Shown here in pieces: positions 1-64,000 of a stretch of 64,000 nucleotides of DNA. Position numbers and translations under genes: made by a program. The stretch lies in the NCBI RefSeq assembly GCF_000001735.4, contig NC_003075.7, positions 16,617,001-16,681,000 on the forward strand. The letters are read 5' to 3'. Under the pieces are notes generated by a model, which did not search any database, was not told the DNA's origin, and saw nothing but the letters and a program-made list of their open reading frames with translations. Source of the DNA: Arabidopsis thaliana (Eukaryota > Streptophyta > Magnoliopsida > Brassicales > Brassicaceae). Numbering within the stretch: position 1 is the stretch's first letter; each line of letters opens with the position of its first letter.

Positions 1-67
1 AAACGATTTCGATTTTTTCTTGTTTGGTAGCTGAACAAATGTGATCATTGAACTGAAAAAAACACAG

Positions 68-424
68 GAAAAAGTGAAAGAATGGGGACAAGAGGTGTTC
101 CTTACAGCAGAAGCCACTAGTGGAATGGGTGAGAAAGAGAAAACAGCGTTGCAGAAAATGAAAGAACTATCGAGGAATGGAATCGAAAAGCTAATTGAAG
201 AGAACAAGTTAGATGCAATAGTGACACTTGGTTCAGATTTGAGCTCTGTCCTAGCCATTGGAGGGTATCCAGGAATCAATGTCCCTGCAGGATACGATAG
301 TGGAGGAGTTCCATATGGGATTAGCTTTGGAGGACTGAGATTCTCAGAGCCAAAGCTCATTGAGATTGCTTTTGCCTTTGAACAAGCAACTCTTATTAGA
401 AAGCCACCCAAGTTCATAGCTTGA
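68..424 (+). CDS. Amidase family protein, C-terminal exon only
   Basis: This is the last exon of an amidase-signature enzyme; the rest lies upstream of the window. These enzymes hydrolyse amide bonds with a Ser-Ser-Lys triad, which is not in this piece. The visible 118 residues are a typical amidase C-terminus, including GGYPGINVPAGYD and GVPYGISFGG, the conserved strand-loop near the substrate pocket, and end in PPKFIA before TGA. I place the exon start at 68, after the acceptor aacacag. An in-frame TGA at 32-34 rules out the more pyrimidine-rich acceptor at 30, and the GTG at 41 is not a real start. Position fits Arabidopsis At4g34880. A decayed duplicate of this 3' end lies at 1471-1550. 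Confidence 0.85.
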   Translation, partial: EKVKEWGQEVFLTAEATSGMGEKEKTALQKMKELSRNGIEKLIEENKLDAIVTLGSDLSSVLAIGGYPGINVPAGYDSGGVPYGISFGGLRFSEPKLIEIAFAFEQATLIRKPPKFIA

Positions 425-428
425 GTCC

Positions 429-444
429 CCATTGGAGGGTATCC
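429..444 (+). repeat. 16-bp repeat of amidase exon sequence just after the stop
   Basis: The 16 bases ccattggagggtatcc at 255-270, inside the amidase exon, recur exactly here, five bases after the stop codon. Together with the fragment at 1471-1550 this looks like a remnant of a tandem duplicate of the amidase 3' end. The repeat is short, so chance or a micro-duplication remain possible. Confidence 0.45.
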
Positions 445-602
445 TCTGCTTTCAAAAGTTTTGTATCATGAAATGGTTCTAGTCACTCGAATAATTTACC
501 TTGAGATTTGACTGTTGTAACTTTTCCCTATCGTTTTTACCTTTTTAATGATTACATTATAACTACATTTAATATTAATATATAATACGTTAAAAGCAAA
601 CC

Positions 603-1463
603 AACTTATTCTTAGAAAAATGGATCGGAGTGAAAAAAAGTCTCGCTCTCTTCTCTCTCTAACATTCTTCAGAGAGGGAGACTTTATCCTTATTCTGCCG
701 TTCGGACGTGGTCCGATATCGCCGTTAGTTTAGCCGTGACACGGCTTTCCGTTGCCGCGTTCTTTGTCGTCCGGTTTCATGCCGGCTTATGTACCAAATC
801 TCCGCGATGGTCAGCTCTCGTCTAGCACCGCTTAGCTTCTTCAGCAACGGTGGCTAGCTCTTGCCCGGCACGACCGGCTATTCTAGCGGTCATGGCCGGT
901 TTATGTTCTTCTTTAATTTCTGAATTTTGTTTTAGTTTTGCTAATAATCTCATCGGATTTATGTTGGGGGTAATAATCTGTCATATCCTCGATGGTTCTT
1001 TTCCCTCTCTATCCTTTGAGTTTTCAAGATGGGTTTCGCCGGATCGTTTTTTGAACTTAGGATTTACATAATGGTTTCAAAGAAATTTTTCTCTTTTGTT
1101 GAAGGATTGAAGATTCTTCCGTCGTTTATCACGATTCCTTAAGCCGTTATCTTTAATTTGGAGCTTTGATGTTTTCATTCTGGTGCAAAACACAAGAATC
1201 ATCTCACCGGAATCAGCTCAACGGCGAAGGTTGTTGCCGGAAAACTTTTGATTATTCATCCAGCGTGTGACGTGGTATATCCCGGTTGTCGACATGTGTT
1301 CATGGATGGAGTTCCGATAGAATTTCTTCTGCAGAAGGTTATCTAATGGGCCTTTTTTGGGCTTTATGTAATTCCAAAGTTGGAGCTTTTGTTTAAGCTC
1401 TTGTATGATATGATGATGTTTAATAAAACTTATGAGACAAAAAAAAAAAACTTATTCTTAGAA
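603..1463 (+). mobile_element. Non-autonomous poly(A) retroposon with target-site duplication (Sadhu-like)
   Basis: The 15-bp sequence aacttattcttagaa occurs at 603-617 and again at 1449-1463. Between the copies is an insert of about 831 bp. It starts near a CT-rich stretch (about 645-662), is GC-richer than its surroundings, and ends in ttaataaaac, ttatgagac and an A tract of about 12 (1439-1450). A target-site duplication plus a 3' poly(A) tail is the signature of LINE-mediated retroposition. There is no reverse transcriptase or long ORF; the 73-codon frame at 850-1071 looks like chance. Size, tail and lack of coding capacity match the Arabidopsis Sadhu family, but a retroposed transcript or a LINE fragment is also possible. 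The family assignment is an inference. Confidence 0.72.
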
Positions 1464-1470
1464 TATTTTC

Positions 1471-1550
1471 TGGGAATAGCTTTGGAGGATTGAGATACTC
1501 TGCATCAAAGCTCTTTGAAATTGCTTTTGCCTAAGTTCAGAGCTTGAGGC
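1471..1550 (+). pseudogene. Relic of an amidase 3' end
   Basis: This stretch aligns with the amidase exon from about 316 to 425. It shares agctttggagga, tgagat-ctc, caaagctc, attgcttttgcct and then agttca-agcttgag. An internal deletion of about 35 bp removes the codons between the AFAF and KFIA regions. The frame is broken, so it cannot encode protein. It has the same orientation as the intact gene and sits just beyond the retroposon, near the XDH1 3' end. It most likely represents a tandem duplicate of the amidase that has almost fully decayed. Confidence 0.7.
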
Positions 1551-1735
1551 ACTTGTAGTCTATAAAGTTGTTGCTTGTGAGAAACATATCTTTATAAATA
1601 TATATAGTGTATACTGCTTGGTAAATGTATCTTTACAGATATGTTACATTTATATGGAGACTGAAAATAAGTTACAGATATGACTTTCTCACAATAGATT
1701 GATCGATCTGTTTCCCCTCTGATGATGTTCAAAGC

Positions 1736-4700
1736 TCAAACACTAAGATTAGGGTAGAAATCTGAATTTACAAAAGGAGCTGAAAATTCGTCGAAACAAG
1801 CCATCCTGATACGCTCTGGAGTGGCTGGACTCTCTAGAGGGAACCAGTCTGTGAGACCCACCTCGGTTCTAGCCGCTTTAATAGCTTCCTTTATCGCAAA
1901 GAAAACCGATGATGCAAGAAAGAATGGTGGCTCACCCACTGCTTTAGATGAATGTATTGCCTTTGTATTCGGATTCCCCTGATTTAATACAGTATAACCT
2001 CAGGTTCAGTTTCAAATGTGTTGCTACTACCAATTTAAAGCTTGGTCTCATAGTTACAAACCTTGAGAAGCGAAACATTGAGGTTGAACGGCATGTCGTT
2101 GATGGAAGGTATTTTGTAGTTTCCGGGTCCGCAAGTGAGTAAACTTCCTGGTTTAATCCATTTATGAGCTGCATCTCCCCATTTGAGTTCTTCTAAAGCT
2201 ACCCAACCCAGTCCTTGTACAAACGCTCCTTCTATCTGTAAATAGTCATTTCAGATACAACACTATTCTTCTAAAAGATAAGAAAGTATAGGAGGGTAAG
2301 GGAAGAACACGCACTTGTCCAACATCAATGGCTGGGTTAAGAGAATATCCGAGGTCCAACATTATATCAGCTGCTCTTGTGTGGAAATCACCAGTCAATG
2401 TATCTATCTCAACTTCCGCAAAGGCAGCTCCATATGTGTAATATCTAAAGGCGTTCCCTTTTCCAGATATCCAGTCAAACCCAAGATCAGGAACTATGTG
2501 AAAACCATGAGCTGATAGGTCTATCCGTTGAAAGTAGCAGGCACTTACTAGCTACATATACTCAGAGAGAAGGACATTTTTTTCATCAAAATAGGCATCT
2601 AACTCTTCTGAGTTTATATCACGTTGCAAGATAAAAAAAATACCTCAGTAAATGTGTTGAAATTGTGCTTAGATGCAACAGGTTCCATTCTTGCTATAAT
2701 CTGCTCACAAGCGTCTAAAACTGCAGCACCATACATATCAGAGCTCGCAGAAGCAGCAGTTGGTGACGCATTAGGAACCTATCAAGAGACCATCAAAACG
2801 ATAAGAGAGGAAAAACATTTTTGTCTGATTATGTCTCGGCCCAAAGTGTGCAGCTTTGTAATTGACTTAGATGTACCTTGTCAGTGCTTGTCTCTGACAC
2901 GAAAACTGAGCTAAGTGGAATGTTAAAGGCGGATGCAGCAACTTGAGCGACCTTTGTATGCAATCCTTGACCCATCTCCACACCACCATGAGTCACTAAA
3001 ACAGTCCCGTCAGTGTAAACATGAACAAGAGCTCCGGCCTGTAACATCCCCATAATGTGGAGGGAAAAATAAAAGATAAGTATTTTAAAATTTAGATTCT
3101 AGCTTTGCAAGCAATGGTAGTGCATTGGCGAAATTTCCATGGCAGATTTTCTCTTATTGTTCCAGTTTCTCGACAGATAACTAACTTGAAAGAAAAAGGA
3201 TCCATGTCAACCAAAGATAACCTGATTCATGAACTTTGTGGTAAATGATATGCCAAATTTTGTGGGAACCATAGCTACACCACGCTTTTTCCACCGATTA
3301 TGACTATTAAATTCGTCAGCTTCTCTGCGGGCCTTTAAGAAGTTGCACGATACTTTCAGCTCTTTCCAGAGCTGATGCAATGTGCAGTGCTGAAGAGTCT
3401 GACAGTAATGGGTGACTGATCCTTCCACTTGAAAGTTCATCTCCTAAAGTAAAGTATATACACCAGAAAATATTAAGATAAGAAACTGATAAAAGGAGGA
3501 CAACTTCCTATAAACTTTCAGGAGATGGAGATGTTTAGAAAATATTCAACTCACTTTGATTTCTTCAGGGCTTTTATTAAGCTCAGCTGCGATTCTTTGA
3601 ATCCAGTTTTCAGTTATAAGCATACCTTGGGGGCCTCCAAACCCTCGGAAAGCAGTGTTGCTAGGAAAATTAGTAAAGCAAACATTCCCAACAATCCTTA
3701 CATGCGGGATCTCATAAACGTTATCCGAGTGAAACATGGCACGTTCAAGAACAGAAAGGGAGAGATCCAAAGAGTTGCCACCATTGTTGTAAATTTCAAG
3801 GTCCAACGCCAATATTTTTCCTTCGTTCGTAAATCCAACCTTTAAGATAGCAGAACACAATAAAAAAAGGAATTGTTTAGTTTGTCTAACAATCTATTCC
3901 CACTGTTTCTTCTACTGACAACCGTTTCTTTCCATTTCATTGCTCACTGCCTAAAAATTCCGGGGAAATAACTGGAAATACCTTGTACTTTCCAAGAAAA
4001 CTATGACGATGACCAGTTATCATCATGTCCACATCTCGGTCCAGTATGAGTTTCACAGGTCGATTCAATAGGTAGGAAGGAACAGAAGCTGCCGCAGCAA
4101 TGAAAGCTGATCTTGTTTCTTTACCACCAAAGCCACCACCAATTCGTTTGGTTTTGCATACCACTTTAGACATCGGAAGACCAAGAACATGCGACACATA
4201 TTTCTGGTGCTTTTGAGGAGCCTGCATATAAATCACAACCACCAACATTTGCTTAAGCAGAGACAACATTATCATATAATATCTTAAACTAGCTGATGCC
4301 TAATAGTTTTCTTGTACAGAGACTTAATGGTCATGTACTGGTCCGACAAACCAAGAATAAAAATGAATTCCACTCAGTAAAGTATATGGCAGTACACTAA
4401 TAATATGCTTACCTGTGTGGATGAAATCATATGAACTTCGCTGCCCCCATCTACTGTCCAAACCAAACTACCATTAGGCTCCAAGTAGAAGTGTTCCTGA
4501 CCACCCATTTGAACCTCTCCCTCTATTACCCTGTCACACTGACCAGATTGAAAACACAGCTCGACATCCCCTTTTCTTAGCCTTTTCTCTGTGTTCGGAT
4601 GGAAACTTTTAGCATTAATAGCCTCCTTGATTGATAATATTGCTGGTAGTTCCTCATACCTAACGTCAACTTTTCCTGCTGCAGTTTTTGCATTTTCATG

Positions 4701-7700
4701 TGTATCCGCGACGACCACACCAATGACCTGAAATACCAAAGTCAATTTAATGAAATAATTGAGACGTAAGATATACATATATACTAGATCATATGAGAAC
4801 TTTCATTTACTTTTTTAAGATATAAACAGTACTATTAGAAAACTTTGCTCGTTTACTTTCTGGTGATCAGAAGCATGCACCAAAAACAGATTTGCTTATA
4901 AAAAGCATGTAAAATTTCTTCTGAGACACAAGGAAGTTCTAGGCTCCATTGAAAAGCTAAGAAAAAACGTGAAAATTTAGGTTTCAAATTTCCTTACTTG
5001 TCCCACACACGTGACCACATCTGTAGCAAATAATTCTTCGTCGGGAACAATTGGTCCAATCATATTATCCCCAGGAATATCTTTGGCAAGAAACAGACCA
5101 ACAAAACCAGATGAAGATTTGGCTGCCGAATCATCGATTGAAAGGATGCGGGCATGTGGCACTTTGCTTAGCACAAAGGCAGCATGTAAGGTATTAGGAG
5201 GTACTGGAGTATCATCAGTATATTCCGCTTCCCCTGTGACCTACATAAAAATAATAAGTGTGTTGAGATAAAATGGTACGCTCTTCTCTACTCAACAACT
5301 TATAGAGAATTACACCAAAAAGAGACTTTGATGGGATAGAGGTTCTTAACTATCAACGACAAAACCATCCCAAAGCCAACAATATCCAGACACCAAACTT
5401 ATCATTTTTACCAAGCTTAAACATATTTTAGAGTTAAGCTTATGGAGTTGATAATGGTGAAGTTTGGAGTTGAGAAAATATGAATACCAAGGAATAAAAA
5501 AGATACAATTAAACAGTAGACCTATGTTATATCCTGAAGTGGCTAAGAAAACAACCAGAATGAGAATCAAAGTGGAGAACCAATTTGGGTAAATGGACCA
5601 ACATACCTGCATTCTCGCTGAAAGATGCACCTCCGACGAGCCAACAGATGTTCCCTGCTTTACTGTCTCATAGTCTTGTTTTCCAATTCTAGATAACCGA
5701 GGAACAGGTTGCACAGCTGACATATGGGAGGGTGGGAAGGTCTCTATCGCAGAATTTGCATTATTGACATTATGAGAAACCCATAAGAAAAATTTAAAGA
5801 AGAAGCTTAGGGTTAGAGATTTCCGAAACTCCACCATTCCCCCAGGAGCATCTTCCTTAATCACGACATCGCTCTGTATGACCTTAAGCGCATCCTGCAG
5901 AAGATCTTTATTCCAATTCTTTCCAATTAGAAACTCTTCAGTCTTTCTCGCACACAAAGAAAGAGGAGCCACACCTCCATAAGCAATGGATGCATCAGAA
6001 ACGAACAATTGTTGACCCTTGTCTTCAAGAAACACACGCATTCCACCATTGACAATAGCTATATCATCATCCCTGCGATGGGCCTGCTTAAATTCTTTCA
6101 CATACTCTAAGGGTCTTGTCCATGGAAGGAATACCGACAACAAGATCTCGTTGCTCCCCATATCCACTTTACGATAACCGAGGAAGAAATCTTTTGCAGG
6201 TATAGACCTAACATCTCCATTGCAGTTGGTTATCCGAAACTCTGCTCTTGAAGCCATCCAAAGAGGATTTAAATCAGATATTGGACTAGCTGTACAGATG
6301 TTTCCACCAATGCAAGCAACATTTCTTATTTGTGTCCCAGCAAACCACTTCAGCTGTTCGATAAAAGCCTTGCATGCTGATGTTTCATGTGCAGGACGCT
6401 CCTTTACTATCTTCCTGAATAACCTCAGGAGTTCAGAAAGTCTCAAAGCTGAACCAACCTCTATCCCATTGTCATTGACATTCAATGCGTTGAGTTCTGG
6501 GACTTGAGCAACAGAGATCAGCACCTGATACTGTAACCTCTTCAATCTCATTTCGATTCCCACCTCTGTATTACCTACCAGTAGTTTTGCATCAGGATAA
6601 TTTGCTTTGAGCTCAAGCAAGTTCTGAAGACATACGGGTCTATACCAGGTAATCCCCCCATTTCCCCTTAACTTTAAGGGAGTTAACTTCCTCAGCAAAA
6701 GTTCAGGGGGGAAAATAAGCTCCTTATCTGTATACTTAGCTCCATCTATATCACTATAAGAGATTGACTGAAATCTATCTTCATTACAACTGGCAACTTC
6801 ATTTGTTGTTTTTGATCCACAAGAGCAAGGTTTGCCAGTAGATGGGCAAATAGTAGAACCATCTTGAAGGCTAAGTGAAGATACACCACAGTAGAGAGCA
6901 TCATCAGATTTTGCAAAAACCCGAAACGCATCAACAATGGGTCGATAACCAGTACAACGACATAGATTTCCTGCAAGACATTCTTCAATCTCCTCCTCAG
7001 AAGGTGAGTTTTTACTTGACCTCAACAACGAATACATGGACATGATAAACCCGGGAGTACAAAACCCACATTGGGAACCATGGGAAGATGCCAAAGACTC
7101 CTGAGAGAATCAAGATCATAACAGTGACAAAAGAATCTCCGCAAAATAAGAAGAAATAGAACCTGAGAGAAGTAAATCTTACCTGGACAGGGTGCAAGCC
7201 AAGTTTGCGATGCCCAAGTCCCTCAATGGATATTACATGCATCCCTTCTACAGAATAGAGAGGTGCTAGGCAAGCGTTGACAGCATAATGCCTGCAATAA
7301 AAGTTTCCGTATGAACAGAGAAAGAATCAATAAGAAGGCGCAAATATAAACTAAACAAAGCCAACATATAGGAGGGACAGATACGCACACAGAGGTCTTT
7401 GACTTCCTGTCATAACTAGACACCATCACCGTGCAAGCCCCACAACCACCTTCGCCGCATCCCAGCTTTGTACCGGTCAATCCTAAATCTACAAGAAACA
7501 TCTGTAAGTTAGAAACTACTTCATGATCGTTTAGAAAAAAAGATTGATCTCTGCAAGTCATTTTTTGTCCCCAAGCGAATCTAGCAATTGGAGCATAATC
7601 TTACTCAAATAAAGACAGTGGTCTAAAAAAACAAAAGAACAGTGGATCAAACATAATCTCGATTTTTTTAGAATCCAGAATCTATAAGTCAAACATAAGC

Positions 7701-7983
7701 CTTTTTCTTTAACATACTAGAGTAAGAAACTAGGAATCCAAAAAACAGAATCTTCATAGAGAGTATCAGTTCAAAATTGAATTGAAAATTAAACTTGTTT
7801 GAGTACTTGAAATCATCCCCAGCAATTGGATATTAATCAAAGAAGTTGATACGCACCTCTGAGATATTCGAGAAGTGTCATATGAGCCAATCCATCAGGC
7901 AAGACTCTACGAACGCCGTTAACGTACAGTAACGCCTCCGTAAACTCATCTCCGATCTCGCCGTCCTTTTTCAGTGAACCCAT
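1736..7983 (-). CDS. XDH1: Xanthine dehydrogenase 1
   Basis: XDH oxidises hypoxanthine to xanthine and urate in purine catabolism, using two [2Fe-2S] clusters, FAD/NAD+ and molybdenum cofactor; it acts in the cytosol. Coding exons: 7857-7983, 7389-7488, 7183-7291, 5607-7100, 4998-5240, 4413-4727, 3982-4221, 3555-3839, 3222-3443, 2877-3038, 2644-2778, 2315-2551, 2062-2235 and 1736-1978, giving 1361 residues. The first cluster uses C53, C58, C61 and C83 ([10 protein letters not shown]). The second uses C123, C126, C159 and C161 ([14 protein letters not shown]). The FAD domain includes LLVGNTEVG and [13 protein letters not shown]. The Mo domain starts near residue 611 and carries E831 (GGKETR), R909 (LERAMF) and E1297 (AVGEPPFF), the equivalents of bovine E802, R880 and E1261. 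No catalytic residue is missing. The tandem paralog XDH2 lies directly upstream. Confidence 0.97.
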
Positions 7984-8310
7984 TTCTCAAATTGAGAGAA
8001 AACTCGATTGGGATCGAAACAAAAACGAAGATGGCGAAGTTGATTACGCCAAGTCAAGAGAAGCAAAAAAGGAATAACATTTTCCTTTTTTAATAATAAA
8101 ATTCGTGTTCCTTTCCGATAGCATCCACCGAATGAATACGCATCTTCATCATCATCACTTGTGCAGTCAATTTTTTTTTTTTTTTTTTTTTTTTTGTAAA
8201 GAACCCAAAATAGAAAGAACGAAATTTAAGTTTGAACAAAGTAAAACAATTGAAGCCTATATGATGTTTTTACAATGCCACTTATATATTTGTTTAACTG
8301 AATTTTGCTG
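7984..8310. other. XDH1 5' flank and promoter region
   Basis: This is the proximal upstream region of XDH1 (transcribed leftward). It holds a tract of about 27 T at 8169-8195. I see no convincing TATA box, no CCAAT array like that upstream of XDH2, and no similarity to the XDH2 promoter. The two paralogs therefore have different promoters. The helicase relic begins at about 8310. Confidence 0.6.
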
Positions 8311-8541
8311 ATTATGTTTCGTTTATAAATTGTAGTCTGATTAGTTATGACTAGTGTGTTATTGTCTTGTCTTAAGATTTACTTTAAAAGAAATTTTGAT
8401 GATATTGTTTGTTTTATTTTTGGTTTTGATATATGATGATGATAAGCGTCTTGCATTGCTCAGCATAACTGCTTCACATTCTTTGCTCACTTGAAGTTAG
8501 AGGTTGTTCAGAAAAAAAAAATCTGATATTTTATCTCGATG
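8310..8541 (+). pseudogene. Relic of the RH16 DEAD-box helicase (intron 6 / exon 7)
   Basis: Bases 8438-8541 align with RH16 exon 7 at 16136-16228. Shared stretches include actgcttcacattct, ttgaag-tagaggttgttcag and tctgat. Bases 8330-8378 resemble the end of RH16 intron 6 (gtctgatta and tcttgtctta). About 60 bp of unrelated AT-rich sequence separates the two parts. The frame is destroyed by indels. The orientation is + like RH16, and the position, between the XDH1 5' end and the XDH2 3' end, is what tandem duplication of an XDH-RH16 block predicts. It may now form part of the XDH2 3' flank. Confidence 0.82.
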
Positions 8542-8687
8542 GCGCGCGCATTTAGTCAACAAAGTTGCTGCTTTGAAGAAACATGTATCATGTTACATCA
8601 TGTATTTGGAGACTGGAAGTAACTTACATATATGACTTTGACAAAATGGATTGATCCATCTTTCTCCCCTCTATTAAAGTTTAAAGC

Positions 8688-11600
8688 TCAAACACTAAGC
8701 TTTGGGCAGAAATCTGAATTTGCAAAAGGAGCTGAAAACTCGTCGAAACAAGCCATCCTGATACGCTCTGGAGTGGCTGGAGTCTCCAGAGGGAACCAGT
8801 TGGTGAGACCTACCTCGCTTCTAGCCGCTTTGATTGCTTCCTTTATTGCAAAGAAGGCTGATGCTGCAAGAAAGAACGGTGGCTCACCCACTGCTTTAGA
8901 TGAATGTATTGCCTTTGCATTTGGATTACCCTGAGTATAATCTCATGTTCAGTTTCAAATGTGTTGCTACCAATTTAAACAGCTTGTTCCTATAGTTGCA
9001 TACCTTGAGAAGAGAAACATTCAGTTGGAACGGCATGTCGTTGATGGAAGGTATTTTGTAGCTTCCGGGTCCGCAAGTGAGTAAACTTCCTGGTTTAATC
9101 CATTTATGAGCTGCATCTCCCCACTTGAGTTCTTCTAGAGCTACCCAACCTAGTCCTTGTACAAACGCTCCTTCTATCTGCAAATGGTGAATTTCAGAAA
9201 TAACACTTTTCTCTATGATTTTCTTGGATTTTAAACATTGCAAAAGGCCAACGAACAGCTAAAAGCGTAGGATGTTGAGAGAAGATTGCGCACTTGTCCA
9301 ATATCAATGGTTGGGTTAAGAGAATATCCGAGATCCAACATTATGTCTGCTTTTCTTGTGTGAAAATCACCAGTCAATGTATCTATCTCAACTTCAGCAA
9401 AGGCAGCTCCATATGTGTAATATCTATATGCGTTCCCTTTTCCAGATACCCAATCAAATTCAAGTTCTGGAACAATGTGAAAACCGTGAGCTGATAGGTC
9501 TATACGTTGAAAGTAGCAGGCACTTGCTAGCTACATACACTCAGAGAAAAAGAGAGTTTTGTTCATCAAAATCTTCTGAGTTTATATCAAATTGCTAGAA
9601 GAAAGAAAGAATACCTCAGAGAATGTGTTGAAATTGTGTTTAGATGCAACAGGCTCCATTCTTGCTATAATCTGCTCACAAGCGTCTAAAACTGCAGCAC
9701 CATACATATCAGAACTCGCAGAAGCAGCAGTAGGTGACGCATTAGGAACCTGTTACAAGGCAATCAAAACGACAAGAGAGCAAAAACTGTGAGGCATTTG
9801 GAACCTATTAAGAGACCACAGAAATGATAAGAGAGAACAACAACAGTTTTGTCTGACTACGTCTTGGCCAAAAGTCCACTGCTTGTAACCGAGTTAAATG
9901 TACCTTGTCGGTGCTTGTTTCTGACACAAAAACCGAACTAAGGAGAATGTTAAAGGCCGTTGCAGCAACTTGAGCAACCTTTGTATGCAACCCTTGGCCC
10001 ATCTCAACACCTCCATGTGTCACCAAAACAGTCCCATCGGTGTAAACGTGAACAAGAGCACCGGCCTGTGACAGCCGTTTAATTATATATTGGATTAAGT
10101 ATCTCAAAATTCAGATTCTAGCTTTGAACGGTAGTGCAATGGTGAGATTTCCAAGGAAGCTTTAGCTTAATCTTTTCAGTTCCTCGACAGATAACTAAAT
10201 TTGAAAGAAAAGGATTCACATCAAACAAAGATAACCTGATTCATGAACTTTGTGGTAAAGGATATGCCAAATTTTGTGGGAACCATAGCTACACCACGCT
10301 TTTTCCACCGATTATGACTATTAAACTCGTCCGCTTCTCTACGAGTCTTTAGGAAGTTGCTGGATACTTTCAGTTCTTTCCAGAGTTGGTGCAATGTGCA
10401 GTGCTGAAGTGACTGAAAGTAATGTGTGATCGATCCTTCCACTTGAAAGTTCATCTCCTAAAGTAAATATCACCAGGAAACATTAAACTAAACTTACAAA
10501 AGGAGGACAGATTCCTACAAACTTTCAGGAGATGAGTATCTTTAGAAAATATTCAACTCACTTTGATTTCTTCAGGGATTTTATCCAGCTCAGCTGCAAT
10601 TCTCTGAATCCAATTTTCAGTTATAAGCATACCTTGGGGCCCTCCAAACCCTCGGAAAGCGGTGTTGCTGGGAAAATTAGTAAAGCAAACGTTCCCAACG
10701 ATCCTCACATGTGGGATCTCATAAACGTTATCCGAGTGAAACATGGCACGTTCAAGATTAGAAAGAGAGAGATCCATAGAGTTTCCACCATTGTTGTAGA
10801 TTTCAAGGTCCAACGCCAATATTTTCCCTTCGTTCGTAAATCCAACCTGTAAGATAGCAGAGCACATTTAAAAGGAATGATTAGTTTGTCTAACAATCTA
10901 TTCCCACTCTTTCTTCTACTTTCAACTGTTTTCAGTCATTTTTTGATTGGCCGCTCATTAATGGCCACTGCCTAAAAATTCAAGGGAAAAAGCTGGAAAC
11001 AACAGAGAAAGATACCTTGTACTTTCCAACGAAACTATGGCGATGACCAGTAATCATCATGTCCACATCTCTGTCCAGTATGAGTTTCACGGGTCGATTC
11101 AATAGGTAGGAAGGAACAGAAGCTGCTGCAGCAATGAAAGCTGATCTTGTTTCCTTACCACCAAAGCCACCACCAAGTCGTTTGGTTTTGCATACCACTT
11201 TAGACATTGGAAGACCAAGAACATGAGACACATATTTCTGGTGCTGTTGAGGAGCCTGTATATAAATCATAACTACCAATATTGGCATACGCAGAGACAA
11301 CATTATCATTTAATATCTTAAACTGGCTGATGCCTAATGGTTTTTTGTACGTTATTCTAAATGATGTAAATACTAAATAATATGCTCACTTGTGTGGATG
11401 AAATCATATGAACTTCGTTGCCTCCATCTATAGTCCAAACCAAACTACCATTAGGCTCCAAGTAAAAGTGTTCCTGACCACCCATTTGAACCTCTCCCTC
11501 TATTATTCTGTCACACTGACCAGATTGAAAGCACAGCTCGACATCCCCTTTTCTAAGCCTTCTCTCTGTGTTCGGATGGAAACTTTTAGCATTAATCGCC

Positions 11601-14306
11601 TCCTTGATTGATAATATTGCTGGCAGTTCCTGATACCTAACGTCAACTTTTCTTGCTGCAGTTTTTGCATTTTCATGTGTATCCGCGACAAGCACACCAA
11701 TGACCTGAAATACAAGATTAGCTTAGAAATAAGGGAACGAAAGCAGTACATGAAAACTTTTTAAACTTATTTGACGTAACAAAATCAATACATGCTCCTT
11801 TACTTTTCTGGTATCACTTCTTCTAAGATACAGATAAACTAAAAGTTCCCCATTGAGGTTTATTTTCTTACTTGTCCCACACACGTGACCACGTCTGTAG
11901 CAAATAATTCTTCGTCGGCAACAATTGGTCCAATCATATTATTCCCGGGAACATCTTTGGCAAGAAACAGACCAACAAAACCAGATGAAGATTTGGCTGC
12001 CGAATCATCAACTGAAAGGATGCGGGCATGTGGAACTTTACTTAGCACTAAAGCAGCATGCAAGGTACAAGGCGGCAATGGGGTATCATCAGTATATTCT
12101 GCTTCCCCTGTGACCTAGATGAATATACAAGAGTGTTGAGATACACTCTATGGACCTTCGGCGAGCCAACAGATGGACCAAAATACCTGCATTCTTGCCG
12201 AAAGATGGACCTCTGGCAAGCCAACAGATGTACCCTGTTTTACTGTCTCATAGTCTTGTTTTCCAATTCTAGAGAACCGAGGAACAAGTTGCACAGCTGA
12301 CATATGCGAGGGTGGAAAGGTCTCTATAGTGGGATTTACATTATTTACATGATGAGTAACCCATAAGAAAAATTTAAAGAAGAAGCTTAGGGTTAGAGAT
12401 TTGCGAAACTCCACCATTCCCCCAGGAGCACCTTCCTTAATCAAGACATCACTCTGTATGACCTTAAGTGCGTCTTGCAGAAGACATTTATTCCAATTCT
12501 TACCAATTAGAAGTTCCTCAGTGTTTCTTGCACGCAACGAAAGAGGAGCCACACCACCATAAACAATAGATGCATCAGAAACAAACAATTGTTGCCCTTT
12601 CTCTTCAAGAAACACACGCATTCCACCATTGACAATAGCTATATCATCATCCCTGCGATGGGCCTGCTTAAATTCTTTCACATACTCTAAAGGCCTTGTC
12701 CATGGAAGGAATACCGACAACAAGATCTCGTTGCTTCCCATATCCACTTTACGATAGCCAAGGAAGAAATCTTTTGCAGGTATAGATCTAACATCTCCAT
12801 TGCAGTTGATTATCCGAAACTCTGCTCTTGAAGCCATCCAAAGAGGATTTAAATCAGATATTGGACTAGCTGTACAGATGTTTCCACCAATGCAAGCAAC
12901 ATTTCTTATTTGTGTCCCAGCAAACCACTTCAGCTGTTCGATAAAAGCCTTGCATGCTGATGTTTCATGTGCAGGACGCTCCTTTACTACCTTCCTGAAT
13001 AACCTCAGGAGTTCAGAAAGTCTCAAAGCTGAACCAACCTCTATCCCATTGTCATTGACATTCAATGCGTTGAGTTCTGGGACTTGAGCAGCAGAGATTA
13101 GCACCGGATACTGTAACCTCTTTAGTCTCATTTCGATTCCCACCTCCGTGTTACCAACCAGTAGTTTTGCATCAGGAAAATTTGCTTTGAGTTCAAGCAA
13201 GTTCTGAAGACTTACGGGTCTATACCAGGTAATCCCCTCATTTCCCCCTAACTTTAAGGGAGCTAACTTCCTCAGCAGAAGTTCAGGGGGAAAAATAAGC
13301 TCCTTATCTGTATACTTAGCTCCATCTATATCACTATAAGAGATTGACTGAAATCTATCTTCATTACAAGTAGCTGCTTCACTTGTTGTTTTTGATCCAC
13401 AAGAACAAGGTTTGCCAGTAGATGGACAAATATTTGAACCGTCCTGAAGGCTAAGTGAAGATAAACCACTGTATAGAGCATCATCAGATTTTGCAAAAAC
13501 CCGAAACGCATCAATGATGGGTCTATAACCAGTACAACGACACAAATTTCCTGCAAGGCATTCTTCAATCTCCTCCTCAGAAGGTGAGTTTTTACTTGAC
13601 CTCAACAAGGCATACATCGACATGACAAAACCGGGAGTACAAAACCCACATTGAGAACCATGCGAAGATGCCAATGACTCCTGAGAGAAATAGGGAGAAT
13701 TAGGATCGCAGAAATGAGAAAAAAAAAATCTGGAAGAAGTAAAACCCCACCTGAAGAGGGTGCAAGCCAAGTTTCCGATGACCAACTCCTTCAATGGATA
13801 TTACATGCATCCCTTCTACAGAGTAGAGAGGTGCTAGGCAAGCGTTGACAGCATAATGCCTGCAATAAAAGTTTCCGGTATGAACAGTATAAGAAGGCCT
13901 AAACTTAAGCAAAGCAGATGCAACCTATGAGAGAAAAAGATACGCACACACATGTCTTTGACTCTCGGTCATAACTAGACACCATCACGGTGCAAGACCC
14001 ACAACCACCTTCGCCGCATCCGAGCTTTGTCCCGGTCAATCCTAAATCTAAAGGAAACAAAAAACGTTTTCAAGAATCCCACCACACAACAACCTAACCC
14101 TCTAAATTTTGCTGCATTGTACAATTTGTGGCTTCTCTACTCTATCTAAACTTAGATTAGATATAAGCATTTGAAGAAATCAATAATATAGAGTTAAAAG
14201 CACCTCTGAGATATTCGAGAAGCGTCATGTGAGCTAATCCATCAGGCAAAACTCTACGAACACCATTAACGTACATTATTGCCTCCATGAACTCGTTCTG
14301 CTCCAT
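8688..14306 (-). CDS. XDH2: Xanthine dehydrogenase 2
   Basis: This is the tandem paralog of XDH1 with the same reaction and cofactors. Coding exons: 14204-14306, 13948-14047, 13751-13859, 12187-13680, 11872-12114, 11390-11704, 11016-11255, 10562-10846, 10236-10457, 9904-10065, 9615-9749, 9294-9530, 9004-9177 and 8688-8930, giving 1353 residues. All 14 exons except the first match XDH1 exon lengths exactly. The cluster cysteines ([24 protein letters not shown]), FAD motifs and Mo-site residues E823, R901 and E1289 are kept, so it looks functional. The protein starts at [15 protein letters not shown], 8 residues shorter than XDH1. The codon aligned with the XDH1 start is CTG (14319-14321). Intron 4 is 72 bp against 366 bp in XDH1. 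A 281-bp part of exon 4 is nearly identical to XDH1. Confidence 0.97.
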
Positions 14307-14332
14307 CTTCACTGAACCCAGACGAATAACTG

Positions 14333-14386
14333 TTATCCAATAATGGCAAATATCCAATAATGGCAAAAATCCAATAATTGCAAAAT
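14333..14386. repeat. Three tandem 18-bp CCAAT-containing repeats
   Basis: Units run 14333-14350, 14351-14368 and 14369-14386, each close to tatccaataatggcaaa. The third has ttg for tgg. Each carries a CCAAT core, the motif bound by NF-Y factors. They lie 27-80 bp upstream of the XDH2 start codon, so they may sit in its 5' UTR or core promoter. Confidence 0.75.
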
Positions 14387-14441
14387 CTTCTCTTTTTAAA
14401 ATGTTTTTTTTTTGTTTTCATTTTTCGACAAAAAATAGAAA

Positions 14442-14490
14442 AGCCCAATTATTAAGCCCATAAAGAAGAATGTAGCCCAAAATAAGCCCA
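14442..14490. promoter_or_regulatory. Cluster of four AGCCCA (site II-like) elements
   Basis: AGCCCA (TGGGCT on the other strand) occurs at 14442-14447, 14455-14460, 14474-14479 and 14485-14490. TGGGCY elements are known binding sites for TCP-type factors and are common in promoters of ribosome-biogenesis genes. That fits RH16, which starts 170 bp downstream. Function is inferred. Confidence 0.6.
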
Positions 14491-14660
14491 ATATTGGAGT
14501 CATCAATCAGGTCTGGGACATTGAAAAAACTCAGTAACAGTCTAACAGAGGAAACGCGGCGGAGGAGGTTTTACGACTATTTTCCCTTCACTTCTTCATC
14601 TTCTTCCTGCGCCGCTTTTCAAACCTATTCGACCAGACAAACTCGGAAATTTCATATTCC

Positions 14661-17600
14661 ATGGGTAAGACGAAGTTAAAACCTGTGGAGGATGTGAACT
14701 CGGAAGTGGTGGACGAAGTTGAGAAAGCAGAGGAAGTTGAGGAACAGAGAAACGACAGAGAACAAGAAGAAGAGCAAAAAGAAGAAGAGGCACCTAAAAG
14801 TTTCGAAGAGCTAGGGCTTGATTCTCGTCTAATTCGTGCCCTAACTAAAAAGGGTATAGAGAAACCAACCCTTATTCAGCAATCAGCCATTCCTTACATT
14901 CTGGTAATGATAATAGAAAGTCTCTACCTTTTTTTTGAGTTTCGTGGCTACTTATATAATCTTGGGACTGATGATTTATTGTCTCTGTTGTTCTTATATA
15001 GGAAGGAAAAGATGTGGTTGCTAGGGCAAAGACTGGTTCAGGTAAGACTTTGGCTTACCTTTTGCCATTGCTCCAGAAGCTATTTTCAGCAGATTCTGTG
15101 AGCAAGAAGAAGCTTGCTCCTTCTGCATTTATTCTTGTTCCATCTCGAGAACTATGTCAGCAGGTTTGTTTTGGACCATTGTTTCATATCTCTCCTACTT
15201 TCATTTATTTCAGTAATTGATGGGAAATCTTGTTTGATTTGGAAAAATACAGGTTTACACAGAGGTTTCATCGCTTATTGAGCTGTGTAGAGTTCAGCTA
15301 AAAGCAGTGCAGTTGACTAGTAGCATGTCTGCATCTGATATGGTTAGTATTGCATTTCTCATCATGAAAGCATTCCATTGTTTTTTTCTAATTTTGTTTT
15401 GATGTTTCATTTGCAGCGTAATGCATTGGCTGGACTGCCTGAGATTCTTGTCTCCACACCTGCTTGTATTCCGAAATGTTTTGCTGCCGGAGTTTTAGAG
15501 CCCACTGCTGTCAGTGAATCACTTTCAATTCTGGTTCTTGATGAGGTATGATATATGTGCTTCAATTATAATAGTGGCTTTGTTAGAGGTTGTTTTAGTA
15601 GTCACTCTTTTAAGTGGAAGTCTCATGATTTGATTTTCTTGGAAGAACATGTAGTTTAAGCATTTCTTAGTGGTTATATCTATCATGTTTTTCCTTTATT
15701 CCTCCTCTCTTTGAGAGTTGATGTTGATAATATTTTTGTTATCAGGCAGATCTTTTGTTGTCATATGGATATGAAGATAATCTAAGGTCGGTAACATCAA
15801 TAATCCCAAGGCGTTGCCAATGCCTTCTTATGTCGGCTACCACAAGGTTAGACATATATCGATAATAATGATTCTGTTTAGACTCATATTTTTCTCCGAA
15901 GTTTGTCTTGCATGGTTAACTGAATAATATTTTTGCAAATTTTTAGCTCTGATGTCGAAAAATTGAAGAAATTGATTCTGCACAACCCAATCGTTTTGAC
16001 CTTGACAGAAGATAATGACAAGGAAGAGGCCGTCCCAAGTAATGTTCAGCAGTTTTGGGTATGATTCGGTCGCTTAGATATTTTTATAAGTTCACATTTC
16101 TGGGTCTGATTAATGATTATAAGTGTATTATCTTGTCTTAGATCTCTTGCAGTGCTCAGGATAAACTGCTTCACATTCTTGCTCTCTTGAAGCTAGAGGT
16201 TGTTCAGAAGAAAATTCTGATTTTCATCAATACAATTGACATGGGATTCAGGTTGAAATTATTCTTGGAAAAGGTAACTTGTGGGCACCTATACGAGCAT
16301 TCCGATTCTAAAAACTGTACCTGTAATAATAATATTGAATTAGTCTTTTGTTTTGTTTCTTCCAGTTTGGAATCAAGTCTGCAATTTTAAACGGGGAATT
16401 GCCTCAGAATTCTCGACTTCATATCCTTGAGGTACATCACCAAGTCATGCACCTAGATTTAGTTTTTCCGGAAGCAGCTGCGTTTCATAATTAATCAGTG
16501 TATATTTTTTTGTATACAGCAATTCAATGCAGGACTTTTCGATTACTTGATTGCAACGGATGATAATAGCCAGACTAAAAAACAAAAGGAAGAGGCTAAA
16601 GGTGAGGCTAACAAGGAGAACAAGAAAAATAATAAGCGTAGCAAACCAAAGCTAGATGCTGAGTTCGGTGTAGTTAGGGGAATTGATTTCAAAAAAGTTC
16701 ACACGGTATGCTACTTGACTTTTGCTAAGGGGGTTTTCTTTTCTTTGTTTTTGTACTCTTTGCTGCTTGGGATATTGTAAGAATCCTTCTTTTCTTTGCT
16801 CTATACTCTTAACCTTCCCTTAAACCTTTTTTATGCACAGGTTATAAACTTTGATATGCCTCAAAGTGTTACTGGATATATCCATCGAATTGGGCGTACA
16901 GGGAGAGCATATAGCAGCGGATCTTCCGTTTCTCTTGTGAGTTTCTCGTCTAATAATACTGTTGTTTGGCATGATCTCTTTAAATTTTGCAAGTCTAATG
17001 CTCTGCTTTATTTGGCACAGATTTCTCCTGATGAGATGGAAGGGTTTGAAGATATAAAGTCCTTCTTAGCAAGCGACAAGAACAAGGATATTGATATTAT
17101 CACACCCTTTCCTTTGTTGACCGAAAATGCTGTCGAGTCTCTTAGATATAGAGCTGAGGTGAGTAATCTCTGTAGTAAGATGATTACTTCTTTCATTAAG
17201 TGAACAGTATTAAAAGTTGCAATTTGTTTGCAGGATGTGGCAAAGAGTGTTACAAAGATTGCGGTTCGAGAGTCTCGAGCTCAGGATTTGAGGAATGAGA
17301 TAATCAACTCTGAAAAGTAAGCAAGAACATAACTACGTGTGTGATGTGAATTCTCTTATTTTTTTCATCTTCTTAATTTCTCTACTTCTTTCTTCAGGTT
17401 AAAAGCTCATTTTGAAGCTAATCCAAGAGACTTAGATCTGTTGAGACATGACAAGCCTCTGAGTAAGACTGCACCTGCACCACATCTAAAGGACATCCCC
17501 GAGTATCTAGTGGACGCAAAGACTCAAGAAGCAAGCAAGATGGTAAAGCTAGCTAGAGCCGCAATGGGCAACACTAGGAGATCTGGTGGAGGCGGTGGTC

Positions 17601-17834
17601 GCAACAACAAAAACAAGAAACGGTCTAGAAAAGGCAGCGACCCACTCAAAACCTTCAACCCTAATGTAAAACACAACTGAATTTCTCCATTTCTTCTCTG
17701 TTTTGTGTGTATATTTGTGCTAATTTTTTCTATGTTGTTTGCTTACTTCAATCAACCAGGGGTCTAAGAGAGGAGCCGTTGGCCAGAAGGATGGCAAAGA
17801 TTCTAGCTCGACCAAAAAACAGAAGACAGTTTAA
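14661..17834 (+). CDS. RH16: DEAD-box ATP-dependent RNA helicase 16 (DDX56/Dbp9 type)
   Basis: This is an RNA helicase of the Dbp9/DDX56 family, which acts in nucleolar 60S ribosome assembly in other eukaryotes. Coding exons: 14661-14903, 15002-15163, 15253-15342, 15417-15545, 15746-15846, 15947-16058, 16142-16273, 16366-16431, 16520-16705, 16841-16936, 17021-17158, 17234-17316, 17398-17665 and 17760-17834, giving 626 residues. Visible motifs: an acidic N-terminus (about residues 9-43), Q motif ([11 protein letters not shown]), Walker A AKTGSGKT (90-97), PSREL, DEAD (207-210, split by an intron), SAT (238-240), RGIDF and HRIGRTGRA (422-430). A lysine-rich insert lies between IATDD and RGIDF, as is usual in this subfamily. 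The C-terminus is basic with a Gly-rich patch and ends in KKQKTV. Confidence 0.95.
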
Positions 17835-18744
17835 GTTATTTCGTTTAGCGTAAGTGTAACCAAATTTTGACTCGTTATAGTCAATCACACAAAAGAACGG
17901 AGACGAGAGCATCAATCTTTGTAGCTCTATTCATGTAGCATCAGGAGACAAAGTTTTGTGAGCATATTATTAGCCTTTTGAGGTTTTTATTGAAATAGAT
18001 TTTTGTAAGCTTATGAAGACGATATCTGCAGGGTTCAAAATACTCAAATCCACATGGTTTTGGACCCATTTAGATATTTTCGAAATGAATTGGCACATTA
18101 TATGCTTGCACGTTTTTTGTTCCGAGTATTTATGCCACATGTGTCATCTAACTGATTGTGTATAATCAATTAAGTATACCAAATTGGATAAAATTTACCG
18201 ATTGAAAATTAGTTGTTTTACTTGTACATCGTGGTCTATATATATCATTTTCCAACATAAATTATACACTTGAGAATAACACTTTCTGTTGAGTTGATTT
18301 CTTATATTAATGCCAAAGCTAAGACTAAATAAATTCTACAAAATATTTTTAAAAATTTTAACTTTTGAAAAGCTAACTTCAAATACTAAAATATATACTA
18401 TTTGAAATTGATTAATATTATATAGACCAAGTTGGATTTTGATATAAACCACATCGCATATTCGTTTTATTAACAATTCATGTTTATCATGACCTAATTA
18501 GTTCTCTTAAATAGTTGTTGGCAACTTTTAATTAGATAGCCAATCAATTTGAATAAAGAGGTCAAACTCCAACCAATCCCACAACAAATAATTGTCTTTG
18601 ATTTAACGTTTTACACTTAAAAGACAAACACTGCACGATATCTCTCTCAGATTTATAAGTGAACCCTACAAAGTACAAGTCGTAAACTCAACCACAAGAG
18701 AAACCTTATCTTCTTCTTCTTCTTCATCATCAATCTCTCAAGAC
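17835..18744. other. RH16 3' flank and PLC-like gene promoter
   Basis: These 910 bases are AT-rich and non-coding. The RH16 3' UTR lies at the left. At the right, atttataag (18651-18659) is a likely TATA box about 90 bp before the next ATG. A CTT-rich leader (about 18709-18724) precedes the start codon. I see no repeat or RNA gene. Confidence 0.55.
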
Positions 18745-19701
18745 ATGCTCTCTTTTTTCTCTAACCAGATCGACCGGCAAAAAGATGTGTCTAATGAGGA
18801 AAAAACCCTAACCAATCTCGAAAAATCTGACGGTTCACAATTCCCTGGCGATGACTACCGTCCGTCCGATCGGAAAAACTGGATGGCTGGTCTTACGTTG
18901 GAGAAACTAACTCTAAACAAGATCGTGTGGCCAGGAACGCATGATTCAGCCACCAACGATATCGGAATACCTCTGATCTCTCGTCCTTTAGCTGAATGCC
19001 AATCGCTCTCTATCTACGAGCAGCTCGTCCTCGGGACACGTGTCCTCGATATCCGTGTGCAAGAGGATCGCCAAATCTGCCACGGGATTCTGACGTCATA
19101 CGAAATTGATGTTGTCATTGATGACGTTATCAGATTCTTGTCGGAGACTCACTCGGAGATTGTAATCCTGGAGATAAGGACTGAGTTTGGACACAAAGAT
19201 CCTCCGGGGTTCGAGACTTACTTGGCAGACAAGTTAGGTCAATTCTTGATACATCAAGATGATAGCTTGTTCAACAAGCCGGTATCAGAGATTTTGCCGA
19301 AAAGGGTTATATGCATCTGGAAACCTAGAGAGTCTCCAAAGCCGAGCCGTGGTGGAATTCTCTGGAACTCAGATTATCTAAAAGATAATTGGATCGATAC
19401 GGATCTTCCATGGACGAAATTTCAGAGCAATTTGAAGCATCTGAGTGAGCAGCAGCCGACATCTTCTAGAAAATTCTTTTACCGGGTTGAGAACACGGTC
19501 ACGCCGCAAGCAGATAATCCGGTTGTGTGGGTTAAACCGGTGACTGATCGGATCCGAAAACACGCCAGACTATTTATTTCTCAGTGTGTTTCCAAGGGAT
19601 GTGGAGATAAGTTGCAGATTTTGTCCACTGATTTCATCGAAGGAGATTTCGTTGATGCCTGTGTCGGCCTTACTCACGCAAGAATCGAAGGAAAGGTTTG
19701 A
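18745..19701 (+). CDS. PLC-like phosphodiesterase, PI-PLC X domain (short paralog)
   Basis: This intronless gene encodes 318 residues of the bacterial-type PI-PLC X-domain superfamily. In that fold, two histidines cleave phosphoinositide or glycerophosphodiester bonds without calcium. Putative catalytic residues are H66 and D67 in WPGTHDSAT, R104 in LDIR and H113 in QICHG. There is no signal peptide, C2 domain or EF hand, so it differs from plant calcium-dependent PI-PLCs. The substrate is unknown. It is the tandem partner of the gene at 20551. Compared with that copy it carries one extra base near 19686, ending the protein at EGKV and losing six to seven C-terminal residues. Position fits At4g34920. 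Confidence 0.9.
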   Translation: MLSFFSNQIDRQKDVSNEEKTLTNLEKSDGSQFPGDDYRPSDRKNWMAGLTLEKLTLNKIVWPGTHDSATNDIGIPLISRPLAECQSLSIYEQLVLGTRVLDIRVQEDRQICHGILTSYEIDVVIDDVIRFLSETHSEIVILEIRTEFGHKDPPGFETYLADKLGQFLIHQDDSLFNKPVSEILPKRVICIWKPRESPKPSRGGILWNSDYLKDNWIDTDLPWTKFQSNLKHLSEQQPTSSRKFFYRVENTVTPQADNPVVWVKPVTDRIRKHARLFISQCVSKGCGDKLQILSTDFIEGDFVDACVGLTHARIEGKV

Positions 19702-20550
19702 TAGAACTCTGGAACGATCGATGGTTGATCTCAAGCATTGGAACCAAGATTATTTGCTTTTGGGTTGCGTGTATCTTAAGTTATGCTATGTATTAAAGTG
19801 TGTAATTTAAGTTTTCTATGATTGTACATTATATCTGTTTTTCGTTATCCGTCCTGTTTGAAGAATCAAACAGAGAGATAAAGAGAAGGCAGGGGAATTT
19901 ATTCAGTTGCTTTATTTTGCTCAGATTCTTGTACCAAGTTACATATCCTAGTGAAATTTCGAAACCCTTTTCGGCAAGATTAGCGTCTCAATATCCAAAA
20001 CGCATCCGCCATCTAATGACCTCTTCAAGAAAGATTACTCATATATATGTTTTGGAGCAGCTTTTCTAAGCTCACTCAAATAGATTTGGATTTTGGACCA
20101 CAAATCATTCACAGACCCTGCCTAAAACCTGACCATCTTTCTCTTTTCGGATTTTTCAACTATAGTCTTATTTTGGAGCGTCGGAATAATTAAATTTTGT
20201 TTATCTTGTTGATTAGTTATTGACTTATTTCAAAGCCTGATTAAATATTTATACAAAAGTAAACTTATAATTAGGAAGAAAAAAAGTTAAAATAAAGAGA
20301 AGGGTGTCTAAGAACATTCTGACAAATATTTTATCGAATATTGGATTATCGTATGAAATAGTTGTAAATAAACACATCGCATGTATATAGCTTGTCAACA
20401 ACTTCATATATAATAATAAAGAACAACAACTTGATATCTTATATATGGTTTAGAAAGGAAAAGTCTTAGTGACGGAGTGGTGGCCAACTTCGTTAAGTTG
20501 AGAATTTAACCAGAAAGAACCTAAAGAAAGTTCTCATCTCTCAAATAAAC
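19702..20550. other. Spacer between the two PLC-like genes
   Basis: These 849 bases are AT-rich. The 3' flank of the first gene runs to about 20050, and the promoter of the second occupies the right half. The tattggaacca-type sequence after both stop codons (agcattggaacca, 19734 and 21729) is shared, so the duplication extends into the 3' UTR. I see no other feature. Confidence 0.5.
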
Positions 20551-21726
20551 ATGTCTTTTTTCGGAAAACTCGCAGACACTGTGGTATCTTTTGCAAACGA
20601 TTCTGCGAAATCTGTTGTAGAAGAAGTGGTAAATCCAACGGTGTCTTTTGCAAACAATTCTGCAAGAACTGTTGTAGAAGAAGTGGTAAATCCGACGGTC
20701 TCTTTTGCAAACGACTCTGCGAGAACTGTTGTAGAAAAAGTGCTAAATCCAACGGTATCGTTCATCGATAGCCAGCTCCAGCGGCCACGGGACGTCCTTG
20801 TGCAACAACAAATCCTAGACAATCTCCAAGAATCGAATGGTTCGAATTTCCCTGGGGATGACTACCACTCGCCTGACCGGAAGAACTGGATGGCCCATCT
20901 CTCTGTGGATAAACTAACCCTTAACAAGATCGTGTGGCCAGGAACTCACGACTCAGCCACCAACGGAATTGGGGACCCTTTGGTCACTCGTTGGTTGGGT
21001 GAATGTCAAACGCTCTCCATCTTCGACCAGCTAGTTCTTGGCACACGTGTCCTCGATATCCGTTTCCAAGAGGATCGTTGTGTCTGCCATGGAGCTCTTT
21101 CTTCGTACAACGTTGATGTCGTCCTCAATGACGTCATCAGATTTGTGTCCGAGACCCAATCTGAGATCATAATCTTGGAGATAAGGACCGAGTTTGGAAA
21201 GAAAGACCCTTTTGAATTCGAGACTTACTTGGTTGATAAATTAGGTCAATTCTTGATACATCAAGACGATAACTTGTTCAACAAGCCGGTATCAGAGATT
21301 TTGCCGAAAAGGGTTATTTGCATCTGGAAACCTAGAGAATCTCCGAAGCCGAGCCGTGGTGGAATTCTCTGGAACTCAGATTATCTAAAAGATAATTGGA
21401 TCGATACGGATCTTCCATGGACGAAATTTCAGAGCAATTTGAAGCATCTGAGTGAGCAGCAACCGATATCTTCTAGGAAATTCTTCTACCGGGTTGAGAA
21501 CACGGTTACGCCGCAAGCAGATAATCCGGTTGTGTGGGTTAAACAGGTTACTGATCGGATCAGAAAACACGCTAGGCTTTTTATATCTCAGTGTGCTTCC
21601 AAGGGATATGGAGATAAGTTACAGATTTTGTCCACTGATTTCATTGAAGGAGATTTTGTCGATGCCTGCGTCGGACTCACTCACGCAAGAATGAAGGGAC
21701 AGTTTGATAAGATATCTCCAAGTTAG
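20551..21726 (+). CDS. PLC-like phosphodiesterase, PI-PLC X domain (long paralog)
   Basis: This intronless gene encodes 391 residues. The catalytic part matches its neighbour: H133 and D134 in WPGTHDSAT, R in LDIRFQED and H in CVCHG. The N-terminus carries three 19-residue repeats at residues 12-68 (each like VSFANDSAKSVVEEVVNPT), followed by VSFID, which aligns with the start of the shorter paralog. The repeats are rich in V, E and A and may form amphipathic helices; their role is unknown. The C-terminal half is almost identical in DNA to the upstream paralog, while the N-terminal half is clearly diverged. Position fits At4g34930. Confidence 0.92.
   Translation: MSFFGKLADTVVSFANDSAKSVVEEVVNPTVSFANNSARTVVEEVVNPTVSFANDSARTVVEKVLNPTVSFIDSQLQRPRDVLVQQQILDNLQESNGSNFPGDDYHSPDRKNWMAHLSVDKLTLNKIVWPGTHDSATNGIGDPLVTRWLGECQTLSIFDQLVLGTRVLDIRFQEDRCVCHGALSSYNVDVVLNDVIRFVSETQSEIIILEIRTEFGKKDPFEFETYLVDKLGQFLIHQDDNLFNKPVSEILPKRVICIWKPRESPKPSRGGILWNSDYLKDNWIDTDLPWTKFQSNLKHLSEQQPISSRKFFYRVENTVTPQADNPVVWVKQVTDRIRKHARLFISQCASKGYGDKLQILSTDFIEGDFVDACVGLTHARMKGQFDKISPS
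20584..20754 (+). repeat. Three 57-bp in-frame tandem repeats
   Basis: Units of 57 bp (19 codons) run 20584-20640, 20641-20697 and 20698-20754, within the N-terminus of the long PLC-like gene. They share tcttttgcaaac-a-tctgc, gttgtagaagaagtg and taaatcc-acggt. The short paralog has only the sequence after the array, so the repeats are a lineage-specific expansion in this copy or a loss in the other. Confidence 0.88.
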
Positions 21727-22759
21727 ACAAGCATTGGAACCAAATATATTTATTTGCTTTTGACTTACGTATACTATAAGTTACATTATTTACAAAGGCG
21801 TGTGTGTGATTTTCGCCGATGAACTTTATGCAAAGTGTGTGTGAACCCTTTTTACTTTTCCTTGTTCATAATATCTTAAATTTGTAATGTTTGAGCTCTA
21901 CCGTTCTCCTTAAGTAAAAAGAATATGTTTTAGTGGATGTCATGACTAAAGAAGTATAAAACCTAATTATGTACCACTTTAACCATTAGGTTGTTAGAAA
22001 TTTCTAAAAATTAAAATTGGAGCACGATGTTTGCTGGATTAATAAAGAGAGACAAGCTGGTGTCCTTGACTGTGTTATGTTGTGCCATAATTTGCTTGCA
22101 TCCAAACGTATCAAGAATCATGAGTTATTAACGAACAAGAAACTCTTCACAATCAGACTCAATGCATTTATGTTATTACCTACCACAAGCCGTGCCAACT
22201 TGGACAAGCCCGAACTTTGACACATATGGACATAATCTCATCTTAGTTAACCTAAGGCTTCAAATAAAACCCACCCTCATGGTTATTACAATTTTCTTCG
22301 TCCTCTTCATTCAAGATTGTGATTTTGTCCTGCATATACAATAATTTCTTGCTTTAACATTAAATATGTCGGGCTAACCATGCATGCACAACATTGCGTA
22401 TTTGTTGATTACAATACTAATTAATCTATACAGGAATTTATCAGTTTAGACTTTAGTCAGCATTGGACCGTTATACATAGTCTCCACCAACATTCGAATA
22501 ATGTTGTTGCTATAATTATACTAAGTATCCGATTCAGTTTCTGTATATAAAACGTCTATTTTTGGAGAGCCTTTCTTCTTCCTTGAAAAATTCGGAGAAA
22601 TTAACGTTTCACCAATATTTCATTTTCCTCTCTGTCTCTCTCTCTCCCCGCCTCGCTCCACCGTCGTCTCCGGCGATCAAAGCCACCATCTTCATTAACT
22701 TTCAATTGGATTACACAAAGAAAATCTGAGTTATAAGAGTTTCTTGATTGTTGTTTCTC
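21727..22759. other. Long PLC-like 3' flank and ARO1 promoter / 5' UTR
   Basis: These 1033 bases are non-coding; short frames at 22017-22344 show no domain. A CT-rich leader at 22621-22655 (ctctgtctctctctctcc) and tgtatataaaac (22541-22552), a plausible TATA box, mark the ARO1 promoter. No RNA gene is seen. Confidence 0.5.
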
Positions 22760-24754
22760 ATGGCGGATATTGTGAAACAGATCTTAGTAAGACCGATTCA
22801 ATTAGCGGATCAGATAACTAAAGCGTCAGACGAAGCTTACTCATTCCGTCAAGAATGTCTAGAGGTCAAAGCCAAAACGGAAAAGCTCGCCGGTCTCCTC
22901 CGTCAAGCGGCGCGTGCAAGCAACGATCTCTACGAACGTCCCACTCGCCGTATCATCGACGATACAGAGCAAGTCCTCTTCAAAGCCCTAGCCCTCGTAG
23001 AAAAATGCCGCGCCACGGGACTGATGAAACGTGTTTTCACCATTATTCCCGCGGCTGCGTTTAGGAAAATCACGATGCAGTTAGAGAATTCAATCGGAGA
23101 CGTTTCTTGGCTCCTACGTGTCTCTGCTTCAGGCGATGACCGTGACGATGAGTATTTAGGTCTCCCTCCGATCGCTGCAAACGAACCAATCCTCTGTTTG
23201 ATTTGGGAACAAGTTGCGATACTGTTCACAGGCTCTCTCGATGATCGATCTGATGCAGCGGCTTCCCTGGTGTCGCTTGCACGTGACAATGATCGATACG
23301 GGAGGTTGATTATTGAAGAAGGTGGTGTACCTTCGTTATTGAAACTTGCTAAAGAAGGTAAAATGGAAGGTCAAGAAAACGCGGCTCGAGCCATTGGGTT
23401 ATTAGGACGAGATCCAGAGAGTGTTGAACAGATTGTGAACGCAGGTGTGTGTCAAGTGTTTGCGAAGATTCTTAAAGAAGGTCATATGAAAGTTCAAACT
23501 GTTGTTGCTTGGGCTGTTTCTGAATTAGCCTCTAATCATCCTAAATGTCAAGACCATTTTGCTCAGAACAACATCATCCGTTTCCTCGTGAGCCATTTAG
23601 CTTTTGAGACGGTTCAAGAACATAGCAAATACGCTATCGTGAGTAACAAGCAAACATTGTCGTCGATCCATACGGTTGTTATGGCGAGTAATACGAATCC
23701 GGCGGATAAGAAGGAGAACAATGAGCAAGATGAGACAAAAAGCAATATTTCACATCCTTTGAGTAATCAAACACCGAGCCAGATGCATAGCTTGATTGCT
23801 AACACATTGGCAATGAAGGGTTCAGGTCCCAGTTCAGGTTCAGGCTCAGGTTCAGGTTCGGGAACTAACAAGAATCAGATAAAACAGAGCAATCAACAGC
23901 ACCAGAATCATACCAAGGGTGGTTCAAACCCTAGAGGGAACAATCCTACGCATGTTTCATTAATGGGCACAAGCATTAAAGGAAGAGAGTATGAGGATCC
24001 AGCTACTAAAGCTCAGATGAAAGCAATGGCTGCAAGAGCATTGTGGCAACTCTCAAGAGGGAATCTCCAAATATGTAGAAGCATAACAGAGTCAAGAGCA
24101 TTGCTCTGTTTCGCGGTTCTGTTAGAGAAAGGAGACGATGAAGTCAAGTCATATTCAGCTTTGGCAATGATGGAAATCACAGATGTAGCAGAGCAATATC
24201 CAGAACTGAGACGTTCAGCCTTTAAACCAACCTCTCCTGCTGCAAAAGCTGTAGTAGAACAGTTACTTAAGGTGATCGAAAACGAAATACTGGACCTACT
24301 AATCCCGTGTATCAAATCAATCGGTAGTCTTTCAAGAACGTTCCGTGCAACGGAAACTAGGATCATTGGACCACTCGTGAAGCTTCTTGATGAAAGAGAA
24401 GCAGAGATTGCAATGGAAGCCGCAGTAGCGCTTATCAAATTCTCATGTACCGAGAATTTCCTTCGCGATAACCACTCTAAAGCGATTATAGCAGCTGGAG
24501 GTGCAAAGCATTTGATTCAACTGGTATACTTTGGAGAACAAATGGTTCAAGTCCCGGCTTTGATGCTACTTTGTTATATCGCTTTGAATGTACCGGACAG
24601 TGAGACTTTAGCTCAAGAAGAGGTTCTTGTAGTACTTGAATGGTCGACAAAGCAAGCTCATTTGGTTGAAGCACCGACGATTGATGAGATTTTACCAGAA
24701 GCAAAGAGTAGATTGGAGCTTTACCAATCTAGAGGGTCAAGAGGATTTCATTGA
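22760..24754 (+). CDS. ARO1: Armadillo repeat only protein 1
   Basis: This intronless gene encodes 664 residues. ARO proteins are plant armadillo-repeat proteins without a U-box. ARO1 is known to support polarised pollen-tube tip growth by organising actin and vesicle traffic. The start is ATG 22760 (MADIVKQILVRPIQ); an upstream in-frame TTG is not needed. Residues about 1-130 form a helical N-terminal domain. Armadillo repeats cover about 160-300 (for example GGVPSLLKLAKEGK, NAARAIGLLG) and about 410-630 (AAGGAKHLIQLVYFGE). They are split by a polar linker with an SG repeat near residues 353-369 and N/Q-rich sequence. The C-terminus follows the armadillo fold. It is convergent with the transporter gene to its right. 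Confidence 0.95.
   Translation: MADIVKQILVRPIQLADQITKASDEAYSFRQECLEVKAKTEKLAGLLRQAARASNDLYERPTRRIIDDTEQVLFKALALVEKCRATGLMKRVFTIIPAAAFRKITMQLENSIGDVSWLLRVSASGDDRDDEYLGLPPIAANEPILCLIWEQVAILFTGSLDDRSDAAASLVSLARDNDRYGRLIIEEGGVPSLLKLAKEGKMEGQENAARAIGLLGRDPESVEQIVNAGVCQVFAKILKEGHMKVQTVVAWAVSELASNHPKCQDHFAQNNIIRFLVSHLAFETVQEHSKYAIVSNKQTLSSIHTVVMASNTNPADKKENNEQDETKSNISHPLSNQTPSQMHSLIANTLAMKGSGPSSGSGSGSGSGTNKNQIKQSNQQHQNHTKGGSNPRGNNPTHVSLMGTSIKGREYEDPATKAQMKAMAARALWQLSRGNLQICRSITESRALLCFAVLLEKGDDEVKSYSALAMMEITDVAEQYPELRRSAFKPTSPAAKAVVEQLLKVIENEILDLLIPCIKSIGSLSRTFRATETRIIGPLVKLLDEREAEIAMEAAVALIKFSCTENFLRDNHSKAIIAAGGAKHLIQLVYFGEQMVQVPALMLLCYIALNVPDSETLAQEEVLVVLEWSTKQAHLVEAPTIDEILPEAKSRLELYQSRGSRGFH
23819..23864 (+). 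repeat. Hexanucleotide (ggttca-like) repeat coding for Ser-Gly
   Basis: Imperfect copies of ggttca encode the run SGSGSGSGSG in the ARO1 linker. It is in frame and length-variable by nature. It probably acts as a flexible spacer between the two armadillo blocks. Confidence 0.75.
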
Positions 24755-25543
24755 TATATGACGAAGCTTCACTCTCTAGTATGAACATTCTTGCCTTAGT
24801 CTGCATTTTGTTTTCGCCTCGCAAGTTTTGTTTCTTCTTTGCTGTGTTCACTTATGTCTTCTCCAAGGTTTGATGAAGCTCTCTGTATATATATACGTTG
24901 GTGATGCTCATAGACATTGTTATAAATGTAGACTATGTTGTAAGTCAAAACCACTATAGATTATATATCAAATAATATTCCGAGTTATGTTTGTTTCGTA
25001 TTCTTGTTTATCAGTAGACTCTAGAATAAGTTTAACCGAATTACAATTATTTAGATGGTTTTGTCGAACAAGATGTGTAAATTAGCAGAACAGAAAGTGC
25101 ATATAAACAAATAAACAAAAATTGTGGAAAAGGTTTTTATCATCCGAGCCAGTCCCTATCATGCAGTTGATTCTTATATTATTTTCCCTCCTATGGAATT
25201 GAAACTGTCCCTTCGTGAATTTGTCCCTTCGGAAATTGAAGAGAAATTGATGTTCGATGTAATGTGACTATGTAAGTCTCATTCCAATTAAATGTCTTTT
25301 GTAGGTTCGTGAAATTGTAGATTATTGACATCCCATTTTCTGAACTTTAAGCCATACTAGCTGGTTAAGCACACTTAACCAACCGGCTTTAACAATAGTA
25401 AGCATAAGTGTAGTACATACAATCATCCCTTCCTTTGATATGGAACATAGAAATTCTTTCGAAAATAGACACAAGAAATCTACATATTACTATAGAACTA
25501 AAGATACCCAAAAAATGATTTTCACCAAAAGCAAAATCCACTC
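24755..25543. other. Convergent 3' flanks of ARO1 and the MFS transporter
   Basis: These 789 bases hold only the two 3' UTRs and AT-rich spacer. I see no ORF, repeat or RNA gene. Confidence 0.5.
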
Positions 25544-27759
25544 TCATCGAAGATTACCACCAGATTTCTTAGTCTTCTTGCTCGCATGAATCTTCGCATA
25601 GATCCCCTTGGTTCTATACGCAAGCAAAAGGTCAAGACCGACCCCAATGATAGAAGCAAACGCCATTACAATGAAGACGATACGGAAACAATGAGCTCCT
25701 ACACACGTATTGCCTCCACCAGGAGTAGGTGTGGCTTCAGCATCGTAGAGTAAACCCGCGAGTAGACCCGAGAAGAGGAACGATCCTAGAGGCATATTAA
25801 GTATAAGGATGTTGTAGATGAGTCCATAGTATTTGAGACCGAAGAGTTCTGATGCTGTTGGTACGGTTATCGCTAACCGAACTCCATAGCATACCCCAAC
25901 CACCATTGAACCAATATAGAGTGAACCGGGCAAGGCTAAAGCCATCAGTAGATATCCCACGGCCATAATGATTTGAGCTGCTGCATTCCATAATGGTCTT
26001 GGTGTTCCAGCTTTCCTATAAAGTTAAAACAAATATTCAAGATTAGTCTCAATAGCAAATATTATTCAAGGTCCCACGATCTTTAGTTTTCAAATAAAGA
26101 CGAAAGAAAATCTAAAAAGATATTTTAGCGCAAAAAGTATGTTATGGTCCCCCGCACAAGCTATTGGACCGGTCTAGTGTTAGACAAGGAAATTTCTCCA
26201 TATGGAAACTAACATGTCAAGCTTTAATTGAAAAATCGTTAAAAGAAATATCATGTAAATGGAAAATATTCAATTCTAAGTAACGGAAGAGGAAAGTAAT
26301 ATACTCTGCCTTAGCGACAAAGCAAAGGTGAAACAGAGGAAACTGACATCACCATTCACAGAATAAATTTGCATTTGAATGCGTGTGCGTAAAGTGATCA
26401 ATAAGAATATTCCAAGTCACGATGATCTATGTTAGTAAAGTGACTTACTTGATGAAGTGCTCGGAGATAGTACCGGAGAGAATCCGACCAAAGAATCCCC
26501 AAATGCTAGTCATGGAGACAAAAATGGAGACATCAGTGTAACCAAGCGCAAGCCCGATCTGACCCATATTGTTCATAACTGCTAAACCAGTTCCTACTCC
26601 ACACAAGAACGACACGAACAACACCCAAAAGTCAACGGTCAACATAGCTTCCATTATGGTGTGTTCTTCTCCAAGAACCGGTCTTTTCTTCTCCGTCGTC
26701 ACTATAGTTCCGTGATTCTCTTCCTCCTCGTTACTTAACGGCTTAAGAGACGGTGGCAATTCGTTATCCGCCGCCGCTGCAGCACCTACGATTGTTTCCT
26801 CCACTTCAATCTCAGATCCTGATCTTAGTAAAGGTTCATCTATTCGTCCTTCTACGTCTTGCTCATCATGAACTTTGCTACGGATAAAAGCGTGGAAAGG
26901 TACAGCGACAGGAGAGGCTAAGAGTATGAGAAGTATGGAAGCGAATGCGATTGAGAAAGCTCCTGTTTTGATTCCGATGATGTCGTAAGACTGAAGGTAC
27001 ACAGCAACAACAACCGCAACGATGTTAAACACAGCAAAGTATTTAGACTCTTCGTTATCCTCGGCGAAGGTAGTAGACGGAGGGATTTCACGGAGGAAGA
27101 AAACCGCCGTGAGACAAACGGCAAAAGGCACGACGGAGAGGAGGACAAGAAACGAAGCTGGGTCAGAGGAAAACAGAGCATTACATAGATCCGTGAAAAT
27201 CGCAGTACTTAAACCAACGTATCCTTTAAGAATCCCTGAAACAGGACCACGATTTCGCCGGAAGTTTCTTATACAAGTAACCAGAACCGCCGTGTTCATC
27301 CACGTCGTACTGTTTCCTCCCATACAGAGAAACACACACATCTACACACAAGAAACAGTGACCGTCAAAATTGAGGCAAATTAGGGTTTTCAATTTAGAA
27401 ATTAGGGTTTGATTAAGTACCTGCCAATAAGGTATAGGTTGAATCGTGCGGCTAACGACAAGCCATTGTACACCATAACCAAGAAGACCTTCGAAAGAAC
27501 CGATGAGGAGGATCACCGGAGTTGAAAGACGGTCGGAAGCAAGTCCGGCGAGGATTCCGAATGCTTTTCCGACGTCTTTAGCGACGGAGAGACTGTTGAG
27601 TTCTAACTGAGTGAGGTTCATTAAGGATTTGAGTGCGCCGGAGTAATTTGAGAAGGTGTAATTGTTGCCGGAGATGGATTGGACCCAAACGGCAGTAACG
27701 AAACCTAGCCATTTCAGAGCTGAGGAAGAAGATGAAGAAGAAGATGTACCAAAACCCAT
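25544..27759 (-). CDS. Nodulin-like major facilitator superfamily transporter
   Basis: This is a multi-pass membrane transporter of the nodulin-like MFS group; the substrate is not known from sequence. Coding exons: 27421-27759, 26449-27341 and 25544-26015, giving 567 residues. An N-terminal Ser run (SSSSSSSS) precedes the first membrane segment. About six helices form the nodulin-like N-half (for example WLGFVTAVWVQSISGNNYTF). A hydrophilic, acidic central loop lies near residues 285-345 (DEPLLRSGSEIEVEETIVG). A second set of about six helices follows (FWVLFVSFLCGVGTGLAVMN, IWGFFGRILSG). The tail is basic (HASKKTKKSGGNLR). WGFFGRILSG is the typical loop motif of this family. Position fits At4g34950. 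Convergent with ARO1; its promoter faces a 4.1-kb spacer. Confidence 0.92.
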
Positions 27760-30466
27760 TAGGAGATATTGAGAAGAATGAAGAAGAAGGAGAAAGAAGA
27801 TATTTTTAGAGTGTGTTTGGGTTCGTTGAGCACTCTGCGTACGGTTTTAAAGGTGAAATGTTACGTTTATTTTATTTTATTTTTCGCAACTTCGATGTTA
27901 TAATATTTTAGACTTTTAGTAGAAAGTATTTATTTTTAATATTAATTTAATAATTAAACTATTGATTTTTTTGTACTTTATAATTAGAATGACAAATAGT
28001 GAGAAAGTACGAAAGAGACACGTACGGTGAAGGTGTAGAAGCGGTGATGAATTTACGATGTGCTCCTTCTTGTTTGTGTTATATAAAAGTCGACAAGGAA
28101 TTAACTTTTTATATAATGCAAAATTGTTCTCCATGGGATATTTTTCTTGAATGTGATGATTACAATATGCTCAACTAGGATGATTACTTCATTAGTTGTA
28201 TTTAGTGGATGGTTTTGGCCAGTAGTTTCTTCCAGGCATGAAAGTTCATGCTTCCGTTACTTTTTTTTTTTTTTTTTACTTATTAGAATAGTATATAGAC
28301 GACCACAAGGTTTTTTTTAACGAAAAATATGTATTTTTTTAGTAAAGTTATATTTTTCAACTATTGCTTATGTTCGAAGATGTAAAGAGAGCGATAGCCA
28401 ATTAGCGGCCAGTAGCTTATTTGTCTCTCAGTGTTTGGTAATGGAATCAGGAAGAGAATAGAATAGTTAGAACGGAATATCTGAAATTACATATCTTTTA
28501 TTTTGGTCATTACTTTTTAGTTTTTGTAATGACGATAAATCAAAATTGTGATTTGGAATAAATATATATAATTAGCAAAATCCAGTGGAATGAAGAAAAT
28601 ATTCTATCATACCATATAGTATAACCTGCCGTAATTAAAGTCCAAATATTAATAAATAAACATTAAATAATAATGGGAAACTGGAAACTGTTGTACGACA
28701 CATGACAACATGAAATGAGTGAAAGTATCGTACAAACTACGGCAGTGGATATTCGGATCTTCAATTGAAGTTTGAAATTCGAAAGTGTGACTTGTGAGTT
28801 GTGACTAGTACGGCTCATTATCTTTGCTAGAAGCTTCCAACTCGGTTTGATTTTCGGTTCAGACGAAAGACCTTTTTTGACATAAAAAGGGTCAGATGAA
28901 AGTAGTTGCTTGAGAGTTTTGTTATCATGTTATGAAGCAGTGACCAGTGAGCCAAAGTTGCTATATTGTATTGATATTCTGTTAGAATCATATTCCAAAT
29001 CTACGGCAAAAAAAAAAAAAAAAAAAAATTCGAAAGAGTTGGAAAAAAGTTCTAGTTACAAATATTTCTCTAATTACATCTCGGGACTGATACCGACTAG
29101 TGCATACCACAAAAGAAAATCCAATATTGTACTTACCAATGAAATGGAAAGTGATAGAATGTTTACCCGCTGAGTTACTTCATCAAAAAATGGTCGTATA
29201 CATTGCGCGCGCAATTACATGCAACATGTCTTTGACCGTAAATATCACATTAAAATAGAATGACAGTCACTTTCTGATATAATATATTAATATACACCAA
29301 CCAGCATGACTAGGATCAAGGTGTACAACAATTTTTTTTTTGAATTTATCAAATTCACACAAAACATATCGTGTACAACTCTAACGTACGTTTCACATCG
29401 GCTAAGCCTTGTATTTCTTTATTTGTAGCTTGTACGGAACATTTATAGCTTGCAACACTGACAATTTTGCAGATTAGTTGCTTTGTTCTGATAAAGATGG
29501 TTTAAGAATTTAGTTATTCCGCGGTTTACTTTCGTATGGAATACAGCAGATACCACAATTTAAGGTACCAACTTGGAAAGAGTCATTCGGATCATCGGAT
29601 GAGACAACTATTTTCATCGACCAAGTAAAGAATATTTCATCGATCGGTTTAGTTTTGTTAAACATAATTGCAGTATATGTGTGTTAACCGTCAAAAATTA
29701 GAGTGCCAATAAATCTTTTTTTACTCTACCAATTAAAAAAATAAAAAAATAACTGGAAGTGAAGAAAATATCATTTGCAAAATAAATTAAATAAAACGTA
29801 ACGTACGCTAATATGGAGGAGGAATTTCGGAATTTCATCAGTTCTTTTTTTGAAGCTTATCGACAACGCCTGACGGCTTTGCTGGATGAAAATATAGCTG
29901 GATAACATTTATTTTTAAGAAGAACAAAAAGTGTAATAATTATGTGTTGTATAGCGATTGTAATTCATGTTATCCTTAGCCGCCTCCTTATTATTATGTA
30001 AGCAATATTTTCTTTGGCAAAATGAAGTTCTAATAATCTAATCCAAGAAAATTCGTAAGTTACTCTATCCTGTGATACAAATTCAGACACGCATGAATAA
30101 AGGAGATTAAAGGTTGCATGTATCTTTAAAAAACCATCATTTCTTTCAACGGGTTAAAAATGAGTTATTCACAAATAATTGTTTTGCATTGCATAATTAG
30201 ATTGAGTTATATATGTTATTCGATTCCGTCAGGTTTACATGATCAGATCAGCAGACAAAAGATTAACCAAAAAATGAACGTCGGTGGATTACAGATTGAG
30301 AAACAAAAATATGTTCAACAAAGTCGTGTTGTATTTGACAGCTTAAACCACTTGCCAGATGTGGTTAATGATAAGAGCGATGTATATTTGATGGGGCCAA
30401 TCCGGGATTTTATACAGTAAGTGAGTGATAAGGATATGTTTCTTTCTATCAGCTAGTGCATAAATA

Positions 30467-30550
30467 TTGTGGGCTAAATTATCACAAATTGTCGAATAAG
30501 TGATATGATTTGTGGGCGAGGTTATCACAGATTCACAATTTGCTTATCAC
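30467..30550. repeat. Direct and inverted repeat cluster
   Basis: A direct repeat ttgtgggc..nnttatcaca occurs at about 30467-30487 and 30509-30529. The segment at 30483-30504 (cacaaattgtcgaataagtgat) is also an imperfect inverted copy of 30523-30546, so the region could fold as a hairpin with a loop of about 20 bases. Origin unknown; a MITE remnant is one option. Confidence 0.4.
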
Positions 30551-31490
30551 AAAAGATATTTTTTTGTTTGTTTTAGAAAAACAAATTATTTGTATGGTAT
30601 CACAAAAAGACATTTGTGTATGTTAATGTTGTAGGATTCCAAAAACGACTTCATAATAATAATATAATGATCATTAACAAAGAAAATGTGGCAACGGTTG
30701 AGAATGAAGGACAAAAATATTTAATAAAATAAAAAAGATAATAGCATGTACTAGTAGCAAACAACATAAAAGAAATGAGTAACTATCGCTTTAATTAAAA
30801 GTGGGACTAAACATGTCTCTAGACTATTGAAATATTCTTATTGATTTGAATTTTCTTATTGTAAAGATAACTTTGAAATTCACTCTTTAATTATTTTCTT
30901 AACGAGTTTTTGGAATGGATCCGAATGTATATATATATATTGATTTGTGTTTCTATTTATCTAAGCTTGTGGTAACTTTATTGGCGATGGTTAATAAAAA
31001 ACACGTTGGGTGCGTATATGCAATATTCTTGATACTCGAATTCATTCCTGAACATGAGATATTAAGATAAACGACCTACTACTTCGTGATTAAAAAACAT
31101 AAGTTAAAATTTAAATGTCCGAAGGAATCATAGTTAAGTGACAGCATTTAAGTTGTCTAAAAATTGCCATTTGCCACTCGCATCAATTTGTAATTTTGCA
31201 AAGTGCAATTTTATGTCTCAAGATTTGTTTCGCAGTAAGTAATGAAATAACATAATCAATGTTCTAACAAAATATCTCACCTACCAGCCACACGAGTGTC
31301 AATTTAGTTTACATTTGAACCAGAGACCTAAAAGTTTGAACTACCAAAATAATGATTTTGCCGACAAAATAGGAAAACTAAGAAAGTAGTAATGAATATC
31401 AGATATCTGTTTCTTCAGATCAAAGCCTACTAAGGAACGCAAAAATATATAACTAAACAAAATTGCGTAAATTTAGAAACAGTGATTAAA

Positions 31491-31560
31491 AGCCCATATT
31501 TGATTCAATAGTAATTGAAAACAGCATAAGATAATGGCCCATTAGCCGTTATTTAGGCCC
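31491..31560. promoter_or_regulatory. AGCCCA / GGCCCA promoter elements of the cyclophilin gene
   Basis: AGCCCA at 31491-31496, GGCCCA at 31536-31541 and AGGCCC at 31555-31560 lie 300-370 bp before the start codon. GGCCCA-type elements are common in broadly expressed Arabidopsis genes. A purine/CT-rich leader follows (31735-31752 and 31840-31862). Confidence 0.5.
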
Positions 31561-31864
31561 GTTATCATATCACAAAACAAAACACGAATCATCTACGACG
31601 AAGACCTGAAAAAACACACTGCAATTGAGATCGATTTCGACTGTAAGTGAACTTTGATTGCCGCGAAGATTACTCAAATCGCCGGACACAAGTTTTTCAG
31701 TGAATTCCATTGGCATAGAACTCGAGAGAAAGAGACACAGAGAGAGAGAGAGATCTAACAAGAGTCAAAGTTTCTGACTTTTTCGCATTCTTTTTGAGAT
31801 CGAGTTCTGTTTTTGTTGGCGTGTGAGATGAATTCTTAAGAAGGAAGAAGAAGAAGAAGGAAAG

Positions 31865-33646
31865 ATGCGTAGAGAGATCTCGTTTTTGCTACAGCCCAGG
31901 TGTCTTCTTCTTCTCGTTGCCCTAACGATTTTCCTCGTCTTCGCGCTCTTCAACACCGGAAAAGTAAGCTTTTTTCTCCGACCCGTTTTCATCTTATTTG
32001 TCACATTTTCATGTGGATCTCAAATTCTTGTGTTTCTTCAGAAGATCTGATTCTCTTGAACCCTTTTGTGGAGTTACTTTCTGAGTAGTGTTTTTTTGGA
32101 TTTGGTTATTAGTAGTAGTTTCACTTTGATTCAAATCAACATTTTATCTCCAAGTACATTAAAGTGTTTAAGTGAGTATCACACACATTATAAGCTCCAT
32201 GGCAAATGCTTGTCAGATTCTTCTTATGATGGTTTTGAACTTTGGGTTATTGTACCAGAATAACATTGTTGAACTTGGGTTAGCTTTCTATTTTCCGGGT
32301 CTGACATATTATTGTTAGGTTTCTCTTTGTTGAATTTATGGTTGCTTGGTTAGTGAGAAGGTTTAATAGAGGAGCAGCAGAATGTGATATGCCTTGTGTA
32401 TGTTTGCGCCTGATTTACTTCCTCTCTTGATACTTAGGATGAGGAGAAGCAAGTAATTGAAGATCATGAAATCACCAACAGGGTTTTTCTCGATGTTGAT
32501 ATTGATGGCCAACGCTTAGGTAAATGGACTTGACATATTGGCTTTTTAATGTAATAAATGTTTTTGGAGTCAAACTGTTCTTTAATTATGTGTTCTAGGG
32601 ATCACTTCTTTGCCATTAGCTTCCATCAACTTCTGTTGATTTCGCTTTCTGTGATTGAAATCTGCAGGCAGGATTGTTATCGGACTATATGGCACTGTTG
32701 TACCCAAAACTGTAGGTATGTCTTTGGCATCTTGAATGCAAATCTCGGGATTTGGTTAATTGTTTTAAATAGTTTCTAATGTAAGATTTCTTTACTTTTT
32801 GCAGAAAATTTCAGGGCTTTATGCACAGGGGAGAAGGGTAAAACCTCAAGCGGAAAGCCTTTACATTATAAGGGAACACCATTTCATCGTATAATATCTG
32901 GATTTGTAATCCAAGGAGGAGACATTATCCATGGTGATGGAAAAAGTAGTGACTCAATCTATGGTGGAACCTTTCCTGACGAAAATTTCAAGATACAGCA
33001 TTCACACGCAGGTGCGCATATACATACTTTACCAATTTATGAATTTTGAAGAATTGTTCCGGAAAATGGTTTTAGAGCATTTTGCGCAAGCAATTTACGT
33101 ATACTTGTTGTTCATAGGAAAATGAATTTTGTATGTGTAGGTATGGTAGCAATGGCTAATACAGGACCGGATTCTAATGGCTCGCAGTTCTTTATCACTA
33201 CTGTTAAGGCTAGCTGGTAAGCTCTACTCTCATAATAACTCTCATGCACAATGAGTGTAAGAACTCCAAATTTAAGGCAGGCACACTCAGTTTCACTTTT
33301 GGTCTTGGGAAAGTCATGTAACTATCCTCTGGGATCGAACCTTGATGCACCATGGACAAGATTATGCATTCGAATTGTACTCTAGAATAACACGTGAATT
33401 CAAAACACATGAGATAATCTTGTGGATTTCAGTGTTGAATTTGTAAAAGGTAAATTTTGATGATTGTGAAAACTGTGTTGCAGGTTGGAAGGAGAACATG
33501 TGGTGTTGGGAAAGGTGATACAAGGAATGGACAATGTATTCGCCATTGAAGGTGGAGCTGGAACTTACAGTGGCAAACCCAGGAAGAAAGTTGTGATTGC
33601 TGATTCTGGAGAGATCCCTAAAGACAAATGGGATGAAGAGAGATGA
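31865..33646 (+). CDS. CYP21-1: Cyclophilin-type peptidyl-prolyl isomerase CYP21-1, secretory pathway
   Basis: This enzyme catalyses cis-trans isomerisation of prolyl bonds, here probably in the ER or secretory pathway. Coding exons: 31865-31963, 32438-32519, 32668-32715, 32805-33011, 33141-33216 and 33484-33646, giving 224 residues. Exon 1 encodes only a basic start (MRREISF) and a hydrophobic segment ([16 protein letters not shown]), a signal peptide or signal anchor. The cyclophilin domain spans about 46-215 and keeps active-site residues: R in [11 protein letters not shown] in VIQGGD, F in GSQFFITT and W in KASWLEGEHV, the residue linked to cyclosporin binding. The C-terminus (KDKWDEER) has no KDEL signal. 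I recall the symbol from its position, At4g34960; number 1 versus other CYP21 members is the least certain point. Confidence 0.92.
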
Positions 33647-36600
33647 CAAAGACAAACCTAAGATACACAGCACTACGACAAATCTGGTTCTGTTCCTGTG
33701 AGATTCTGTCTCTGTATTTTCTTTCTATTTATAGTTTTGCACATGTGATGATCTGAATTCTGAACGCAATGTCACTGTAGTTAGTGTTTAAAGCTGGGCC
33801 TGGAAGCATCTGTAGCTTTTCACTTGAGGTTTTTCTAGACTTTATTTATATGATTTTTAGTTCACTCTACTTCAGTTATGTAGATATATTTATTATGAGT
33901 TGAATTATTGTATACATTCTATCATTATTTTCACCTCTTACGTATGATACAATTCTGACATACATAAACATCCAAAAGTATCAAAACAATTTGCCAACTA
34001 GTTCTTACTATTCTTCTACTCGCTTTTCCGGGAGAAAAAAAAAATAAAAAAAAATTCGTTGATTAACATTTTTAATAAAAAAAATTGTTCCTGAATTATG
34101 CCTTTATTAGTTGGGTTAAAATATAATTATATTGACATATCTAATTAAACCTCTTTACACTCAAATCAAGACCTACAATTTCACAAGTTTAAGGTTGGGA
34201 TTACTCGATATATAGAATGAAACTATTGCAACAAAAAAAAATAAAAAAATGAATGAATAGGATTGATGGTGTGATAAAAGAAGAGATGAATACAAAGAAG
34301 AAACGAACACAAGTATTGTGAACAAGTCAAAGCCTAACTATTGAACAACTTTAGAAGACAAGCCACCAAATGTACAAACAAATCCTCCCAATAACAAACT
34401 ACAAAAGAGAAATTAATCAATTAGAAATCATAAGACATATCGACACATGCTAATGGTATTATCTACTTACACCTCATCAAACTCGTGCATGGGCTATTGT
34501 TATCCACATATGTATACAGTCATGGTTATGTCCCCTCAATCTCTTCCAGCTTGAGAACTATTTGTAAACCACTAGTCAATTATTTCATATTCAGTTCATA
34601 GATAGCCTATAAACATTACATATTATATCTCTAGAGATAACAAAGGGGAGCAGGAAGTGTTAGTACTGTCGACCTTATGCGCCCATATAATTCTTCCATA
34701 GCTTTAGATTTTAGTGTTTGGGCTATTTTAATTGCACCCGAATAATGACAGGTAGGGGTCCATGCAAACTCATATTCATGTGCATATCATCATAAAATAT
34801 CCAAAAATCTATCTTATCTATATAACTTCATTGAACAAAACATATATATATTCATGCAGACGTATGGCATGATACAGTTAATGGTCTGAATTGCTCAACG
34901 TAAACCATACATGCACTAGACAGTTTCATGGGAAGACTAAGATTTTGGGACTGCAAAATTCTTCTTGGAATTGTGTAGCGGCTTTCAACGTATCTTTAGG
35001 TTATATTCGGTGAACCCTTTATTTACCGGCACAGAATATTACGGTTGATATTCAATTGATCAAACAATGTGAATTAGACGTCTAATTATTGATGGTCGCC
35101 ATATGAATATCTTCTTCTTCCTTTTCCAAACCAACACCAACATCTTTTAATCGATAGAAGTGTCAATTCGAGCTCGACTCTCACATCTAATGCGTCATTA
35201 TAAGATTGAAAATCAGAGACTTGAAGTTTTCGTTTAGGAACTTAAAATGAAGTTTATAACTATTGCTTAACGTTTTTGTTGTTCATCCCAAGAAATAATT
35301 GACGTTTTCAAGTTAGGTTTTTCCAACCCAATTTATTTTATTATCCAATAATATTATAAATTCTCTAGTGAAATTTCATTCCTTAGCTTCCACGCAAAGG
35401 GTCGCTTGAGTTTTGAGTAACACAAGATTGGAGAGATCAATGAGAATGTTGGCATTGGATCCAATCCTACTATTTGGGACCAGCTTCACTCGATTCATCG
35501 CGTCCTATTTTTGTCCGTTTACACATCTTCGGATCATTCAATTCTTGTTTAATCATCTTCATTAGTAATAACGTTGCCACTTTATTTTTAAGACGGATTT
35601 ATCTTCTGCAACTCCCAAATTCATATTCGCTAAATCTTCTCTAAACTCAGCATAATAGTTAACTTGAAAAAGAAAAAAACGAAAACGATAACTAAGATGG
35701 TGACCACTCGCATGGTTTAGTGATGAATTTAGTTAAACCGTATGTTAATTTCCTTGGTTAGGCTCTTCAAACAGAAATTCGAAAACGATATCAAATGCTC
35801 CATGATAAGTTTATGATTTCTTAGCATTGTCTAATCTAAGAGACTAGTAAGAACATGAAAACAATATTCGTTAAACCAAGTGGTAAAACAACTATATACA
35901 GTATGTGTTTTTCGATTATAATGTTGTTAACTTTTAAGATTATTATATTTTATATTATTTCTTAAAATATGTTGAGGTTTAAAAGATTTCTTTTCAGAAA
36001 AGGATTAATGTCTTCAGCAATATATGCTAGTAATTTACTAAGTGATATTTTGCAAGTTTGTTGGCAATATTTAACCTTTTCTGAATAAAATAAATTCAAT
36101 ATTAAGAAACAAAATTATATACATATAGTAGTATTTAATTGTTATCTATTTTTAAATTATATGTGAATAAAACAAAGCAAGTGTAACTGTGTAATTATAA
36201 CATTGGTACACGCACGGGAAAAAACACAGCTAGCAAATTGAAACGTTAATTTGGTAAAGAAGAAAAATATTTTATTTTTAAAAACACTTAATATAGTTTT
36301 AATTGGTGATTTTCCCAATTCTGAACATATATATGATGATAAGTTTTCCATCCCAAGTTGTTTTTTCTCATTAGTCACTGGAAACATTAATTACCAGCAA
36401 TCAGTAGTTACTTTGGTATTCCCCACACAAATTCAAATTTAAAAGAAATAATTAGTAGTACTTCTTATGACTGTTTTTTTTACTGAATAAAAAAGAACTA
36501 TATATAGGTTGTTCTTAACTATAACCACTAAAAAAAGGTTCTAAAATTAATTTTAAAAAGAAAAATATATGAAGTTAACTTTTATATATTACACATCAAA

Positions 36601-36783
36601 TTCCAATTTCAGGGGCTGGTAATTTGGTAATAATTAAAGAAACTCAATGGCAATGATTTAAGCACTTCTTTATATAAGTCCACCAAACTACACTGATCTC
36701 CTCAACACCACACACAGCAAAACAAAAAGCTCTCTACACTCAAAATATAACGAAAGAACAAGAAGACATCATCTTAGCTCACT
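33647..36783. other. 3.1-kb spacer including the ADF9 promoter
   Basis: This interval is AT-rich and non-coding by eye. It includes the cyclophilin 3' UTR at its left end and A-rich tracts near 34037-34066 and 34223-34240. A TATA box, tatataag, sits at 36671-36678 upstream of ADF9. The frames at 36157-36442 on both strands overlap each other and look like chance. No RNA gene or transposon is recognised. Confidence 0.5.
36671..36678 (+). promoter_or_regulatory. TATA box of ADF9
   Basis: The octamer tatataag lies 106 bp before the ADF9 start codon, preceded by cttctt. The spacing suits a 5' UTR of about 75 bases. Confidence 0.65.
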
Positions 36784-37593
36784 ATGGCTTTGAAGACGGT
36801 AACAATATACAAACTTTCTCTATTTTTTCCACTTTTGATTTAATGAATCTAAAAGAAAATATTTTGGATGATTGGTATATAGGCGACGAGTGGTATGTGG
36901 ATGACGGATGATTGCAAGAAATCGTTCATGGAGATGAAATGGAAGAAAGTGCATAGATACGTCGTTTACAAACTCGAGGAGAAGTCTCGGAAAGTCACCG
37001 TCGACAAGGTTGGTGCCGCCGGCGAGAGCTACGACGATCTCGCTGCTTCTTTGCCGGAGGATGACTGTCGTTACGCCGTGTTTGATTTCGATTACGTCAC
37101 CGTCGATAACTGTCGTATGAGCAAGATCTTCTTCATAACTTGGTTAGTGTCACTATCTCTTGTCTTTTCGATTTCTCGAATTGTCGATTTTACCCTTTTC
37201 CCACCATATAGTTCTATCGTCTCACTCGATGATCATCAAAGGATAAAATGGTCATTTGGATGTCCTAAGCCCAGGCTTTTTAACCCAAGGCCGGTTTGAT
37301 CAAATATAACCGTACCGAATAAAACCAATCAAGATAATTGATTCTGTTTGGTTAAAAAATGGTTTACTTTATATCTTAAGTCGAAAAACTAGTAAAACCA
37401 CTGAAACTTAATCAATCCATAATGTGGTTGTTATTGGAATAGGTCGCCGGAGGCTTCAAGGATAAGGGAGAAGATGATGTACGCGACGTCGAAGAGCGGA
37501 CTGAGAAGAGTGTTGGATGGTGTTCACTACGAGCTTCAAGCCACCGACCCAACCGAGATGGGATTTGATAAAATCCAGGACCGGGCCAAATGA
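36784..37593 (+). CDS. ADF9: Actin-depolymerizing factor 9
   Basis: This is an ADF/cofilin-fold actin-binding protein. ADF9 and its relative ADF5 are reported to bundle and stabilise filaments, not sever them. Coding exons: 36784-36798, 36883-37142 and 37443-37593, giving 141 residues. Exon 1 encodes five residues (MALKT), so the protein has an N-terminal extension. Most plant ADF genes have an intron directly after the ATG; the shifted boundary marks this subclass. The ADF-H domain includes SFMEMKWKKVHRYVVYKLEE, the YAVFDFDYVT strand, the actin-binding helix region (SPEASRIREKMMYATSKSG) and the end LQATDPTEMGFDKIQDRAK. A W codon is split across intron 2. Position fits At4g34970. Confidence 0.94.
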
Positions 37594-38285
37594 TCACAAC
37601 ACATAACTGGAGTTATATCGTCAGTAACTAGCTGTTCTTAACAGTTATGACTTATGAGCAGCAATTAATTATCTATTAATGTTATTTAGTGCTTAACCTC
37701 TTCCCTTTGGTTGTCAAACAAAATGATTTACTTCTATTTTGTTGACAATAGTACTAAACTATTATTAGTGTTTCAGTTTAATTGTTGTTGTTTAGTTTTT
37801 TAAAAACTATGTTGAATGTTATTTTGTCTCTTTTTGTCACTAATGCTAATAAAAAGAAAAAAGTTTTAATATGTTTGACTTGAACTGAGGCATGAGGATA
37901 AAGTTTTGATTTTTGTAAGACAGTTCAAGCAAGGCATCAGTAAATTTAAGTATCAAATCAAATAGTAAAAGTTACTAAAAGTTTTTCGGGTTGGGTCTAG
38001 TTCTTGTGCTGAATATCGGAATTGAGAAATAGATCTTAAACAACTCAAATTGTATTGTTCATCTACAAGCCCACGTCCCATGATCCAAATCTTTCAATTC
38101 TCAAATTGAATTTTTGTGACGAGGCAATGAAACATAAAATAGTTGGACCGGTCTACACATTTGTATATGAACTACACTCACTTGAGTCTAGGCCCAATAA
38201 TTACTAAAACTAAAACCCAACTCAGCCCAAAAACCTTTTCTAGTATCTATTTAATTATATAGAATTCTACTAGCTCAACAGAAAG
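37594..38285. other. ADF9 3' flank and tRNA upstream region
   Basis: The ADF9 3' UTR occupies the left part. Just before the tRNA are ttatatagaa (about 38256-38265) and a caaca motif at 38276-38280, matching the TATA-like and CAA elements often found upstream of plant tRNA genes. Nothing else is recognised. Confidence 0.5.
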
Positions 38286-38359
38286 GCTCTCGTAGCTCAG
38301 TTGGTTAGAGCACCCGTTTAGTAAGCGGGAGGTCTTGAGTTCAACTCTCAACGAAAGCA
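38286..38359 (+). tRNA. tRNA-Thr (anticodon AGT)
   Basis: A 74-base cloverleaf without intron. The acceptor is gctctcg / cgaaagc with discriminator A. The D stem is gctc / gagc, the anticodon stem cccgt / gcggg with loop ttagtaa (anticodon AGT, for ACU/ACC threonine codons), and the T stem ttgag / ctcaa with loop ttcaact. The acceptor stem has one mismatch, C4 against A69. The T loop has A at position 57, which is allowed. A tttt terminator for RNA polymerase III follows at 38367-38370. The A box (tagctcagttgg) and B box (agttcaactct) are intact. Probably functional, though the mismatch leaves some doubt. Confidence 0.88.
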
Positions 38360-39928
38360 GAATTAATTTTGCATCTCGTTTTGGTGGGACCCACCCACAT
38401 TAACCTCGAAATGATGAAATTGTACGTTTATTGATGGGAGACATTTAACTTCGAAATCTTTAAATCTCAATTCAACATTTCATGTGCCACTTGACGAAAA
38501 CAAAAAATCAACATTTCATGTGCCCCATCATTTACATTTTTTGCAAACTTTAGTAGCTTCCCTATTTTAGTTGAGACACAACTTTTTTGTAAATATAATA
38601 TTTTATAACAAGTTAAAGTTTCAATCTAATTGTACTTTTAGCAGATTTAATTACATTGATAAGCAACTATTAGTAGATGCAATGTCGAAGAACGAACCCC
38701 TTTTATAAAAGCTTACAACTTTTACGGTTGAAAAGGGTTACACTTTATATATCAATAATAATTTTGTTGATACCGCTGGCCTGTCACATTGGACCCATAT
38801 AAGGTCCACGAAACTTTCAATCTTCGTCCCACAAAGAACTTGATTTTTGTTATCTTCTATAAATCCACACTTGGTCAGGTTTTTCAATTTCACAACTAGG
38901 AAACCACCAACCCAAATTCAGACTAATTTTCGTGATTTCTGAAAATTTCATAGTACTAAATTATGCATGGGTAACTCCGCTTCTGAGAAATCTGAATATT
39001 TGTATGACCATAAATATCAAATGGTTAGTTGGATGCTCATATTGGCATGTGAAATTTATTGAAACGAAATTTCCATTTATTGACTACAGAATTAGGTTCC
39101 ATTCCGACATGTGTGTGCCTTTCAACCCCTCTTTCACATCCCTTTGTTTGCTCACGCAAGGTTAATGAACTTCACCAATTGTTACCATTTCTTGGACCAA
39201 CTTTCACATGAAATTTACGATATACTACTTAGTTACTAATGAGTAATGACCATGTATAGAGCATGCTAATCACTAAATCATAATATAAACAATGAACTTA
39301 CCAAATTCATTTTCCCTAACTCAAAATATGAGTTGCTTAAGTACTTGAATCTTTTACATGGTGTAGCTATATACGGCCTATCATTTTTACTAGACGCTAC
39401 AGAATCTATTTATAGATATTAATGAACCCAAGTAAAGAAATGGGTCCTCACTGCTTATTGTTTTACTGCTTATAATATTTTTTAGGTGGGAACTCAAATA
39501 AACGTCAAAGTATCCATGGACCATAGTTATGAATGCCACTTTGCTCAGATCAATCATCTCTGTTTCCCATGTCGAAATCAATCATCTTCTATCATTATGT
39601 TGTCTTTATATCATCTGGGGTCTTAAATCGTTCTAATGCAATGATTCCATAAAATTTGTACATCATTGATCTTTCAACTTCTATTTTTTTGCCTTCATAA
39701 TTTCTTTTTTATAATGAATACAAGTATTAAACATTGTTTCCTCTCATTTTGCTTAACTATAGATAAAAGATAGGATAAAATCTCATTAGGAATAAGAAAA
39801 ACACAGAACATAATTAAGATTATAAATAAAAGCCAACTAACTCAAAATTCTACAGTTATTGCTACACCACATAAAGGGTTTACGATCATGAGTCATGACC
39901 GCATGATCATCCCAAACCCGACCCGGAA
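38360..39928. other. Spacer between tRNA-Thr and SLP2 3' end
   Basis: About 1.57 kb of AT-rich sequence. A 77-codon frame at 38932-39165 shows no known domain. The SLP2 3' UTR (transcribed leftward) occupies the right end. No repeat or RNA gene is recognised. Confidence 0.45.
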
Positions 39929-42223
39929 TCACAACGTATCCATTTGGGTCACCACGATGGGGCTCCGAACCACGTGTTTCCCACCATCAAACCACGTGAC
40001 TGACCCAAACACAGCACCTGTTTCTCCCAACACAACATTCCTTGTATTAACCGTCACTGTAACCGCATAGCTCCGTCTCTTAACGGCCGAAGTAAACACA
40101 AGCCTAGGTGGTTTCACTGTCACCGTCACTCCTCTCGGCGACTCTATCCTCGCCCGATAAACCGCCTCAGCCTGCCCGACATTCGTCGCCGTCCTTATAA
40201 CAGTTTTACTCACCAATCCTCTTCTATTAGTAGGAAACACCGCCGTGATCGAAGGATAATTCAAATTCCCGGGAGACGGTTTCCTGGTCGTCGGACATCT
40301 CACCGGTGTTCTTGTTATCACTTGGATCGTCTTTGGTCCGTACCCGATGGAGCAAAGAAACGTAATGTAATCATCATTAGTTATATCGTAGACAAGACCC
40401 GGATTCATAGCCCGGCCCAAATTTAAATGACCCGACCCGTAATCATAAGGCGTAGCCGATTTCCCGGTGGATTCATCGATCAACGAGCGGTTAGAGTTAT
40501 CGACGAGGTTAGTCGTTGTCATCATTGCCGATCGTATCACGGCAGGGCTCCAATCTGGATGAGCGGATTTGAGAAGCGCCGCCGCACCACTAACGTGAGG
40601 ACATGCCATTGAAGTACCGGAGAGAATGTTGAATTCCGTTTTCCTTGGATCTGACGGCAAACCTGTAGGTCCAACAGCGTCTGTCCATGCGGCGAGGATG
40701 TTAACTCCGGGAGCAATCAAATCCGGTTTAAGAATCTCCGGGCTTAAACCGTTTGGTCCTCTACCGGAGAAAGAAGCAATAACCGGAGCCGGTTTAATCC
40801 CAACTATAGTTCCTCTGAAATCAATTGAAGCAATTGGATTCGGATGTGAAGAAGCATATGCTTTGATTCTATCTCCTTCGTTTGATCCAACGGCACAGGC
40901 TGGAATAAGATGAGCATCTCCGACTAATCCTTCACCGTTAGATGCTCCATTAGCGAGAATCATTCCGACACCACCTGCTTTCTTCACAACCAATCCTTTG
41001 GCTACGCGTGGACTGCTTCCTCTATCGCAGATTACTATTTTACCCCTCACTTGCTTCGGATCAAGCGTGTTCTCCATACATAGAGACGCTGATGACATTC
41101 CCGATTTACCGGGATAAACCACCGGAAACATACGACCGTTTAAAGGTACTCCAGCGTAAAGAGACACTCCTCTGAGACGATGTCCGTCGCCGAGAATAGC
41201 ATCCGCTGGGAAATTCCGATCGATTGTACTAGCACCAACGGTGGTTACCCACGGCGCGAGGTTCGTAACTGACATACCGTTAGGTCCTTCGTTTCCGGCA
41301 GAGGAAGAGACGAAGATTCCTTTCGACGCGGCGCCGTACGAGCCTATAGCGATTGGATCGAGGTAATACGGCGAAGTAATCCCGTCTCCACCACCGATTG
41401 AGATCGATATAACGTCGACACCGTCTCTAACAGCGGCATCAAAGGCGGCGAGAATATCGGAATCGAGACAACCGGAATCTTTCCAACAGACTTTGTAGGC
41501 GGCGATACGAGCTTTTGGAGCAACACCTTTGGCTACACCGGAGGCGTAACCGGACATACTCGCTTTAAAAGCGTGACGGCCAGCGGCGGTTGAGGAAGTG
41601 TGAGTACCGTGTCCATCGGCGTCACGAGGAGATAGAAACTCAACGGTTTTGTTGATTCCTCCGATTACAGCGGCTTGTTGTCCCTTAGCGAAGAATCTTG
41701 CTCCGATAATTTTACGGTTACAGTTCCGAGGACTGAATCTGGCTCCGGATTCGCAAACGCCTCTCCACCTTTTTGGAATTGGACCGAGGTTAAGATCTGA
41801 GAAACTCCTCCGCTCCGGCCAAATTCCGGTGTCAAAAACGCCAATGATTACGTCTGATCCGTAATCAGATTCTGACCATAGTCCTTTTTGGTTTTGTAAA
41901 CCAAGAAATTGAGGAGAACGTGTGGTGTGAAGCTCTCGACGTCGGTCTTCGAAAACAGCAAGAACTGCTGGGTGGTTACGGAGATTATCTGCTTCATCTG
42001 GAGTAACAACGGCGGAGAAACCATGGAAGACTGTGTGGTAAACATGGACGATTCGAGATTCTTCGGCGAACTCGGTGCTATACCAATGGTAGTGCGTCGG
42101 GAAAATAGAAGGCATAGATCCACCATCGATACGGAAAATGAAAGTCTTCGCGGCCTGAGAAGCTGCGAAAGAGATAAACGGAAAAGAGAGGAAGAGAAGA
42201 AGAACGATGGTGGAGGAAGCCAT
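39929..42223 (-). CDS. SLP2: Subtilisin-like serine protease 2 (SBT1.6)
   Basis: This intronless gene encodes a 764-residue secreted subtilase that acts in the apoplast. It has a signal peptide (about residues 1-22), an I9 inhibitor prodomain (about 26-100) and a mature start near TTRSPQFLGL. The peptidase S8 catalytic triad is D131 (FDTGIWPE), H205 (DADGHGTHTS) and S538 (LSGTSMACPH), with oxyanion N311 (SSAGNEGPNG). A protease-associated domain is inserted at about 365-475, and a fibronectin-III-like C-terminus follows from about 655. The active site is complete, and the length is typical of plant subtilases. Upstream on this strand, ctttataatt (plus 42287-42296) is a likely TATA box. Position fits At4g34980. 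Confidence 0.96.
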   Translation of the reverse strand: MASSTIVLLLFLSFPFISFAASQAAKTFIFRIDGGSMPSIFPTHYHWYSTEFAEESRIVHVYHTVFHGFSAVVTPDEADNLRNHPAVLAVFEDRRRELHTTRSPQFLGLQNQKGLWSESDYGSDVIIGVFDTGIWPERRSFSDLNLGPIPKRWRGVCESGARFSPRNCNRKIIGARFFAKGQQAAVIGGINKTVEFLSPRDADGHGTHTSSTAAGRHAFKASMSGYASGVAKGVAPKARIAAYKVCWKDSGCLDSDILAAFDAAVRDGVDVISISIGGGDGITSPYYLDPIAIGSYGAASKGIFVSSSAGNEGPNGMSVTNLAPWVTTVGASTIDRNFPADAILGDGHRLRGVSLYAGVPLNGRMFPVVYPGKSGMSSASLCMENTLDPKQVRGKIVICDRGSSPRVAKGLVVKKAGGVGMILANGASNGEGLVGDAHLIPACAVGSNEGDRIKAYASSHPNPIASIDFRGTIVGIKPAPVIASFSGRGPNGLSPEILKPDLIAPGVNILAAWTDAVGPTGLPSDPRKTEFNILSGTSMACPHVSGAAALLKSAHPDWSPAVIRSAMMTTTNLVDNSNRSLIDESTGKSATPYDYGSGHLNLGRAMNPGLVYDITNDDYITFLCSIGYGPKTIQVITRTPVRCPTTRKPSPGNLNYPSITAVFPTNRRGLVSKTVIRTATNVGQAEAVYRARIESPRGVTVTVKPPRLVFTSAVKRRSYAVTVTVNTRNVVLGETGAVFGSVTWFDGGKHVVRSPIVVTQMDTL

Positions 42224-44369
42224 TGAAGGAGTGGAGCGAGTGAAGTGAGTGGGGGGAGTTTTACCGACATGACATTGGTGCTCTCATAATTATAAAGGAA
42301 AATATCATTCTTTACTTCTTTTTTTCATTTTTGATTAATAACTTTTATAATTGTTAGTTTACTCAGATAAATCATCAACTTTGGATATTTCTTCTGCGAA
42401 AATATTCCTAGTACTATGTCGCTTGTATGATTCTGGGCAATAATATAGTTGTCTGATTAACACAAGTGAGAGAAAACAATTTTGATAAATTTCATTTGTT
42501 TGTAAGATAACGGAAATTTCATTAGCGAATGAGATAGGTGGTCTTTGTGGTCGTGGACAGTGATATTAATGAAACGACAGCGTTTTACGGAGATACTGCA
42601 AGAATGAGTCATCGCTTTGTAGGATTCAATGTATTTTATTCATTTTTATACAATTTTGGTTAGAGAAAAGTAAACATCGGAACTGCGGAAGTTACCTTTC
42701 ATCACCAGGAAAAGTGTGATCGTTCACATGCAAGTGAGATCATCATAACTATATAATACGATCCATTCATAACGGTCGATTAGTTTCTCTTAAAACAATC
42801 AACACCCTCTAATCGTAAACTCATCACATCCTCTGTTTACTATTAACATGTTGATTTTGTCAACACAATTACTAGTAATCAAAAACTAATCATATAGTAG
42901 ATTAGTAGGCTTTTTAAGTATTAGTAGGCTTTTTGTTTATCTCTTTTATGGTGGAGGAGCGGAGAGTTGAGCAGAGAATCTGAGTCACTGCAATTGGACA
43001 ATAAAAGCGACGGAACAGAGACTTTTAGTGATTCTCAATATTACTATATTCGTCCATTATATGAGCTTACAACGGCTATAATTTCAACTTCTGATGAAAA
43101 TACTATTTTATGTTTCTCAGAGATTAGGATAATATAGGTTTTACACAGATGGGCATGCCACCAACCCAGTCGCATATCCCAATGTTGAAAAGCCCATTTG
43201 ATGCATTGGGCTACTCATACTAGGCCATTTATTTTGATAGGCTGAATTTATTGTTTTGGACTTCAACCAAGTTTTGTATATCATGCAGAAGTCAACTTGT
43301 ATGATTTGTTTTATTCGTTTTGAGTTCTAGCTTACTTACATCATTCTGATTTGCGGTTCAAATCTATTTGAATTAATTTGATAGTCAGTAAAAGCTTACA
43401 GGTAGTTTGTGTCGATTTATGGTGTGTTTACTGTTTAGTAGGCGTCACCAAAATTTAAGTACAAACTATACATTGAAAGCTAATTCGGACTGTTTACAGA
43501 ATTCCTCTCCATATTTTGTTGCTCATATAGGTTATCCTAATCTTGAGTTTACATTTTGCACTTTATTATATATGAAAATATCCATCAAGTAGGTCAAAGC
43601 AATATAACTCATATATCTATTTTGATATCGTTCAATCTTTGATATATGTCTCAATATACATTTCTTGAAATTTCGTATCTTTAACACTATCACATGTAGA
43701 AGAACCTAATTATGCCCACTAGCCTGATACTAAACTAAACTCCAAAGTTTTAGGTTGATGTCCGTTGTTTTACATAAACAAACATTTGGAAAAAACCAAA
43801 CCACACTAGTTAAGTTCTTATATGTATATATTTGTATAGTTTTGGAAATAAGGTGAGTGACTTTTGTTTAATATAGTGAACAACACATTAATGTGATAAA
43901 GACATTTTACCAACACAGTGAATGCTTTGAATTAGTACTAAAAATAATCAAACGAAATATGCCAAAAGGTTGCAATGAATAGAAAACATGTACACTTTCA
44001 ATCGTTCTCACGCTTCTCATCCTTACACAGCTTATCCACTTCATTGATATGTCCAATCTCTTGGGAATAACCATCGACATACATTTGTCAAACATTGGTT
44101 GGATTATCGAGTAAAATTCTAGAAATATACCAAGGATCGAATTTGAATGCATATGTCTTGTCAGCAAAGCATTACACCCATGCGACACTTACAAATGGCG
44201 AACATTTTCGCATCTTTTTAGTAGATTATCAAATATGACGACAGATCCTAACAACTATGATATGAATAAAATTACTAGTTATTAGAAAAGTTGAGAACCA
44301 TGAACGAGTCTGTTAATAGCTTTTATATCACAATTCACAGCTATAAATTGATTAATATAGTATTTCATT
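42224..44369. other. SLP2 promoter and MYB32 3' flank
   Basis: About 2.1 kb, non-coding. The TATA box of SLP2 is at 42287-42296 (reverse strand). An AGCCCA/GGGCT/GGCCA cluster lies at 43190-43228, far from either start codon. The frames at 43407-43592 and 43907-44188 have no recognisable domain. Nothing else is seen. Confidence 0.45.
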
Positions 44370-45289
44370 TCATTTCATTTCCAAAGTGCTAAAATCCAAA
44401 ACCCTAGTGTTGTTTAGACCCAAGAAGTCATAACCAATGCTACTACTAATGTCGGTTGAAGAATAACTGCTGCTACTACTGTCCTCTGTTTGACATTTCA
44501 CATTATTACAGCTACACTCCTTGCCGTTCCCGAATCCAAAACGGCACGCACTGCACCTATACTTCACTCTCCCAAACCTTAGGTTCCTCTCATCATGGAG
44601 CTTGTCTTGCCATGGTGGACTGATCCTAAGCTCAAGATTCAAGTCCAGACATCTTTCTTCAACAACTGAGTACTCAACTCTCTTTTGAATTCTCTCGTCC
44701 CCGAAATTTGCTATTTTCTCCAGCTGAGGACCAAAAGAGAGAATCTTGACAAGAGGGTCCTCTGTTTTACTAGAATCAGACGAATCTTGAGAAGTTTTGG
44801 TCTCGTTGATAGGTCGATGAGTCGCCGGATCAATCCCTTTTCTTAATAGCTTCCTCTTAACATGTGTGTTCCAGTAATTCTTAATCTCGTTATCTGTTCT
44901 TCCTGGTAATCTCGTCGCAATAAGAGACCACCTGATAGAAGAAAAAAAAAACAGAGTTTAAAAAACAGAGCTTTTTAACATAACAGAGGATAGTAAAAAA
45001 AACAGAGGAGTTGTTTTGTGACTCACTTGTTACCGAGAAGGCTATGTAGTTTGATGATGAGATCATCTTCTTCGAGGGTGAAGTTACCCCTCTTGAGATC
45101 AGGTCGGAGATAGTTAATCCATCGGAGACGACAGCTTTTTCCGCAACGTTGAAGACCGGCGGATCTAGGAAGAGAACGCCAACAACCTTCACCGTGAGCT
45201 TTGATGTAAGAGATGAGCTTATCGTCTTCTTCCTTAGTCCAAGCTCCTTTGTTTGTGTGGTCTTTCTCACAGCAAGGAGACCTTCCCAT
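44370..45289 (-). CDS. MYB32: R2R3-MYB transcription factor MYB32
   Basis: This is a subgroup-4 R2R3-MYB repressor of phenylpropanoid and flavonoid genes. Coding exons: 45027-45289 and 44370-44931, giving 274 residues. R2 and R3 repeats fill residues about 9-116 ([40 protein letters not shown]), with the bHLH-interaction signature D-L-x2-K-x3-L in R3. The C-terminus has the [12 protein letters not shown] motif (C1/EAR repressor), a Cys-rich zinc-finger-like stretch ([18 protein letters not shown]) and an FLGL motif (C4). Together these define subgroup 4 (MYB3, 4, 7, 32). The gene has one intron, in R3; many R2R3-MYB genes have two. Closest relative is probably MYB7, so the exact member name rests partly on position (At4g34990). 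Confidence 0.94.
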
Positions 45290-48006
45290 CTTTCTTCTTC
45301 TGATTCTTGTGATGAAGAAATTAGGGCTTTATGGAGAGACGGTTTGAGAAAGAGAGAGAGAGAGAGAGGTTGGAAGAGGAAGGTGAAGCCTAATTTGTTT
45401 CTAGAAGAGAGTTGGTAAGACACGTTTGAAGGAGTGGCTAGTGGGCTCCGTTCTCTTTTTTCTTTTTAATCTAAGATTAAATTGTGTTTTTGTTTGTTTG
45501 TATCAAAACTAGAAACTGCAACATTCACACGATCGTGTTCGCAGTTTCAATGAGAAAACGCTATATGGCTTTTATGGTTTTTTCAAACCTGAGTCTAGTT
45601 GTCTACTTATTTACTTATTAGCCTAGTTGTAGGTGTGAAACCATAATTATGAATGGCGACATGCGTTTTGTTGGTGATTTTAGCAATAGAAACTGTGATC
45701 AATATTTCACATTTCCTAAAGAAACTTTTCAAACTTTACCAAATTTAATCATATTATATTTAAGTAGTTAGATAGGTGAAAATTTGGTTCATCTTGTTTT
45801 TTTCTATATTTTAGTTTCATTAATAACGTAAGAAAAAAAAAATCATCGAGTTTGTTCGATATGATTTTATATCGCAAATAATAAATTTGTTTGAGCTAGG
45901 GTTGTAAAAACAAAAGTAGAGGATATATTTACATTAAAGTAAATAGTTATAAGGATTTTGTTTTTGGACAAAGTTGGATGGTTTCGTACTGCAACGAATT
46001 TAATTCAAATTATGGACATTTATGTTACAATGGAAAATAGTATATATTTGCCATAGTGAGTTTGGTAAGGAGGTTGTAAAGGGCATCCAAATGACCAAAT
46101 TAAGTATATTCAAATCAGTATAAAGATAAATTCGTTAGAATTTCTAAAGAAAAAAGGAGAACATGTTAGTTTGATAATTTTTTTGGTTAATCAAAAGTTT
46201 GGAGGATTAATCTAGAAGACACAAACAAGGTTGGTTTTGAGGGAAAGTTAATTTCATTTTTGGGTACGGTTTGGTGTAGATTTGGCTGCAATATGGGGAG
46301 TGGTTCGTGACCTTCCACTTTATCCTACTTCCTTTAAGAAGTGTTAAAACATATCTCAACAAATCGTTTCGTATATATAAGAACTATTCAGATAATGTAT
46401 CAACCGTTTAAATTTTAATATCCATTTTCTCTTCACCAAAGTAGTGAGATATAGCATTATATAAGTAAAACCTACATCCTATACTAATATTTAGCTACGC
46501 GCTATATGATAATTACTTGTGAGTAATTAACACAAAATCAGGAGTTCCTACAATCGGTGAAACCTCACGTGGAGTTTGTAATGTAATGAAAATGGAGAGT
46601 GCATTTCTACCTGCTTTCTCCTTCTTCCATTAATGATTTGCCCTAACACGTGACCTTTTTACTTTCTCAACTACCATTTTACCAATCTCTTAATTAATTC
46701 CTTATCTTCTTTTCCATCAATTCAAGGTTTCTTATTTATCGTAACGACCAACTAATTCTTAGAAAAAAATCATAGTTTCTTGAGAAACGCTTTTCGTAAG
46801 CTAGCTTATCATTTGAATTGATATCTATGAATTTATCCGACGTATCTATGTTCTTGACAAGTTACAAAGACCATGGCCTACAAAATATTCAAGAATTTTG
46901 CTGTCATCACGAGCTAATTAAGCTAATATCAGTATATATGAAAATACGACGACTCTAAGAAAAACATTCGTGAAATGCTTTTGTAAATAGGTAAGGGGAT
47001 ATTTTGAAATAAGTATCGATAAAAACATATCGAATAATGATTGTGGTTTTTATTCTTGTTTGGAGTTCTTTATTTGGAAAAGGGAAAAAGCTTTATTGGT
47101 GAAAGTTTGTTTGATACCTGAAAGACAATCTTAAAAGAGTTTGGTAGATTTCATGGTGTACATTTACTCTGAACTCCTACCGACATATTTGTATATTTAA
47201 TAACGAAGAAAATAGAAATGGGATAGAATTGACATGTGATTTGTTATCTACACACACACCAAACAAATCTTAAAAAAATAGGTACATTATACGACTTTTA
47301 GAATGTATACAAAGTGCAACATGTAACATATATTTCCTAATTATTAAAAATGTATGGTTTATTTATTTAAACTACTTACAAGTTACAAAACCTTCGTTCT
47401 TGCCAAATTTAGAAGACATGCGTTTCTTTCTTTTAGTTTCTTATATAAGTTATTGTTAGGTGATTTCACATTCTGTTAAAATACAGTACACTTCTTTTAC
47501 GTAACAACAATTCTTTTATGTCAACTTGAATAAAGCTATTTGCTACTTTGCGTCCATTACATGTCATCCCGAGCCTATATTTAGGTAACTGGCAACCAAC
47601 ATCATATATTATCTTCTTTAATGAAAATACGAAAGCAAAAAAAAATTTAATTTTAATTTCTTAGTAGAAGTTTCCTACCTAACTAAACCTACCACTACCA
47701 GGTTAGGTCAAGTTTCAGGTTATGTCCCCACTTTGGTAGATATCGACCGATCTTTGTTTCTTTCTTTTTTCTTTTTCTTTGGTACTAATTAATAAGTGAA
47801 ACGAACATTGCAATGAACAAATATCGCAAAAATGAATCACGGACCCAAAATATTGACTTTTTAACTTTTTTACTACTAAACAGTAGAATCGTGGATTCAA
47901 AGAGTTTAGAATCTTGTAGCAGCAAAATAGATTCGATAGACGATTAATAGTTTCTTTAATACCCAAATAAGAGCATCGTTGCTTCGTGTTTTACTTCCTA
48001 TTTCGT
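45290..48006. other. MYB32 promoter and APX3 3' flank
   Basis: About 2.7 kb, AT-rich. The MYB32 leader includes a (CT)n run on the coding strand (plus agagagag at 45351-45367). A CACGTG G-box core lies at 46567-46572, about 1.3 kb upstream of MYB32. No coding gene, RNA gene or transposon is recognised. Confidence 0.5.
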
Positions 48007-50541
48007 TTACTTCATCCTCTTCCGGATCTCGTAAAAGTAACCAAATGCCACAACCGCAGCAGCAACTGCAACCCCGAACGCACTCTGTGCCAGAATCGTG
48101 CTGTCTGCAACTGCTTTGCCTGCTGAGGAGTTTGGGTTGAAACCAAGCTCAGAGAGTTTCTTGTGCGATTCCGCGTAGTCTCTGAAGAATGCATCTTCAT
48201 CCTGCCACCACAAACTGAACTTGTCAACACATAACAACACTTTCTTATCTTATTGAAACTTAATTAAGCAAGGAAATCATAAAGAACCATAGGAATTTCT
48301 GTTTACGGTTCTAACAAAAAGCTAATATTACAGTTCTCACTGATAGTAGTAAGAGTGTTCATTTTATCATTTTGCAACATCAGCAACTATAAAGGCGATA
48401 AGGATCCGTGGGGTTCTCTAGAACAAAACCCTAGATAATTTGGTTTGTGATTCAGTGTGTGTGCTTGTGGATTCAGTGAAAATGTGAAACCAATAAAGGA
48501 AATCGAGTTATGTTCCAATGGTTATTATAGCAACGCAAGAAACAAATGGCAAAGAGGCAGAGAAGATCTCCAGTATATTATACCTTTGCATAAAGCTCAA
48601 CAAGACGACGGAACTCCGGGTCTTCCAATAAGGTCTTGTCAGTTGGAAGTTTCAACAAGCCCTCTGATTCTCCTTTCAGCAGTTCCCTGGTACCAAAACA
48701 GTAAATAATCATGGATAACCGATCATGTAAAAAAGTATCTGTTTGCTGCTTTTATTTCTTGGAGACACAAACAGAAAAGATTAAAAAAATGCACAAAGAA
48801 AATCTCTGAGGATAAAGAAATGAAAATTACACGAAGTAGGAGTTGTCAAACTTCAGCGGCTCTTGGGTCCATGGTCCATCAAAGCCTGACCTCTCCGGGT
48901 GAGCCCTTCCCTAAACACCCAATGTGGTCATAAGCACAACAAGCATATTTGTTCAAAAACAACGGAAGTTAAGTAAGTGACCAATGAATTTACCAGAGTA
49001 TGACCCCCTGAGAGTGCCACAATATCCTTATCAGATAGTCCCATGCGGTAGAAGACATCTCTGAGATGTTGGAAACCTACAGAGATATAAACAATGTGAA
49101 TTCATAGAAAAAATCTTCCAATTCCAAAACAAGATTATCAGTAGAAAACATGAAAAGTTTGTTATAATTGATACAAGAATTTAGTGTACCTTGTTTGGCA
49201 TCAGGAAGTCTTCCTTCCTTGGGGCAGACATTTGAATCCTATCAAGAAGAAACATACAGTAATTATGTTTGCTTTAGTGTTAAACTGATAAGCTGTTATA
49301 ATGTCTCAAGAGATGAGAAAGTATACCTTTCTCCCGGGAACGAACACGATGTCAGGTCCACCAGTAACCTCAACTGCTACCACACCAGCAAGCTGAAACA
49401 AAACACTTAAAAGTAAATAATTCATACCCAAAACTTAATTGCCATTAAACTGGTACACTTCTATTGGGAATTCATAAATAAAGCCTCGACCTTGTAAGAC
49501 CAAATATAAAATGGAGAAACGGCAATACAAACAGTCGTAGAGACAGGTTATAGGTACAGACGACAGACATGTGACTTAGGATGGAAACAGATTGACATTA
49601 CATTACAGTTTCCTTCTTGGTCGTTTGAATTCATTCAGTGTATATTTTACTTGAATTTAGCTATTACTGCAAGAGATAAAAGTTCTAGTTGAACAACATA
49701 GTCAATCTATGATTTTTGTAAACCAAATCACAATCAGTAACATCTCCTGAAACAAATTACAACTGAAACCATATTTACACAGCTGCTCAACTATCAACTA
49801 AGTCTCCTAAACAACAAGCTCAAACCTGGGACGAGGTAATGACACAAGCCGAATACAGTTCCAGCGAACTTTGAAAAACAAATGTGCAGAAAAAGCAACA
49901 AGGACATCAAAAAGATTTCTCTCACAGCCTTAACTCACCTGATACAGGTCTGCGTATGTGATTTTGGGATGCTTAGCTTTCACGCCCTCTGAAACATCAA
50001 AGATAGGATCTCATAATTAAGCGATACAAAGTCCATTTCCAAAAGCATAATGTAATTATTTTGAACAGTGTTCTTAAACCACAACATAAAACGGATACAT
50101 CGCATGAAATTATCCAGAAAGTGAATCTACAAAAACTAAATCAAAATCCTACCACAGAGATCGAGAGCGATCTTCAAACCACTGTTGGCACCATGAGTGT
50201 GCTCTTCTTCGTTCCTGATAGAGCCATTAGGTCCACCGGTCTTCGATTGAGCATCATAGGTTCCAGCATCGTGCCATCTTCATAAAAACCAGATGATACA
50301 AACATTTCAACATTCAAAAACAAACAAAATCGATTCTACAGCCTAACTACAATCGAACGATCTCCACATGAATAAACGAAATCTGTAACAGTCAACTCGA
50401 CGAAAAACCAAGGAAATCGAAAACTTACGCCAATCGGAGCATGATAGGAGCACAGTTCTTGTTCGCGATGAGAGAACGGAGCTCACGGCGAGCCTTAGTG
50501 ATCTCTTTCAAGTACTCCGCATCAACAATCGGTGCAGCCAT
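48007..50541 (-). CDS. APX3: Ascorbate peroxidase 3, peroxisomal membrane form
   Basis: This enzyme reduces H2O2 with ascorbate at the peroxisome/ER membrane. Coding exons: 50429-50541, 50153-50277, 49939-49988, 49327-49392, 49190-49238, 48994-49076, 48831-48910, 48584-48686 and 48007-48201, giving 287 residues. The class I heme peroxidase domain has distal R36, W39 and H40 (MLRLAWHDAG) and proximal heme ligand H160 (LSGGHTLGRAH). FDGPW supplies the conserved proximal Trp. The C-terminus has a membrane segment ([18 protein letters not shown]) followed by the basic tail EIRKRMK, a tail-anchor signal for peroxisomal membranes. This tail separates it from cytosolic APX1 and APX2. Position fits At4g35000. 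Confidence 0.96.
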
Positions 50542-51074
50542 AGCTCCTACTCGTTTAGGATTTGTGAAGAAGAAAGAGAGCGATGAACAAGAAAATGGTC
50601 AAGGATGTGTGTGAAGATTTTTTTTGGTTACACCGAAATTTGGGCCAAAGAGATAAAACCACCCAATGAGAAACGGGATTTGAATGGGCGGTGTCAGTTA
50701 TCTCCTGTTTTCCTCAGCCACATCTTTCGGTGGACCTCATTGGCTTTTTAGATACGATTGTTGGCACGTGACTTGCATGTCATTTTGTTACACAAAAAAC
50801 GGCACACGAGTTTGCTAGTTATTTGTTAAACAGCGTGCATGTTCATTCCTTAAATTTTGTAAAATGGAAACATTGAATAAAAATGGACATAAACCATTAT
50901 TTTTTCCGGTGATTTATGTTTTCTGGATCATATTCGAATATATTACTCGTGTATTAGAGTTAAATTGAAGAAATCAAATACAAACAGAACGACAAAAATC
51001 GATGTCACAACACTTTGAAATTGGTCTACTAAACACAATACATGAACCATATGTAATGTGATGATATACACTCT
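50542..51074. other. APX3 promoter and BGAL11 3' flank
   Basis: These 533 bases hold the APX3 5' UTR and promoter, with a CACGTG G-box core at 50764-50769 (ggcacgtgac) about 225 bp before the start codon. The BGAL11 3' UTR fills the right end. No gene is seen. Confidence 0.5.
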
Positions 51075-54000
51075 TCAGTTCTTCTTCCCACGACCACACT
51101 TGACTTGCACGGCAAGCATCTTCACAACGTTCTTACATGAATCCTTCTTGTCTTGTTGAAACGTGCTCTTGTTCACCGGAATCACACATTCAGCTTTCCC
51201 CAAACAGTGCTGCAATAGATTTTTTTTATTGGTTACTCCTATCATAAGGTACAAACTATATAGCAAGAAGAAACAAGATATAATATTTTACCTTCTCGAT
51301 GACTTGCTTTGAAACAGGAGCATTACAAGTACCAAGTGTGAAGTTTCCACAAACACCAATAGGGTTTCCGAAGCTAGCGAACTCAACTGCTGCGATCTTC
51401 TTAGTGCCTGAGCATTTAAGAGTAGCCGTGAGACTCACGTTATCTGTGATGGCTTGAACTTGATCTTTCTTCCTAGTCCAGTGTCTAACACTTGGAGTGT
51501 AGTTTTCTCCAACGTAAGAACAAACAGTGTCTCTGTTAACGATGGCAAAGTCCATAAGCTCAGGCTTCACATTAGGCTCTTCCTCAAAGATAACAAGAAG
51601 GTTCTTCTTGGGCTTTAAGAAAGATCTAGGGATGTGATACTCTATTTGTGTAGGTTGACCTAATGGAGACAAGAACGATTGCCAATATCTTCCAACGCCT
51701 TCTCCGTTCACCCAAATCAACCCTTTTCCCATTCCATGCATGCGAATCGTTGCTGCGCTTACGCTCTCTGGTGCATCAAAGTATGTCTGCAATGTTTCAC
51801 ATTCCTTAGAAAACTTCTACATATCATACCAATCATACTCTGTATAGTTTGATTTTTGTTTTTGTCTCTTACCTGGTACCATGTAAGTCCTGGTGCTTTT
51901 CCGGTGAATTTTTTCCATTCGACCTTCTTTAAACCTTCCTCAGTGTGGATTCCAAGTTTTTCACCTTCCATACCGATCTAATGATCGAAAAAAACGGATC
52001 AGAAGAAGGAAATGCATACTCAATGTTGAAATACAATAACGGAGAAATTGTTTATAAACCTTGTTTCCCCATTTGCTGCTCTCAGTGAGATCAAGTGTTC
52101 CAGAAGTCAATCCTAAGATGGAAATACCACGAGGACCGGTGTATCTATGCTCCATGTAAGATCCACTGTCCTGTAAGAACCAAAAATCCCAAACATTAAC
52201 GAAACAAATCTTCATCTATAGATATTGAATTATGTTTGTTAATTACTTACTGGGAATCCTGTGAGAACACCAAGCATTACAAGATGATTCTCTCCTGCTT
52301 TTAGTGTAACCTGTTTTTGGAAAACAAAACTCTTCTCTTCGTGGCTTCCATGTCCACTTCCTGTTAAGAAGATATCATTATTATAGCTCATTGTTGTAGT
52401 ACTTGTAGATCATTCTTGCACAAATTCTTACCAAGGTATTCTCCGTTAAGCCAAGCGTGCAACGCGTGTCCAAGACTAGCAATCCTCACAAAAGTCTTAA
52501 CTCCTTTCTTGGTAGGTAAGTGATTCTTGTGAACCTTGAAGCTGCAAAGCAAAATTCAACTTCAAAATTCTCTTCTTTTATATATTCAATAAACAATCAC
52601 ATAAAAGTAAATTCTTTACCTTGTTGTGTACCATCCATAGTCTGTCTTGTCTTTAGTCAAACCATAAAGCTCAACGGGTATGTATGAGTTACCTTCGAGT
52701 TTACTAGGCAATGTCTCTGTGAAAACTTTGAAATCAAACTTCTTGTTTGCCTTTTTAGACTTCATAAAGTTCCTTGAAGTGTGTTGAGAAACAATCTGGT
52801 CCAATAACAAACAAGAACTTGTTAAAACTCTGTTTTTTTTGCTCAAATAAACCGGTATTTAATGTTTTCTTCACCTGTGCAGTGTTGTAAACAACAGTTT
52901 TACAATCGGGAAGAATACTAATAGAACGAGGCGCGATCACGTATTCTCTGCCCTTGAATTTGATGGTTTCTGCAGCTTCAGTATTGTTGTTAGCCAAGAA
53001 AGCAGCACAAGTTTTGGTTCCAGGTTGTTCGTAGTATCTAATCTGTTATTACACACCAAAAAGTTGAATCCTTTAAGCATTTTGAAAAAACAAATCAGAG
53101 TCTGTTTGTATGTGTACATGCATATATGCTAATACCTCTGTATCTTTTCCAGGTTTCTCGGTTTTAGGCTGACCCCAAAGAAGTGGCTTCTTGCAGAGGT
53201 TAAGAGCGTTGTGAAGATGCTTAAGATGACCATACTTAGGCTCTTTCTCTAAACCATATTCATCAAGAGGTGCATCATCGTAGTATCTAGTGGTCACATA
53301 ATGTGCAGAGGTTCTTCCAAAGTTAGTCCCTCCGTGGTACTACAAGATTAAAGAACCATTTTGAGAATTTTGACAATCATTTTTGCATATATGGTTAACT
53401 CGAATGGATCATAATTTTTACCATGTAGTAGTTGACATGGGTTCCGTTCTTGGAGAAGAATCGAGCAACTGAATACGCGATATCTTCTACTGATCTTTGA
53501 GTTGGCGGATCACCAAACACGCGGAACCTATTGAAGAAATTGGCAAGATATTCAACACTTATATGAATGAACCTAAGGTTTTTACATGTTTAATTCAAGA
53601 GTAAGAAAAACAAACTCACTGAGTAGTCCAATTCTCAGTCCATAAAGATGGTTTGTTTTCTCTGTTTGGACCGGGGAAAGTATCACCGCAATGTCTTCCA
53701 TTACAAGCATTGATCTGTTTCCACAGTGTTTTCAAATATTTTAAAACTTTCTTCCTCATTCGGATAAAACACAATCATGTAAAAATGAACTTTACCATAG
53801 GATCAGGAGCGTCGTTCTGCTTGCACATAACCCATGGGATCCCGAGTTTCATTGAGTCCACCAAATTAGATGCCCATTTAATGTAGTTTAACCCGTCTTG
53901 TTTATATGCACGTTGAACCGCGCTATATTCGTTTTCTATCTGCAATTCATATTCATTCCAAAACTCATCATTTTATAACATTTTTCAAATCATATATAAA

Positions 54001-54974
54001 TATATAGGTTTCTCTTTTCTTTGTTGTCACCTGTCCTAATATAATGGGGCCTCCTTGTGACGCAAACAATCTTTCCTCCTTCATTTTGTCGAGTATCATC
54101 CGTACATACCTTTCTGTATGCTCCTGCAATATTTTTATGGTCATATCTTGTAATATATCTAATTGTAACAAAACACACATTGACATATATATAGTAATTC
54201 TATGTATAATACCTTGAATTGTTTATTGTCTGTACGGAAGAAAATTCCAGGAACTTCTCTAAGCCAATAAGGAAGTCCTCTGATCATCACAAAGAGATCA
54301 TATAAAATGTTAAAATGAAGATCTTGAGAACGCCGAAAAAGAAGAAGAAGCAATGCATTATTACCCATGAGTCCATTCAGCTTGGATGAACGGTCCAAGC
54401 CTTAAGGTCACATACATTCCATTCTTTTGAATCAACTTTATGAACTTCACCAAATCAGCTCGTCCCGAAAAGTTGAACTGATGAACGCAACACAAAATAC
54501 ATTATGAATCCTAAAGATTCATGCATGCGTGTTTTATATGTTCTATATATAGATCAGTTTTTGGTTATGAATTACCTTTCCTTGTTGAGGCTCATGTACA
54601 TTCCAGAAAACGTATGTCTGAATCGTGTTCAAACCGCCTTGCTTGGCTCTCTTGATGATACTTGGCCACATCTAAACCAAACCCAAATGACACAATAATC
54701 TCAATATACAAAAAAAAAAAAAAAACGTTTTAGAAAAACAGAGATTATGTGATTCAATAAATACTTCCGGAGTGCTTCTCGGGTAATGAATAGAGCCAGA
54801 ATAAAGAAGCTCTCTTTTGCCATCGATGATCAAAGAGGTTCCATCATATGTCACCTCCTTATTACTCTTCTTCTTCTTCTTGGCGTCCTTCTTGGCCGCG
54901 AAGGAGGAAGAAGACGAGAGGAGAACGACAAGAACAGCTGTTAAAAGCCATCGATCAAGAGAATGTTTTCTCAT
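51075..54974 (-). CDS. BGAL11: Beta-galactosidase 11 (GH35), cell wall
   Basis: This is a secreted GH35 enzyme that removes terminal beta-galactose from cell-wall glycans. Coding exons: 54765-54974, 54576-54671, 54365-54477, 54213-54279, 54031-54123, 53796-53939, 53620-53714, 53422-53527, 53136-53339, 52875-53042, 52620-52795, 52432-52541, 52251-52360, 52060-52170, 51873-51977, 51292-51786 and 51075-51209, giving 845 residues. A signal peptide ([17 protein letters not shown]) is followed by an unusual lysine cluster ([12 protein letters not shown]). The GH35 signature [13 protein letters not shown] carries acid/base E197, and the nucleophile is E268 in WTENW. The C-terminus is a SUEL galactose-lectin domain with paired cysteines ([24 protein letters not shown]). 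Position fits At4g35010; relatives of this clade are pollen-expressed. Confidence 0.95.
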
Positions 54975-57540
<2,566 letters not shown>

Positions 57541-58770
57541 TTCAACAAGAAGAAAGGAATCAACAGGAGAATTAGAGCTATAAGTATTTGTTTTCTCCTT
57601 TTTCATAACTTGTTTACCCAAGGAATCAAAAATCTGTTGTTTGTAGTCTGAAAATGACAAAAGTTGAAGAACTAGTAACAAGTATTTGTATTCTTGTTTG
57701 CATTTTGATCTGTAAATATACCACGAATCCTTGATTTCTCTGTTTCCTAGATTCACACCAATTGTCTTAAGGATTATGTTCCAAACCTAAAGACAATGAG
57801 AGCTTACACGCGCGAACCAATGAGAATGAGAGAGCACTTGTCTTTCTTGGACAATAGTATCTAAACCAGCTTATTTGAAACCTTCTGAATGAGCCAGAGT
57901 GTCTTCCATACATATCAATTCCACATAGACCTAACCTGATCTTTAGACTATAATCTTCAATGATTTCAGAACCTCAAAACTTTTGATTTTACATTTTTAA
58001 TCAAATTTATTTGATATTCATTTTGCTTATTGACTAGACGTTTTCCCCTTGGAGATAATAGAATGATTGATTTTAACTCTCACCGGAAAAGACAAAAAAA
58101 AGGAAAAATAAATCATTGATTAAATAAAATTTATGGTGAATAAGCTTGGCTTCTCTTTACCAAACATATATGTTTGTTGATCAATCTCTTTCTTTGCGTT
58201 ATCTGCCCCTTGATTTAGACCCACGTATTATTCGATTCCTAAACTAATTGAAATGATTAGATATGTGTCATGACGTTTAGTGAACTAATATTCACCTAAT
58301 ATGTCTTTCAATCACTTAAGAATTTGCATTATTCTTGTGAAAAACATAAATTCACATGCTGCTAGTAAAATATGTTAACAAATCAATTAAACATCAGAAA
58401 ATAATAACTGAGATCTTCATAAAGAAAGTGGAAGTTTTTTTAAATATATGAAGAAGAAAAGTGCGTAGTGTGCACGGGACTTAGTTCATTTAATTCTCGA
58501 GCCATTGCCGTACGGAGGAGGCTGCCTTCAAGGCTTAAGTCGAGGCGTGTTCGTTACGTTTAACCCGCAATAGCCGGTGGCTACACACTCACAAATCCCC
58601 TTTGACTCACCGGATATCGACGGTTTCCCGCTATTTTTTCCCCTAACTAACTTTTTTTCCTTTTCTTGTAAAACTCTTAAAAACAAAACTCGGTGTTGTC
58701 TCTTTGTTTGCTCACTCCTTTTCTTTCTCTCTCTCGCCGACACTTTCATTCTCACTTGTGTTCGTACGTA
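57541..58770. other. ROP6 3' flank and kinase promoter
   Basis: The ROP6 3' UTR lies at the left (to about 57740). The kinase gene promoter is at the right, with a CT-rich leader at 58716-58737. The frames at 58528-58771 on both strands overlap this leader and look like chance. No RNA gene is recognised. Confidence 0.5.
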
Positions 58771-59196
58771 ATGTTCTTGATCCGGTAGGTTTTTATTTGA
58801 TTATAAACTCATTTCATTTAACAAATTGAGTCCATCTCTCTATGATTCACCCATAAGATGATAGAAGAAGATCAACATTTACGTCTGAGATAAATCATGT
58901 CCTTTAATGTATATTTGTTTATTTTCTGGTCAATCATCGATCTTTCTTAGTCGTAGCAGTTACACAATGCTGATGGTACATGGCGGCAGATTTTCGATTC
59001 TTATTATTTAAAGACCAAATTTAATAATAGATGTATGTACAACGAGTTTTGGTATCACTATCTTGTCCGGTAATGCTCATTGTTTATCTTTTAAATCTAC
59101 GTCTTCTTCTGCATAATTGACACAAATCACTTGTTTCAATGGAGTTTTTGTTTGTTTGATTTCCTCTGTTACTTATGCAGCAAAAGAAGAAATTGA
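58771..59196 (+). other. Probable 5' UTR intron and small uORF of the kinase gene
   Basis: A donor cg|gtaggt at 58785 and an acceptor atgcag at 59175-59180 define a likely 5' UTR intron of 396 bp. If it is removed, the ATG at 58771 reads nine codons (MFLIRKRRN) across the junction to TGA at 59194-59196, 37 bases before the main ATG. Whether the ATG is in the mRNA depends on the transcription start, which I cannot see. Confidence 0.45.
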
Positions 59197-59233
59197 GTTT
59201 AAAGGAGAAGTGTGAGAAGGAAGTTTCAGGAAG

Positions 59234-60962
59234 ATGGGTGAAGAAAAGAGGAGAATTTCAGGAAGATCAGTTTCACTTCCATCGATAGACATATTACTAG
59301 ACGAGAAACCAGGTTGGCCATTTCTTAAAAGAGCAAGTTTAGGGACACCACAACAAGTTCACAAATGGCACACACGAAAAGTCTCAGTGGTCAATTGGGT
59401 CATGAGCTTACCTGAACGGTTTCCAAATCATCAACAGACTCTAAACTATGAGACAAGCTTGATAAAGAAACAAATCAAGGACATATTGAGAGACAATAAC
59501 AAATGGTTCAACTACAATGTTCTTAGGAAAGCAACATCAGATTTCTCTCAAGGTACTCTGTTTTTTTTTTCTCTGCTTCTCCTGATGAGTTTGTATTGAT
59601 ATTTGCTTTTACATGACAGAGAATGTGATTGGGAAAGGAGGATGCAACGAAGTGTACCGAGGGATTCTTGAAGATGGAAAAGGCATTGCAGTGAAAATCT
59701 TGAAGTCATCATCTAAAGAAGCAATGACAAATTTCGTTCATGAAATCAACATTATCTCTTCTTTGAGTCACCAAAACATCTCACCGTTACTTGGTGTTTG
59801 TGTCCAAGACAATGAACTAATCTCCGTTTACAATCTTTCAAACACAGGAAGTTTAGAAGAAACCCTTCACGGTAAACACAACACTCTCAACTTATGTTTA
59901 AGATTCTGATTGATTTGGTATAAAGTGTGAAATGTGTTATGATTGATTCTGCAGGTAAGCAAAAGGGAAAGTATGTATTATCATGGGAAGAGAGATTCAA
60001 GATAGCTATCGGGTTGGCGGAAGCATTAGACTATCTTCATAACCGATGTTCTAAGCCAGTGATTCATAGAGATGTCAAAACTTCTAACGTCCTTCTATCA
60101 CTTGAGCTCCAACCTCAGGTAATGTAAGCTTCTAGCTTTGATTTATATGTTAATTTTCATAAGAGACCGAGTGTATTTCTTATGATTATGAGAATAGCTG
60201 TCAGATTTTGGTCTGTCGATGTGGGGACCGACAACATCTTCTCGATATTCGATACAAGGTGATGTGGTGGGAACATTTGGATATCTTGCACCGGAGTACT
60301 TCATGTATGGAAAAGTCAGTGATAAAGTTGATGTTTACGCCTTTGGAGTGGTTCTGCTTGAACTCATTTCTGGAAGAAATCCTATTTCACCTCAGAATCC
60401 TAGAGGACAAGAGAGTTTGGTAATGTGGGTAAGTTGTTTTCTTCTGCGCTGGTTACTTGTAGCATAAGCAACACTTCGTGAAACCTAAGAAAAGATACCT
60501 TGGAATGCAGGCAAAGCCTTTGATTGATACCGGAAATTTAAAAGTACTGTTGGATCCAGACGTTACAGATATATTCGACGAGTCTCAGTTTCAAAGAATG
60601 GTACTTGCTGCTTCACATTGCCTCACAAGATCAGCCACACATCGTCCCAATATAAGACAAGTAAGATTTTGTTTCATTCCTTAAGAAAGCTAAGTCCCTC
60701 ATGCAAGAACTAATCTTTAACGTTTCTTCAGATACTGAGGCTACTAAGAGATGAAAACGAAGCCGGGAAATGGATTATGGAAGAAGAAGGAAATGAAGAT
60801 TGCTTCGATGACGAGGTTTACCCGAATTCCAGCACAGAATTACACTTAAACCTTGCGATGCTTGAGGTGGAAGACGATGAAACTGCATCAATCAGCAGCA
60901 TGGAGAGAAGTAACAACAGCCTTTTTTCTTCTACTTGTTCATCTAGGGAGCTTCAAACATAA
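59234..60962 (+). CDS. Receptor-like cytoplasmic kinase (RLCK, probably class VI)
   Basis: This is a soluble Ser/Thr kinase with no signal peptide or membrane segment. Coding exons: 59234-59552, 59620-59871, 59955-60118, 60198-60428, 60511-60660 and 60732-60962, giving 448 residues. The N-terminus of about 106 residues has no domain. The kinase domain begins at residue 107 with glycine loop [15 protein letters not shown] lysine K132 (IAVKIL), catalytic D230 ([13 protein letters not shown]), SDFG (247-250) and [10 protein letters not shown]. All key residues are present, so it should be active. The C-terminal tail is acidic and Ser-rich. Position fits At4g35030. Some class VI RLCKs bind ROP GTPases; the neighbour here is ROP6, but adjacency alone does not show interaction. 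Confidence 0.92.
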
Positions 60963-63820
60963 GGAATTATGCTTTTAGCTAATAGAGAGGTTAGGTACTT
61001 AGGTTAGAGGTTTGTTTCTTAGTGTATGGAGTTTACTTGATAACTTTATGTTAGACCTGAGCTCCCTGCTGTTATCTGGACCAGAAAATTCATTCCCAAG
61101 ACGAATCATTCTCAATATCAACTATGCCTATCTTTATTAGGCATTTCCTCAAAGTGCCATATCTTATGTTTTCGTTTTTCTGAATTAATCAAAATCGAAA
61201 AATTCTCTAAAAACCTACTTTAGATCTAGGGAATGTTACTAAGTTTTCGGATGAAATACTAACTTTTTAAGGAAGCACTCACAAACTTGAAGTAACTACA
61301 TATATGTTTAATTTCATCGAAGTGCGTAATTTTGTTTAACTCTTATCGAAGCAAATTTATGTAAGAAGTCTGGTTAGAATAAATTGATGGCTTGAGACAT
61401 GCCACATTATTTTTCGTATATATATTTGTCCGTATGTATTCGGGTTGCTTGAGATCTTTAAAATCTGACTATTTCTTTTTTTTGTTAAACGGTTTTCTTA
61501 AATAAATGAAAGAAAAGTTTACAAAGAAAAAATACGAAACTGTTACAACCAGAAAGATAAGAAAGAGGACTAGCAGACTATTTCATGGTGTATATAATCA
61601 TTTTTTATTTTGTCAAACATAATCATATATATTATATATATAACATGAGGGATTATATTATTGCTTGGACGACTTTCGTAACATATAATAGTAACTATAT
61701 ATATTATTCATTATTACATGTATACGTCAATGGGTTATGCTAATTTATTTGGCGTTTACGGGTCGGCATAATTTTTTTTTTTGTTCTAATGGTAATGTTG
61801 GCTCTAATGTTCTGAGTATTGTTTAATTTGTTATCAATTAAAATATTTTATATTTTAAGCTAAATAGGAGTACAGGACTATAGAAGGCGAATGGTCTACA
61901 AATGTGAAATTGACACGTTAACTAAGACCTAATTCGATTTGAGCATCTTGGTATTTTCTTTAATATTCGTAGACCTCCGCAATGCCTGAAATTAGAGCAT
62001 CTTACTGTCGCCTAACATTTATGCGTCTTCTATATTAGTGTTCATATGTTCAAGAGGAGATCTACGTTGTACGAGTTGTTTTTTTGTAATGGTTAAAATG
62101 AGTATATCTTCACACATCTACAAATCTAGAGCTTAAACAGGCTTAAAATCAGATCTCAATAAATCATCATGTATCCAAAGCCAAAGGTAAGCTGATTTCA
62201 AAGGTGTCGGAGGAAGAACCAAAAACATAGAGAATATCGAATACATAAATAAATGAATTAAGTACCCCCACTTGCCACAAGAATATAAATTTGCATCAAA
62301 CTTTCTCTTATTTTACAAACCCTAAAAGAGCTACATCTTTCGCGATCACTAATGTTTACATCAATCAACTATTTAAGTAATAGAAGCTTTCCAAAAAGAA
62401 AAATAACAAGTTGAAGATAGTCGATAGTGATTATGATTAAGTCTCACTTTTTTTAATACAAAAGATAAAGTAGGTCTGGTGATAAACAATCCATTTGATT
62501 TTTAAATCACAAAAGATATATTTGTTTTTTTATAACAACGGAACCTACTTGTGTTATAAATATATGAATTACAACAATACATATTGGGAATTTTACAACA
62601 CTTGGATATAATCTTACTAACAAAAGCTATATTCAAGTTCTTCTTGTGAATCTTTGTTATTTGGTTTTTGAAAAACATTATAGATTATAATAGAATTTTA
62701 TGCGCTACATGATAAAAAATTGTCAACGGGTATATGAGTAAACACATATCACATATATATATGATATGAACGTCGAAGCTGTCTTTCTACTTTTTGTGGT
62801 CTTCAACATTTTCGGGTCGATGTCTCAAATGTTGTTTGTTTTTTACTAAACAAAAGAAAAAGAAATCATAGAACTTATTAGTAAGGACTATAACTTTTTA
62901 AAAGATTTTGGTTGTAGAAATTAGGCTGATATTTATTTTGTAAAAACTATAAGATTTTGAATTTTTGACTTTGACATGAATATTAGTAGGGTATTACGTA
63001 AAATTTGCAAGAAATGAGAATTCAAAAAGAGCCAACAAAACCAAGTCCTGAAAATGGACATGACTAATTAAAGAAAGAAAATGAAAAAACAAATAAACTT
63101 CCTTACTATAGAAATTATTGTTTCTTTTTAAGTCAATGGTTTGTTTTTTTTTGGTTTTTTTTTCATGTTACTTGTTTGTACATCCATATTAGTCTTCTAT
63201 TATCATCATGATAATACAAAGTTTTGACTCTACCAAATTATAAAAATCATAAAAGACGAGGAGCTCCAATCACGTTCAAGTAATAGTATAGATATATGGA
63301 AAGGAAATAATTAAAAGACCCTAATTAAAATTTAGTTCAAGACCTACTTTAAAGCCTTTTACAAAAAAAGAAAAGAATTCTCTAAGTCGAAATCGTTATC
63401 GTAGTACGTTCATGTCTTTTCTCCGGCCACCGAAACGATGCCATCTGTTTAGTGCGCCTTTATAATTCAACGACCCTTTGTACTTTTCCGATTCCTCTTT
63501 CTCTATAACTTCATCTCTCCCATTCTCTTCACTCTTCTCAAAAATTCGATCTTTAGGGTTTTTCTTTTATCCTCTTATCGCTAATCTGGAGCTCTATAGA
63601 GACTATAAAGGTATGTTTTTTTTTCCTCAATTACAGGCTCGGATGCTCAAATTTTGTAAAAAATGACTATTTTCTATTGCTGAATTGCTCGAATTGTTGT
63701 GAATTTAGGGTTTTTGATTGATTCGGGAGCTCGAGATTTGACTTCTTTTAGCTGATTCGGCAAGTTTGTATCTAGAAAGGATCGATTGGTGAGGTCAATA
63801 GTGGTTGGTGGGTTTTAGTA
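60963..63820. other. Kinase 3' flank and bZIP19 promoter / 5' UTR
   Basis: About 2.9 kb, strongly AT-rich. The kinase 3' UTR lies at the left. The right end (about 63470-63820) is the bZIP19 5' UTR, with a probable intron donor ag|gtatgt at 63611; the acceptor is uncertain (gggttttag at 63818 is one candidate). No coding gene is recognised, and no zinc-deficiency element (RTGTCGACAY) is seen here. Confidence 0.5.
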
Positions 63821-64000
63821 ATGGAAGACGGTGAGCTTGATTTCTCCAATCAGGAAGTGTTTTCGAGTTCGGAGATGGGTGAATTACCACCTAGCAATTG
63901 TTCGATGGATAGTTTCTTTGATGGGCTTTTAATGGATACTAATGCTGCTTGTACCCACACTCACACCTGTAACCCCACTGGACCAGAGAACACTCATACT
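63821..64000 (+). CDS. bZIP19: bZIP19 zinc-deficiency transcription factor, N-terminus only
   Basis: This F-group bZIP activates zinc-transporter genes when zinc is low. Only the first 60 residues are in the window; the bZIP domain lies beyond the right edge. The start MEDGELDFSNQEVF and the acidic, Ser-rich N-terminus match bZIP19. A Cys/His-rich region begins at residue 44 (CTHTHTCNPTGPENTHT). This is the first part of the zinc-sensor motif that binds Zn and keeps the factor inactive when zinc is sufficient. The close paralog bZIP23 has a similar start; the call of bZIP19 rests on position (At4g35040). Confidence 0.9.
   Translation, partial: MEDGELDFSNQEVFSSSEMGELPPSNCSMDSFFDGLLMDTNAACTHTHTCNPTGPENTHT

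What the first reader, a model, noticed from the sequence alone, without database searches (positions are those of the whole stretch)
8310..8541. Helicase relic shows that an XDH-RH16 block was duplicated in tandem
A decayed copy of RH16 intron 6 / exon 7 sits between XDH1 and XDH2, in the orientation of RH16. This is what a tandem duplication of [XDH - RH16] followed by loss of one helicase copy predicts. It gives the polarity of the XDH duplication and explains the gene order.
Basis: seen in the sequence. Interest (0 to 1): 0.7.

Follow-up and report, generated by a model that had tools for sequence, protein, structure and literature searches.

The report
Helicase scrap at gene-duplication seam
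Between two side-by-side xanthine dehydrogenase genes of thale cress lies a dead scrap of the neighbouring RNA-helicase gene, which most likely marks the seam of an old duplication of the enzyme gene and part of the helicase; it is an ordinary kind of genomic scar.

Summary
Window 8449-8535 matches RH16 exon 7 (16145-16228; 86%, E 6e-18 in the whole 119.7-Mb Arabidopsis thaliana genome, where the search found no other match of RH16 DNA). A weaker stretch, 8335-8378, matches the end of RH16 intron 6. The scrap has the orientation of RH16, four small indels, and 7 substitutions in 83 aligned sites spread evenly over codon positions: it is dead. New here: it ends at 8535, and homology to the flank downstream of XDH1 begins at 8546-8553, so it abuts the left edge of the XDH2 unit. 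One tandem duplication with its right breakpoint inside RH16 exon 7 predicts this. A full helicase copy is not needed. Against a simple picture: 7984-8334, upstream of XDH1, is not recognisably related to the XDH2-RH16 spacer or RH16 exons 1-6, so a further deletion or replacement is required, and repair filler copied from RH16 remains a rival. XDH1 and XDH2 differ by Ks 0.26. Outgroup genomes were not available. The XDH tandem pair is already known; the scar is an ordinary, useful detail.

The parts
8449..8535 (+). decayed copy of RH16 exon 7, first part (matches 16145-16228)
   Evidence: 86% over 88 columns, E 5.9e-18 genome-wide; 76 of 83 aligned bases identical, 4 indels
8335..8378 (+). 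probable copy of the end of RH16 intron 6 (matches 16104-16143)
   Evidence: 0 of 300 and 1 of 300 shuffles against intron 6, by two scoring schemes; weaker against the whole gene
8379..8448 (.). insertion or unalignable stretch inside the relic; a possible degenerate repeat of 8281-8326 is not significant (7 and 4 of 300 shuffles)
8536..8552 (.). duplication seam: RH16-like DNA ends at 8535, XDH1-downstream-like DNA starts at 8546 (lenient scoring) or 8553 (standard)
8546..8687 (-). XDH2 3' flank, homologous to the XDH1 3' flank 1549-1735
   Evidence: 0 of 500 shuffles for 8536-8589 (both schemes) and 0 of 100 for 8590-8687; from there the two genes align
7984..8334 (.). XDH1 upstream region with no recognisable counterpart upstream of XDH2 or in RH16 exons 1-6; no other genomic match found for 7984-8320
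1736..7983 (-). XDH1 (coding span of my exon model)
   Evidence: exon model; Pfam domains of exon 4
8688..14306 (-). XDH2 (coding span; my model of exons 2-3 is unreliable, the last ten exons match XDH1 one to one)
14661..17834 (+). RH16, intact donor gene (DEAD-box helicase)
   Evidence: exon model; Pfam PF00270 and PF00271
1471..1547 (+). relic of an amidase last exon, next to the left edge of the XDH1 unit (matches 316-377 and 410-424)
   Evidence: 85% over 62 bases; the amidase at 316-377 is the only other genomic match found; amidase named from solved-structure matches of 68-421, Pfam gave none for that piece

Best explanation
8335-8535 is the truncated right end of the left-hand copy of a tandemly duplicated block. 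The block ran from just downstream of the XDH stop codon (about 1549) through XDH and the divergent promoter into exon 7 of RH16 (about 16228). Joining the right end of one copy to the left end of the next put RH16 exon 7 directly before the 3' flank of XDH2 (shown: the two homologies meet within 10-17 bases). The helicase copy was dead from the start because its 3' half was never copied (inferred). Its 5' part and the spacer were later removed or replaced by about 350 unrelated bases that now form the XDH1 upstream region (shown: lack of homology; inferred: how). The relic itself most likely does nothing.
For: The one genomic match found, on the right strand and in the right order. The relic end at 8535 meets the start of XDH-flank homology at 8546-8553 (0 of 500 shuffles for the flank). 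Seven substitutions fall 2, 3, 2 over codon positions 1, 2, 3; four indels are present and each of the three frames has a stop, as expected for a dead copy. Relic divergence (7 of 83, 95% CI 3.5-16.6%) does not exclude the age of the XDH pair (Ks 0.257, fourfold 0.205). Dispersed XDH fragments share bases with XDH2 against XDH1 by 30:5, 48:7, 27:4 and 48:7 in introns and 18:5, 16:6, 15:4 and 16:6 in exons (L028, L033, L031, L032), so the XDH1/XDH2 split is older than that dispersal.
Against: 7984-8334 shows no convincing similarity to the XDH2-RH16 spacer or to RH16 exons 1-6, although a copy of the 340-base spacer with 25% of bases changed would score about 172 against 27 observed; so a second event must be assumed. 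The relic is, if anything, less diverged than expected for the age of the XDH pair: P of 7 or fewer differences runs from 0.35 down to 0.02 for an assumed RH16 exon rate of 0.1 to 0.5 of neutral, and to 0.012 and 0.001 if that rate were fully neutral. The order of events has not been seen in any outgroup.
Confidence: 0.62

Rival explanations
1. The RH16 scrap is templated filler: when the XDH copies were joined, or at a later break in the spacer, the repair machinery copied about 200 bases from the nearby RH16 gene. The duplicated unit then ended near the XDH start codon.
For: Homology between the copies stops at the XDH1 start codon (7982/14320), and nothing convincing of the spacer or RH16 exons 1-6 is recognisable. 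Filler would explain both the short scrap and the unrelated 350 bases in one step. The slightly low divergence of the relic would fit a later insertion.
Against: It must by luck have the strand of RH16, the right order, and abut the edge of the XDH2 unit within 17 of 704 intergenic bases. No other genomic source was found for 7984-8320.
Confidence: 0.2
2. One reading: XDH and the complete RH16 were duplicated together, and the extra helicase was later lost by deletions from both sides.
For: Compatible with everything seen in this one genome; only outgroups can separate it from a breakpoint inside exon 7.
Against: Needs an extra deletion that happens to stop at the left edge of the XDH homology; the genome search found no second copy of RH16 sequence beyond 16228.
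Confidence: 0.15
3. Chance similarity or a dispersed repeat.
For: None for the core; the intron part alone would be arguable.
Against: E 5.9e-18 in the whole genome, two matches found; 0 of 100 shuffles under each scheme.
Confidence: 0.01

Closest known systems
AtXDH1/AtXDH2 tandem duplication (Hesberg et al. 2004, J Biol Chem 279:13547; only its title seen, in the reference lists of papers; the paper is not held)
   Same: The same two genes; their tandem orientation is in the published title.
   Different: Whether that paper notes the helicase scrap is not known to me; the seam is described here from sequence.
Partial-gene relics at tandem-duplication breakpoints (general class, recalled)
   Same: Truncated piece of the flanking gene between the copies, in the orientation of that gene, abutting the next unit.
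   Different: Here most of the truncated copy is gone and the upstream region of the left gene is unrelated to its counterpart.

Membership tests
Breakpoint relic of a tandem duplication | Scrap derives from the gene flanking the duplicated gene, same strand, same relative order | tested here: met
Breakpoint relic of a tandem duplication | Scrap abuts the first base of homology of the next unit | tested here: met
   8535 against 8546-8553
Breakpoint relic of a tandem duplication | Continuous homology from the left gene through the spacer to the scrap | tested here: not met
   7984-8334 has no recognisable counterpart; a later deletion or replacement must be assumed. The filing is therefore as the likeliest origin, not as a full match to the class
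Breakpoint relic of a tandem duplication | Age of scrap equals age of the gene pair | tested here: inconclusive
   7 differences in 83 sites against about 9-14 expected
Breakpoint relic of a tandem duplication | Seam shared by species that share the duplication, absent from outgroups | not testable with these tools
   states that the genome has no relatives here
Pseudogene fragment | Broken frame and even substitution over codon positions | tested here: met
   four indels, a stop in each frame; 2, 3, 2 differences over positions 1, 2, 3

The most novel reading that the evidence does not exclude
The duplication and the later loss of the helicase part gave XDH1 a new upstream region of about 350 bases, unrelated to the divergent spacer that XDH2 still shares with RH16. 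This could be why, as one paper's discussion states (PMC9569572, passages seen), AtXDH2 is expressed constitutively while AtXDH1 responds to stress: the scar would mark a promoter exchange that split the regulation of the pair.
Probability: 0.3. Interest if true: 0.4.

Novelty: new member of a known kind. Interest (0 to 1): 0.2.

Why it matters
It places one end of the duplicated unit nearly to the base, says which gene keeps which neighbour of the ancestral block, and shows that XDH1 and XDH2 have unrelated upstream regions. That offers a testable, though modest, reason for their different expression. It does not change what is known about the enzymes.

Tried and rejected
Homology of 7984-8334 (T run 8169-8196 left out) with the XDH2-RH16 spacer, RH16 exons 1-9 and introns 1-6: 32 tests with 200 shuffles each. 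One nominal match, out of order (7984-8168 against exon 9, 0 of 200), and three weak ones (8197-8334 against introns 1, 6 and 3: 5, 5 and 14 of 200) are about what 32 tests may give by chance, though the intron 6 one may be the fringe of the relic. With the T run kept, 7984-8310 against the spacer gave 3 of 300 (standard) and 1 of 300 (lenient), and against spacer plus RH16 up to 16080 2 of 100 under each scheme; without the T run the spacer tests gave 84 and 58 of 200. I read this as the T run, not homology. A long-gap alignment of the whole interval placed 8296-8446 on scattered other parts of RH16; I did not accept it.

An internal repeat in the relic (8281-8326 to 8371-8417): 7 of 300 and 4 of 300 shuffles, not accepted.

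One duplication also explaining the amidase relic at 1471-1547: rejected, since it would put an amidase piece between the relic and XDH2, where one search found none; a separate amidase duplication is simpler.

The dispersed XDH-fragment family as an outgroup for the pair: rejected. Its four compared copies share far more bases with XDH2 than with XDH1, so it came from XDH2 after the split.

Outgroups: a 23-base RH16 exon 7 pattern in viral contigs found nothing, as expected for a plant gene; no plant collection was on offer. Rfam found nothing in window 1-20000. Literature: searches. Of their listings I opened passages only, of five papers (PMC3916724, PMC8260144, PMC4501782, PMC9569572, PMC6245725); nothing seen mentions the scrap, no search named a helicase relic as such, and Hesberg et al. 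2004 is not held. So I do not claim that it is unpublished.

My exon finder gave a poor XDH2 model for exons 2-3, and its XDH1 model (1398 aa) is longer than I recall the protein to be; Ks therefore uses the last ten exons only (751 codons).

Full report
Where it is. The genome tool places the window at contig C4:16617001-16681000 of a 119,662,809-base genome in 7 contigs. Size, position and gene content fit Arabidopsis thaliana chromosome 4 with XDH1 (AT4G34890), XDH2 (AT4G34900; both numbers) and RH16 (AT4G34910, recalled). XDH1 (1736-7983) and XDH2 (8688-14306) lie head to tail on the minus strand, 704 bases apart; RH16 (14661-17834) points the other way on the plus strand. The helicase has Pfam DEAD and Helicase_C domains, and exon 4 of each XDH has Fer2_2, FAD_binding_5 and CO_deh_flav_C domains.

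Window 8449-8535 matches 16145-16228 at 86% over 88 columns on the same strand. It is the only match found for RH16 in the genome besides itself, and RH16 is the only match found for 8300-8620 besides itself (E 5.9e-18). Shuffled versions of the stretch did not reach the score (0 of 100 under each of two schemes). The matched stretch lies in exon 7 (16142-16273). Before it, 8335-8378 resembles the end of intron 6 (16104-16143), with 0 of 300 and 1 of 300 shuffles as good against that intron, but less clear evidence against the whole gene. In the exon part 76 of 83 aligned bases agree; the seven differences fall 2, 3, 2 over codon positions, with four indels and a stop in each frame.

What is new is the seam. 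Homology between the flanks downstream of XDH1 and XDH2 starts at 1549-1556 on one side and 8546-8553 on the other, depending on scoring (0 of 500 shuffles). The helicase match ends at 8535. The two homologies thus meet within 10-17 bases, in an intergenic stretch of 704. A tandem duplication with one breakpoint just below the XDH stop codon and the other in RH16 exon 7 gives this seam. A whole-helicase duplication followed by deletions can also give it, but needs an extra deletion that stops at that point.

What does not fit simply. The first exons of the two XDH genes align up to the start of XDH1 (7982/14320), but the next 350 bases upstream of XDH1 do not align with the 340-base spacer between XDH2 and RH16, nor convincingly with RH16 exons 1-6. 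In 32 tests the scores were as in shuffles apart from the exceptions told in Tried and rejected. A copy of the spacer with 25% of bases substituted would have scored 172 on average (minimum 151 of 50 simulations); the observed score was 27. The pair is not old enough for such decay: Ks is 0.257 (751 codons of the last ten exons), fourfold divergence 0.205, and 857 of 1039 aligned bases agree in the nine introns between those exons. I infer that the region was deleted and replaced. No other genomic match was found for 7984-8320. This leaves room for the rival that the RH16 piece is repair filler.

Age. With Ks/2 for the dead branch and an assumed RH16 exon rate between a tenth and half of neutral, 9 to 14 differences are expected in 83 sites and 7 are seen; P of 7 or fewer runs from 0.35 to 0.02, and lower still if RH16 evolved at the neutral rate. 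The same age is not excluded, but is not strongly supported either. An independent time marker was found: dispersed genomic fragments of XDH, introns included, on chromosomes 2, 3 and 4. At intron sites where the fragment agrees with one XDH gene against the other, it agrees with XDH2 by 30:5 (L028), 48:7 (L033), 27:4 (L031) and 48:7 (L032); exons give 18:5, 16:6, 15:4 and 16:6 (four copies compared, L030 and L029 not). They came from XDH2 after the split, so the XDH duplication is older than that dispersal. One fragment (L028) reaches into the XDH2 3' flank as far as 8562 and does not reach the seam.

Meaning. XDH2 keeps the helicase neighbour and XDH1 the downstream neighbour of the ancestral block; this does not single out an original. 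Passages of PMC9569572 state that AtXDH2 is constitutive and that AtXDH1 responds to stress; [quoted passage not shown] PMC3916724 (passages) lists AtXDH2 as 'Pseudogene ?', although its last ten exons align without indels to XDH1 and keep an open frame in my model. The unrelated upstream regions offer a possible reason for the difference in expression; this is inference.

Verdict. A correct observation and a mostly correct interpretation, refined to a breakpoint inside the helicase gene. The tandem XDH pair is known (title of Hesberg et al. 2004); the scar is a small detail of an ordinary kind.

Noticed in passing
639-1450: 812 bases identical (100%) to chromosome 1 at C1:24298760-24299571, ending in a poly-A run and flanked by a 15-base direct repeat (603-617 and 1449-1463), with 21 further bases between the left repeat and the identical block: looks like a very recent retroposed insertion. 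The chromosome 1 copy has, by eye, its own flanking repeat, and five partial relatives at 71-82% were listed.
   Followed up: partly
1471-1547: Relic of the last exon of an amidase gene, 85% identical to the amidase end at 316-377, with an internal deletion of about 32 bases, lying at the left edge of the XDH1 unit.
   Followed up: partly
L028, L030, L031, L032, L033 (C3:1.16 Mb, C3:0.45 Mb, C4:15.16 Mb, C4:17.6 Mb, C2:19.68 Mb): Dispersed, internally rearranged genomic fragments of XDH, introns included, main pieces about 85-97% alike; the four compared are XDH2-derived. Looks like gene capture by a mobile element, type not identified. A separate last-exon fragment lies at C4:0.96 Mb (L029).
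   Followed up: partly
L033 3000-3640: A non-XDH stretch inside that fragment family has at least 53 matches in the genome; those listed lie on chromosome 2 beyond 16.2 Mb, chromosome 3 below 1.6 Mb, chromosome 4 beyond 15.1 Mb and chromosome 5 at 1.6-2.3 Mb, none on chromosome 1: a repeat that seems confined to a few chromosome-end regions (the tool calls its counts lower bounds).
   Followed up: no
18800-19783 and 20807-21783: Another tandem pair of sequences, 83.5% alike; the first encodes a PI-PLC-X domain; a 57-base unit repeated 3.1 times lies at 20583-20759.
   Followed up: no
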